Made by a program: the position numbers and the translations under genes. From positions 1,906,575 to 1,970,574 of the forward strand of contig JAUDYN010000011.1 of the NCBI GenBank assembly GCA_030407005.1: 64,000 nt of DNA, written 5' to 3'. The DNA comes from Desarmillaria ectypa. Its lineage: Eukaryota > Basidiomycota > Agaricomycetes > Agaricales > Physalacriaceae. Of this stretch, positions 1 to 64,000 are shown one piece after another. Under the pieces are notes generated by a model, which saw only the letters and a list, made by a program, of their open reading frames with translations, did no database searches and was not told the DNA's origin. How positions within the stretch are numbered: the first letter of the stretch is position 1; each line of letters begins with the position of its first letter.

Positions 1-1016
1 TTGTCTCAGGGTTGTAAAAGAGACTGAAACGGGTCTTAGGCCTCTAGAAGGATACGGGTTACTCGAAGGTGGATCTCTAGATTACTGACCTCGCTAATTT
101 CGGAAGTGTGACGGCATTTTCTGACAAGTGCGAGCGTGACCTCGACCGGCTTGATATATTGGTCGAGAATGCCAGGCGTCTTTCGGCAGGTACAGCACCT
201 TCGAGGGCTGGGAGACTTGTCTGCATACCAACAACCTTGGCCCTGGATTATTGGCTATGCGTATAGTCCCAAAGATGATTGACACTGCTAGGAGGTTTGG
301 GGTCTATCCGAGGATTGTTGTTGTCGCCAGTGATGCACATTACTGGACGACGTGAGGGAAGGAAGTGGTTGAATCGCCCAAAATCCTTGCGAAACTGTCG
401 AGCAAAGAGTACTGCACGCCAGGGTGAGATCCGTTCACTCTTTACCTCGTTGCTCCATTCTGAGTATGCTTTCAGAATCATGAAACGGATATATTGACTC
501 AAAAAGTATGCATTTCCTTATCTACTACCCAACATGATCTAAACTTCGTTCAGTGCTTAACGTGCTTTTCGTCCGCGCTTCCAACAACGCCTCCCTCCTT
601 TGACCATCACTGTCAATTCCGTCAACCCCGGGTTCTGCATTTCAAACCGTCGCTCAACGCTACCCGAGGAGTACCAAGAAGCGAACTCCAAGCAGGAGGC
701 TGAGTTGGCTTTTACAACGGAGGATGGAAGTTGACAGCTCATGTTTAGCGCCATCGGAGGGGCAAACGAAGAGGACAAGCTTCGAGGAGAGTACATATCA
801 TTCTCAGAAGTCGTGGAGGAAAGCGATCTCATGATCAGTGAGGACGGTAAGGTCGTACAGGACAAGGTTTGGGTGAGTAGCTAACTCCATTGATGAAGCC
901 TGGGCCTGAGGTTTGGAGCTGATTCTGTGGTTTTCTGGTAGGATGAAATGCTGGGTGTTTTGGAAGGTGTTGATCCCAAAGTTGCGGATGTGGCTTGCCA
1001 GTATTTGAAGAACTGA
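1..1016 (+). pseudogene. Decayed short-chain dehydrogenase/reductase (SDR), copy 1
   Basis: Relic of a fungal NAD(P)-binding SDR of the retinol-dehydrogenase/WW-oxidoreductase-like type. Pieces readable in different frames follow the family order: DLANFGSVTAFSDKCERDLD then RLDILVENA (from about 91), EGWETCLHTNNLGP with PRIVVVASDAHYWT (from about 212), then KILAKLSSKEYCTP (about 380-420). After a probable intron (506-553) come LNVLFVRALQQRLP and TVNSVNPGFC. The last exon, after a GT-AG intron near 874-943, reads DEMLGVLEGVDPKVADVACQ and ends YLKN-stop at 1016. The frame breaks right after ENA, where the family has ENAGV, and again after the catalytic-region fragment, so no intact enzyme can be made. 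The N-terminal Rossmann part lies before the window or is lost. A second relic of the same gene follows the F-box gene. Confidence 0.75.
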
Positions 1017-1881
1017 TTACCTGATGTTTGTGACAACCGCTACAACGGAAGATCGAAAACATAGATGAAAGTCGAGACTGCTTGAAAGCGCGCGCGAAGA
1101 ATTGACCCACCTACCTACCATCTCTTGTCTCGCGCCGCAACTTTAATAACACAACTTGCTGTGGATAACGCTGCTCATTTCTTTCTTTGTGCTGCTGCCA
1201 TCAGAACCCTGGAGAACGTAAAGATTGAGATTATCATCAACCTTGAAGGCACAATTCGTCAGTCGATAGGGATTGTGTTTAACTTCTTGCTACTCTACCA
1301 TCTCTTGCGTTGCTTACCCCGAGCATTGGAAAACATATTACTTACCGGAAGAGCAGCGTATGCAATAAAGCCTTTGTTGGAAAGACTGGGATCTTTGGGT
1401 CTGTTCATCGGGCCTCTTCTTGTAGTGCTCATAGCATCTTGAAGATGTGGTTTCTGCTTTCTCCTAACAGCGCACCGTACCACCCAAAGTGAAACTCATC
1501 ATCTCGCACTCATCATAATGTTGACTTTTGAATGGGAAGGATTTGCTGTATGTGATTATATTCACGGACGTCTCAGGTTGCAAACCAACATGTTCGAATA
1601 TCTCTATACGAGGCGCAATACGATATAAAAATTAAAGCAAATTGGTGTGGCTAAGGGTTGCCAGAACCAGACACGGGCTGCACGTGGCCCGTCGTCTTTC
1701 TACTGCCTCGTTTGGTGCCTGAGTCTTGCCTGAGTCTTCGAAGCGTCACCAATTCCTAGTTTCCTGACAACGAGACGATTTCACGTCACATAACTGAAAT
1801 ACTCAGTGCTAGCAACTGTACGTATAAATATCATTCAAATCGTTTACATAAACAACATGGTTACCTTCGATTACAGTTGAT
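1017..1881. other. Spacer with unassigned ORF and TATA box
   Basis: No gene recognised. A plus-strand ORF of 105 residues (1125-1442) is rich in hydrophobic residues (for example LGLFIGPLLVVLIAS at its end), but I see no family match, no supporting splice pattern and no repeat of it elsewhere. A TATAAATA at 1823-1830, about 52 bp before the F-box start codon, is a plausible core promoter for that gene. Confidence 0.3.
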
Positions 1882-3495
1882 ATGCCTCATAATTGCTCAA
1901 AATGTGGAGCTACATGTGCAGGTATACCATTGGTCCGACCGGCTCCAGATCCTGAAATTGAAGCTCTGCTTCGCACCAATTTGCCACCATCGGAGGCACA
2001 GGAGGTGTTTTTCAGAGAAACGCGACGGGCGGGTAAGCTGCACTTGGTCGAGCTCGAGACCCGTATCGCCGATGTGCAGGCAAAGTTGGATGGGCTATTA
2101 CAAGAGCGGGATAGTCTCGTTTGGAACATGCGGCGCTGCACCGACGTCTTGAATCCCATTCGTCGTCTGCCCTCTGACGTGTTATGCGAGATATTTGCAC
2201 ACAACATGACTAATCCTAGAAATTCATATTCTGTTCATCTAGGGATGAACCCCAAGCTTTGGCAGATTTCCACCCCGTGTCAGTGGAGGCTTGGCATGGT
2301 TTCCCTGAACTGGAGGCATACAGTGCTGAACTACCCGCGGATGTGGTCTATGATCGACCTCAGTTTTTGGCCACCCCTAAGCAGAGGGAAAACCAGGGTG
2401 GATGATCAGCTACCTTTTGGGGTTGCACGGCTACTCGCCATGCATATCTACCGTTCTGCCAATCATCCTCTCCGAGTGAGGCTTCGCGGTCGGATTCCAC
2501 AGTCACTCCTCCTCATCTTAATATCGGCGTCATATCGATGGGAGCACTTGTGGTTGGACGAGAATAATCTCAAGACCGTCGATTCACCTTTGGATGCTTT
2601 GGTTAGCTTCCGGTACAACTTGAACGAGTACACCACCGATTTTGACACAATCCGCGAGCAAGTTCCACTGCTGCGTAATGTTGCCAGCCTGCGTCGTCTC
2701 ATCGTCGATAAAGTATATCCTGTTCTACATCCTGATCGTGTCATCATACCATGGTCACAAATACACTCCGTGGTAGTCAATGGACCTTCCCTGACGAACG
2801 AAAATGTTATCACCTTCTTCAAGCTCGCACCCAAACTTGACACCGTGGCGTTCCGATATGTGAATCATCCTGTCGACCCGTCTCATCCTATTCCTGATTC
2901 CGTTCATTCAATATCGCTCAAATCATTTTCACTTGATGTCAACCTCCCCAGCACATGCAGCGCTAGTACCAAATATCCTTCCACACTCACCGTTTTGTTC
3001 GATAGTCTTACTCTACCTGCTCTCGAGCATTTCCGAATTAATTTCGGTGGCAATTGTGGTCTATCTGAGAGCATTACGCGCCTTTTGCGTAGATCGCAAT
3101 GTGCATTAAAGCGTCTAGCTCTTATAGGAGCCTCCACGGGCGATTTGGAGGAGCTTCTTGAAGCAGATGAGTTTGGGAATCTGGAGGAGCTTTTCATAGG
3201 AGGGCTAGGAGATGTTGCACACTTTCAAAGCCTCCTTGAAATTCTCACCGAATCGGCTGCTCTTCTTCGACTTCAGACTGTCGAGATTAATGCGTCTGCC
3301 ATTGTGGACATTGTTACTTGCCAAGATGCTGTCATTCAGTTTTTGGAGTCCCGTCAGGTTGAGAATGGGGACTTTGAGAGCTTTGAGAGCTTGACGCTTC
3401 ATGCTCCGGCCTCATTCGGGTTCTCGGAGACCAACATCCGGGGCTTGAAGGCATTGCGTAGGTTGGGTACACGATTCTACATATATCGTCACTGA
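1882..3495 (+). CDS. F-box-like domain protein
   Basis: Single-exon gene of 537 residues. The order is typical of the large Agaricomycete F-box-like expansion. A short Cys-containing N-terminus (CSKCGATC) is followed by a coiled-coil helix at about residues 40-85 (ETRIADVQAKLDGLLQERDS). The F-box-like core follows at about 90-160 (NPIRRLPSDVLCEIFAHN, then WRLGMVSLNWRHTVLNYPRMW). The long C-terminus has leucine-rich-repeat-like spacing and is probably the substrate-binding part. Family role: adaptor linking a target to Skp1 in an SCF ubiquitin ligase; the target is unknown. The first ATG after a TATA box is taken as start. The gene sits between two decayed SDR copies on the same strand and is itself undamaged. 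Confidence 0.85.
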   Translation: MPHNCSKCGATCAGIPLVRPAPDPEIEALLRTNLPPSEAQEVFFRETRRAGKLHLVELETRIADVQAKLDGLLQERDSLVWNMRRCTDVLNPIRRLPSDVLCEIFAHNMTNPRNSYSVHLGMNPKLWQISTPCQWRLGMVSLNWRHTVLNYPRMWSMIDLSFWPPLSRGKTRVDDQLPFGVARLLAMHIYRSANHPLRVRLRGRIPQSLLLILISASYRWEHLWLDENNLKTVDSPLDALVSFRYNLNEYTTDFDTIREQVPLLRNVASLRRLIVDKVYPVLHPDRVIIPWSQIHSVVVNGPSLTNENVITFFKLAPKLDTVAFRYVNHPVDPSHPIPDSVHSISLKSFSLDVNLPSTCSASTKYPSTLTVLFDSLTLPALEHFRINFGGNCGLSESITRLLRRSQCALKRLALIGASTGDLEELLEADEFGNLEELFIGGLGDVAHFQSLLEILTESAALLRLQTVEINASAIVDIVTCQDAVIQFLESRQVENGDFESFESLTLHAPASFGFSETNIRGLKALRRLGTRFYIYRH

Positions 3496-3959
3496 CGTAC
3501 CAAGGATCGCACCGAAGTTGTAGTCGTTATAGCGAATGTTCTATTTGTAGCAATAATCGAAAATTGGATCAAATCATTGTGTCAGTATCCAGTAGATTAA
3601 CATGCTACAACAAAAAATTATGGCCTCTCAAATTTTGCAGATCAGTCATAGTGCGCCTCTGACCTCCGAAGTCGGAAATTTCAAGTCGGAGTGCCACCTA
3701 TAAGAGAGGAAAATGAGAAGGGGAGAGAGTTTGAATTTTAACGCCTAGGTCATTTGAATTCCGGAATATAGGCCGTAAGAGCGAGAGTGAAAAGGAAATG
3801 TGTAAATTTGGGGACTGGCTTCTCAGTAAAGGTGCGAAAGCAATTGGCAAGCAGCGGGCCAAAAACCCAGGCGGAGCTTCAATACAACCTTCGAAGTTCG
3901 CGTCTTCCCTACTCGTCTTGTCGCCTTCTCATTTCCGTACGTTCCTTCACTTGCGGCAT

Positions 3960-4813
3960 TACAGACCTGAGATTCAGAAGGACGCTGGCTACTCGGAGCG
4001 ACAGTCTTGTCAATTCAAGCAATGTCCTTGCGAATTTGGACATCCTGTGAGACGGGGACCGGGAAGTACAAGTAGAGGGCTGGGAAAAACGTACGTGGGG
4101 TCTTATTCTGGAAGACGAAGGCTTATCAATTACACTAACAGTATGCACACGAAAAACGTCAGTCCCAGACTGGTCGGCATTCTCATGATGCCCAAGATGC
4201 TCTAGTCATCTCGCAAGCATTTGCTCATTCAGAGACTCGTCGTCGTCGCGGGCAACATACACTATTAGATAAAGCTTCGAAGTTCGAGGAGTACGTTAAC
4301 ATTGCCTTGAGTATTCTCGCAAAGTTCACAGACAAGGGATATTGCACAGAAGAGTGTGTTTCGATCTTTTTATATCCGCATTTTCTCACTGACCCGCAAG
4401 CAGGCCCATCGGTTTATATGTATACCGGTCTCACCCTCTCACATAGTGCTTAGCTTGCTCTCCGACCGGTCTCTACAACTCGACGTTTCGTCTTCCCCAG
4501 TGCCCGGGCCTCTGGTAGGCTGGTATACCCGCCGACGAAGTGGAAGCCATGCGAAACGAGGAACCGACAGCCGGTTTTACGGTGCTCTGGATAGCGGAGG
4601 GAGGCTACAGGTATAAATAGATGTCTGGGACCCTGGAGGAAAGTGACGTTGTGATCAGTCGAAGATGGGAAGATTGTGTAGATCAGAATTTGGGTGGGTA
4701 ATTTTTGCTTTGGATAGCGGAGGAGATTATTGATTCCTTGTGCTTAGGAGATGTCAGCCAGTTTTGACTCCAAGATCTCAGAGGTGCCTATGTTGTATCT
4801 AAAGAACGCTTGA
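3960..4813 (+). pseudogene. Decayed short-chain dehydrogenase/reductase, copy 2
   Basis: A second, more degraded copy of the SDR seen at 1-1016. Matching landmarks appear in the same order: KDAGYSERQ (copy 1: DTGYSK), ANLDIL, EGWEK, then ILMMPKML, a stop codon, and QRLVVVAGNIHY (copy 1: PRIVVVASDAHYWT). Then come ILAKFTDKGYCT (copy 1: ILAKLSSKEYCT), EESDVVIS near 4635 and a final exon ending MLYLKNA-stop at 4813 (copy 1: QYLKN-stop). Frameshifts and stops occur throughout. The intron between EESDVVIS and the last exon sits at the same place as in copy 1. The shared layout indicates a tandem duplication that now brackets the F-box-like gene. Confidence 0.6.
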
Positions 4814-5719
4814 GGTCGTATGGCCGAATGAACGTACTATTACACATCAAAAATCCCATTGATCCTCCACACAACTTTGCTTTGTATCCTTCCATCATGG
4901 CAGGTATACAGGCTATCCCTTATCCGCTCGAAAACCTCTCCAAAGCCATCTTTTTTTTTTTTGAGGGGGAGGGGGGGGGCGCACTACGCTATTTTCATCG
5001 TCTCGCTCCTTCTTATCCCGTGTTTCGTCAACAAGACTAGTAAGAGGCTTTGGGACCTTGATCTTTCATTCAGCTCACGTTTCTTTATACAAGTGGCCGA
5101 CAAGCCTCACTGTGGATGTCTCTGGATAACAACTACACAAAAGGACCCATCGATTCGAGGGAAAAAAGCATATTTTTATCACATCGCCGATACCACGAAG
5201 CAATGTCGATTACACAATGATCTGGTATTGCTTTGGAACAAGACCAATTGCACTACTCCAGGGCAGTGTTATAGGGGAAGTCGAGCATCTCCACAAACTG
5301 AGCGATGCAGATTCCTTGGCACAATTTGGTTTTAGTTTCTTGGCGGGCTCGCTTTCCGCTGGAATATCAGTCACTACCACCCCCACCCCTAAGGTCAGTG
5401 GTATAATCAATAAGCATCGACTGTCTAACTGACACGTGGACCCGTAGACAACGAGACGTGCTAAGAATCCCCCATTATCAAGTGCACAACGCCTGTGGGA
5501 CCTCAATCTCGACATCCTATCCTGACGTTCCCAGACCAGACCAATACGCGAATGGCAGATCCTTTCTCATGTCCTGCCTGGGCTAACACGCCCTCTCACT
5601 GAGGACGTCGACGATTCCCCTAGTAGCGGGAGTAGCAGCTAGTTCTAGTTATGGGAATCAACTAATGGCTCTGGGAGATAAGGAATGAGGAGAACGTGAT
5701 CCGACAGTAATTCCGCCCT
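4814..5719. other. Spacer without recognisable gene
   Basis: Only short ORFs without family resemblance. An A/T-then-G tract lies near 4950-4980. Nothing here could be assigned to the SDR relic upstream or the exchanger relic downstream. Confidence 0.3.
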
Positions 5720-6425
5720 CTTACCTATCCACCCTGCGCTACAGCCCTTGGACGTCCTCCTCTACTGCATCCCCGTCTCCTGGGCTCTAAACTACACTGC
5801 ACGATCGGCTACCCTCATTTTTGAGTTCTCGGTGCCGGGCATTGAGCCTCTTGTTCTGTACAGAACAAGCTGCATCGAGAACAAGTGCGAGCGTAGGAGG
5901 TCAACGCGATGCTGGGGAATGCGGTGGAAATGAGCTTTGGCGAGGTTGGGCTGTAGAAGGATTTGTTTATCCTTTCTTTTTTTTTGTGGGTATCGAGTGA
6001 ACACGGCTCTTGCAGTACCTTGGAGCTGGTGCAGGGCACCCTATTGGTTAGCCTGCTGAGCAACCTCCTTCTCATGCTAGGGATGGCGTTTCTCTTAGGC
6101 CCGTTAGAACAAGAGCCCGCCCCTATGGTCGTGCAGGTGAACTCGAGTCTGATGATGGCAGCGATAGTGGTACCGACAGTCCTGGTGAGTGAGTATCGAT
6201 GAGTGTAGGTTCACCTCGTATTGACATTGACGGCAGAATAGGTACCTCGAAGAACGGGTCCCGGCGAGGGGCATGGTGGGCGCGGTTGTGCTGACTTTGG
6301 TGTATTGCGTCTATGTAGGTTGTATCTTACTTGATATCTAGCTTGGCTAACGATTCTGCACAGCTGTACTATCAGTTCTTCTCGTACAAGCATCCGTACG
6401 TGGATAGCGGGCCACACCGGAAGGA
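5720..6425 (+). pseudogene. Relic of CAX-type Ca2+/H+ exchanger (Vcx1-like)
   Basis: Vacuolar cation/proton exchanger fragments are readable in order across frames. The first membrane segment reads LDVLLYCIPVSWALNYTARS, then TLIFEFSVPGIEPL. A damaged copy of the cation-binding helix follows (LGNAVEMSFGEVGL then a stop; family: GNAVELI). Next is LLVSLLSNLLLMLGMAFLLG with QVNSSLMMAAIVVPTVL (family: SLVGSILSNLLLVLGMCFF, QLNSSLL). Last comes RGMVGAVVLTLVYCVYV, spliced through a short GT-AG intron to LYYQFFSYKHPYVD. The C-terminal half of the transporter, with the second GNAAEH motif, is not found. Stops and frameshifts make it non-functional. Confidence 0.65.
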
Positions 6426-7012
6426 TTCTCACAACTCAGCTCCTTCTCCCCACAAAATCAAGACGAACCTTCCCGTGTCATCCTCGTCCTCCGCGTTCTA
6501 GCATACTTCACCGTTGAGCACTTGTCTCATCTCTCTCAAAGTCCTTGGCCCTTCCCACTCGATGGCCTCCCCATCCGTTCCGAGTTCGCGTCGCGGTATG
6601 CGATCTCTCCTGATCCCGCTATTTCTGTTGACGCCGTCTTCTCAATAACAGACTTAACTCGTCAATAAGGCCTGATCACACACAATGGTCCTTGATGAGC
6701 GAAATCTTCAAGGCCCCTGGCATCGAGGAATCAAGCTCAAGCTTCATTGATGGAGGTTAATAACTATACATAAAGAAATATGATGCCAGTCTTACCAGAA
6801 TCTCTCACATGAACTCGTCAAATTCCAGGTGAATGGTTCAATAAGACATTGCTAAAGTAGATGTGTATTTTGTGGTTACAAGATGATTCTCTCGACACCG
6901 GAGCACTTACAAAACGGCATCACATTGCAGGTAAATCATAAGACAAGAACACAAAATGGAAGAACGTACGGTAGGCATATACTGGACGAGAAAAAGGAGG
7001 TGCGAGGGATAA
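6426..7012. other. Spacer; possible remnants of the exchanger tail
   Basis: No gene recognised. A weak transporter-like stretch (AYFTVEHLSHLS near 6500) could belong to the decayed exchanger but is too poor to annotate. Confidence 0.2.
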
Positions 7013-7914
7013 TCACAGTAAGGAGAGGTAAGGAGACACCGCAGATATCAGGCATCCATCACAATCATCGTCCTGCATGATCATCCCCGCCTCTACATTC
7101 ACATACTTGCAAGTTTTCTTCGAAATGAGGTCCTTGGATGTCTCTGAACGGGCTTCGGCCAGGATTTCCTATATATTTTAGTTAGCGATGAAAGGAAAAG
7201 GTTCGAATATCATCACACCTTCATTGTTCCCTGGATGAAATTCCACCTCATCTGCGCGAAATGAAGCTGGGCGCGTATCCCGCTGCGATTGTTCCATTTT
7301 CCAAGATCAACCGCTATCTTCAAGCCTTTGATGAGAGCCTCGGTCATGCTACGCAGGCATGAGTTGGAGGTAAACACCGTCGCGGAAACTCGGACGTACT
7401 CGGCATAATCTTTGAGGGTCGTCTCGAGCCTTTCATAGAGTGCGACTCTAAATGCTAAAATACCACCTGACGTCTCCCCTTGGGAACGCTGAGGATGGCC
7501 ACCAGTAAATGTGTATATTGGTGAAGCTTGTGTACGAGCGCCTCAACTTCCACGGCATTTCACTGTAGTGAGTAATTAATTCATGGAAATTGGTGCCTGA
7601 TAATGGACCACGCACCTTGTCTTGCTTGGCAGACTTCTCTAGCTCGGTCTGAAAATTGGCGGCGACGGTCGAGACGGGTTTCATGACTTGAAACACATCC
7701 ATCTAGATCTCACGTTAGTCCTAACGAAAGGACGAGAAAGGTGCAATAGGAAGCAAAGAATAGAGATTTGCCTTTACTGGGACCTCACCTTTCGGTAAAA
7801 CTGGCGAAAACTGGCATGGAACTCCCTGCTAGCTGCAACTGGAAGAGTGGATGAAGACGGTGATAATCTGTCTATTTTCTCCTCGTTTTCCTCTTCCTCG
7901 GCTCTTGGCTCCAT
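7013..7914 (-). pseudogene. Unidentified multi-exon gene, two disabling lesions
   Basis: Minus-strand exons with good coding character. Exon 1 (7789-7914) gives an acidic N-terminus, MEPRAEEEENEEKIDRL, ending FRQFYRK. Exon 2 (7616-7702) gives MDVFQVMKPVSTVAANFQTE and ends KQDK. The next exon contains VEALVHKLHQYTHLLVAILS and VPKGRRQ, followed by FRVALYERLETTLKDYAEYV and GLKIAVDLGKWNNRSG. The last exon begins EILAEARSETSKDLISKKT and stops at 7013. The helical, alpha-rich sequence resembles N-terminal regions of fungal NLR/STAND proteins, but I cannot name the family. Lesions: the only usable acceptor after exon 2 puts an in-frame TGA at the start of exon 3, and an 8-nt excess after GRRQ shifts the frame. 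It could be functional only if splicing differs from the canonical reading. Confidence 0.5.
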
Positions 7915-8599
7915 CTTCTCCTACCACTCCTTGTCCAGTTCACTGAAAGGTCCATAGTGATAGTTGGCGAGTAGCGGTGGTGGCCAAGATAGCCTCCCGT
8001 GTACGAAGCCATGCCATAACGTCGCCAGTTTTCCCGGCCAATTGTCTTGCCTAAGGGACTTGTTCACGATGGGATCATGAGCTTCTTGGGAGGCCCGAGT
8101 AAAGATACAAGAATACACCGAGGATAGTGATGGAAGTTATGGTGAAAATAAAGGAGGATAGCAAAGCAGGCCCCACTTTTTGGTCAAGATATCGGCGGGG
8201 AGAGTGTTGCCGGTGACAGTGCAAATCATTTCCATTTTTAATTGCACGTAAGTCGGATACAGTTCATGACAATCGCCGACGTTGCAAGTAACTTGGAGCG
8301 AGAGGGAGGTAGTAGGATAACTAATTAAAATTATTAGATCACGTGAAATATTTTAGGAAAAGCATCGCGAATGTGAGCAGTGAAGCTGAAGCTTGAGGCC
8401 GACTCCCCAATTCTTTCAGCCTCAGCACAATAATTACATCACAGTAGTAGAAGCTAGAAAAACAAAATAATCAGCGTCCTAGATGTAGCCTTTTCAAGCG
8501 AAAGGCCAACCAATAACCGCCATAGCAACAGTCAGAACGTGAGTTCACGTATGGTAACATCTTCAGCAATCAGACCAAAGTATAATGGCAGCAGTGCGA
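7915..8599. other. Spacer with unassigned minus-strand ORF
   Basis: A 65-residue minus ORF (7921-8118, containing LATLWHGFVHGRLSWPPP) ends just upstream of the start of the preceding gene. It has no recognised family and no clear splice partners. Nothing else is seen. Confidence 0.25.
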
Positions 8600-9259
8600 T
8601 GAATGTGAGGATACAGATTTTTGGAACGAGGTCGACGTTGAGGTTGAGGTTGAAATCGATTCAAGGTTCGAGGTTCCTCTGCTTCCTTCCACCATCACGC
8701 CGAACACTGTCATTTTCCTTGGCGCAACCGCCTTATCAGATCTCATTAGGCAACGATTCGGACCTCAGTTCGGTCACTCAGAAATCCAACATGAACTTGC
8801 TGGCGACGGCGTACACTCCCTGACAAACATCCTTACACTCGAGAGCAGCCTACACGCGTTGTTTGACGCCCTTCAACTCTGGTTAGAAACTACGGTGCGT
8901 TTTCCTCCGCTCCCGCGTTCCTTACATTCAGACGCCCTGATCAACGATCTCAGGAAATTCCAAATCGCTATAAAGTCGGATCATCCCCCCCCGAGCTCAT
9001 TTTCGAAGTCAAGAAACTCCCCGTCTTCGTCGAGTTCACATCTACTGGCAGGCGCTTGAAGCTGCCGTCGGCCAAGTGTTTGCGCCTTCACGTCGCATGT
9101 TGCCAAGTTGCGCATATGCCAGGGGCGGCGGACTACTTGGAGAAGATGGACAAAGACAAGCATGAGCATGATTTTCTGGCTCTATGTGGAGAGTCGGCAG
9201 GTATACTGGCCGCACGTCTCCATGATATCAGTTTTTTGCATGTACCCATCGGGGTGTAA
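8600..9259 (+). pseudogene. C-terminal relic of a fungal HNH-nuclease-like protein
   Basis: Two plus-strand stretches match the C-terminal half of the fungal HNH (PF13391-type) proteins common in Agaricomycetes. The first reads GVHSLTNILTLESSLHALFD then ALQLWLE (family: short loop, NILTL, LH.LFD, LWLE). After a probable intron comes NRYKVGSSPPELIFEVKKLP. The tail reads KCLRLHVACCQVAHMPGAAD then YLEKMDKD, the part that reads LPSPEYLALHAACARVAHLSGA-like in the family. The stop is at 9259. The zinc/HNH N-terminal half (CxxTG and the AHI motif) is not found upstream, so this is a truncated copy. Exon limits are approximate. Confidence 0.55.
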
Positions 9260-9759
9260 TAGTCTTACCAAGCACCATGGATACACATAAATCGTAATGA
9301 CGGTTGTTGTAGCTCGTTCCCATATAGAATGGACTATATCCATACTTTTGCCTCCCAACTTCGTTGTTCACCATCTCATTTTCGGTCAGCACTCGGCGTT
9401 CAACCCTTCAAACGTCGGTGTATCTAACCATCACTTGAGCATCTATATCACCAAGCGGGCATAAGTTTCTTTAGCGTGGCGCGTCGCCGCTAAGCTAGTT
9501 CTACTCGACTCCCACGTGAACACCACTCCACAGATGCATGATCGCAAACACGATAGGCAGTCCAGGGAGCTCAGTGGTGGCCCAGTAGACTAGAATAAGT
9601 ACGTAAGACTCGATAATGACAAGTGATTTACAGTGCACGACGCTCAAAACCGACCACTCGATGAGTGGAGACTGGAATTTCGAGAGGATATACGCGCTCT
9701 GATATAGAGTCGTGGGCTGGGTGGCCTCATTGGCCTTATAACGTTGTCAGAGAATAGCA
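9260..9759. other. Spacer before the large inverted repeat
   Basis: No coding sequence recognised. No clear counterpart was found beyond the outer end of the opposite arm. Confidence 0.3.
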
Positions 9760-12560
9760 CTACGGGGGTGTCGCAACCTCCATGCGTTCAAAACATCGAG
9801 ACGTTGCCATTTCACCTTGGATGGCAGTCGAAGAACACGGGCTCTGCCACCAACCAAAAATCAAGCAGAATTGGTGAAAATGTTCTCGGCGGAATTTACC
9901 AGGCAGTTCACCCAGGTTACCCCTGCTCAAGTCGTGACCTTGGCCTTCGAACTGTCACATCGGCCAATTCGGACTGTGTATGAGGCGGAGATAGCGTTTT
10001 TTTGTTGACGTTTAGCCATAGAAAAGCCCTCAGAAAACAGCGACGACTCTAAAACAGCTCGGTACTTATCCGAACTCGGCGGACTACATTCGGATCTGAA
10101 GGTTGACTAGTATGTATCCTGCCCGATCTGTTGGTGAGCGTACTCTGATCACCATTGTTTAGAAAAACGTCCACAAGGTAGCCACATGCCGATAGGCTAA
10201 GGAAAGCAAGACTTGCATATTATACCGTGATATGCAAGTCAGCCTCAGTATTCCATCAGGTTCTGGTACTCTCCGAGACTGTGTGACTCGCAAGCTGAGT
10301 TGTGTTCCACGTAGATGCTGACTCCGTTGTGGTTGGACGCGCAGGGATTCTTCGCTCGTTGCATAGGATCTGCAGTAGAACTTTTGCATACTATAAGAAG
10401 AACGCACTGTCCCTGTATGTGTTGTCGCCATCGATACGATACGCATTGGCACTGGCAATAATCTCCCCCCAGCATGACCTGGAGATTTAACCGTGACTTT
10501 GGTTTCTGTCCAAGACATGCTCCAGGTTAGTTAGGGCGTTACATCGATAACCCTGGACTGCCATCATCGTCAGTCACTCATCCAAAGCGTATCCCGTCCT
10601 TGGTGCATCACAGGCTCGTCAGCCTCCTCGGTCCGTTAGTAGAAGTGGCCGGAGCTGATACATATGGGAGCGCAGCCGAATCGCCCCGACACGTTTCCTT
10701 AACCCGTGATGGAACACCATCTCTCCTGTTTCCTCCTGCAGAGGAGCTTCTAGTAGTTTTGTGCTCCGATGACGGACTGCATTGCCTTATCCTCGGCCTA
10801 GCAGTCTCCCTTCGAGTTTTACCCAGAGGGTGACGCGGTGTGCAACGTCATTAATGACCACTCCCAACCTGCTTATCTGTTCTATCGGATTTCGTGCGGA
10901 ACCTCATGCTTCCGTTCATTTCATTCACGTTGAATCCCAGCATTTGATGAGTATACCGCCGTCGTTTTTATAAAGCACAAAGCGTCTTAGCGCTACCCCC
11001 CATGTTACGATGCCTAGGCCCGGCCACTCTGCTATGTTCTTTAGGAGCATTGGACAATTGCAGTTGACCACGTATTCTTTCGCAGACGATACACTTACGG
11101 GGTCGTCCCAAATGGGTGTCGGTGGAGTTATGGCGGTTCAGTTGTCGTTTGGCTCTCTAGAGGATGCTTGAAGGCAGATGCCCGTGGTCGCCTTTAGTCA
11201 GTGTTGGTGAATTATTGGTAGCATCAAACGCTCGTAGCGAATGGGTCCAGCGTCTTCTCAGTGCATATACCACTCTTTCCTCCCCACATTTTCGTACAGT
11301 GTCTCTATCACCGCCCACATCTTCCCCGTTTCCAGTTCTCGCTGGAGTTACTATTCCGCTTCGGAAGCCAGCTGATAGTCGAGCATGTGCAAGAAGCACT
11401 GGTGACGACTGCAAGAGGGTGAATGATTAGGCGCATGTTAATGTTAAGAAGATAAGCCGACTAAACGCTGACGTTGACGACGTGAGTACTAGCTATTCGT
11501 GGTACATGGTTTCATTAAACGATCATCTTCCGTCGTAGAAGCGAGCAGTACCCGTCGACTGCTTCCAAAAGATGTGCCAATATCGCTTTTGCAGGCTCCT
11601 TGGTCTGGACCATGTCCAACGCTGTCGTTGGGACCTCGCTTGCGACAACAGTTTCAGATTTCGCCGCAGGTGTCTACGGAGTAAGAGCAAAATTGAGTCA
11701 AATTGGTTTGCTATTTCTTCTCGTGTATGTTGAACAGACATTCATGATAGTAAATCGACAGTCATGGATTTCTTCAATCTTTTCCCGGATAGCCATCTCA
11801 AACGGGTCATAGTCGTATTCTGCTTCCTCCGGGAGATATCATGACGACGGATACATGCATTTACCAAGTCCCTATCTCCTATGTTTGCAAGAGCCTTCTG
11901 GATGCGCACAAGGTACACACACCTTCAGCCCGGGTCATGCCGGAGTCCCTGCTATCATTAGGGACGAGCGTAATCGCCGCTTGTCATCTCCTTCTCCGTG
12001 GCTGTCTTTTGCCTATAATTCAATTGTTTCTTGTTTGCGCTCTTGGCGTACAAGTCACCAATTATACTTATCTAACTCCCTCAGTGTAGTTCGGTCATGT
12101 ACCTTTATGGGCGTCAAGTCTTGGGATATAACGCTGCAAGGACTCGTTGAACGATTGTCAGCGTAATCAACGTACAGGTTACACCGCGTACCACCAAGTG
12201 TCCACGAGATTTGTGAAAATGACGCCTTCGAAATTCCCCTTCGCACGTGAGCCCGTATACGGTAAACTTTACTTTGTGCTTTGCTGACACTTGTCTGATA
12301 GTTGATCTCATCTTCTGCGCTCTATTGTGGAACTTTACCGCAACAGCCAACATTCAAACGTTCAACCTTTAACGTTAGCCCTGCTTACAAGGTGCATCCT
12401 TCAGGTCGACCGCACATCGGGCTGGAGCTCACCGATTTTCTTTCAGTGGCGAATGTGGCACGGCCCGACCAATATTGTGTTTCTTTGGTAGCCGATTTGT
12501 GCATCGCTCTTTTGAGTCACGGGAGACTCAACATAGATGCGTTGAGGTGGTGATGATATT
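9760..12560 (+). pseudogene. Relics of an unidentified gene family (left-arm copy)
   Basis: Short open stretches conserved between the two arms, without a continuous reading frame. Examples are AELVKMFSAEFTRQF near 9870 (other arm: AELVQMLSAEFTKHF), RTVYEAEIAFF near 9975 and YPEGDAVCNVINDHSQPAYL near 10820. The last reads YPEGDTVYNPVNDRFQPAYL in the other arm. Further related copies lie at about 47.6-49.9 kb. I do not recognise the family; conservation of amino-acid pattern over nucleotide noise suggests former coding exons. Confidence 0.4.
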
Positions 12561-12789
12561 CTGCGGAGAATCTTCGGATGCATAGAAGCCAGTTTGCTCA
12601 GCATCGATGGTCTCTGAAATATCCTACAGATACAAGCGGCCCGGGTGTCATTATATCGACTCTCCTTCCTATGATACAGTGCGGGTCATGGGGACAGGTG
12701 CAGTTTACACGAAGATCCTGCGTTCGTACACGGTTCGCCTTAAAAAGTCGATGAGGATTTGGTGGAAAATACACTGAGCGACCCTCAAA

Positions 12790-15700
12790 ATGAACATCTC
12801 TTCCGACTTCCGCAGTATACCAACTGACCTCTTTCGACGATGGATGGCTACCCTACTCATTTGGTCGTGGCTTTACGTTCTCCTTTACGGCAGCAGTGTT
12901 GGGGCGCTCGCTAGGTCTACTATCCATTATGAGAATAGCGACACCTTGTACAGTCGTGGGGCCTCTTTCACTAATCAAGTCTCTTTTGACAACTACAGTC
13001 TGTCGCTACGTGGTCAAAGGACCTTCTTACAGTAAGTATCCTCTATTCGGTTTAAGTTGTCTGATACTGATGATTATGCAGCTCCGGGGAATTCCACACA
13101 TTTCGGTTACCTGTCCCGTCCTTATGGCCCGACATCCTGCAAAAGGTCAAGGCATCAGGTCTGAATGCTGTCAGTGTCTACGTTCACATGGGTCTCGTCA
13201 ACCCATCGCGTGGAGTGGTGGACTTTGACGGCTTTCGTGCTCTGAAGCCGCTGTACGAGGCCGCTTTGGATGCGGGTATCTGGATCGTTCTACGTCCTGG
13301 TGTGTATTAGTTCTGTTCTGCCGTTTTAGGGTGCTCAACGTTGAGATCACAGGTCCAGTCAGTTGCGCTGATTTAATTTGTGATTGGGTGCTTATCTTTT
13401 TTAGTATATCAATGCGGAGACTTCTGCAGGCGGCATAGCGCATTGGGCTACGTCAGAAGTTGCTGGAACGCTACGAACGAGCGCGCCCGATTGGAAGGAA
13501 GCATGGATGGATTACATTCTAGGGATCATCGAAGAAACAGCCCCGTATCAAATCACCGAAGGAGGGCCGGTTATTGGTGAGTGTGTCAGTGTTTTGACGC
13601 GCGTCATCCTGATCACACGTTCTGTCAGCTATACAGATTGGTCTGCTTCCTTTTGTAGCTCGAAGACGACTGATATTGAATCGCTATTTCAGATAACGAG
13701 TTCTCTCAGAGTATTGGTGGAGAGTACTTTGCCGAACTTGAAGAAGTGTATCACAATTCAAGCATTGTATTACCCCTTACCTACAATGATCCAGGAGAAA
13801 GTCGCAACTTTCTCAATGGGACCGTGAGTTTTTTATGCCATCTTTAAACGCGTCATGCTAATGCAAATGCCCCGGCTCAGGGTGCTACCGATCTTTATGG
13901 GTTTGTCCTCTTCAGTTCTCTTCTACTTCTTATCGTTGCCTTGTCAGAATTGATGCTTATCCTCAACGCTACGACTGCTCTCATCCCTTGGACTGGCACG
14001 GGGTTCCCTTGGACTACCATCAATATCACGAAGAAGTCAATCCAGCTCAGCCCTGGTATATTCCTGGTACGCGTCGCTTCTTTGTCTTCGCACTGTAAGC
14101 TAATATGAACTGGACAGAGTTCCAGGGAGGTTCGTTCGATGCTTGGGGACCAACTTCACCAGGTAATGTGCTAAGGTAGTGTTCTGCCATCGGCTTCTTA
14201 CTAGTTATGCCAGGCTATGCTCCTTGCGCCGTCCTAACAGGCCCCGATTTCATGTCTGTTTTCTATCTTCAGCTATGGACCAGCAATGCGAAGTTGATCA
14301 GTTACTACATGCTTTATGGGTCTGTGAATGGACTAATTGTCTTACTGTGCTGTTTCTAATGACATACTGTAGCGGTACATCTTGGGGGGCAATACCGTTC
14401 CAGTAAGTTGTCCATGTTATGCTGCTCCTACCATATCTTGCTAACTTCTTAAACCAGTGGGGTAATTCTTGATGACATTTTTAAATCAAACTATTAACTT
14501 CGGCAAGGTTTACACCTCATACGACTACGGAGCTTCCGTAAGTCATCTTTTTTCAACCCGGCATGCTACAACTCAGACTGGTTCAGATCAATGAAGCTCG
14601 GCAATTGACGACGAAATACGACGAGCTGAAGAGGCAAGGCCTGTTCGTCCGAAGCTCGCCGGAATTCTACAAGACAGATTGGATTGCTGACAGTTCAACC
14701 GGTCTTTCAATACTGTCGTCTAATGCAGTCTTTGCGACTTACCTCCTCAACCCTGATACACAAGCTGGATTCTACATTGTAAGACACAACGATTCCACCT
14801 CGACGTAAGAGTTTTATTCAAATTAGAAGCCTTTCCTGCATTTGCTCACCCTTACGGATAGTGCTATCACCGACTTTAAGATTAACGTTGCTACAGCAGA
14901 GGGTGACCTTCAGATCCCGATTATCGCTTCAGCAGCTACCCTCGGTGGACGACAATCTAAAGTGATCGTGACCAATTACGCCTTTGGCTCCTCACGACTG
15001 TTGTATTCCACAGCGCCAATATTTTTCGCTGGTGTCATCGATGGCAGAGATATCCTCTTCATCTATGGTGATGCTTCCCAAGAACATGAGATCGCCCTAT
15101 CGCTCACAGGCCACGCCTTCCGAAAGAATTATGATACTTCATCATTCCGAGCCACGCTCACACCGAGATCCGTTATTACAATCTTCTCCTTCCCTACTGG
15201 TACTCAAGGCCTAGTGACCGTCTATGACTCGGACTCCCAGTTGGTGTTATTTGCCGACTCTGACACCATCGCCACCTTCTGGGCACCTGTCATTTCTGGA
15301 GACAGCAGTGATTCGCTGCGCAACTTTTGGGGTCTAGGCACTAATCACTCCGTCCTCGTGGGTGGACCATATCTCGTGCGTTCAGCCAGCATATCAGGAA
15401 CGGAGCTTGCGTTGAAAGGCGACCTCAACTCCAGTACCTCGTTGACCATCATAGCTCCTGCTGTGATTAGTTCTGTGACATGGAATGGGGTTGCTTTATC
15501 GGTCAATGCATCATCATCCTTGACGGTAATTGGAGGTCTAGTGGGAGATCTCACACTGTCGTCCGCATCCGTGGATATCGCAGTGGCTCCGACATTGAAG
15601 GGATGGAAGTTCCGAGACAGCTTGCCGGAGATTCGACCAACGTTTGACGATAGTTCATTTCTTGTTGCGAACCATACCACGACGAATATTCCTCTGAAAC

Positions 15701-17074
15701 CATATTATTCCGACGGGACAATTTTGTACGGATGCGATTACGGGTTGTATGTGTCATTTTCTTGTCATACCAATTGTTCCATGAAATACCCCGAACCCGT
15801 AGCTGCGAGAATATTGTGCTTTGGAGAGGACATTTCAATGGAACTGGAACCGAGCAGAGCCTCAATCTCTCTATAAACGGTGGTGAAGGTAACAGCATAA
15901 TCTCGTCGATTTCTCCGATGCCCGGATTGATACCGGCCCGGTCCTAGCCTTTGCCGGAAGTGTTTGGCTCAATAACATTTTCTTGCGTACGTCTTACGGA
16001 AAGTGAGATATTCAGTAAATCTACGCACGCTGCGGTATTGATGCTCTATATTCGCTTGCCAGTTCTACCAACAACAGACATATTCTCGAGGAGACGGATG
16101 ATGTATTTCTCTTCCCAGAAGGCTCTGTTTTACCGGGCGATAATGTCATCACAGTAGTCCAGGTATGCGCATACATTTTTTATGCATAATTTGCTTTTAA
16201 TGTATTCCTTGGCAGGATAATATGGGCCTGAACGAGACTTCGGGAAGTACGTGTCTGTGTTCTTAGGAGCTGTCAACGGCTAATCTTTGTCGTGATACAT
16301 AGCAAATCCCAATTCTTCTAAAAGCCCTCGTGGCATTCGTGGATTTCAGCTCAATTCCGGCAAGTTCACTCAGTGGCGGGTTCAGGGCAAAATCGGAGGA
16401 TATACCGAGTGCGTGCCACCGCCAATATGAAATATATATATCCCACAAAACTCATCAATGTTCTCTCAGCTTTCCCGATAAGACCCGTGGCGTGTTCAAT
16501 GAGGGAGGTCTTTACGGCGAGCGTAAAGGCTGGCACTTGCCTGGATTCGACACGTCGTCATGGGACTTGAGGGATCTAAATCATGCTTTACCAGATTCTG
16601 CAGCAGGCATTGGCTTCTTCGTGACGACATTCGATCTGGACATTCCAGAACGATTTGACGTGCCTATGTCTTTCAACTTCAATGAACCCCTCGGTCAGCC
16701 CTACCGGGCGTACCTCTTCGTTAATGGCTGGATGATGGCCAAGCGAGTCGGAAATCTGGGGTGAGTTGGACATCATGTCATTCACTGGCCGCACAACTCA
16801 TAATCCACGTCCAGACCGCAGGCTAAATTCCCGGTTCATCAAGGCATTCTGGATTACAATGGAACCAAGTGAGCTTGCCTAATTTCTCAAAACGGAAGGT
16901 AAAATCATATCTGACAACTGCACCCGTAGCACCGTCGCTGTTGCACTCTGGGCGATGGAGGCTAATGCGACTATTACCCCCGACCTGCGGCTCAGTGTAG
17001 ACGCGGTGTATGAAGGTGGGCCGAACGGCATAGTTACGAACAATCCTCGCTGGTCTCCCGCAGGTCGCGTATGA
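12790..17074 (+). CDS. Secreted GH35 beta-galactosidase, left copy
   Basis: Large multi-exon gene, roughly 1000 residues as in the fungal LacA-type family, releasing terminal beta-galactose outside the cell. Exon 1 (12790-13031) gives a hydrophobic N-terminal segment, WMATLLIWSWLYVLLYGSSV, likely a signal peptide. The TIM-barrel domain follows: HSGEFHTFRLPVPSLWPDIL, LNAVSVYVHMGLVNPSRG, WIVLRPG, then YINAETSAGGIAHWATSEVA. A 12-nt exon (13629-13640) restores EGGPVIAIQIDNEFSQ; the Glu of NEF (13698-13700) is the expected acid/base. The nucleophile is the Glu of EFQGGSFDAWGPTSP, its codon split by an intron near 14117. The long exon at 14842-15730 carries the beta-sandwich middle domain. The C-terminal jelly-roll domains include AYLFVNGWMMAKRVGNLG, and the stop is at 17072-17074. 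The frame appears intact with canonical splice sites. The start is the first ATG before the signal-like segment, conserved in both copies. Confidence 0.88.
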
Positions 17075-17431
17075 TTGGCGGTAATACTTACCTCACCACT
17101 GAATGCACGTATAATATATCCACTTGAGCTCAGATCGAATCCTGCACCCATTTATGATAAGTGTACACAGTAGGCGATGGTGGCATTCATTTCGTACGCA
17201 ATTTCGGCGTTTTGTACCAGCAGAAAATAACTTGGGAGTAAGAATAATAAATATGTATAGAAGGAGCAGATCCACTTAAGAAGCTCTGCCTGTTCACACT
17301 GCCAGATCCGGGGTCAACGTCGCCGTCGTTGCTGTGATGGGTGTAGAAGGGTTTGAACTGCTACTGCTATCTGGCTGGGATCTCTTCTGCAAATTACCCG
17401 TTTCGAGTGACAGTGCCGTCGGATGTGATCG

Positions 17432-19374
17432 CTAAGAAGAGAAGGATTGAGTGATCCCGGGTGCAATAACAGCATTGGTAAATCCCACCTTCTCGCCCAA
17501 CACAGGGCGTGACGATTGTGTTTCCTCACCTTCACTCGTATTCGTAAACCGGCCGGAAGATTGCGCAAAGTTCGTGAACTGAATGGATACCGGCTGGTTG
17601 CTCATCTCGCGCAGTCCTTGACGAGCGTTGAGGCTGGCAAGATACGAATTTAGGTATACTGCCATTGATAAGAGACCATCAGTCCGGGTTCCAGGCTGCA
17701 GATTGTGGGGCACTCACGTTTGCTTAAAAGCAAGTAGAAACCTATGTATAAGGAAATGAAAGATCGGAGCTTGAAGCCGACTCGCTTAACTTACCGAGGA
17801 ATATGAGATTATGAGGCATCGCAGCATACGTAAGAATGCCAAGTGCGGCATCGACTCTGCGCGACGGTCAGTTCATGTGAAGGGCAATATGAAGAAAGAA
17901 CACGTACGCGACCACCAATCCAGTGTTCACCGTGTACGCCATGAGAATGGCTATCAGCGAGTCGGTCCTAAGCAATATCAGCTCCTGTTACGCGATATTG
18001 TGGAGCATCATAGGTTTACCTTTGGAACCCTGTACGTGAGGTGTAGAGATAATAACACAATGCGAGTGCGACGCTCACGTCACTCGTGGTACCAGCTGCA
18101 AAGTTCAAGTACAACAATGACTAAATGTATCCAAAAAAGTCAAATACAACATCTCGCGTTACACCGCACCAACACGTACCGAGAGTTTAGCCAGCTCGAG
18201 GTAACTCGAGATACCAAACCTGTGATGTACACCATTCAGAACCTTGACTCACACATTTAAAAAGATGACAAGGCCAACGGACGCTTTAGCGGTGATTACT
18301 GTTTTATGTGATGAATATAAAACTCTGTATTGAATAACGGATGGTCGGACTCACCGATACCGCAGACTGTGTGACCCACACCATATGATTACCTCTGTAT
18401 AATTCGTAGTCATGAATAAATGCCGTACCCAAGTCCGTAATCGATACCGTGGCCTGAATGATCATCATGCGTCATGCATCAGCAATTAAATCGTCGATAT
18501 CGGAAGGAAGACCCTCACAATCCATAGCGTTATCGCTTTATTCCCACTACTCACTACAAAACGAATCAGCGCGAGTTCTAACCAGCTCGAAACGCTTCGT
18601 TGCCCCTACATCGATATACCCGGCGAGTGAACATACTAGTAGAAATAGTCCATAAACTAAAACTCGAGTCTTCTCGCCAACAGAAAACTCACCTCCGTAT
18701 TATGAAATCGGAGATCGACTGTGGGCGTATAAGGAAAAACCCATGCTAGAACCAAAGGAGATAAGAAACCAAACGTACCGTGATCGCAACATGGAGCTCG
18801 TGACCATCTCAGCTCGCCCATTCAAAGTTCCCAGAAATCACAAGCAACGACACTCACAATAACACTCCTACAAAACGAAACCGATCAATGAACATTACGA
18901 ACTGGCCACCGCAAGCTAACGTATAACATACCAAGTCGGCGCATATATAGCCTCAGGGTTCAAATAATTCTTGACGAGATAAGAATAAAGAATGTGCCCA
19001 TTCAACACGGAGTCGAACGTATCCAAGACACTTTTTTGCAAATCACAACACGACATAAGTTTTGCAACCCAAGCCCAGCTAGAAAAGGCTCACAGAAGGA
19101 ACGCGATCTGTCATGCAAGTTGAACGATCAGACCCACCGCCCCAAGACGAACGAAGCCCGCTCTACTCACAAGAAACTTGAACGCCATCCGATCTCTCGG
19201 ATTCGTCGTGAAGAACGTATACGTCTGCACGCACGTTATACCCCACAGCCTAAAAAGATAAAATAAGAACTCAAATCCTAATCAGCATAACTACACGGTC
19301 CGAGCCGGCACATACGCCATAGCCACTAGCCCGCCAACCAACAGCGCACTCAGAGTTTGATTAAAGTCTGCCAT
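17432..19374 (-). CDS. DUF6534 family membrane protein
   Basis: Basidiomycete-specific integral membrane protein with about seven predicted membrane helices; function unknown. Exons assembled by hand read MADFNQTLSALLVGGLVAMA, then LWGITCVQTYTFFTTNPRDR, then IAFLLVLDTFDSVLNGHILY with SYLVKNYLNPEAIYAPTW. The middle gives HVAITSISDFIIRSMFTRRV and later VSVALALCYYLYTSRTGF with QRTDSLIAILMAYTVNTGLV. The end has AAMPHNLIFLG, YLNSYLASLNARQGLREM and a polar cytoplasmic tail that stops at 17432. These match the DUF6534 order, including the terminal LYxNSxLAxLNxRxxLR signature. Introns are about 50 bp. The tail overlaps the inner end of the left repeat arm, and only this tail is duplicated in the other arm (51148-51362). 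Confidence 0.85.
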
Positions 19375-19933
19375 GAGGTGGATAGAGAGATAGAGGAGGA
19401 GGAGCAAAGGGAGATGCACACCAGCACGTCCCACATAAATGGATATGGGCGTCCTGACATGCGGAAGAAGCAGCACTTAGCCGAGCCGTATTGGCTCCGC
19501 ACGCATGATCATAATAACTTTCCGTGTGCAGAGGGGAAAAGGTTGTATGTTTAGATTTGAAGGGGGAGTAACTTTCTTCAGTTCAAGCAAAGTTGGTTGG
19601 TTGGACCGAGTATTACTAGGATCATAAAGTCAATCTGCATACAAGGAAAGACTGTGGTAGGTAAGTTTCTCCTACCTCACATGAAAAGCCGAAGCATAAA
19701 ACCACCGTCCAGCGTATCTCATGGGAACATTCTGTCCTTTCCATCCTGTCTTCCCTCAGGAACCCACACACAACTTGCTCACTCCCCACCCTCCCCGAAA
19801 TGAATAAAAAACTGCGTGCGTGATGATTATTAAATTGATGCAATAAAACATCCCATGCTGATGATGATGACAAGTACAAACTAAGAATAACATGAACGGG
19901 AGAAGAAACTGGGAACAATAATATTTATAGCAA
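19375..19933. other. Spacer between DUF6534 start and P450 end
   Basis: It holds the DUF6534 upstream region and the P450 3' end. No further gene is seen. Confidence 0.4.
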
Positions 19934-22123
19934 TTACAGACCCGCCTGACTGATGACCCTTACAGCTTGTTCAGATCGAGGCTTAATGGTACACTTGTAT
20001 GGGTTTGGTGTTCTGTTCCGTCTACTGTGAGCGACGGGGGAAGGTGGAAGGAGAAGAAAAAAAAGGAAGACATACCTAAACACCGAATTATCAAACTCCA
20101 CCACAGGTTCAATGACGTTACCCGCATCGTCCACAGATTTCCGCATGTCCAGTGTGGCCAGCATGCTCGCTATCAACAGCCATGCTGACGACTCGACGAG
20201 GTGTGCACCAGGACATGTCCTACAAAGTCTCCATGAGCCCCCCCATCACACTCGAAAACAAACGAGCCACGAAAAACTCACCGTCTCCCAAATCCAAACA
20301 CGTAATTCCGCACATCTCTCCGCTTCTCTGTCACAGGATCCACAGGCTTCAAGAACCTCTCTGGCTCAAAGGCATCAGGATTCGGATATATCGACTCGTC
20401 TCGTAGGATGGACCTAAATATGGACTTTCGGGTCAGAGTTGTTTAATGAAAAGGAAGTGAAGGCTTCCGCACCAGATGTTTCCAAAGACCTATTTAAAAA
20501 AAAAAACAAAAAGGCCGCATGAGAGACGCCGGAAAAACCATTGAAACTGTGCTCGGCGCTTACCAGAGAACCTTTGGGAATGAGCATACCCCGATACATG
20601 TCGTCTTCCATAAGCCGATGCGGGAGGCCTAGAGGGCCTAATCAATCATCCTGTCTTGCTTGAGACAGTCATACGTACATAGCGGAACTGGAACACCCCA
20701 TCTCCAGGTCTCCTTCAAAATAGCATCGACTGCAAGAAATGAGCGTCATTTAGTGGAGCCGAACGCGAGCTACGAGCGCACGACGTACCATAAGGCAAGG
20801 AAGCGCGGTCGGCAAAAGTGGGCAGCCGTTCGGTTCCAACGACGCTGTCAATCTCTTGACGTGCTTTTTCCAGTACCTCTGGATGGAGTATCATAGCCAA
20901 GATGAAATGCATGACGGTCGTGATAGTCTGGAAAACATATGAGCGATAAGCCCCCCAGTAATAGAAGGATGTCGCCCACCGTATCTCCGCTTGCGGAATA
21001 CATGGAATTCGCGGACCATTTGAGATCAAACATAAACTGATCTGAATGGTTATCCATCTCCTCGAGAAGCCTTGAACAGAATGATGGCGCGTAAGTTCCG
21101 TATTTCTGATGAAAGATGAGGGGCGATGGAGAAAGACGAAATGACAAAGAAAACATACCAACGACCTAAGGGTATACTCAAATGGCTTGTCCACAAACTC
21201 CTCCATCTTGGCCTTCCACACCATCGCGTTCTTCCTGAACCCCGAGCCCGGAGCCCACAGAGGCCAGTTTTTCAACGACGGAAAGATATCCACCGGCCAG
21301 AGCCCTCCGCCTGACGCGATTCTATTTGACAGGATATCTACGCATTCTTCGGCCATTCGGAGAAACTGATCGTCATTAGACGAGACCGTGTAGCCGTACA
21401 CTACCGAGAGGGTAAGTCCTCCGGCATACCTGCGCGTATGGAGCAGATGCTCGTCGGGGGTAGCCAATAGCCTCCGCAAAAATACCTGTGTCTCCTCCTC
21501 CATGAGCGGTTGATACGCCGGAACGGCCTTGACACCCAAAGCACTCGTCAGGAGCTTACGCTGCCTCCTCATCCTGTCGCCGTACCCGGTAAATGCGACC
21601 TGTCGCCCTAAATAAGTGATGCAGGGTCTAGACAACGCGTGGAGTGGCGTACCATATTCTCGCATCCACATCTACGGGAATTCATAAGACGCGTCCTGAC
21701 CGGATTTTTTTAAAAAGAAAGAAAACACGTACAGTTCTCCGACCATTACCAGTTGTGGCTTATCAGAGTATAGTGAGCCCCGCTTATCCAGCAAGTCACT
21801 GACTGCTTCCGCGCTGTTCAGGAAGACTAGTCCTTGACCGAAGACGTGGATGTAGACGACATCGCCTGCGCATATAGTCAGCTCTACAAAGCGAGATGAT
21901 GGTGAGGAGGAAGAAACACACCGAATTTCTTCCCCCATTTCGTGACGACGAGCCATAGCTCCTTCGCTGTTAGATCGAAGACGTTGCCCAGTAGCCAAAG
22001 CGGCTTGGGACCTGGTGGTAGCGGCACCGAGGAACGTGGTCGTCGTTGTAGTAATAGTGTACGCCTCCAGGCGAACACGAATAGCGCTATCGTCACTAGC
22101 GTAATAAAGAGCATCGGATTCAT
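19934..22123 (-). CDS. Cytochrome P450 monooxygenase
   Basis: Class II, ER-anchored heme monooxygenase that uses electrons from P450 reductase; substrate unknown. Exon 1 gives the membrane anchor MNPMLFITLVTIALFVFAW followed by the hinge PLPPGPKPLWLLGNVFDL. Then come VVYIHVFGQGLVFLNSAEAV, FTGYGDRMRRQRKLL, the I-helix SANSMYSASGDTTIT (oxygen-binding Thr), the ExxR motif in LKETWRWGVPVP, and FEPERF. The heme loop FGFGRR-TCPGAHL is split by an intron. The C-terminus reads NPYKCTIKPRSEQAVRVISQ and stops at 19934. Splice sites are canonical and the frame is intact. A longer start at 22201 would add a histidine-rich leader; I prefer the ATG at 22123, which places the anchor at the N-terminus. It resembles the Agaricomycete P450s often annotated as O-methylsterigmatocystin-oxidoreductase-like, but the CYP family is not certain. 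Confidence 0.93.
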
Positions 22124-25100
22124 TCGTGTCGTGGTAGTCGTCAGTGGTCGGTGGTGGTGGTGGTGGTAGTTGGAGAAAGAGAAAGGAAGGAAAGGAAACA
22201 AAGGTGGGGGGTGAGACGGGAGGTGTAGTGGAGGGGGTTCAAATTAAAATAGCCCTCTCATAACTGGCGCTTTTTGAGAGAACCTCGCAAAACCGCCGCC
22301 GGCCCCTTTTTCATCTGTTATGTAACCGTAATTCGGCGAGATCCCTGGGCGAAATTTACATCCTCCGTGGGTGGCAAGGGTAATAAGGGCCTTCGGAGCA
22401 AAGAAAACAAGTGACCGAGGAACCAGTGGGAGAGTGAGGGTCCTCCATCGGTCAGGGTCGTTGCCATCACCTCGTGAACAGATTCCTCTTTTCTCTTACA
22501 ATTGCCACCGTAGAGCGTTTTTTTTTTTCCTTCCTTCCTTCCTTCCTTCGGTCAGATCTTGCTTGCGTAACTCCGGAGTGATGGCTGACCATAAGTCACG
22601 TTATGGACCGTTGCTAGGCCCGGGAGAAGCGCTTTCGTCCTTACATATACATGTATACCTGTCGGAGGGGGGAGGGGAGGGGGCTCTTCTGCTCATTATT
22701 CTTTGTTTCTTATGTGTCAAACGTTGGAACCGTGTCAGCCTGCTTTCAAGTATAACTGGCAGCCTACATTCACTCGACACTCAAAACTCGAACGGTCCCG
22801 ACGTCGCTTTGGACGCCATAGCAACGTTTCCGCGGACTTCAAAAGGCCCTATTTGCGGCTGAATCTCACGTTGTGTCATAACATAACGATTTCAATGAAA
22901 ACATATACCATTGACGCCTTCGTCTGCTCTCTATCGTCGTCCTCTTCTCCCGCGTCGAAATCTCTCTCTCTCTCCCTGCCAGCATTCATCATTCATTCAT
23001 AATCGCATGAATGTTCCTGAGTAAAGTACCCTAAGAATTGCGTGAACCTTTAAAGCTAAAGACCGATCTCATCATTGACGTGTTTACGAGAACGGACAAA
23101 ACGCGCAAGTTGGTAACCTCGAGGAGCACACGCCTGAATCTCACAGTCCGGTTCTTCCCTTGTGTGAACAATAAGCAAAGGGCCATATTCCAATAATGAC
23201 GATTCAGCCATCCCAAGCAATCATATCAGAAAGCCAGGAAGACGCCGAACTCAGGCCCCACCATCGGATCCTCGCACCGTTTCTCCTTTCCCCCCTGAGG
23301 ATCGGGGATCCTCATTAAAGCTCGTATCCTCCCATCACCAATCTCCCGGATATCCTTAAGGCCCAGGCCAACTCGATGATTAATCCTCTTCCTGTACATT
23401 CATAAATTCACGACACCAAGACCCTCCTAAATCTAGGTCCAAGACCCCATACATAATATAACATTCATAAATCCTTGCACCACAAGCGTTATTCCCGGAA
23501 AAGGGGAATATTGAAAACTCCATTCATGATATCAATAATGACTCACTCAAATCCAATTTCGCTAGAACCCACATGAGATTAAAAATCCAATTCGCCTACA
23601 ACTTGCTGCTAGAGGGAAATCTCCGTGACAGGTAAATTCTTAAGCGGGCCTTGGCATGGTCAAACTGCTAGTGGAGGAAACCCTCCGTGACCGTTATATC
23701 CTCAAGCAAACCCATGGCCTCGTTCCCCAGGAATAGAAGAATAACAACATCAAACCAAAAAATCTTATCACAAGACTAAAATCCCTAAGGCAAACCCCGA
23801 GTCCAACATTGAAAAAATTCCAATTCTCAGGAACAAACTTCCCACCCGACTTTATAATTAAACGCCGACGGGAAATTTTACGAGAACAGCTCGGAAAGCT
23901 GACCTTGATATGTTACGGTGAAGCCTACACGCTGAGAAATGATACTGACGTCAGCGCCCCGAAACATTCAAAACACTGCCCTCTGAAATTCAAAAAAGAG
24001 CAACGCCACTGAGAAAATTAAAATTCCGATTCGTAAATCTCACCATCCAAAACCAATTCCCCACAAGAAGGGACGAAGCCCTATAACCACCAGACCCATC
24101 CCTAGGCAAAACCCGAGTTGCTGCCGGCGGGCAACAGCGAAAAGAAAAGAAAATCCAATTCTCAGGAAACACCCGAGCGAGCAATGCAACAACCCAATTC
24201 CGTTCCCGCCCGAGTCCATAATTCAAGGAAGGTGGGTTAGGACCACTATCTCTCCCATGCACACACACACACACGTGCTATCGCCTAACCGACGTCAAAC
24301 CTTGGAGCCAACGTAGCGCCCCGGGATAGTCACGAGAAAAACACATCACCGCCCCGAATGCGTCGGACTCAACACAGGGAAGAGGAAGATAAGATTGCTC
24401 CCTCGTCGTCCTATCTACATGAACGTGTACATGTAATACCTCAGAAAAGAGCGACGCCCTCGGAAAGTGTACGCCACAGGAACACCATATCATATCACGA
24501 ACAACACGCTGCAAACGACCGTCTCCCCGCAGGACCAAGACACAGACACGAGGATCCCCGCATGAGAATTGCACGGCCAACAGAGATGAATCCGAGTTAC
24601 CGGTATTCTAAATCTCGGACATCAGAACGAAAGCATATTCACGTGCAGCAGCAGCTGCTCCTCCTCCTATCGAGAAATGAACGGCGAAGGATGAAACACT
24701 CGAGCTTTACCGAGGAGGCGAACTGCAAAGCTACGTGAGAGCAAGAAAGTAAAGAAAACGGCAACCAAAAACAACCTAGCCGGTGAACAAACCGGTACTA
24801 GGGGGAGGCAAAACCAAAGAGGCCACCCTTCGGAGCAAGCCCTATGCAAAAAAAAGGGAGTAAAGCCGGTAAACAAACATTCGGTCCCGTTAGCGCCAAA
24901 CTACACGGATAAAACCATACGCACCTCCTCCTCGAAACTGACGGCGAATACTCGATGAGATATCACCCCGATTGACAAAGTGGCATCTTAAGCAATAAAC
25001 ACATGCTGGAAACCAAACATCCAAGAGGTATAAACGGGGACAAAGACACGAACGAACCGGTACCGACTATCCATCTCGAAACGGGGGTGCATAGGTAGCA

Positions 25101-25370
25101 GCACCGAGAAAACACCGGTACCACCCGACGAAGAACCGGGACCTCGACGTTGGAGTAATACGGTCCCCGGTCCGAATTATCCGGGCAAAGAATACGTGTC
25201 ACCCATACATAAAACCCCATTCCAAAAAAGTACATACATAAAAAAGAACAGTAATACTAATACAAGTTTTTTGCGTCGATTCTTGGTTGCTTGGTCCGTG
25301 ATATAAAAGAAGAAAAGAGAGGCAAGAATGCATGCAGTCGTCGTGTCATAAGAGGGAGAGAGGTCACCCA
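22124..25370. other. 3.2 kb gene-free stretch
   Basis: It contains the P450 upstream region, a CCTT tetranucleotide run near 22535 and a short AC run near 24258. Purine/adenine-rich sequence on the plus strand from about 23.2 to 25.2 kb includes recurring phrases such as CCAATTCTCAGGAA near 23820 and 24155. ORFs here are short and show no family signature. The recurring phrases suggest a decayed repeat. Confidence 0.35.
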
Positions 25371-26283
25371 TTAATCCATATCCATATCAAACCCATCCCA
25401 CTCTTCTGCCTCCAATTTAGCAGCAGCAGCAGCCTTATCCTGCCAAACCTCGTCCTCCTCCTCTTCTTCTTCTTCTTCTTCTTCCTCCTCCTCCTCCTCC
25501 TCATCAGACTCTGGCACACTTTCTCCAACACTGCCATACTCAAACCTCGGAGCGAGGACCTCCATCGGCGTCCCAGGCTGAACATCATAATCATGCATCC
25601 TCGGACCCGCCTTTCCCCCCACCGGGACACTCGAACTCCCCGTACCCACGCCCCCACTAAGGAAACTCGGCCACAAACTCCTATCCTCGGGTAAACTCTC
25701 GGTCTTGAGGTGACTAAGGATAGCAGCAGCCTCGAGGAGCTGGACCTGCTGATGCTTGCTCAAAACGTACTTGCTGGACTCGCGCCAGTGGGGAGTATGT
25801 TCCCAGCGGTGTTTGATGAGGCAAGAGGGGTGACGGTAGATCTGCGCAGCGTTAGCGAGGAAGGAAGGCAAGGACGGGGGGGAACGACGACCTTGGAGCA
25901 GCTCTCGCATTTATGATCCACACCGCGTTTCTTGCCGTTCTTGGGTATGACCACGGGGCTGGATATCCCTGCGAGTTCATCGGGGGTGGTGGTGCTAGAT
26001 AGGGAAGATGGGCTGGAAAGGTATGAGGACGAGTGGGTGAAGATTGAGTATTCAAGTAGAACTCACGAAGGGCGAGAAGCAGCATCTCTAGCATCACTGA
26101 GCCTCCTCCTCGCCTTGCCTGTCGAAGAGAGACGACGGTGCTTGTTCGACTCTGGGATTGGCTGGGCATTGGCTGCGGCCACGGAAAGCGAGAGAAGACT
26201 CAGACCGTCCTAATAACATTTACAACCCGGTCAAGCAATCATCGTAGCAATCAAGTGCTCACCGTGGGCATAGACTCTGACAT
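25371..26283 (-). CDS. C2H2 zinc-finger protein
   Basis: Four exons: 26263-26283, 26067-26209, 25892-26012 and 25371-25841, about 251 residues. The start MSESMPT lies in a 21-nt first exon. A low-complexity N-terminus (NKHRRLSSTGKARRRLSDAR) leads to one classical finger, HKCESCSKIYRHPSCLIKHR then WEH, fitting C-x2-C-x12-H-x3-H. The intron falls inside the finger, after CESCSK. The conserved block SKYVLSKHQQVQLLEAAAIL then SHL follows, typical of a fungal single-finger family. A Glu-rich run lies near the end, and the tail reads EEWDGFDMDMD. Role inferred: nuclear DNA-binding regulator, target unknown. It lies 124 bp downstream of the co-oriented F-box-like gene. Confidence 0.85.
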
Positions 26284-26407
26284 GATAAAAACAAACTCAA
26301 GAGTAAAATGTCAAACGAGGAGTAACGATCACCGCCCAAAACTTTTTTTTTTAATTTCAGGTTCCGATTATGCAATCAGACCTGTCCTATTTTGGATAGC
26401 TCTGTCT

Positions 26408-27649
26408 CTAATCTACCACTCGTAACTTTGGGAGGAGTTTACACAAATCCTTCTCTTCGAGTATACCACCACCTCTGACTAAAACCAGGTGCTCCACGTC
26501 CCTAACTTGTCCGAGGACGTCCCTAATTCCGTCCCCGCCCGATACGCCTAGGACTTTGATGACGCAGCCCGACCTCCGGACCAACCCTCTCAGCGCCTCC
26601 GCGTCCGCCCCGCCTAACACACCTAGTACTTCCAACTTTGGCAACTCCAACCATGCGAGCAACCCGCCGACGCCGTCGCCTCTAACCCACAATTCCCTGA
26701 TCAGGTCATGCCTGACCGGCCAACCTCCCACCACCGCCGGCGTTACCCAGGTCCTAAACACGGTAGCGGCCCTCATGCTCTCCAACCACTCCAAATTCTG
26801 CTCATACGTCGGCACTCCCCGACACAGCCCCGCCCCCGCCAAGACGCAATACCCGCCCTCCTCCACACCTTTTTCAAACTCAAACAGTTGCAAACCTTCC
26901 CATTTTACACCCAAAACTCCCGCAGGATACCCACACGTGCGCATCCTCTTCAAACTTCCCAAATCCACCGGGTTCGTATCCTCAAACAGCGCATCGAACC
27001 TGCCCCCACCCGGATTAACAAACACCAACCTCTCCACCTCTCCCCCTGCACCTCCCAACACAGCCCTCACACTCTCCTCCCCCCCAAGATCAACTTCAAC
27101 GTCCCTCCTCATTCCCTCCAAACACTTCACCAACGGGTTCCCCCCACACACCGGTATCCTCCCGCTCAGTCTCACCACCACCCTTCTCCCCCCTCCCGCC
27201 CTCTCCATCTGCTTCTTCAAACACCACACTACCCTCTCCACCCGCGGATGCAGCGCCACCACGTCGAAATTCACGTGCACCCGTACCCAGAGCGACCCGA
27301 GGCTCACCCCAGCCGTACGCCAGTGCCCGCATACCTGCGTCAGCACCCACGCAGGGCTCGCCAGAAAATCAGCTGAGGGCGCTAGGGAGGACACGCAGAG
27401 CGTGAAGATCTCCCGGAGGACGTCGTATGGGAGCGTCGATGCCGGTGAGGTGTTGGTACGAGGTATCATAGTATCAGGTAACTCCCTCTTGGTCGATGTC
27501 GAATGCAGAGAGTCGCCCGCTGCTGGGACGCCGCCGATAGACCGTGGTTTGTCCGCCTGTCGTCGTCGTGCGACCCTGTGCTCACTAGGTGATACGTCGC
27601 CCGTATTATATCTGGGCCAATGGCACTGTCGAATAAAAGCGCTAGCCAT
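26408..27649 (-). CDS. F-box-like protein
   Basis: Single-exon ORF of 413 residues. After a variable basic N-terminus the F-box-like core reads ASTLPYDVLREIFTLCVSSL (about residues 68-90), followed by WVLTQVCGHWRTAGVSLGSL with W, the usual CxxWR signature. The remainder is a leucine- and glycine-rich C-terminal region with repeat-like strands such as LPKLEVLGVLGGADAEALRG, as in F-box/LRR substrate adaptors. Expected role: SCF ubiquitin-ligase adaptor. An upstream in-frame ATG sets the start; a start at residue 61 (MIPRTNTSPASTLPYDVL) is a good alternative. Codon use is strongly GC-biased, which also opens long shadow frames on the opposite strand. Confidence 0.8.
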   Translation of the reverse strand: MASAFIRQCHWPRYNTGDVSPSEHRVARRRQADKPRSIGGVPAAGDSLHSTSTKRELPDTMIPRTNTSPASTLPYDVLREIFTLCVSSLAPSADFLASPAWVLTQVCGHWRTAGVSLGSLWVRVHVNFDVVALHPRVERVVWCLKKQMERAGGGRRVVVRLSGRIPVCGGNPLVKCLEGMRRDVEVDLGGEESVRAVLGGAGGEVERLVFVNPGGGRFDALFEDTNPVDLGSLKRMRTCGYPAGVLGVKWEGLQLFEFEKGVEEGGYCVLAGAGLCRGVPTYEQNLEWLESMRAATVFRTWVTPAVVGGWPVRHDLIRELWVRGDGVGGLLAWLELPKLEVLGVLGGADAEALRGLVRRSGCVIKVLGVSGGDGIRDVLGQVRDVEHLVLVRGGGILEEKDLCKLLPKLRVVD

Positions 27650-27985
27650 TTCCTATTTCAAAAAGTAGTTGCAAATTCCAAGAACATCAGTCAAACCTCG
27701 GGCTAAAAGAACAACGACAGACTCACTAAAAAGCTCCAAAAGAAACAAGTCAATCTTAATCCTCACTAACCCTCCTTTAAATACTCCCCCGCACTCTCCA
27801 CCTCCGTGCCCATCCGCAATTAACTTTCCAGCTAGCGAAGAGACAAACATGAAACCAATCAACTTCAATTTCCGAACATCATCCCGATAATTAACTCGGC
27901 ACACAAATTTAAAACTTTAATTCCCCCTACGACCCTTACCCACGTGTCTTCCTTCCCGCTTGGGGGTATAACAAACACTCAAAAA
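27650..27985. other. Short spacer
   Basis: F-box upstream region and intergenic sequence; nothing recognised. Confidence 0.3.
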
Positions 27986-29250
27986 GCTTGGCAACTGTAT
28001 CCGTCCCTCCACATGCGAGAGAAAGGAAAGCTTTCTCTCTCTTCGACGCGGCGTTAACCGTTACCTCCGCGTACTCGCGAGCAGCAGCACCTTTCCCCTT
28101 CCTCTTCCTCTCTCTACGGCAATCAATAACCCCCCTTCACTCACTCTTTCACATTAAAATGATCATGATGCGGGTTAATTTACACCCGCTTTCATCTTCT
28201 TTCAATATCGCATGGTTCTGCCCTTCGCTGTCTCAGCGCGCATCAAACTTCCTCCGCCCGCGTGAATAAATGAACACGAACGCTCGTAAACGAAGAAATT
28301 CCCTTCTCGTGCATTTGGTCGTATACTCCTTCCCTAGGAACGTAAGTTTCATGACCTGTGGCTGATACTTCATATCGCATATATGGATACGGACGTGGCT
28401 CATACTCAATACCGCCACAACCCTCATATACTCCCCGCCTTGAGTTGGAACATTAAAACAGCAGCCGCTGAACAGCGTACGATACAACTTGGAGCCGGAG
28501 AGTGTTAATTATCTTCCTTCTACCCATCCGATCCACTTCATGCATGTCCGTCGCGCCATAGGGGAAAAAAAAAATGCAAGACGAACGCACAGCACCCCAC
28601 TAATATCAACAAGTGTAAGAGACGGGCTGTTCATGGATCCTACCCCACCTCGCTTCGGGTCTCAGCGCCTCCCCCCGCCCGCTTTGAGTATACATCAAAA
28701 ATAAAATAAAAGGAATTCGCTCCCTTGCAGTGGCTGATACTACCTCAGATTCGCTACCCTCTCCAAGACATTGAACCATCATAGGAACACATCATTTATC
28801 ACCGTAAGGAAGACGACTCGGGGCGAGTCTTTTTTCTCCCTCTCGACTCGCGATGGCGCAGGATAGAACTTCCGACGCCGCGTCAAATGTCCTCAGTCAT
28901 GCCTTGTGACTGATGCCACCTCAGATTCGTTACCCGCCACGATCTTCTCCAAGACATTGAACCATCATAGGAACACATCATTCATCACCATAGGGGAGAT
29001 GACTCGGGGCGAGTCTTTTTTTCTTTTTCTCCGTCAAAATAAAATAAATTGGCTGCTACTTGATATCAAGCTCAAGCAGAACAGCGTAGGATAGAATATA
29101 CACTCTCAGTCAACTGTTCATCGCGCAACTTGCGTCAAATATTAATTTCACCTCAAGAGGATACCACATCCCACTCTGCTCGCATAGTGGCTGATACTTC
29201 ATATCGCACCAGATAATATATGGATACGGATGCGGACGTTCGATACCGCC
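27986..29250 (+). repeat. Dispersed repeat module, copy 1, with internal tandem repeat
   Basis: The stretch around 28080-28260 (a TCTCTACGGCAATCA start, then TTTCACATTAAAATGAT) recurs at 33885-34080 on the same strand. A short part recurs inverted near 30060. Inside copy 1, two units of about 175 bp starting at 28730 and 28906 are direct repeats sharing CCTCAGATTCG, CCAAGACATTGAACCATCAT and GACTCGGGGCGAGTC. No coding sequence is seen. The family is not identified. Confidence 0.55.
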
Positions 29251-30207
29251 ACAACCACAACCACAGCCGGCCATCATTCCTTTCATTCATCGTCACCGGG
29301 GGAGGGAAATGGAATGGAAGACGAACGCACGGAAGGAATACCGCGGTTGACTAGTACCCCACCTGTACCATACAGAAGTAGGTTAATATCCACAAGTGTA
29401 CGATACGTCCATATCATGGGAGGAACATGCAAGAGACGCGATTCTCTATATATGGCACTCGCCGCACAGATGGTGGGGTAAACATGAATGAAGCCCCCCC
29501 CCCCCCCCCCCCAAAAAAAAAAAACCGAAGCAAACCAAAGGACCCTGCATGTCGGCCATCTCATCGTCATAGGGAAAAACGGAAAATAGCACGCTCCACG
29601 TAAATGACTCGGCGTTTATCTTTGTTCCTCTCCGCTCGCTTTACCCGAATCGCCTCCCCGTAATCCAAAATCGCTTCGATGCTGCTCTCGACCCCAAGGA
29701 GCCTGGAGGGGAGGACCGCGATGGGGCGAATATCATCCTGGCACGTATCGTTTGTCTGCTAGGCGATCCGATAGCTCCAAGCGTGGCGCCTCACCCGCCC
29801 ATTGATTCATCAAAGGAAAAGGACCACGTACCCCCCCCCCCCCCCCGTCCATCACCCCGCTGTCTTCCTAGTTGATGTTCGTTCCAATGTTTGCTTCCCC
29901 ATCCCACGCCTTTCTTGCATGTAGGTGCGGAGGAGGAAGTTGATATTGAGAGATAAAAGCGGACCCGCGGCGTCACTATCCGGGGAGATATTGAAGGAAC
30001 AAGATGAAAGAACCCGAGGTGTCACTATTGCCTTTGGTTCTTTAATGTGGAGGTCGTCATCAGTCATCGATTATGATTGCCGTAGAGAAGGGAGTGGGTG
30101 GTTCCTACCAGCGAGCTGGAAACGCGGGACTTGGTAGAGAAGAGGGAAGAGAGGGGATCGTGTCACTTGCATATCCCTCCCCCCATGACATCTGGCTCGG
30201 AGCGAGG
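29251..30207. other. Spacer with homopolymer C tracts
   Basis: No gene. Two long C runs are present: 19 C followed by 12 A at 29494-29524, and 17 C at 29831-29847. The phrase TCGATTATGATTGCCGTAG near 30065 is the reverse complement of part of the module at 33890, so the inverted homology of the palindrome may extend outwards in degraded form. Confidence 0.4.
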
Positions 30208-31900
30208 ACTAATTCCAATCGTCCGCTTTTCATTTACACCAGCACCACTAGGGTTCTGTAAGAAATGTCGGATCCTAAACATGGTGTTCATGACCTGGTT
30301 TATACGTCAACAATTGCCAATATTTATGACATCGTCGCAGCAGAAAGTAGCGCGCCGCCCACCTCTACAGCACTACTGTGACTAAACGTGATATTCCGGA
30401 GTTCATAGAATATACTTTTGATGAGTTTCGTTGGTTTGGGCACTAATCCTGGGGAAAATAGTTTATGCCTGGTTGTCTTGGCCAATGTAACGACATGCAA
30501 GCTCGGATTGGGCCTTACAGTATTCCCTTGGCATTATACAAGGATGTCGAAGCTGTCAGAATGAATACCGCACGCATACAGGTTATAAATATCTCATTTC
30601 TAACAGGTTATTAACACTTCTTGCTGATATGTTCGAAATCTGTTTAACATGTCCAAATTAGGGAGGATGTTTATAATCGGTTTTAAACACGGACCCATAA
30701 TGTCTTACGGAACCTTAACCGGCACGCTTCGTCCGACCATGAGGAGAACGGTCCGTTCCTTGTATGACCCACATCAGAATTCACCTCCAGGACTCGTGTC
30801 GAGCTGACTTGTTCTCGTCTGAGTGGAGGAATGACTTCTCGTGTGTCACCGTGCCACGTTTGCGCCATCCCTAGAGTAGTGTTATAGAATATGAATGGAT
30901 AGTCTCGGATCATGATGCAGATAACGATAAAAATGTTTATACGGTGCGATACCAGCTACCCAACGCGATATCGGCAAGACAAATGTGCAAAGCTAACTTC
31001 GTGTTCCTGAGAGCTGACTTCTTGGGACATCCACTCCGCAGCGAGTATTCGGTAGGGAGGTATGAAGCGTCTGCCTGGAGGGAACGAGCAGCCCCAGCCT
31101 GAGGCCAAGTTGCGGTCTCTTACATTGTATTGAATTTAGACATTGTCCTATTTTTGCGTCCTGTGATATTAAATGAATCAACCACCTTCATATCCAACCT
31201 AAGTTTGTAAGAGTCGAACTTTCTGGTATCAAGTGAAGTAGTGTCCACGGGCTCAGTAATGAGAGGTTCCTTCCCGTAGTGTCATACATCCCTTTCGTTA
31301 GCACTCGTTTCAAGCAGCGAGATGTCAGACTGGGATCACAGCCCGTTCCTGTTTTAATTTACGATGGCCGGAACCGGTATTTAATTCCATGATGAGGTCC
31401 GATCCTGAGGCGGGGACTAATCTAAAATCTGGGTGAATCGTCGAATGGAGAGTTTATCTGAAACTATAAAAAGGAGGGAAGGCGACGCGAGGCCCGAATG
31501 GATATCCCCGAGTAGGTGAAAAATACTGTAGTGCGCTGTGACCGGGGACTACGCGAAGATGATTAACCTCATGTGTTCCTGAGAGCTGGGAAACGGCATT
31601 CTAACGGTATTTACGAGAGCCGAGCGGAAGTGCACTTCCCAGTAGGTGAACGGAGCGAGGTACCTTTTTATGATACGTCTCCCGAACTCGAGAGGACGGG
31701 TGCAAATGTATGATATGGCGTATTATGAACGTTGCTATGTATACTAAAGCAGTACCAGGTTTTGAACTGTCATGAGGGAATAAGGCTAGTTTGAGGGAGC
31801 AGTGTAAGCGGAATATTATGGAGGGAGCGTAGGGTTCCTTGTTTAATTTAATCAAAGCAACCCTGGGGGTGCCGACGCGCTAAATTAACCCTGCGCGCGC
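30208..31900 (+). repeat. Left arm of the smaller inverted repeat (axis about 32.2 kb)
   Basis: Matches the reverse complement of 32547-33695. The innermost ~1.3 kb is very similar, including a 60-80 residue shadow ORF on each arm that starts MIKLNKEPYAPSIIFRLHCS. The inner end stops abruptly after CCCTGCGCGCGC near 31900. A block at 30246-30721 is absent from the other arm (see next feature). No protein-coding function is evident, and the element type is not known; a foldback-like transposon is one possibility. Confidence 0.8.
30246..30721. mobile_element. MITE-like insertion in one palindrome arm
   Basis: About 476 bp is present here and missing at the equivalent place in the right arm, where CATTTACACCAGCAC runs directly into GCTTCGTCCGACC. 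The ends carry imperfect inverted repeats. GGTTCTGTAAGAAAT at 30251 pairs with the reverse complement of the right end, GGTTCCGTAAGACAT, with two mismatches. GCAC flanks both sides and may be a target-site duplication. No ORF of note. The superfamily cannot be assigned. Confidence 0.6.
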
Positions 31901-32546
31901 GTGAGTCGATTGAGGAACACGAGGAGGGAGCGTCAAACCAAGCCTGGAGTCATGATTTTGGACGGTGCGCCTTGTGAGGGAGGGTAAGCACCACCGACGG
32001 TTCGGGAGTCTGACCAAAAAATAAGGGTCGGGAAGGAATGATCCTGCCTAGTTTCCTCCTCTGCAGAGAAAGGAATCAATCAATCCATTATCTAAAACAC
32101 AGTAGTTTGTACCATGAACGAAGATCCTTGTGGGGGCTATCCATTACAACTCCGGTGAAACGCTGCGAGCTATTGAATCGCCTGTGCAGCCGATTAAGTA
32201 AGAAATCAGCGTCGGGATGATGGTCCATCTGATTGAGCCTATAAAGCTCAGCACGGGAGCTGCGGCCTATCAGCGTATAAACGAAGAACCCCGAGGGGCT
32301 ATCATTACAACTCGGGTGAACCACTGCAGGCTATTGAATCGCCTAACAAACGACAGTGCCGCGGTTGTAAGGAATCGGCGACGGGATGGTAATACTTGTT
32401 TGCTCTTGTTAACTCACGTCGCGCTTGCCTGTTTCTGGGATGTAACGGTGACAAGGCGCCTGCTGCTCATTTACTTCCCCGGCGGCGTTGCCCTCTCTCC
32501 TACGGCTGACAGCTTTCAGTCATTAATCGCCCGGTGACCCTCCGGG
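31901..32546. repeat. Palindrome spacer with two direct repeats
   Basis: The unpaired centre of the inverted repeat. Two direct copies spaced about 160 bp apart begin near 32117 and 32281 and share GCTATTGAATCGCCT and GATGGT with a similar order of other short matches. No gene. Confidence 0.55.
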
Positions 32547-33695
32547 TGCGCGCGCAGGGTTAATTTAGCGCGTCGGCACCCCCAGGGTTGCTTTGATTAA
32601 ATTAAACAAGGAACCCTACGCTCCCTCCATAATATTCCGCTTACACTGCTCCCTCGAACTAGCCTTATTTCCTCATGACAGTTCAGAACCTGGTACTGCT
32701 TTAGTATACATAGCAACGTTCATAATACGCCATATCATACATTTGCACCCGTCCTCTCGAGTTCGGGAGACGTATCATTGAAAGGTACCTCGCTCCGTTT
32801 CCCTACTGGGAAGCGCACTTCCGCTCGGCTCTCGTAAATCCCGTTAGAATGCCGTTTCCCAGCTCTCAGGAACACATGAGGTTAATCATCTTCGCGTAGT
32901 CCCCGGTCACAGCGCACTGCAGTATTTTTCATACTCGGGGATATCCATTCGGGCCTCGCGTCGCCTTCCCTCCTTTTTATAGTTTCAGATAAACTCTCCC
33001 TTTGACAATTTACCCAGATTTCAGATTCGTCCCCACCTCAGGATCGGACCTCATCATGGAATTAAATACCGGTTCCGGCCATCGTAAATTAAAACAGGAA
33101 CGGGCTGTGATCCCAGTCGGACATCTCGCTGCTCGAAACGAGTGCTAACGAAAGGAATGTATGGGAAGAACCTCTTATTACCGATTTACTTAATACCAGA
33201 AAGTTCGACTCTTACAAACTTAGGTTGGATATGAACGTGGTTGATTCATTTAATATCACAGGACGCAAAAATAGGACAGTGTCTAAATTCAATAGAATGT
33301 GAGAGACCGCAACTTGGCCTCAGGCTGGGGCTGCTCGTTCCCTCCAGGTAGACACTTCATACTCGCTACGAAATGGACGTCATATCCTCCCAAAAATCAG
33401 CAGCACTCTTTACACACCGCCCAAATCACGTGGGGTTGGCTGGTGCTTCTCGTTATATGCATCATGATTCGGGACCATCCGTTCATATTGCGCTCTTCTA
33501 TAACACTACTCTGGGGGCGGTGCAAACACGCGAGAAGTCAACGCCTCTGTCAAATGAGGAGACGAAAGAACAAGTGTCAGCGCGACACGAATCTTGAGTT
33601 GAATTCCAACGTGGGGTCATATATTGAGGGAACAAAGATAGAGTAGGTCGGACGAAGCGTGCTGGTGTAAATGAAAAGCGAACTATTGGAATATA
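32547..33695 (-). repeat. Right arm of the smaller inverted repeat
   Basis: Reverse complement of 30208-31900 without the 476-bp insertion. It keeps the undisturbed target site of that insertion around 33650-33670. The sequence contains a T-A-rich promoter-like phrase, CTTTTTATAGTTTCAG, near 32975, also present in the other arm, but no open gene. Confidence 0.8.
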
Positions 33696-33779
33696 GATTA
33701 CAAAAGGCTTGACAGTAGCACGCTTCTGTGTCTAATCACCACATGTAAGAGAGACAATTCTGTCTTCTGTCTTCTCTAC

Positions 33780-34610
33780 CAAGTCCTACTGTGGCGTTAA
33801 CGTTCACTTCCGCATGCTCCTCCACATCCTGTTTTTTGACTTGTTGGCAGGAGCAACACGTTTTTTTTCACAGTCTCCGTCTCTGTCTGCCTACGGCAAT
33901 CATAATCGATAACGGCATTCACTCGCGCTTTCACATTAAAATGATGTCTTGACGTCACGGTTTAATTTACTCCTGCTTTCATCTCCTTTTAAAATCGCGT
34001 GGCGTTCACCACTGCGGGTCTCTCCCACCTCATGGCACGTCAAACCCAATTTATTTCATCTTTCCCCCTCCGCCCACTATGAGGAAAAATTAAAACAGGA
34101 ACGAGAAAGAGGACAGCTTTTACTCTGCTCGCGGTGGCTACTGCACCGTGTATAGGAACGACGACCAGTGTTTGCCACTCCATACCATCCTACTACTTGC
34201 ACTTGATATGAGCATTTGTGCAGCCTCGCACAGATGGAAGAAACGAAGAATGGCATGGGATAGAACAGGAAAATGTAAACCCTCAACCTGCGTCATGTTT
34301 ATCACGTCAAACGTTAATATATCCGCTGCCCCCTTTAGGAATGCCGCGGGAGGTAAATATTGGATTCATGGCTTGTGGCTGATACTTCATATCGTGGCAC
34401 TAGGACGCCGGACGGAACGGTGGCTGATACCACACCTCAGAGCCGTTACCTCTCCCCTACCCAGTGGCTGATACTCCTCTCGCAGTGGGAGTCAATGGCG
34501 TACTGTCGAATGTACAATACACTCCACGGAAATCAGCGTTCTCTTACCTATTTCTATCCTCAAGGATTAATATCAAAAAAAGGACTTCTTGCGGACTTGT
34601 GACTGGTGTT
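33780..34610 (+). repeat. Dispersed repeat module, copy 2
   Basis: Same-strand relative of 27986-28480: CTACGGCAATCATAATCGAT, TTTCACATTAAAATGATG and GGTTAATTTAC-like phrases in the same order. It is followed by three copies of GTGGCTGATAC at 34375, 34420 and 34464. The same 11-mer stands at 28358, about 28729 and 29187, with a variant at 28906. Non-coding; family not identified. Confidence 0.5.
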
Positions 34611-37600
34611 TAAGGCTATTTCGGGGATCTCGGAATGTCTCGCAAGTCCCAAAACCTTGGTTTATGGACACAAAATCCGAAGTTTATTTTCTCTCATTCG
34701 CCAAAAAAAAAAAACGGTTGTCAAGATTTGACCACAGCAAAATATGTCGGGATTCCCATTAACGGTAAAAGCCGACTATGCAGCCCCTGGCCCGAAACAG
34801 CGGATTAAGCATCAATGAAGAAGGGCGCAAACGAGACGAACCCTGCTTGTTCAGGCCTGTTAGGAACGAGGAAACCATTCACATGACAACGGGTAACTCA
34901 TTTGGATGATCGGTTATCGCGTAAATTAACCTTTTAAGCATCACAGCCTTGGCCTCATTCACACTGCCCGACAGGAACCAAATAACGGAATACCAACGCC
35001 ACCCGAGTCGCAAGAGAGCCCCCGTTGATTCATGGATACGGACATTGGGAGTCTGTGTTTGGGTAGAGGGATGAATGAATCATCCTTGCTGCGAGGCCCA
35101 AGCTAGAACTTGGAGGTCAGCTTTACTACTATCCCTTCCATCTTACTAGCGATCGCTTCCATCTCACGAAGGGCCCTGTACTTGTTACGCTCCTCCAACG
35201 CCCGCGTCAAGCGCGAGTTCTTTCATGTCCTCACTTAATCAGAGAACCGACCCATGATGAACAGCCAGGATGGAATGTTGACCTATGACGTACTCTTCTA
35301 CTCCCACCACCCAGGGGTGATGATTCCATTGTGAATCTTTCATTGGAAGCAAGAGCTCCCGTGGCCTTCGCGGAACAAGTTGCTGGCCCGACGAAGTCGC
35401 TCGCTTCGCGGGTTCATCAATGGGGCTTTCGGGATGCCAGATCGGCCGCGGGTTCGTTTGGGTGAAAGCTCCCGCGCGTGATGGGACTCGCCATATGACG
35501 AATACGTTCATGATATCTCTCCTGATCGCGCGCTGCTGCTCTCCGTCTCGGTTCCTTGTGCTCAGGTCGCCTCGACTGGCAAGTGATGTATGTACCTATC
35601 TTTGAGTTCAAGTGATGGCTCCCGTTCCTCAGTTGCTAGGATCTCCTTGTGCAGGAACTTGTGATGTGCGTTTCTTGAGTTCATGCACAGTTTTGCTCAC
35701 CGGTGTCTAGGCCTCGAGTTCGTCAGTTTGTTTGTTCCTTGGTTTGAATGGGTGCACCCGTGAAATGAAGCTACTTGTCTCGCTCCATTCTCTCCGCCGC
35801 AACAAAACTAGAAGCGTTATGTCGTTCCTTAATGGTTCCTGCGCGTCTATTCTGGGTCAATACTATGTTCCTTCTAAAGCCACACCCCGAGTTCTAGCTC
35901 GGCAAGGAACATTCATTTCGAGGTCCCAACACGGAGACGCAATGTCCGCGCTACTGGTCACCATTGGGTTCTCGAGTTCGAGTTGTTAATTGTAACCGAT
36001 ATCCCACTACTAGATTCCCGCCGGAGAGTGTGTTGGATGGATGTTACGTTTACAAAGGTTAATTTATACGATGACCACCGATCATCCAGGTGAGTTACCC
36101 GTTTACTTCAGTCGTTGTCAAGTGAAATTGCTTCTTACTTCCTAGGAATCATATTAAACAGGGCTGGGCAACGATAGTGGGGCTGAGGCTTCTTCATTTA
36201 TGCCTGATTTGAGGACAACCCGATATTTCGGGGCAGGGGAAATTGGTGTGATGCATTTGCTGCTAGAACTTCAAGTTGGTATGAATGGAACCCATCTCTA
36301 GCGCTAACGTAGAGTAGACGCGCAGGAACCAGGGTCAGTACAGTGGTTCTAGTTTTGTTGCAGTTCCTTTTTGAATCTGGAAATGGAGCGGGTGCTATCA
36401 AAGTAAGTACTCGTCATCTCGATCTGTACAAGTAGAAAATGATTAGTCAAATGCAATGGAATCCAGTTCATAAGGACCTGTCACTTTGTTTCAAAGGCAA
36501 CCTATCCATGACGGAGAGTAGCCAACAAAGGATCAGGAGCGATATTGTAGAAGAATCTTTCGTGCTATGTTGACATCATACCTGGTAGCCATTCGCGGGA
36601 GTCGGTCGTCAGACACGGGAGTTTTTCATCCCGACAAAGCCGGTCTGGAATCCCGAAAGCTGGTACCACAATTAGTAAGTGACTTTGGTCGGGTTAGCAA
36701 CTTGTTCCGTGAATTGCCACGGGAGCATTTGCTTTGTTCATCCAATGAAAAGGACGTCACGCTGGTAGTAAAATCCATTATAGAAGAACATTCCAACTTG
36801 TATCGGAGAAAATTCAGATCAGATAATAATGGACGAGGCTCCGTGCTACGACAGACGCCCCGCAGGAATTATGACGTCGTCGCAGTAATGATCTTCATTC
36901 TATCCGCGTAGAAACGTAACCGCGTGCAATCAACTCGCTAATTGAAAGTGCGACGAACCGATGCGTCGGGCGTTGGGATAGCGTTAGCACACACGTGCAG
37001 TACTAGACTAACCTGCGAATCATACTCCGATAAATGAAGAAGGACGATGACTATGCATTTGTGAGGAACGAATTTAAAACAGATGAAAGGCGCCATACGA
37101 TGAATGAATGGATTGGCATAGTAGCAAACACCACCCCCACACCACCGGAGATGATCGTCGCCATCATTCGAGGACAGAGCGGTCGATTACCCTTTCCAGA
37201 AAGCCCTAGGCACCTCCCATCTAATAAGTCTCCCAACAATTCCCAACTCGAGTTAGCAGATAACTTTTCCCCCATATGCTACAAGCCGAACCAGCTCATG
37301 TACACCCGACGCGCGGGATCTCTTTCCACTGCCAAAAATAATCAAATCATTACGGCTGAGTAAGTATACAAAAAGAATCAAAGGAGTGACCATAGTTAGT
37401 CCGAAGAAGTAGGATAAGACAAATGATGATGACGAGGAAAATAACAGAGAAAGACTATCAGTACTGACTTACACACACACACCCCCTTCTACGCATAAAG
37501 GACAACGACGCATATGTATGATTTCCGTCCGGATCAACAACAGGCTCCGCCCCTCGCTTCCGACGTTCGTTCATATCCGCAACCATCAGAGACGAAGGCA

Positions 37601-37656
37601 AAAAAGAAAGAAAAAAAAATTCAAAAAATCTCTGAATGCGAGTGCGGGTTGCGCAT
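34611..37656. other. 3 kb stretch with possible gene remnants
   Basis: No intact gene found. A minus-strand open stretch at about 35106-35215 reads LTRALEERNKYRALREMEAI then ASKMEGIVVKLTSKF-stop. It has coding character and may be the last exon of a lost gene whose earlier exons would lie in 35239-35611. A plus-strand ORF of 114 residues (36567-36911) has no recognised features. Elsewhere nothing is seen. Confidence 0.3.
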
Positions 37657-38904
37657 TTACAAGCCTGCGACTGGCTGGTTGTAGGGCTGTGGGGAACGAC
37701 GGGATGAGTAAAAATGGGAAGGAAAAGGAAAAAGAAAAGTGCGATGCGTACCTCTGCCTTGGCTTCACGACGCCAGGATGCTCCCGGGCCATTGATGGGC
37801 TAGAAGGATATATTTATATGCTACATCAAGGGCGGACAGAAAGAATGCTCACTTCAGCCTCCGCCTCTCGACGCCAGGACTGTCCTGTAGCGCCTCCATT
37901 GAGGGGCTAAATAATCAATCCATCAGAAACCAAAAAAAAAAAAAAAAAAAAGATAGCTTGAATGGATAATCACCTCAGGTTCCCTACGCCATCCAGCAGC
38001 TGGTTGATTCGAGGGCTATGAGAGCCGTTGATCAAAATGGGAACAGTAGATAAAAATGCGGTGATAGATACCTCAGCTTCTCGACGCCATGATTGACCGG
38101 CAGCACCACTGTTCATGGGCTATAAAAAGAGAATAGTGAGTAGGGGGAGGGGCGGTGATAGTCGGTTGGCAGTGCGCGTACCTCCGCTTCCGGTTGACGA
38201 CGCCAAGCTGCACCGGTGGAGCCGCCGTTCATGGGCTACGGACAAGTCAGATTTTGACAGAGAAAGAGACGCGTACAAGGTGCCGTACCTCAGCTACTCG
38301 ACGCCAGGCAGCACCAGGTTGGTTTGCAGGCTGGGGATGAAAAGATGATGAGATAAAATTTTGTTAAAGTGAAGGTACAAACCTCACGACGCCAGGCAGC
38401 GCCGGGTTGATTGGCAGGCTATATGGTAATGGAGTTATACGGTGAATGCTCTACCAGTATGGATTATTTACGCACCTCACGACGCCAGGCCGCTCCGGGT
38501 TGATTAGCAGGCTGATGGATAGCATGAATGAATAAACTCTTGGTAGTTGCAGTACGGAATCGTACCTCACGCGCTACGTGCATTTCCTAGGACGAAAGAT
38601 AAGTCAACGCGTCCAGGTAATTGAATGGAACCCGCAGCACCCACTTGAGCATCACGACGCCAAGATTGACCTGATTGACCTCCTCCGCCATTCGCGGGCT
38701 GATACGGGGTAAGCACAGGATAGCTTTCGGATAACTCAAACACGCACCTCCGCTTCCCGCAGCTCGACTTTACTTTGTTCTCCCTAGAGTCGATAGTCAG
38801 AAAAAATTCCGACAAGTAGGACGGATAGGTCCGCGTACCGCAGGGGCCGCCCCAACGAATGCCATCGCCGAGGCCAGTACGACGAGCAGATTATTGAATC
38901 TCAT
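37657..38904 (-). CDS. Secreted Kex2-processed repeat precursor (multi-peptide)
   Basis: Thirteen exons spliced by hand (high to low): 38839-38904, 38748-38783, 38645-38698, 38566-38586, 38476-38511, 38383-38418, 38289-38330, 38182-38235, 38072-38119, 37974-38015, 37853-37906, 37752-37799, 37657-37686; about 188 residues. Exon 1 is a signal peptide (MRFNNLLVVLASAMAFVGA then APA). Ten short units follow, nine ending Trp-Arg-Arg and the last in Leu. Predicted cores: ANGGGGQSGQSW; ANQPGAAW (three times); MNGGSTGAAW; MNSGAAGQSW; SNQPAAGW; LNGGATGQSW; INGPGASW; YNQPVAGL. RR is a Kex2 site. Spacers such as EAEP, EPEP, VAEP, QPEAEP and EAKAEP are strings of X-Ala/X-Pro, the substrate of Ste13-type dipeptidyl aminopeptidase. 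All splice sites are GT-AG, phase 0, mostly GAG|GT and AG|CC. Exon 4 (EMHVARE) breaks the pattern; skipping it would join DAQ to P and keep the frame and dipeptide rule. Architecture is that of alpha-factor/KEP precursors; peptide function unknown. Confidence 0.85.
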
Positions 38905-39020
38905 AGTGCACAGTGTAGAAAGATAGCAAGGGTATGCTTCGTAGAGAAGGGGACGAGGGAGGGGGAAAGGGAAAAGTGACGATATCAGAGAACCCAGTCG
39001 AATTTAAATATGACAATGTT
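38905..39020 (-). promoter_or_regulatory. Putative core promoter of the repeat-precursor gene
   Basis: On the minus strand a TATTTAAAT element (39001-39011) lies about 100 bp before the start codon. It is followed by a pyrimidine-rich tract (38944-38975), a common arrangement in highly expressed fungal genes. Inferred from sequence only. Confidence 0.4.
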
Positions 39021-40388
39021 CCAGCCGACCCCTCCAACCGAACTGTTCCTGAATGGTTCGTGCCTTGGTTTGGATTCCTGATTGGGAAGAATATTTTGCC
39101 GGTGGCAACTTAATTTTTTTTTTTTTACGTTCGGTTCGTTCTTCTCTTCCCTCCCCTACCTCGCTGCTTGCTTAACAATACCGGCTCGGACGATTCCTTA
39201 CCGGCCGAGCCCAGACGAAAAAGTCCATCGCCTTGATTTACGGATGCTTATAGATGCCGGGTTGCCGATAGCTTGCATTTCCCTCCAGCTCCAGCTCCAG
39301 CCTGCATTGAATGAAGGACAAACTCGAAAAGACTCCGAATTATCCCACTTGATTCGAGGGAAGTTTTTCTCGAGACCCAAACTCTTGGTTTCCGAGCCTC
39401 GCTGAATACCTTTTTTTCTTATTAATTGCAATGTAATCAGTGAACGAGAGCAACCGAGGGTGTACCGTATCCTCCATTATTGGCTCAACCTGGGAAGGTG
39501 AAGGGCAGACCGCGTGTGGAAACCCCCCCCCCCCCCCCCCCCCCCACCGCATTCAAAATCAACTGACCGCAGATCAGGATTCAAACTCGCCCGGACATGT
39601 TACATGTACACTGGCACTTGGGTCATTCACTGATGCTTTTTGGCGCCGAGTATGATCTGCGACGTTGACAGAGTCTGACAGATTTTTATCAAAATTTGCA
39701 TCAAGTCGAACACTTGGACATACGTGCCCATTCTGGGCGTTGATTGTCGTGGGGGGGTGGGAGATTAGATGAGATTTCGGTGCTATTTTGAGAGTTAGTG
39801 GGGGAGGGCGGCTGGCTACCGCATGGAACCCCCCCGTGGTAGCGGTGCCGAATGAATCTTTCACTGCTACAATACCCTATACGACTCTGAAAGCATATAT
39901 TTATTGCAATACTGATAACACATACTCTTACTCTTTGTGCAATCGAGACAAAGACCTGTCTTTCACTGATTCATTCATCATCACCCTTTCACTTTCAACG
40001 ATGAAACATCGCCTCGCCTCGTGTGGGTCTGTCTGTCTGTCGCCTTGAGCCTCACCTCACCTCACCCTGACCTTTTCCTCCAACTATCACCATCTCAGTC
40101 GATATTCTCCCCCGGAGCCCCATGGACCTGATTTTCCCGTTCTTCTCAGCGGAGCATCTGCGCCGCCGCGACGAAATCGCTCAACCAAACTCGGCTCTCA
40201 GACGCGACGCGCAATATTATACCGATATCCGGGATCTTTGTCCCGACGTCGTAGGTGGGACCCATCCTGGTGGGAACCGAAAAGGAAAGAGCCGCCGGCT
40301 TCGCGGCACAGGTATGTTTTTTTTTTCGGATCATAACCCACATCGCAACACTCTCTCTCTCTCTCTTACTCGACCCACAGATACTACT
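39021..40388. other. Divergent intergenic region with poly-C tract
   Basis: Separates the minus-strand repeat precursor from the plus-strand EXPERA gene. It holds a T-rich run near 39114-39125 and 23 consecutive C at 39523-39545. A likely 5' UTR intron of the next gene runs from about 40313 (GTATGT) to 40380 (ACAG). No other gene is seen. Confidence 0.45.
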
Positions 40389-41392
40389 ATGCCCATACAA
40401 ACCTACTGGTGGATTACTGCGTGGTTCCTCATCACTATTCCGGTGCGGCTTTCTGATTACGATTCTCCTCGATTACGCTTTTAATGGATACTACTAACAG
40501 ATTATATTTTGGGATGCCGGATATCTTTTCTTGAGGTGAACGAGAATCCTGGCTAGGCCCTTGCAGGGAATTTGGTATTGACGAGTCCATTTTGTTTCCA
40601 CAATAGGCCTCGCTCTATGGAGGTATGCGGACTTGGCGTCCACTGGTGGCTTGCGAAATAGTAACAGTCTACCTTTGTTAGGGAGGCGATCTTCACTGGA
40701 TATGGCAGCCATATTCCATTTATCAAAACGTACGGCGAGCGCAACTAGTCCATTATCGTCTGCCCCCCTCTATCGCGTCCCTTACTTATCACACCCCTCA
40801 TCTAGATCGATTACGTAAATCCAAACATTCCTTTTCTCATCCAACCCACTTCCCTTGGCATTTTTAACAGATATACGGCGTCCCGGCCTTTGTAGAAAAA
40901 GATGGCTTCCCGAACGCCCAATGTGCGAAATTTCATTTCATTTTCCCATCATCATCTTCATCAATTCGCTGATCCGAAAAATTATGGATGTTTATTTTAG
41001 CCTTGCTCAATATTGGGGAAAATTTCTTGAATATCGCTTACTTGTACCTGGCGTACATCGTGCAATGGCCTCCGGCTACTCTGATTGCTTTCACGTCTGC
41101 TAGCTTGACGGTGGCCAAGACGTTCTTGTACTGGGTGCAGGAATATTACTGCGGTCTGTGTAATATCGGACACAACAATACCCACGACCTGACTCTATAC
41201 TGGATCATTCCCAATGGGTACGTTACTTTTTCCCCCTCACCCCGGAAGTTTTTTTTTTTCTTCGGCTGATTGGCTATCTGCCCAAGATTATGGCTCGTCG
41301 TCCCCAGTTTCATCATCCTTCGGCTGGGGAAGGACTTGATCTCATCACTCAACCTCGCCCATGGGATCAAGTCCAAGACGAAGAGCAGTTAG
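40389..41392 (+). CDS. EXPERA-domain (emopamil-binding-like) membrane protein
   Basis: Multi-pass membrane protein of about 180 residues spliced from six or seven short exons. Read order: MPIQTYWWITAWFLITIP; IIFWDAGYLFLRPRSMEGGD then LHWIWQPYSIYQN; IYGVPAFVEKDGFPNAQ; SLLNIGENFLNIAYLYLAYI then VQWPPATLIAFTSA; LTVAKTFLYWVQEYYCGLCN then IGHNNTHDLTLYWIIPNG; and LWLVVPSFIILRLGKDLISS. The stop is at 41390-41392. This matches the fungal EXPERA family (WDAxYxFxRPRSMxGGDLHWIW, FLYWxQEYYCG, DLxxYWIIPNGLW). EXPERA proteins include sterol isomerases and TMEM97-like sterol-binding proteins; this subfamily's reaction is unknown and ER localisation is inferred. The start lies just after a probable 5' UTR intron. 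It is divergent from the repeat-precursor gene with 1.5 kb between them. Confidence 0.85.
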
Positions 41393-44300
41393 ATAGGTGG
41401 CCCGGAGCCGTTTTCCGAAACCTCCGCGCCTGTGACCGAAACATTGTTATCTATCGTTTGTTGTGTGCGTGTACCTAGTTTTAATTTACTTATTGCGTTT
41501 GTGGAAACTTTGAAAGCTCACTAGCGAGGGGGAAAGCGTTGAACAAGCTGGCTTGGGGGTACGTATTCCGTTAACGCGGGGCATATTTCTGTTCCCTGCC
41601 ATGCCATTCACACTTTGATGGCAAAGTTGCTTGTTATCATTCGTCTTGGCTGATTGTACATAGCCCTCCCATTGCCCTCGCACCATGCGGCTTGTTCGTT
41701 CAAGTTTCGGAACAAGTGATTCCGTTACGGCCTAGACCACCCCCAATCCTTTAATTATAGGACTGTTCCGTCTCTTCAGCGATATCGTCCGCAGTTTATG
41801 ACAATGTTCAAGCGTCATTCGCAGTTTGTCTTCTCAGATAATTCTCCGCATTGGATACTTGCTTATTTTAAAGCTGTCGTGACGGAATTTACGTCTCCTG
41901 TCTTTCGACAATGTCTCTCAAATATCTAGGGCACAGTTTATATACACATGGCGTAAAAGCTATTTATTATTGACAGAATACAAATCCGATTCGCAGCTGC
42001 AATCTAATATCAACAAAACACAGCCATATTAAAAAGCGTAGCTACAGAGGAGCCGGGGAAAAAGATATGCTTGGCTACTGTGATATAACGACAACTGCCG
42101 TAGAGACGATCTAGTTCACGATGCGACCTGAAGAAATTAGTTGATGCCTGCAACCTGCAGGAATTAATACCCGAGTCGGTGGATGAGTAAACAAAACGAC
42201 ACACGTCAAAACGCTTGGGCATCGTCCATGGGAGTCGTTTATGCATCGTCGACGGTGGACTTGTCATGGAAAACGAAGTGGCGCGCCAAGAGCAGGCGCC
42301 GACTGCGGTACAGAGCGGTCATCCATATAACGTGGGCGGGCCGACTAGAGAACGTAATAACGACGCTCCCGCCGGACGCAACAGGCACAGGTAGCTATAC
42401 TTGGAACTCCCGATAAAGGATCGCTTAGGAGTTTAACTAGCATGAATGGAAGAACGACATAGTTAGGCAGAGAGGAGAAGGCCCTAGGAAGGACGTCTGA
42501 GGAACGCATTGTAAGGAGAAGCGGGCTAGGAGGCACAAGGGCGGAGCAAACATCCGGTCTTCGGGCGTTTCCAAGTACAAGAAGCCCAGGAAAAAGACTT
42601 TTACAGTGGTTGCCAGTGATTGCTCCCAAACAAGTCTGAGCGCACAAGGTTAGAGACAATCAATCGAATAAAACGATCGGGCAACAAGAAAAGGAGGCTC
42701 CCTGCGGAAATCATCATCATGTTCTTCGTTAATGTTCTATTGCATAGCCACATTTCTGCGCTGGCGACTAAGCCATGTTCTGACGGAGTACGTCGGTTTG
42801 ATAGCTGATGAGCTTCGACAGGAACTATTGATGTCCCGAACGAACAAGTACGACCCGGACATGGGATGTTGCTTCAAGGAAGGACGTCAAAGACTAGGGA
42901 GCATGTTCGGTATAGGCAAACCAGTTCAGCAGAGATAGATCCGGGTGAAGTGGAGATTCGCGTTCAGGTGTCAGGTACAAGGTACGAGCAAACAGGGTGC
43001 GATCCACGCTCAAGTCCATCCTCCGTCAAGGCTTGGTACTTCATGAGCCTTGTATACTCTCCCGTTATCACGTAGTCTTGAGAAGGAGGGTTGGTTAAGT
43101 CGACAGATGGGGAAACCGGAAGGGTGTCAAAATTTGATATCTTGTGATCGACAGTGGTGATCCTAAATAGATAGGAAAGGGAACACCTGAAAAGGGCAAG
43201 TCCGGGATTTTGAGGAATTGGGATCGATTGTCATCCTGAGCGAGTGAACCGCGATCCGGCGTGGATGTTTGTGGAACCACATGAACGGAGTATCATGGGC
43301 ACGAGATGGAAGACAATTTCATACGATGAGAAGATCCTGGAGGCCTGTTCCGTTAACAGAGAGTTTCGAATGAATACGCAACGCACGTGTTTGGACTGGG
43401 ACCGAGGGCGCAGAGCACTTGATGAGGCCGATTCATTCAATACGGCGTGTGGAATTGTCATCAAGAACATCTTACGATGCGAGCCATTGAGTTCTGGGCT
43501 CAGTATATGTGCCCAACATTCACGTGAACAAAGAACCAATACCACGGTCCTATCGCTTGAGAAGGGAAAAAGAACACTGTGTCATTATTGATGCATCATT
43601 TTCTGTGGACATCATCTGAGCTTCCCCGGGTGTACGTTGGCTTGAATAGCCTTATTGTGTCCACCATTAGTCGATAACGATGTGTAGAGAATGTCCGAGG
43701 CAAACATCATGGGCGGCCCAGCTCCATTCTAAACTACTGTCGTCATCAATCATAGAACGCAACCGAAGACAACGGTTGATGTATTACCGCTTATTAAGAT
43801 CACGAAACAAGCAGATTCTGTTGGAGAGGAAATCTCAGTTGAATAAATAGTTCCTTGAAGGGAATGGACGGAGCCACCCCGGAACCGAACTTTTGCCACT
43901 TTCGGTCCTTTACCCTGAAATCACGGGTGGACAAGATTCTAATATCCTTCATGACTGCGTGCGTATGACTCTTGGGACCGTCATGTGATGGCGCGGCATT
44001 CAAGCCCATCCCTGAACGTTAAATAAAAGCTTCCGACCCTTAGCATCGCCACCTAATTCACCGTATCCCACCGGTGGTCGCTTGGTCGGCCTAAGATCTA
44101 GTCGAATGTACGTATCGACTCAGGCTTGGTTTTTAGTCTTTATCATATGATGTCACGGAACGTCTGATTTCTAGGCGTTCGATCACCTCTTCCCAAGGTA
44201 AACGGTTCATCTGTGACGACAAGCAAAAGTAGCTTCTTAGGAAGAACTCCTTGCAATCGTTGCTCATGCTGCCTAGGCTGAACTCATGGACCTCGTTGTT

Positions 44301-44500
44301 GAACGGTCAAGTTTGCCGTTGGTGGGAATCCAGCCAGGCACCAATACCGCCGAGTTCTTGCATAGAGTTTTGCGAGTGTGATTACCCCAACGACAGATTT
44401 TCCCGGCCGTAGCGAGGGCCACGGAGAGACAATTGATGCTGCGCAATATGAACCGCCTCATCTTGCGCGATTATCATGATCGTCTTTCAAAAATCATGGC
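41393..44500. other. 3.1 kb stretch without recognisable gene
   Basis: Short ORFs only, the longest a 115-residue plus ORF (43244-43591) with no family features. No repeat matched elsewhere in the window by eye. Confidence 0.3.
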
Positions 44501-47500
44501 TAGAACGGCTTGATCTATCATCTTGGCGATGAGAGGTGCGTGTTCTGATCCACAGGGCTGTACATTCACAAATCCGCCGGTGTGTGGGGGGTCATTTGCC
44601 AGTAGAACTGAGGTCTAGATGCATCATCCTATATTTCCCACGAGCAATCAATTCTCCGAAATCACTCGTTTCCATGTTCGATGTTGACATTGAAACGCCG
44701 GTCGACTCAAGTCATCCAAGAGCATCGAACGTCAAGCCATCAATGATACAAGCTATATTCCGCTGGAAGTAAGCGTGATTTTGGTCCACATTGCCATCAT
44801 CAGCTCGCTTCCGAACGCGTGTACGCTGCGCAGTGGCGATTACACCCGCATATGGTAGAAGCCCGGATCACGGTGGTGGTTATTAAATCTTATGTCGGCC
44901 GTCATTGGAAGCTGCTACGATTTGTGCTTGCCGGTGCAAAGCGAAGAAGATCACCAACAGGCTGAGAGAAGGAAGTGCTGGGATAGGGTTTTGAGAGTGG
45001 TCTAGCCAGTCTACGAACCAGTAATGACGTTCGAACACAGTGAGATGGTGTCTTCCAAGGCTTCTAATGCGTATGATAGATAGCCAAATATGATTGATCA
45101 CCGTACAGACAGGTTCAGAGCCGATAGGTGCTTGGCACTTGTGCTCGGAATGAAATCTAGTTACAAATTATCGTGGTTCTGAAGCGCAAGCTCGTTCACA
45201 GACGACCTAGCACTGGTGACTGAAATGACGAGTACGGACTGTATTTTTGCTGGCCCGATTTTGTCCGGAAATCTTAGCTGGCGCGTAGGGCTCCTGTAGG
45301 ACGAATTGGCGCTTATAAAATGGATATTCGCTTCGTCTTTCGGCGGACATGAGAAGTGCGGAGAAATGAGTCAGGTCGCCACCAGGAAAATCAAAACACG
45401 ATGTCGGCGGAGCTCACTGCTTCGTTGAACGATGTGCGCATTGCTGAAGAAAACCACCACATGCGTTCAGCATGTGCTGTCACTTGAGAATGATCCTGGA
45501 GAGACATGATAAAAGCTAGTTCGCACCGACGTACGCAGCTAATCATGTCGGTATCATATGGCTGCCAGTCGAATTTGGGGCCAGGGGTTTCATTTGTTTC
45601 AATATGGACTATGTACGCCAACAGATATTTGGACGACTGACCTGTCCGCGAAGGATGTGCCGACGTGCAGGGATGACCATGTCGGTGCCATCGGAGTACC
45701 GATGTCCCCAGAGGAGAGTAGACGTGGGAATCATAGTGTCTCGAAGCGAGGCTCGTCATGAGGACTATTCCCGTTCGCTATACTCGAAATGGTTCGAGAT
45801 GGGAATATATCCCCGAGATTTTGTTTGCCGAGCAGGTTTCTCGGGAGAGGAAAGCAAGAGTACACTAGTCAGCACTGGAGCTGTGTCAAACATTGACGAT
45901 TTGAAGGCGGCATCGTCTATGAAACGGAATGTCACCCTCTTGTGAGGACTCGTAGGAGCTTCTGCGCCGGGAATTTGATGGTGTATTATCTTAGGCGTCG
46001 AAGGGAAGTCATGCCTGCTTCGCAGGTGGAAAAAGATAGCGCAGATAAGGTCCTTTGTGAGTAGACAAACGAGTCGGCCTTGCTTGGTTTAAGTTCAGAA
46101 AAAGGAAAACAAATGTACAGTGGGTGATCTCACAATACTTGTGAATTATTTCATACTTTGAATATTAACGTAGAGGGTTGGCCAAATCGGTGAAGCTACT
46201 GTAAGCGAAGCTTCAGAAAAATTCTAGGCACAAAATATTCAGCCCTCCCTACAACCGCGCAGCGGACATAATTGGAGAACCTTAGTTTGTGGCCAGGCGC
46301 TATGAAGGTCGGAAATATTCCATCACTTTCGAGATGGTAGGCGAAGGGGTATGTGCCTTGCCAGCTGCTAGCCCAGGGACGGACCGGAATTTTAGGCAAA
46401 AGGCGCCGAGTCGTCTGAGAGCCAGGTAGGTTCAGCGACTGGTATACATGTTTGCGACCATTTCGATGGAGGTAGGGGGAGAGGATGGTACGATATAGGC
46501 GAGAAGACGAATGGTGGATGGAGGGGATGCGGGACCCTTCCTCGTACTTTGATCGGGGACTACCTAGCCCGGCGACCCTTTGCATCCATTTACGGCGTTG
46601 TCGGGCTGACTGTAACCGCAGGACTAAGGAAACAAAGCTTTACAATCCAATGTTTAGCCTTATCCGTAAGTTAGTCAGCAGAGTGCAGAGATGTTCAGCT
46701 TCTAGACAGAATGTGCTGTAGCTGAAAGTTTCCAGGTCCGTACAACGGTGTTCGCCTACTGCGATGCTTATCACATTGGTGAACAACGCACATATGGGGA
46801 ATGGACTGTTGTGATGGGATTCGATACATAGCCCGCTTCTCGAAAATACGTTTGAGCGAACAATTGGCATCGGTTCCGGATGATGTTGCTGATAAGCTCC
46901 AGATAACGTTATAGCCATGCAGCTCATCGCAGGGTAAAATATATTGGCGCCCCTCTGCTCTTTTCTCTGAACATACGCAGCGTCCTCATGGTGGGACAAA
47001 CACTATGCAATTAGCACGGCGCGTCGAACGATCCCGCCAGTCTGACTCCAAAGAGGGCTCGGTTTGTCCTATTGGTAAAACCGCATACACTGCTCGCTTC
47101 TAGGGCTCTTTTTTCTCGTCGGCACCGAAGGAGGGAAGAATTCTGATAGAATATTGCGAAGTAGGCATAAATCAAGCATGTGAAGTAGAGAGGTGTGATA
47201 AGCAGAAATGTTGAACGGCATGAGAGGTCAACGCAAGCGATATGTGCACAGCCTGGATAGTATCTTCGGGAGCACCTACCCGAGTCAACACAAGTGCGAA
47301 ACGCTCATCAGTCAGAGATGTTGGAGGATGGCCACGTTCCAAGCGATGACGGTGGGGAGAACGGTGTGGAGACGAGATAAGGATAACCTGAATGTCATCT
47401 TTCAGGTCTCATATTTTCAAGGTGCGACGGCAATGACGACACCTCAAGGAGCGCGTCAGATGTATTGCCGGTAACCGTGACCTAAATCTTCTGATGCGAA

Positions 47501-47600
47501 AATAAGGGCATCTTGCGAGCCAAAAGTGTCCATGCCTAATCACATTGTGAGAAGAAGTATATCGTATCATGGGTTTGGGGATCGAATGGACGGGTACTGT
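44501..47600. other. Degenerate stretch, partly related to the repeat-arm relics
   Basis: Around 44802 the phrase CAGCTCGCTTCCGAA, followed by TGCGCAG and GGATCACGGTG, matches 57466-57525 in the right arm, so this is a further decayed relative of that gene family. No continuous reading frame. The rest is unassigned. Confidence 0.3.
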
Positions 47601-47639
47601 TGACTTGACAACTGGGTCTTGGCGAGGCTGACTGTGGAG

Positions 47640-48190
47640 GGATATGCCTAGAACGTCCGGTTTGTAGCTACGTAGTTAGGAATGGTATGTCTAGAGACGT
47701 AGGAATGCTGCAGACGGGGGGTGAAAGCTAGCTGACCAGAAACCGGAGGGCGGTCGGAATTCCGAAGGTGGTTCGTCTTGGACCTTCCAACGATTGTCAC
47801 CATGAGCGAAGTATATCCACTCCAACGTTTCTGCATAGCTCCCACTTCAACAATGCTTTGGGTATCGCGCCTGGAAGAAGAAATACGAATGGCTGGAGCA
47901 GTTTTTGGGGAACGTTGCATCGACTATCGCCACCTCGTACGACCTTGAACCCTGAATTGATCGTACTAGATTGTTCGAGAACCTGAAAGCAATGGAGCTG
48001 CACGCCTGAACCCCAGGGATGAAGAGTGAAATGGGAATGAAGGCAGCCAGATTTGGTCGCATATACAGGGCGACTGTAGGCGGCCAGAATGTATTCGATG
48101 TCCTCTGTAGCGAAAGATGAGCCGGTCTATGAGAAACAATGCCCTGAAAGAAATGAAGAGGACAGTACCTTGCGCGTATCATTCTAACAT
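47640..48190 (-). pseudogene. Relic of the unidentified repeat-arm gene family
   Basis: The minus strand contains GSRSYEVAIVDATFPKNCSS, which fits RTVYEAEIAFF and its surroundings in the arm copies. The flanking ATGAGCGAAGTATATCCACT (47802) matches ATGAGCGAGGTATGTCCACC at 48440, so two relics stand in tandem here. Fragmented and non-functional. Confidence 0.35.
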
Positions 48191-48312
48191 CGGAGCCACT
48201 AGACCCAATGCGCTACATGTTGGACCTCTGGATCTAAGCCCGCACGATCAGCCTGGCCCTCATGCAAGCAACTATGAACACACAAGATATAGATAGGTAC
48301 TATTGGAAGCAT

Positions 48313-48427
48313 AGACTACCAAGATGCAACGAATCATGCAGAACCACATGATATAGTTTGTCATATCTTGGAGCACCACCGAGCTATATCATGGGGCTCT
48401 GCATGATTCGTTGCATCTTGGTAGTCT
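48313..48427. repeat. Long hairpin: 44-bp stem, 27-nt loop
   Basis: AGACTACCAAGATGCAACGA and the sequence up to 48356 pair with 48384-48427 (ending TGCATCTTGGTAGTCT) with two mismatches. It sits between two relic copies of the same family. It could be a tiny foldback insertion or, if transcribed, a small-RNA precursor. No expression evidence is available. Confidence 0.75.
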
Positions 48428-48429
48428 GA

Positions 48430-49900
48430 GTTCTGGCCATGAGCGAGGTATGTCCACCTTAATCTGTCCGTATCCCTCGGTTTCAAACACATTGTAAACC
48501 AACATCATGCCTGGAAGACGAAACGAAGGTATTTTCCTTCGAGAAACAGGAAAGAACAGCTATCTCCGCCTCATAAGCAGCTCGAATCGGCCAGATCGGG
48601 TTTCAAGGTGCAATTTTATGACCTGAACAGGCACGATCATGGTCAGTGCGAAACGAATGAGGGTGAAAAATGGAATGGGCAGGCCAGGATGGTTTAGGCT
48701 TGGTCAGAATAGGGGCTATCATTATAATACAGTCAGACGGGGAGATACACCGTCCTCTGAATCTGAAACGAATGAGGTTGAGTCACCTGGTCTGAAGATA
48801 TTGAAGGTCACTGCACCTTGGGCAAAGCATACGATAACTTCCACTAAGAATTTTTGAGGGGTCTGTGATTTGCGGTAGAGCCCGTATTGTTGACGTAAAT
48901 TCCTCAGCTGGTGGAACAGAGACGTCTTGGTTTTTTTGCAGACGAGGATGTCCGCTCCCATAGCGCCATTCCTTGATGACGTATATAAGGCCAATGACGA
49001 CGACAAACATATAGTGTAGCTCACGAAAACAGATATTCAGCCCCCACATCTCCGCATAATGGAGCGTATACATCCTCTCGCGCTCACACAGAAATGAAGC
49101 TGAGATTTCTGTGCCACTCCTTATCCGCTATCTGGGACCTGGAGATAATGAACGTGGTAGTCAATGCACCGTACGACGACACTTAGACACAAGAGGACAT
49201 TGAGTTCGGAATTTGAGAATGCCCATTGATTCAACGCACCTCTGCCAGATCAAACGAACTAGATACCCTGAAGGCTCATGCGAATTTCTTTCAGAAATGG
49301 TGACCCATTTTATACCAAAATTTGATGCAGGTACAGACGAGGCAAGCGGTAACCATCTTTGCTCAAGGTGATTGCTTTTGTAGAATTTTAGAGAAAAAGA
49401 AAAGTGCCAGAATTCTTAATTCACTCAGCGTATGGAAGAGTTCCGTGCCCAACATGAATAAAAGGAAGTCTAATAGACCCCTTGCAGCGCCTAATACCAC
49501 GATACGGAAATGAAGACCGACGTCCGCGACTCGCGAGCCTTCAGCTTGAGGCCAAAGTCTGCATTCCTTAGCCTTAAACCGGTAAAAAAAGAAAGAGTAT
49601 TCCAATTGTCCAAAGTAGACCATTAGGATAGATAATGACCGGTTCATTGTGCAGTACGTCGCCGGACGACGAAGACCAGCGGGAATATCGTGGTGGATTC
49701 CAGGCAAAGAGGTTAGAGAAATTTGAAATTGTTTTTCGTGTTCGGAAGCACCGCCACTGATGTCGTGAAGGGAGGAATAGGGTACGCACCGATGGTACTT
49801 TGGCCTTTGTTAAGGTTAATGACTGATGCATGTAATTATTCGTCATAGTTGATGTACGGTTGCCTACAACGATACATCGCATTGGTAGAACAATTGGGAA
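48430..49900 (-). pseudogene. Second tandem relic of the repeat-arm gene family
   Basis: Parallels the right-arm relic at 59.1-60.1 kb in order. The TATCTCCGCCTCATAAGCAGC stretch is at 48561 (59130: TATCTCCGCCTCATACACAG). A minus-strand exon at 48.9-49.05 kb (LIYVIKEWRYGSGHPRLQKN) matches the arm's LIHVVKGWRYRGSRDVLVYK. GACCAGCGGGAA at 49675 matches 60093. Frames are broken. The amino-acid pattern suggests a membrane protein, but the family is not recognised. Confidence 0.4.
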
Positions 49901-50567
49901 CAAGGGAGGTGACTACAGATGCATGAGTTACGCCAAAGCTTATTGAAGGCATTTCTCGCTGCTCGTCCATCATTGACGTAACTGCAAAATATTGCTACCG
50001 TGCGCTGAAAATTGTTCATAAATTGCCGATATACCACACCTCTCTCTCTCTCGAAACACCATTGGATTTTTAGCTACGCCAAGACGGTATCCTGTGTTCT
50101 TAGAACCACCACCACTGAAACTTTTATTCCCTGTCCCGCTCCTGCTGTTCGTGTATTGTTGTTCCCATATTCCCGCGTGTTGTTATCCTGTTGTGTTGTC
50201 GTTCCTATATGTTGTCATTCCCATGTATTCTTGTTTCAATGGGCCCGAGCTCTGCTGCTGTTGCCGCACTGTTTCCCGAAATAGCAATGCTGTATTGCCG
50301 ACGCTTGCATTTCATAGTTTCCATTGTCCTGAGCTCTACTGCTGCTGCTGGTACACTTTCTTGAAATAGTGTGCTGTCAGCGGCACTTGTTCGGTGCTTG
50401 CGTTTCCGTCGTTCCTGTTGTTTTTTGGGTACTTGTATGAATGTCATCTGACTATAGCACTGCTGCATCCCAACATCTCCCCCTTCCATATTATGCCAGC
50501 AATCAATCCTTTGGCCTAGGATGTCCTCGATGTACATGCCTTATTGTTTATCAATTGTCAAGGATAT
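49901..50567. repeat. Low-complexity stretch with degenerate tandem units
   Basis: T/G/C-skewed sequence. Two related units of about 110 bp begin near 50249 (CCCGAGCTCTGCTGCTGTTG) and 50328 (CCTGAGCTCTACTGCTGCTG). A CT microsatellite lies at 50041-50053. No gene. Confidence 0.4.
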
Positions 50568-50761
50568 TGTTGGAATCCTAGGTGTTGCACAGGGTAGACT
50601 CCAGGCTGGTAAAGCCAGACGTAAAAGAAATTGTTATTCTATGGCTCCTACAGAGCTCATATTTATACTACTTTGCACTAGAATCTAGAATGTACCACAA
50701 CTTTTTATTCTTCTCGTGCTTACTCGGCAACACTCGGCATATTTCCGGCGAAATCCCAACA
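50568..50761. mobile_element. Probable solo LTR
   Basis: 194 bp starting TGTTGGAATC and ending GAAATCCCAACA, i.e. TG...CA with 9-bp imperfect inverted ends. Flanking 5-mers GATAT and GACAT differ at one base and may be a mutated target duplication. A TATA-like CATATTTATACTAC lies inside, as expected for an LTR promoter. No internal retrotransposon genes are adjacent. Confidence 0.5.
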
Positions 50762-51147
50762 GACATAGTCCTCTTGCAGTCTTTCGCCGGTTGTTCGCTC
50801 GCTTAGGTCACTTTCAATGTACCCCACAAAGAGTCTCTGCTCCGCGCGATGCACTCAGTAGTGTGATCACAACGGTACTAGCCTTCGTGGCCACAGCGCA
50901 TGGTTCGCCATGTCAGGGCCGTGGGCCTGGCCGTTCTTTGTTGGGATCTTGTGCCAGTAACAACACTACACCAACACCAACACCAACTGCAGTGAAGGGC
51001 TACAGATAGTCGCAGCCCTTGCGGCCTCTGACTGGACTACATGTTTTAACTAGCAGCGTAAAGTTGATTGTGAGCTCGGCTTTTAGTCTAGTTGGAGGTA
51101 TTGGGAGATAATTAAGAACATGGGTGTATGTATTATCTATGTACGGC
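50762..51147. other. Junction sequence between solo LTR and right repeat arm
   Basis: No gene. It contains a short CACCAA repeat near 50970. This unique sequence adjoins the inner end of the right arm. Confidence 0.3.
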
Positions 51148-51362
51148 ATCCCCTGGCCTCAACGCTCGATGCTCGCAAAGGACTGCGCGAGATGGGCAAC
51201 CAGCCGGCGTCCATCCAATTCACAAACTTTACGCAATCTTGCGGCAGATTTGCGACTATGAATAAAGGTAAGGAAACACAATCGTCACGCCCTGTGTTGG
51301 GCGAGAAGGTGGGATTTATTGACATTGTTATTGCACCCGGGATCGTTCAATCCTTCTCTTAG
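51148..51362 (+). pseudogene. Truncated 3' end of a DUF6534 gene
   Basis: Matches the last coding part of the intact DUF6534 gene at 17432-19374: ARKGLREMGNQPASIQFTNF against ARQGLREMSNQPVSIQFTNF, and SSRPVLGEKVGF in both. Homology starts abruptly inside the last exon; everything encoding the membrane helices is missing. A few extra bases (TCGATGC) break the LASLNAR signature. Non-functional fragment marking the breakpoint of the large duplication. Confidence 0.75.
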
Positions 51363-51723
51363 CGATCACATCCGACGGCACTGTCACTCGAAACGGGTAA
51401 TTTGCAGAAGAGATCCCAGCCAGATAGCAGTAGCAGTTCGAACCCTTCTACACCCATCACAGCAACGACGGCGACGTTGACCCCGGATCTGGCAGTGTGA
51501 ACAGGCAGAGCTTCTTAAGTGGATCTGCTCCTTCTATACATATTTATCATTATTACTCCCAAGTTGTTTTCTGCTTGTACAAAGTGCCAAAATTGCGTAC
51601 TAAATGAATACCACCGCCGCCTAGGTGTGTACACTTAATTTCATAAATGGGTGGGGTATTCGATCTGAGATCAAGTGGATATATTATACATGCATTCAGT
51701 GGTGGGGTAAGTATTGCCGTCAA

Positions 51724-54700
51724 TCATACACGACCTGCGGGAGACCAACGAGGATTGTTCGTAACTATGCCGTTCGGCCCACCTTCATACACCGCGTCTA
51801 CACTGAGCCGCAGGTCGGGGGTAATAGTCGCATTAGCCTCCATCGCCCAGAGTGCAACAGCGACGGTGCTACGGGTGCAGTTGTCAGATATGATTTTACC
51901 TTCCGTTTTGAGAAATTAGGCAAGCTCACTTGGTTCCATTGTAATCCAGAATGCCTTGATGAACCGGGAACTTAGCCTGCGGTCTGGACGTGGATTATGA
52001 GTTGTGCGGCTAGTGAATGACATGATGTCCAACTTACCCCAGATTTCCGACTCGCTTGCCCATCATCCAGCCATTAACGAAGAGGTACGCCCGGTAGGGC
52101 TGACCGAGGGGTTCATTGAAGTTGAAAGACATAGGCACGTCAAATCGTTCTGGAATGTCCAGATCGAATGTCGTCACGAATAAGCCAATGCCTGCTGCAG
52201 AATCTGGTAAAGCATGATTTAGATCCCTCAAGTCCCATGACGACGTGTCGAATCCAGGCAAGTGCCAGCCTTTACGCTCGCCGTAAAGACCTCCCTCATT
52301 GAACACGCCACGGGTCTTATCGGGAAAGCTGAGAAAACATTGATGAGTTTTGTGGGATATATGTATTTCATATTGGCGGTGGCACGCACTCGGTATATCC
52401 TCCGATTTTGCCCTGAACCCGCCACTGAGTGAACTTGCCGGAATTGAGCTGAAATCCACGAATGCCACGAGGGCTTTTAGAAGAATTGGGATTTGCTATG
52501 TATCACGACAAAGATTAGCCGTTGACAGCTCCTAAGAACACAGACACGTACTTCCCGAAGTCTCGTTCAGGCCCATATTATCCTGCCAAGGAATACATTA
52601 AAAGCAAATTATGCATAAAAAATGTATGCGCATACCTGGACTACTGTGATGACATTATCGCCCGGTAAAACAGAGCCTTCTGGGAAGAGAAATACATCAT
52701 CCGTCTCCTCGAGAATATGTCTGTTGTTGGTAGAACTGGCAAGCGAATATAGAGCATCAATACCGCAGCGTGCGTAGATTTACTGAATATCTCACTTTCC
52801 GTAAGACGTACGCAAGAAAATGTTATTGAGCCAAACACTTCCGGCAAAGGCTAGGACCGGGCCGGTATCAATCCGGGCATCGGAGAAATCGACGAGATTA
52901 TGCTGTTACCTTCACCACCGTTTATAGAGAGATTGAGGCTCTGCTCGGTTCCAGTTCCATTGAAATGTCCTCTCCAAAGCACAATATTCTCGCAGCTACG
53001 GGTTCGGGGTATTTCATGGAACAATCGGTATGACAAGAAAATGACACATACAACCCGTAATCGCATCCGTACAAAATTGTCCCGTCGGAATAATATGGTT
53101 TCAGAGGAATATTCGTCGTGGTATGGTTCGCAACAAGAAATGAACTATCGTCAAACGTTGGTCGAATCTCCGGCAAGCTGTCTCGGAACTTCCATCCCTT
53201 CAATGTCGGAGCCACTGCGATATCCACGGATGCGGACGACAGTGTGAGATCTCCCACTAGACCTCCAATTACCGTCAAGGATGATGATGCATTGACCGAT
53301 AAAGCAACCCCATTCCATGTCACAGAACTAATCACAGCAGGAGCTATGATGGTCAACGAGGTACTGGAGTTGAGGTCGCCTTTCAACGCAAGCTCCGTTC
53401 CTGATATGCTGGCTGAACGCACGAGATATGGTCCACCCACGAGGACGGAGTGATTAGTGCCTAGACCCCAAAAGTTGCGCAGCGAATCACTGCTGTCTCC
53501 AGAAATGACAGGTGCCCAGAAGGTGGCGATGGTGTCAGAGTCGGCAAATAACACCAACTGGGAGTCCGAGTCATAGACGGTCACTAGGCCTTGAGTACCA
53601 GTAGGGAAGGAGAAGATTGTAATAACGGATCTCGGTGTGAGCGTGGCTCGGAATGATGAAGTATCATAATTCTTTCGGAAGGCGTGGCCTGTGAGCGATA
53701 GGGCGATCTCATGTTCTTGGGAAGCATCACCATAGATGAAGAGGATATCTCTGCCATCGATGACACCAGCGAAAAATATTGGCGCTGTGGAATACAACAG
53801 TCGTGAGGAGCCAAAGGCGTAATTGGTCACGATCACTTTAGATTGTCGTCCACCGAGGGTAGCTGCTGAAGCGATAATCGGGATCTGAAGGTCACCCTCT
53901 GCTGTAGCAACGTTAATCTTAAAGTCGGTGATAGCACTATCCGTAAGGGTGAGCAAATGCAGGAAAGGCTTCTAATTTGAATAAAACTCTTACGTCGAGG
54001 TGGAATCGTTGTGTCTTACAATGTAGAATCCAGCTTGTGTATCAGGGTTGAGGAGGTAAGTCGCAAAGACTGCATTAGACGACAGTATTGAAAGACCGGT
54101 TGAACTGTCAGCAATCCAATCTGTCTTGTAGAATTCCGGCGAGCTTCGGACGAACAGGCCTTGCCTCTTCAGCTCGTCGTATTTTGTCGTCAATTGCCGA
54201 GCTTCATTGATCTGAACCAGTCTGAGTTGTAGCATGCCGGGTTGAAAAAAGATGACTTACGGAAGCTCCGTAGTCGTATGAGGTGTAAACCTTGCCGAAG
54301 TTAATAGTTTGATTTAAAAATGTCATCAAGAATTACCCCACTGGTTTAAGAAGTTAGCAAGATATGGTAGGAGCAGCATAACATGGACAACTTACTGGAA
54401 CGGTATTGCCCCCCAAGATGTACCGCTACAGTATGTCATTAGAAACAGCACAGTAAGACAATTAGTCCATTCACAGACCCGTAAAGCATGTAGTAACTGA
54501 TCAACTTCGCATTACTGGCCCATAGCTGAAGATAGAAAACAGACATGAAATCGGGGCCCGTTCGGACGGCGCAAGGAGCATAGCCTAATATAGGTAGTAA
54601 GAAACCAATAGTAGGACACCATCTTAGCACATTACCTGGTGCAGTTGGTCCCCAAGCATCGAACGAACCTCCCTGAAACTCTGCTCAGTTCATATTAGCT

Positions 54701-56009
54701 TACAGTGCGAAGACAAAGAAGCGACGCGTACCAGGAATATACCAGGGCTGAGATGGATTGACTGCTTCGTGATATTGATGGTAGTTCAAGGTTACCCTGT
54801 TCCAGTCTAAGGGATGAGAGCAGTCAAAGCCTTGAGGATAAGAATCCAGTCTGATAAGGCAACGATAAGAAGTAGAAGAGAGAGCTGAAGAAGACAAACC
54901 CGTAAAGATCGACAGCACCCTGATGAGGCATTTTCGTTAGCATGAGGCATTTCGAAGCTGCCATAACAAACTGACAGTCCCATTGATAAAGTTGCGACCT
55001 TGCCCTGGATCATTGTAGGTAAGGGGTAATACAATGCTTGAATTGTGATACACTTCTTCAAGTTCGGCAAAGTACTCTCCACCAATACTCTGAGAGAACT
55101 CGTTATCTGAAATAGCGATTCAATATCAGTCGTCTTCGAGCTACAAAAGGAAGCAGACCAATCTGTATAGCTGACAGAACGTGTGATCAGGATGACGCGC
55201 GTCAAAACACTGACACACTCACCAATAACCGGCCCTCCTTCGGTGATTTGATACGGGGCTGTTTCTTCGATGATCCCTAGAATGTAATCCATCCATGCTT
55301 CCTTCCAATCGGGCGCGCTCGTTCGTAGCGTTCCAGCAACTTCTGACGTAGCCCAATGCGCTATGCCGCCTGCAGAAGTCTCCGCATTGATATACTAAAA
55401 AAGATAAGCACCCAATCACAAATTAAATCAGCGCAACTGACTGGACCTGTGATCTCAACGTTGAGCACCCTAAAACGGCAGAACAGAACTAATACACACC
55501 AGGACGTAGAACGATCCAGATACCCGCATCCAAAGCGGCCTCGTACAGCGGCTTCAGAGCACGAAAGCCGTCAAAGTCCACCACTCCACGCGATGGGTTG
55601 ACGAGACCCATGTGAACGTAGACACTGACAGCATTCAGACCTGATGCCTTGACCTTTTGCAGGATGTCGGGCCATAAGGACGGGACAGGTAACCGAAATG
55701 TGTGGAATTCCCCGGAGCTGCATAATCATCAGTATCAGACAACTTAAACCGAATAGAGGATACTTACTGTAAGAAGATCCTTTGACCACGTAGCGACAGA
55801 CTGTAGTTGTCAAAAGAGACTTGATTAGTGAAAGAGGCCCCACGACTGTACAAGGTGTCGCTATTCTCATAATGGACGGTAGACCTAGCGAGCGCCCCAA
55901 GACTGCTGCCGTAAAGGAGAACGGAAAGCCACGACCAAATGAGTAGGGTAGCCATCCATCGTCGAAAGAGGTCAGTTGGTATACTGCGGAAGTCGGAAGA
56001 GATGTTCAT
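51724..56009 (-). CDS. Secreted GH35 beta-galactosidase, right copy
   Basis: Inverted duplicate of the 12790-17074 gene, with the same exon layout and domain order. The N-terminal segment differs slightly (SVLLYGSSLGALARSTVHYE against YVLLYGSSVGALARSTIHYE). The 344-residue exon differs by one residue (HTDCS against HTNCS). The acid/base DNEFSQ and nucleophile EFQGGSFDAWG motifs are present. In the diverged patch the reading frame is kept, with replacements such as LDSYPQGFDCSHPLDWNRVT against IDAYPQRYDCSHPLDWHGVP. That suggests both copies have been under constraint. Stop codon at 51724-51726. Expected activity: extracellular hydrolysis of beta-galactosides. Confidence 0.87.
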
Positions 56010-56259
56010 TTTGAGGGTCGCTCAGTGTATTTTCCACCAAATCATCATTGACGCTTTTAAGGCGAACCGTGTACGAACGCAGGATCTTCGTGTAAACTGC
56101 ACCTGTCCCCATGACCCATACTGTATCATGGGAACGAGAGTCGAAGCGCACAGAATAACACCCGGGCCGCTTAAATCTGTAGGATACTTCAGAGACAATC
56201 GATGCTGAGCGAACGGGCTTCCATGCGTACCGAGGATTCTCCGCAGAGTATCATCGCCA

Positions 56260-59200
56260 CCTCAACGCATCTATGTTGAGCGTCTGTAGCTCAAAAAAGT
56301 GACGCACAAAGGGGTTGCCAAAGATACACGGTCTTGGTCGGGCCGTGCCACACTCGCCACTGGAAGAAAATCGGTGAGCTTCGACCCGATATCCGGTCGG
56401 CCTGAAGGATGCACCTTGTAAGGAAGGCTAACATTAAAGGTTGAATATTTGAACGTTGGCTGTTGCGGTGAAGTTCCACAATAGAGCACAGAAGATGAGA
56501 TCAACTATCAGACAAGTGTCAGCAAAGCACAAAGTTTACCGTATACGGGCCCACGTGCGGAAGTGAATTTCACAAGGCATCATTTTTCACGAATCTCGTG
56601 GACGCTGGGCAGTACACGATGTAACTTGTACGTTGATCATGCTGACAATCGTTCAACGGGTTCTTGCAGCGTTATATCCCAGGACTTGAAGCCTGAAAAG
56701 GTGGATGACCGAACTGCACTGAGGGAGTTAGATAAGTATAACCGGCAACTTGCACGCCAAGAGTGCCAACAAGAAGCGATTGAATGATATACTATCATAT
56801 AGGCAAAGGAGGCTACGGAGAAGGACGTGACGAGCGGCGGCCACTCGTCCCTGATGATAGCAGGGACTCCGGTTCTAAAGGTCTGAGCATGACTCGGGGC
56901 TGAAGAAGGTGTTCCTATTGCGCGTCCAGGAAGGCTCTTGCAAACCTGAAAGGCATGGAGTTGGACGGCAAATGTACATATCCGTCGCCGTGCTATCCCC
57001 CAGAGGAAGCGGAATATGATTACGACCCGCTTGAGATGGTTGCCCGGAAAAACGTTGAAGAAAATCATGACTGTCGATTTACTGTTATGAGTGTTTATTC
57101 AACATTCATGGGAAGAAATGTAAAACCAATTTGACTCACTTTTGCTTTTACTTCGTAGCATTATCCGATGCATGCGGCGGAACCCGAAACTGTTGTCGCA
57201 AGCGGTGTCCCAACGACAGCGTTAGACATGGTCCAGACTAAGGAGCCTGCAAAAGCAATATCGGCACATCTTTTGGAAGCAGTCAACGGGTCCTACCCAC
57301 TTCTGCAATGGAAGCTGATCGTTTAATGAAACCATGTACCACGAATAACTAGTACTCACGTCGTCGACGTCAGCGTTCAGTCGTCTTATCTTCTTAACGT
57401 TGGCATGCGCCTAATCATCCACCTTCTTGCAGTCATCACCTGTGCTTCTTGCACATGCTCGACCATCAGCTCGCTTCCGAAGTGGAATATACGATGCGCA
57501 GATACATGTGGTGGATCACGGTGAGCTGCTATTATTGTTGACTGTCACGACGAAAAACATGAACACAGTGACGGGCGACACCTGCTAGGCGAAGAGAACA
57601 GAGAAAAACGAGTTAATGACTTTGTGTTGTGGTCTAGCCTAGTCTGCAGCTGATCAAAGATGATGTTTCCCGAGGCGTGAAATGAACAGGATAGGGGAAA
57701 CGAGCTGGACCAAACGAGTTGCGGATCTGTGCCAGCTAGCTCAGAATGGCGAGTCATTCCGGCTTTACGTCGTAAATGATCGGTCATTAATATGCATGAT
57801 GATCCAATGGGGAATGAAAAGCCAGGGAGTATCACTTCTTGATTGGTGCTGTTCCGAGCGTCCTTTGACGTGGTTCTGGTGCGAGTGAGAACTGGAAATA
57901 GAGAAGATGTCGGCGGTGATAGAGACACAGTGCGAAAATATGGATAGGGAAAAATGCTGTACGCATTGAGAGGATGGTGGATCCGCATCGCTGTGAGCGT
58001 TTGACTTTACCAATAACTTACCGATGCTGACTAGAGGTGGCCACGAACATCTGCCTTCAAACGTCCTCTCGAGAGCCAGACGACAACTAAACGACTACAA
58101 CTCCACGGACTCCATCTAGGGCGCCGCCGTAAGAGAGTCGTCTCTGAAAAAGTATGCGGTCGACAACGACCCTAATGGACAGTCGCTCCCGGGTATGACC
58201 TTGGTATAGCACAAAGACGCATTGTTAAAATGACAACGATATAGTCGTCAAATGTCGACAAGTGCTGAGATCCAACATGAATGAAGTGAATGGAAGAATG
58301 AGGTACCACACGCGATCCGATTGAACAGATAAGCAGGCTGGAAGCGGTCATTAACGGGGTTGTACACCGTATCACCCTCTGGATAAGGCGCGGAAGAAGA
58401 CTCCTAGGCTGAGGATATGGCAATACGGTCGGCCATCGCAGCACAAACTACCAGTAAGTTCTTCTGCAGGAGGAAAATAGGAGAGATGGTGTTCTATCGT
58501 GGTTAAGGAAACGTTACAGGGAGATTTAGCTGCAGTACCATCAGCCCCACCTACTTATGCTAACAGGATAAGGAGGCTGGCGAGCCTGTGATGCGCGCTA
58601 AGGACGGGATACGCTTCAAAGGGTGCTGGATGAGCGACTGACGATGGTGACGTTCCAGGATCAGTATAATGGGACCTCGGCTTTGTCTGCCCAAGGATAT
58701 GCGACTTCTTTCCGTTTTTCTTCTAGTATGCAAGCGCTCTCATGGGCAAACGGTACGCGGCGATTTTCTACAGCGAATGATCCCCACACCCCAACGACGA
58801 GGGAGTCAAGTGTCTTCGTAGAGAATTTGGCTTCCTTGCAAAGTTTGTAAGAATCATTGCTGTCACGGAGAGGATCGGGTTCTGACGGAATCCTGAAGAT
58901 AAGTTGCATATCATGAAATGAAATGAAAGTCTTTCGTTCCTAGCAGCACATGTAGCTACCTCGTAGGCATTTTTCTAAACAATGGTGGTCAGAGTATGCT
59001 CATTGATGGAGACAGAATACATACCAGTCAACATCCAGATCCGAATGTACCCCGCATAGTTCGGATACTGAGTTGTTTTAGAGTCGTCGTTTTCTGAGTG
59101 CTTTTCTATGATTGGGCGCCAACAAAAAAGGCTATCTCCGCCTCATACACAGTCCAAATTGGCCAATGCGGCAGATTGAAGGTCAAGGTCATGACTTGAG

Positions 59201-60150
59201 CAGGGCCGATGCGGGTGTGAGGCGTTTCAGGATGATAAAAGACATGGATGTGGGAAGGACGGGATGGCTGCTTCATTAGAGAGCACTGTTATAGTGCAGT
59301 CAAGCACTGGGATGCAACACCCTCTGAACCTTAAGTAAATGAGACCGTTACGTCAAGAAAGGATGGCACTTTACCTCGAGAGAAGTGCTTGGTAAATTCT
59401 GCCGAGAGCATTTGTACCAATTCTGCTGCCTTTCTGGTTGGCAGTAGATCCCAGGCTGTGTTATTGGTGTAGATTCTTCGACTGGTATCCAGGGTGAGGC
59501 GGAAACGTCCCGATTTTTTGTAGACGAGGACGTCGCGGCTCCCCCGGTATCTCCATCCCTTAACAACGTGAATGAGGGAGGACAAAGACATAGAGTGTAA
59601 CTCACGAAAAGAGAATGACTATCCACGTTGGAGCCCATACATCCTCACGAACTCGTACCCCCGCAGAAGTTTCTATACCACATCGCATACGCTGTCTGGT
59701 ACCAGAAGGTGACCGACGAATTGTACGATGATACCTGGAGATAAAAGAACGTTTAGATCGGAATTTGGGAATAGTGACTGTTCAACGCACCTCTGTCGGA
59801 TTAGACAAGCTGGACACTTTGAGGACTCGCGCGAAGCTCTCTCGGACTTTGCTCATCTTGGGCCCTTGCCCAACATAAATAAAGACAAAGTCGAATAGCT
59901 TTCTTGCGGTGTCTGATGCCACGATACTATGAAAACAGCGAGTTTTGAGCTTGAGGTAAGGGCTCGCATGCTTGGATTCGTTAGCCTTAAACTTAGACCC
60001 GCTGTTTTTGGAGCTTTCGTAGTGTTCAAAGACGACCTATTATGTGGATGTCGACTGGATCCTTGCAATACGGCGCGTCACCGAATGACAAAGACCAGCG
60101 GGAAGGTCGTAGTAGAAGGAAGGAAAAGATATTTGAAATAATTTTTCCTT
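56260..60150 (-). pseudogene. Relics of the unidentified gene family (right-arm copy)
   Basis: Best preserved copy of the family. Minus-strand stretches include LIHVVKGWRYRGSRDVLVYK (about 59510-59575), AELVQMLSAEFTKHF, LPHWPIWTVYEAEIAFF, YPEGDTVYNPVNDRFQPAYL (near 58370) and YVHLPSNSMPF (near 56975). They belong to several exons; no continuous frame could be assembled. The region past 59545 has no counterpart in the left arm but matches the 49.1-49.9 kb relic. Family and function unknown. Confidence 0.4.
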
Positions 60151-61565
60151 TTGGAAGCACTGCCACAGTGGCCCCTATCCACGCTCTCACATATTAGGAG
60201 CAGAAATAATCGAGCTCACCATATATGTGTATGATCCCCCTCACCGACAATAGCCGCTTTGCCTTCATTGTAGCGTCTCTATGTACATTCCCATAGTGTT
60301 TTTTTCTTTTTTTTGCAAGAATCATTCACGGATGTCTACTTCATGTCACCGAGATACTCCTTCTACCTCGCTAGCCTTTACCACATCCGGGATCCACCTC
60401 AAATTTTGACCGTAAGTACCAGTCGACTCGTTCTCCGGGGCTACTTTTTCCACCGTTGCCGTTCGATAATCCTTGGATCCAAATGGACCGAAGTGGTGCA
60501 TCCGAACATTATTGTCAAGGATCTAACAAGATGCCCAGCGATTACCATATTGTTTCACAACTATTTTCATAATACCCTTTCTGGCTCCTTACCCATATTC
60601 AATACCTGTTCACTACGGCTAATAAAGACGGCCGCCTGCGTCTGATATTCACATACGACACAACTAATGCTGATTATTTGCTCCGGAGCAATATTTCTAA
60701 TCCCGTGACGTATTAGTCGCAGGGAAGGGAAGAATAGTCGTCCATTTATTAGATTATGGTCGCTGGAGACCAAAGGAGCAAATCCTTGTGCTGTCTTCCT
60801 GACCGTGGAGGTTTGTCCTGGCCTCGAGGTCTTGGAGACAGAAGTAGACGAAAATTTGATACGAGCAGGCTTTTCTGTTGCTAATGCTCTTCCCCCTGCA
60901 TCTTGTCCTGAAGAGGTGTATTTCTTCACTAAGTGTAACCAGGATTATCCGACGGAGGAGATGCAATGGCTCAATAGAAGGAGGAATCAATAGGATGTTC
61001 CAATTTTAGGAGCAGAGAAGCGCCCCCTGTCTTTCACGATTCTAGCATCGAGGAATCAAGCAAATTGGTGGCAACGATCAATACGAGTGGCTTTGAAGAT
61101 GGGTCGGTATCATCTCACCCTACTTCCCTTGCCCTGCACTTTGACATCGCAGCAAAGTATCTCCATCGACTCGCTCACCCACATCGGAGCTACACAATTC
61201 CCTCCCGCTGACCCTCCATTCCCTCTACTTTGACACTTCCCCTTCTTGTCTCGTTCCCTTGAGGAGAGAGCACTCACTCCAGGTGCTCCCTACCTCACCT
61301 CGCTCTGTCCTCGCTGTCTCTACATATCCTCGCGTGACATGAGGCGAAGGAAGTACATAAAATTAGTATAGATTCATTATATCTGGACGAATATAGATCA
61401 GTCAAAGTGGACAACACATTAATAAGGTTTCTTATCCACTCGGACCGTCAGTATCAAACAAAGGACCCAATCTTGGTTAATCTCCAGTCCCAGCAGTGTG
61501 CACAAAAGTCTGAGTCAGAAAAGAGTGGATGATGGAGAACTATGGTGCCCGGGCACTAGAAATTT
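60151..61565. other. Spacer without recognised gene
   Basis: A 62-residue plus ORF (60805-60993, VCPGLEVLETEVDENLIRAG) and a 110-residue plus ORF (60313-60645) lack family features and splice support. From about 61340 on the sequence becomes AT-rich. Confidence 0.3.
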
Positions 61566-62110
61566 AGCGTGGTCACCTGCGTGGTACCACGCTTGCGTGC
61601 CACGCGACCACGCAGCCACGCAAGTTCAACCCTTAGTTGAAGTGACTTATTAGTTGACTTTACTTTACATGTTTCTTAATGATAATAGAGTATATCCTGC
61701 TCATCATTAATATATCCTCCACAGTGTACAGGTTGCAATTAGGGTCAGTTCCGATATTTATCAAAAATGATGTTAAATGTTAGTGCACTTCGTGACAGTC
61801 AATTAAAAGCTTTCGAGCTTTTGATTTATGTTTCCAAGGTATGTATGTATCATACACTTACATGTCTATAATTAAGAGAAGGCAATATTGTCAAAGACGG
61901 CCAATTTTCCATTTTGATTGCTCAAAGTTCTTTAACTAACACTAATACACCGCTATAGACATAATCCCGACATCCGTATGAACCGCCTGGAACTATCCAG
62001 TCTAAACATATGAAAACTACACTTTCTTATGTAGATATAAACCTTGGACCACACAAGTGACCACGCTAGCGTACCACGCCGCCACGCACGCCACGCACGC
62101 ACCACGCGGG
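61566..62110. mobile_element. Short element with CACGC/GCGTGG-rich inverted ends
   Basis: GCGTGGTCACCTGCGTGGTA (61566) opens a 60-bp stretch of GCGTGG/CACGC words. An inverted counterpart at 62058-62110 ends in CACGCACCACGCGGG; its reverse complement contains GCGTGGT and TAGCGTGGTCAC. The 430 bp between are AT-rich and non-coding. The layout suggests a MITE; the superfamily is not assigned and the outer limits are approximate. Confidence 0.45.
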
Positions 62111-62623
62111 TGTGCATATCATTGTTTTGTGAGAGTACATCGTTATTATACTCTTCTGATAGTTATAGTACCTCCTACATCAATTACGCTTTGAAAACTT
62201 TTTAATCCAGAAATAATTCAAAATATTGACTCTAGACTTCGAAGAATTTGGATAACTTAAGTCTAAAGTAGCTAAAGACGAGTCTGATAAACTGTAATCA
62301 AGTTCCAATATAATGCTAAAACTGAGTTATCAGATTTTCCGATGTTGTTTCTTAAGGATTGGTTGAGGCATTGGTTTGGAGCAATGCCTAGGGTCCTCAG
62401 TAGCAGAGCATTTTGAGGGGTCTTTCATTCGATGCTCATGAATAGTCCCATCCTCATACACATAGTGTGGTCCATGCTACACTTTGGGGATCAGAGTCCA
62501 CCCATTGTTAATCACAGAACAATATCTTACCTCTACTTCAGAGTCTGTTCCAACTCTATAATTGACATCATGATCTGACATGTAAGGATACCAATTGTCT
62601 TGATGGCATCCTACATCAATACC
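62111..62623. other. AT-rich spacer
   Basis: No gene recognised. Confidence 0.3.
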
Positions 62624-64000
62624 CTATTGCTGGTTACCTGCTATGCCTGCCTCTTCACTTTGGCTGAATAATTGGGAATCCAAAATTTCATGTGCTTCAA
62701 GATCAATGTCAATAACAGTGAAATTGGTACCTGTATACTCATCCATATACTTCCATGTCTTCTGTGAGAGATTAGGCTACTATTTCCAGTATCTAGATAA
62801 TAGTGTGTCTTTTAGCCAACTTGCCATAAGGAGAGTATAACAATGAGCCATTGGAAGCAGACCAATCCAGTTGAGGCGACTTTGCTTTGCTTCTGGAACC
62901 TTGTTGTCAAACCAGGAATTCATGGCTGCTTGATCATCTTGTGAGATACCATCTGATATCAGAACAACAGAGCAAATAATATCCTTCTTTTGCTGAAGTA
63001 GCCAACTCATTGCTGGGACTGCATCAATAGGTGCTGCACTTGGGTTCTTGAGAAGTTGTCTGAGAATATCAACATGAGGTGAAAGAGCTTGATCAATCTC
63101 TGGCATGAAAGGCAGCAGATTTGGTGTGATCATGAGCTCATCCTTTAGCTCTTTGATCTCTCATGCATGCTGGAACTTACCCAACTGAATCTTGTTAAAG
63201 ATGTACATCCATATACATAATATGATGCTCACCTGGATGTTTTGATGGCCTTTATGGTCTTGCCACAGCTCATCAACAATGTCATTCTCATGAATTTGGG
63301 TTACTTCTTCAGATATATGGATGGAGCTTTGGATAAAGTGATTGAAGCACAGCCATTTTATGGTCCAAATCTTTCCTTCCACATATAAAAGGCAAACTAC
63401 ATACTAGAAAAGCCTATCTCTTGTGAGAGCTACTTTTCCAATACTGTTATTATTGCATCTGTGAGTACATCTGTACAAGCATGACAAAAGCACTTACAGT
63501 AGATGCATTTCAACTGATAATCCAGGAGAATGGGCAGAATTCCTACATCAGAAATGAGACTAGATGCAGTAACCAAAATCACATTGTACTTACAGTCACT
63601 TCAATTCTCTTTTGCTATATTCTCTATGCCCATGCAGGAGCTCCTGGATCATGCTAATACAGCATCTGTGGCATTGGAACTTGACCTTGGAAGAGTTCAA
63701 GAAGGGTGGATGTGCTATGCCATTGAGATCATGTTGACACACAACATGAGACCAAAATCCATGGATATAACAACAAATGCCTTTCTCTGATGATGTGAAA
63801 TAATCTGAGTTGCCTGTTGTCCCACAGTGACATTGAAAAATCATGTCTGGTTCACTTGATCCTGATGATGCTAGTTCAGAAGGAGATTGACTGGAGGGTA
63901 TGATGCATTGAGCTTTCAAGGACCAGATCTCTGCTACAGGACTCTCTGAACTATATTCAGCATCAGAAGAAATTGTAAAACACTTTTTTGAGTTTTCCAA
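62624..64000 (-). CDS. Partial gene with PHD-like zinc finger, runs off the edge
   Basis: Minus-strand exons begin beyond the window end. The first visible exon (63596-64000) has a Ser/Glu-rich stretch and then a cysteine cluster: FQCHCGTTGN, GICCYIHGFWSHVVCQ and FQCHRC. That is PHD-finger spacing with one expected cysteine replaced by His (CYIH). Later exons read KIWTIKWLCFNHFIQSSIHI, QALSPHVDILRQLLKNPSAA, SWLLQQKKDIICSVVLISDG, NSWFDNKVPEAKQSRLNWIG and KYMDEYTGTNFTVIDIDLEA. A stop at 62624 is plausible. Exon borders are only partly clear. Base composition is far more AT-rich than the other genes. I do not recognise the family; a mobile-element-associated gene is possible. Confidence 0.45.

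Follow-up and report, generated by a model that had tools for sequence, protein, structure and literature searches.

A probable alpha-factor-like KEX2-processed repeat protein with one predicted peptide per micro-exon in Desarmillaria ectypa

Gene model and surroundings of the locus

The Desarmillaria ectypa genome spans 40.6 Mb in 32 contigs. The stretch analysed here, the window, is 64 kb of contig C3 (1906575-1970574), and positions without a contig name refer to it. A gene on the minus strand, referred to here as KEP, runs from an ATG at 38904 to a TAA ending at 37657, and all 13 of its exons were placed exactly by script (Table 1). The coding sequence of 567 nt, stop included, specifies a precursor of 188 aa. 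The exons measure 66, 36, 54, 21, 36, 36, 42, 54, 48, 42, 54, 48 and 30 nt, each a multiple of 3, and the twelve introns are all GT-AG, 49-67 nt long and in phase 0. Pro-x-Asn opens ten units (exons 3 and 5-13), nine of which carry Trp-Arg-Arg (WRR) while the tenth runs into the stop. An earlier reading of this DNA, made from the sequence only, had proposed these end points, 13 exons of 21-66 nt, ten Pro-x-Asn units and nine WRR sites, and exon placement reproduced it exactly. The structure is an open, splice-consistent model, whose exons would be spliced as drawn by analogy with characterised relatives.

Exon 1 encodes a signal-peptide-like leader as judged by hydropathy, the sole leader test, which gave a best mean of 2.68 across 11 residues from residue 7, with an Ala-rich end. 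No Pfam family matched the 188-aa precursor at E<=0.1, in agreement with the proposal that it has no other domain. The a-type mating pheromones of basidiomycetes end in a C-terminal CaaX box. Such a box is absent from KEP, which has no Cys in its 188 residues and ends in VAGL.

Table 1. Positions of the KEP gene and its exons in the window
Feature	Position	Strand	Basis
Whole KEP gene, 13 exons, 188 aa	37657..38904	-	exon placement and homolog P0001
Exon 1, MRFNNLLVVLASAMAFVGAAPA, signal-peptide-like	38839..38904	-	exon placement; hydropathy only
Exon 2, GEQSKVELREAE, pro-piece, putative single-Arg site then EA-E(P)	38748..38783	-	exon placement; A. borealis has GEQSEVELREAE
Exon 3, PANGGGGQSGQSWRRDAQ, core ANGGGGQSGQSW	38645..38698	-	exon placement; core identical in A. 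borealis
Exon 4 (21 nt), EMHVARE, putative single-Arg site then E(P)	38566..38586	-	exon placement; EIHVARE in A. borealis
Exon 5, PANQPGAAWRRE, core ANQPGAAW	38476..38511	-	exon placement
Exon 6, PANQPGAAWRRE, core ANQPGAAW	38383..38418	-	exon placement
Exon 7, PANQPGAAWRRVAE, core ANQPGAAW	38289..38330	-	exon placement
Exon 8, PMNGGSTGAAWRRQPEAE, core MNGGSTGAAW	38182..38235	-	exon placement
Exon 9, PMNSGAAGQSWRREAE, core MNSGAAGQSW	38072..38119	-	exon placement
Exon 10, PSNQPAAGWRREPE, core SNQPAAGW	37974..38015	-	exon placement
Exon 11, PLNGGATGQSWRREAEAE, core LNGGATGQSW	37853..37906	-	exon placement
Exon 12, PINGPGASWRREAKAE, core INGPGASW	37752..37799	-	exon placement; RREAKAE shared with A. 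borealis
Exon 13, PYNQPVAGL and stop, last core YNQPVAGL without WRR	37657..37686	-	LNQPAAGW in A. borealis

KEP sits in ~34 kb between the arms of a large inverted duplication (11352-17632 and 51165-57489). The arms are 85-98% complementary in pieces, the longest being 3,241 nt at 98%, and both hold beta-galactosidase (GH35) coding stretches; a further 82-nt pair lies at 9921 and 59124. A compact inverted repeat at 31060-33362, in which three pairs of arms (178-384 nt, 95-97% complementary) flank a 647-nt centre that holds a 42-nt direct repeat, is possibly a transposon-like palindrome. The stretch 28000-51500 is gene-poor or heavily split, and its only open frame of at least 150 aa (37413-37910, plus strand) is partly antisense to KEP. 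Nine open frames at 34-50 kb, picked from 90 of at least 75 aa at 28.0-51.5 kb, gave no Pfam match. No partner gene next to KEP was visible among the open frames, where split genes would escape, and neither Rfam nor tRNA scans returned anything for the window.

Coding evidence and a homolog in Armillaria borealis

To place the WRR repeats against background, nonamers coding for WRR were counted across the window. There are 25 (6 on the plus and 19 on the minus strand), and 11 of them fall in the 1,248-nt KEP span on the KEP strand, nine in frame within units and two out of frame (exons 3 and 11). Outside KEP the maximum is two per 1,248 nt; with 0.16 expected from the other 16, the Poisson probability of at least nine is ~2e-13. 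Exons 5, 6 and 7, which share PANQPGAAWRR, differ at six positions, all third positions, through at least eight changes that are all silent, with no replacement. Since random changes would be silent in ~27% of cases, this pattern has a probability of ~2.5e-5, rising to 4e-5 when a transition bias of 4 is assumed, with changes treated as independent.

A word-based search of limited reach against a 5.8-billion-sequence database found a single homolog, the hypothetical Armillaria borealis protein P0001, which is 59% identical to KEP across 93% of the query (E 3e-58). P0001 joins the sequences of exons 1-5 as KEP does, with exons 2-4 reading GEQSEVELREAE-PANGGGGQSGQSWRRDAE-EIHVARE. These shared joins in a 59%-identical protein, together with the silent-only changes among the ANQPGAAW exons, support KEP as coding. 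The P0001 model starts at MAFVGAAPA, lacking the first 13 residues of KEP, and is garbled in its middle. The sequence-only reading had suggested that standard annotation misses such a gene, which is plausible given that this search found one protein, whose model lacks its start.

Only the first (ANGGGGQSGQSW) of the eight distinct KEP cores is shared unchanged with A. borealis. The last two units correspond (INGPGASW-RREAKAEP-YNQPVAGL here, ISGRGPSW-RREAKAEP-LNQPAAGW in A. borealis), whereas the middle block has three copies of ANQPGAAW in KEP and five of ANQASAAW in P0001. The repeated core has therefore changed as a set while the ends are better kept. Read by eye, the dipeptides of the ANQASAAW block are GP, DP, DP, EP and DP, with Pro constant and the first residue varying. 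Either exon conversion or separate expansion may have produced the two blocks.

Similarly organised loci in related species, which the sequence-only reading had taken as a test of its claim, are represented by this one homolog. A profile search from the two sequences found no further relative at E<=10 (7,996 candidates sharing most words scored). Within the genome, the 188-aa protein gave nine matches, all at the KEP locus, and no second copy at E<=10. A codon pattern for Trp-basic-basic-acid-Ala/Pro matched three times in the genome, always in the KEP gene. A second such pattern also matched three times, once in the KEP gene and twice without an encoded motif (reversed control, two), and is a weak test for paralogs because it detects only one of the nine KEP units. 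A stricter pattern gave no match and is uninformative, since it missed the KEP gene itself.

A single open frame elsewhere in the window (1882-3495) had 17 relatives among the matches listed (7,995 candidates sharing most words scored). Its identity is 58-74% to proteins of Armillaria solidipes, nabsnona, borealis, ostoyae, mellea and novae-zelandiae, 67-68% to Guyanagaster, which like Armillaria belongs to the Physalacriaceae, and 26-28% to Mycena. Annotated relatives of this frame thus occur in six Armillaria species among the matches listed, and those of KEP in one; in the other species KEP may be missed by annotation, too divergent for the search or absent. The source contigs of P0001 and of two A. 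borealis relatives of the frame, P0005 and P0009, are all sized 514,850. This equal size, the only basis for the link, suggests that all three lie on one contig, with P0001 as the syntenic ortholog of KEP.

Spacers, cores and the nature of the precursor

The spacers, read from the nearest Arg to each core, are EAEP, EP, EP, EP, VAEP, QPEAEP, EAEP, EPEP, EAEAEP and EAKAEP. Their length is even before all ten cores, and Ala or Pro is second in 20 of 20 dipeptides. When the shared final EP is excluded, the remaining ten dipeptides all obey the rule, for which the chance is ~4e-6 at the protein's own Ala plus Pro content. An X-Ala/X-Pro spacer directly follows eight of the nine WRR sites. The exception is exon 3, where the first WRR leads into DAQEMHVAR and then EP, which would violate the rule without cleavage at a single Arg; exon 4 thus needs a single-Arg cut, as does exon 2. 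Single-Arg cleavage products have been reported for Coprinopsis KEPs made in Pichia (PMC9769878).

As read from the residues, X-Ala/X-Pro dipeptides before every core are the STE13 signature of yeast alpha-factor. Because whole dipeptides of this kind precede each core, the gene product is very probably a KEX2-processed repeat protein (KEP) of the alpha-factor-like type. Its nine WRR sites, ten related units and three identical cores agree with the definition of KEPs by at least three similar units with dibasic sites between them (PMC9769878). The earlier proposal of a secreted, KEX2-type multi-peptide precursor built from micro-exons was right in its layout, and it overlooked the spacer before every core. 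The Pro-x-Asn units it described are present in all ten cases, but their Pro ends the trimmed dipeptide EP and so probably lies outside the core; the cores it listed do start after Pro.

Processing can be proposed by analogy with characterised relatives. The leader would route the precursor into the secretory pathway, where KEX2 would cleave after Arg-Arg and, in exons 2 and 4, also after a single Arg. The Arg pair would be stripped by a KEX1-type carboxypeptidase to leave a C-terminal Trp, and a STE13-type dipeptidyl aminopeptidase would trim one to three X-Ala/X-Pro dipeptides and halt where residue 2 is Asn. Asn is residue 2 in every core, and would be expected to stop an X-Ala/X-Pro peptidase. 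The predicted products are ten linear peptides of 8-12 residues and of two kinds by eye, an NQP type (three ANQPGAAW, SNQPAAGW, YNQPVAGL) and an NG/NS type (ANGGGGQSGQSW, MNGGSTGAAW, MNSGAAGQSW, LNGGATGQSW, INGPGASW). The cores contain no charged residue and no Cys, and Tyr occurs in one of ten. Predicted [M+H]+ values of the peptides are 814.3842, 951.3989, 1008.4204, 830.3791, 990.4639, 801.3890, 1105.4657 and 861.4465, with a computed shift of +226.095 for forms that retain EP. The genome has four DPPIV_N matches at two places, one P_proprotein match and 36 Peptidase_S10 matches, which do not imply orthology to STE13, KEX2 and KEX1.

Precursors of this layout are on record. Basidiomycota KEPs with clear STE13 signatures were described in 2019, with hormone-like roles suggested (Le Marquer 2019, PMC6339444), and a survey of annotated proteins with signal peptides found 7,878 KEPs in 1,345 of 1,461 strains (Umemura 2020, PMC7329392). 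Trp-ending agaricomycete KEP peptides were detected by LC-MS in 2022, including MSGVAADW in Pleurotus fruiting bodies, and Coprinopsis KEP 490115 made in Pichia lost its XA/XP motif to yield QYKAPSW and QMRPPSW (Vogt 2022, PMC9769878). KEP shares dibasic sites, XA/XP spacers and short Trp-ending cores with Coprinopsis cinerea 490115, Pleurotus ostreatus 1091723 and P. eryngii 1439342 (PMC9769878); according to PMC7329392, P. ostreatus 1091723 is also among the six in Fig. 7b of PMC6339444. The agaricomycete KEPs have a signal peptide, comparable with the signal-peptide-like leader of KEP, except for the P. eryngii 1439342 model, which is likely misannotated, and the N-terminal part of 490115 yields peptides that end at a single Arg, as is also predicted for KEP (PMC9769878). 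Lentinula edodes KEP 2599 (SGTGEASAADW), found in fruiting bodies, is again a repeat precursor with a Trp-ending core; unlike KEP it carries one core seven-fold, and the STE13 motif, stated for the Pleurotus KEPs, is unclear for 2599 (PMC9769878). The published cores (QYKAPSW, MSGVAADW) differ from those here, and the likeness is one of layout. S. cerevisiae MFalpha1 has a comparable leader, repeated cores, dibasic site and EA-type spacer, whereas KEP has unrelated cores, RR in place of KR, ten varied cores against four near-identical ones, and one core per exon. KEP fits the Agaricomycete STE13-type group by layout, and since its layout matches that published group it is not a new kind of molecule. 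The gene is accordingly less novel than the sequence-only reading had proposed, signature KEPs of Basidiomycota and Trp-ending peptides having been reported before (PMC6339444, PMC9769878).

The most likely use of the peptides, on weaker grounds than the precursor type, is extracellular signalling, directed at the fungus itself or at other organisms. A self-signalling role falls a little short of an even chance, and the portions of PMC6339444, PMC7329392 and PMC9769878 consulted demonstrate no signalling role for basidiomycete STE13-signature KEPs. Action on other organisms, such as antagonists, bacteria or the host plant, is a tentative possibility. Knockouts of all six tested Coprinopsis KEPs had no apparent phenotype in axenic culture, and their authors favour biotic interaction (PMC9769878). 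The divergence of the repeated core, ANQPGAAW here and ANQASAAW in A. borealis, points the same way. Many antimicrobial peptides carry charge or Cys, however, and the KEP cores have neither.

A structural or surface role like that of Ustilago Rep1, with which the predicted secreted KEX2 repeat layout and the Gly/Gln/Asn-rich cores of KEP would be compatible, is improbable, given that Rep1 has no STE13 signature in the account consulted (PMC6339444) and that the KEP cores span 8-12 residues.

The sequence-only reading had left room for a RiPP-like precursor, and a dikaritin type, with cores cyclised by UstYa-family enzymes, is quite improbable. Dikaritins and other ustiloxin-type RiPPs do share with KEP the layout of a KEX2-cut repeat precursor bound for the secretory pathway, and this genome holds many matches to the UstYa family (18, of which 16 exceed the family cut-off). 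The STE13 signature alone does not exclude this origin, because UstYa (DUF3328) neighbours are reported for 17 of 76 KEPs that are similar to the pheromone-like set of Basidiomycota (Umemura 2020, PMC7329392). None of the 18 matches lies on the KEP contig, however, in an intron-blind search that gives a lower bound, and this disfavours a cyclised product. KEP further differs in its STE13 spacers, for which cyclic-tetrapeptide and epichloecyclin precursors have no counterpart in the description consulted (PMC6339444), and in having Tyr in a single core. UstYa frames form groups at C23:3354147-3369129, C12:519325-540434, C27:3687233-3691194 and C28:2810686-2814809, which are possible dikaritin-like loci. 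No precursor was found near UstYa genes in six 10-kb stretches on these contigs, which cover part of the UstYa places, by a scan for a 3-residue-plus-dibasic motif occurring at least three times in an open frame of at least 50 residues, a search blind to micro-exon genes.

It is very improbable that the gene supplies a true alpha-type mating pheromone for a STE2-like receptor, even though the precursor, XA/XP spacer included, has the layout of ascomycete alpha-factor. The mating pheromones of basidiomycetes are of the a-type (PMC6339444). The genome gave no STE2 match, a result that does not show absence since the control genomes gave none either; STE3, by contrast, was recovered by the same type of split-exon search, with 31 matches (C2, C9, C1, C29). 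None of these is on the KEP contig, so KEP does not lie beside a detected pheromone receptor. Neither an MF-alpha domain nor an alpha-factor core was found in KEP, with no Pfam family at E<=0.1 and no core of the WCxxGxxCW form described for filamentous ascomycetes (PMC3068285). The STE3-type receptor frames form two groups, C2:1393792-1537176 and C9:5419-18129, which are likely mating-receptor regions. A chance pattern or decayed gene is extremely improbable: noise could supply exons of 21-54 nt and Trp is missing from the last core, but the WRR clustering, the silent-only changes and the A. borealis homolog all speak against it.

One predicted peptide per symmetric micro-exon

Each KEP unit occupies its own symmetric phase-0 exon, and ten of the twelve introns split an E|P dipeptide. 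Skipping or duplication of a unit exon would therefore keep both the frame and the processing signals. From this a modular precursor can be imagined, its peptide mixture tuned by alternative splicing and enriched with new peptides by exon duplication, in genes that would occur widely in agarics and be largely missing from KEP inventories; we regard this as unlikely. Similarity among introns 4-12 is 46.5%, compared with 47.3% after shuffling, so that they carry no visible trace of the duplications; the unit exons are 58% alike. Intron homogenisation was rejected as the cause of the repeats, as these introns are no more alike than shuffled ones.

One peptide per symmetric micro-exon is the unusual part of the KEP gene. 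Literature searches, one of them covered as the best 15 of 182 records, listed no KEP or pheromone gene that we recognised as having one peptide per exon, and no comparable layout is described in the consulted parts of PMC10182648, PMC3068285 (both on pheromones) and PMC8786786. Across the main texts of PMC6339444, PMC7329392 and PMC9769878, 'exon' appears 0 times and 'intron' once in all; because KEP papers hardly mention introns, a lack of this layout in other KEPs cannot be claimed. The micro-exon genes (MEGs) of schistosomes resemble KEP in having mostly short symmetric exons, a secreted product and the potential for in-frame skipping, and appear to use symmetric exons for splicing variants (PMC5825161). 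MEG exons measure 6-36 nt against 21-54 nt in KEP, and the likeness is one of layout only; for KEP, alternative splicing is hypothetical. We know of no repeat-peptide processing for MEGs.

The pheromones of basidiomycetes are lipidated and a-type, yet mushrooms also produce alpha-factor-like precursors, for the peptides of which the portions of PMC6339444, PMC7329392 and PMC9769878 consulted report neither a purpose nor a receptor. KEP adds a well-supported case near Armillaria, with exact predicted peptide masses. The surveys of PMC7329392 and PMC9769878 started from annotated proteins with a predicted signal peptide, and a model like that of A. borealis might fail this filter because its first 13 residues are missing. 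KEP genes can thus escape inventories built from annotated proteomes. If the one-peptide-per-exon layout is common, mushroom peptide counts are too low, and the exon architecture of KEPs merits a survey.

As a minor observation, intron 4 (38512-38565, 54 nt) is stop-free in all forward frames and has a length divisible by 3, so that its retention would keep the frame.
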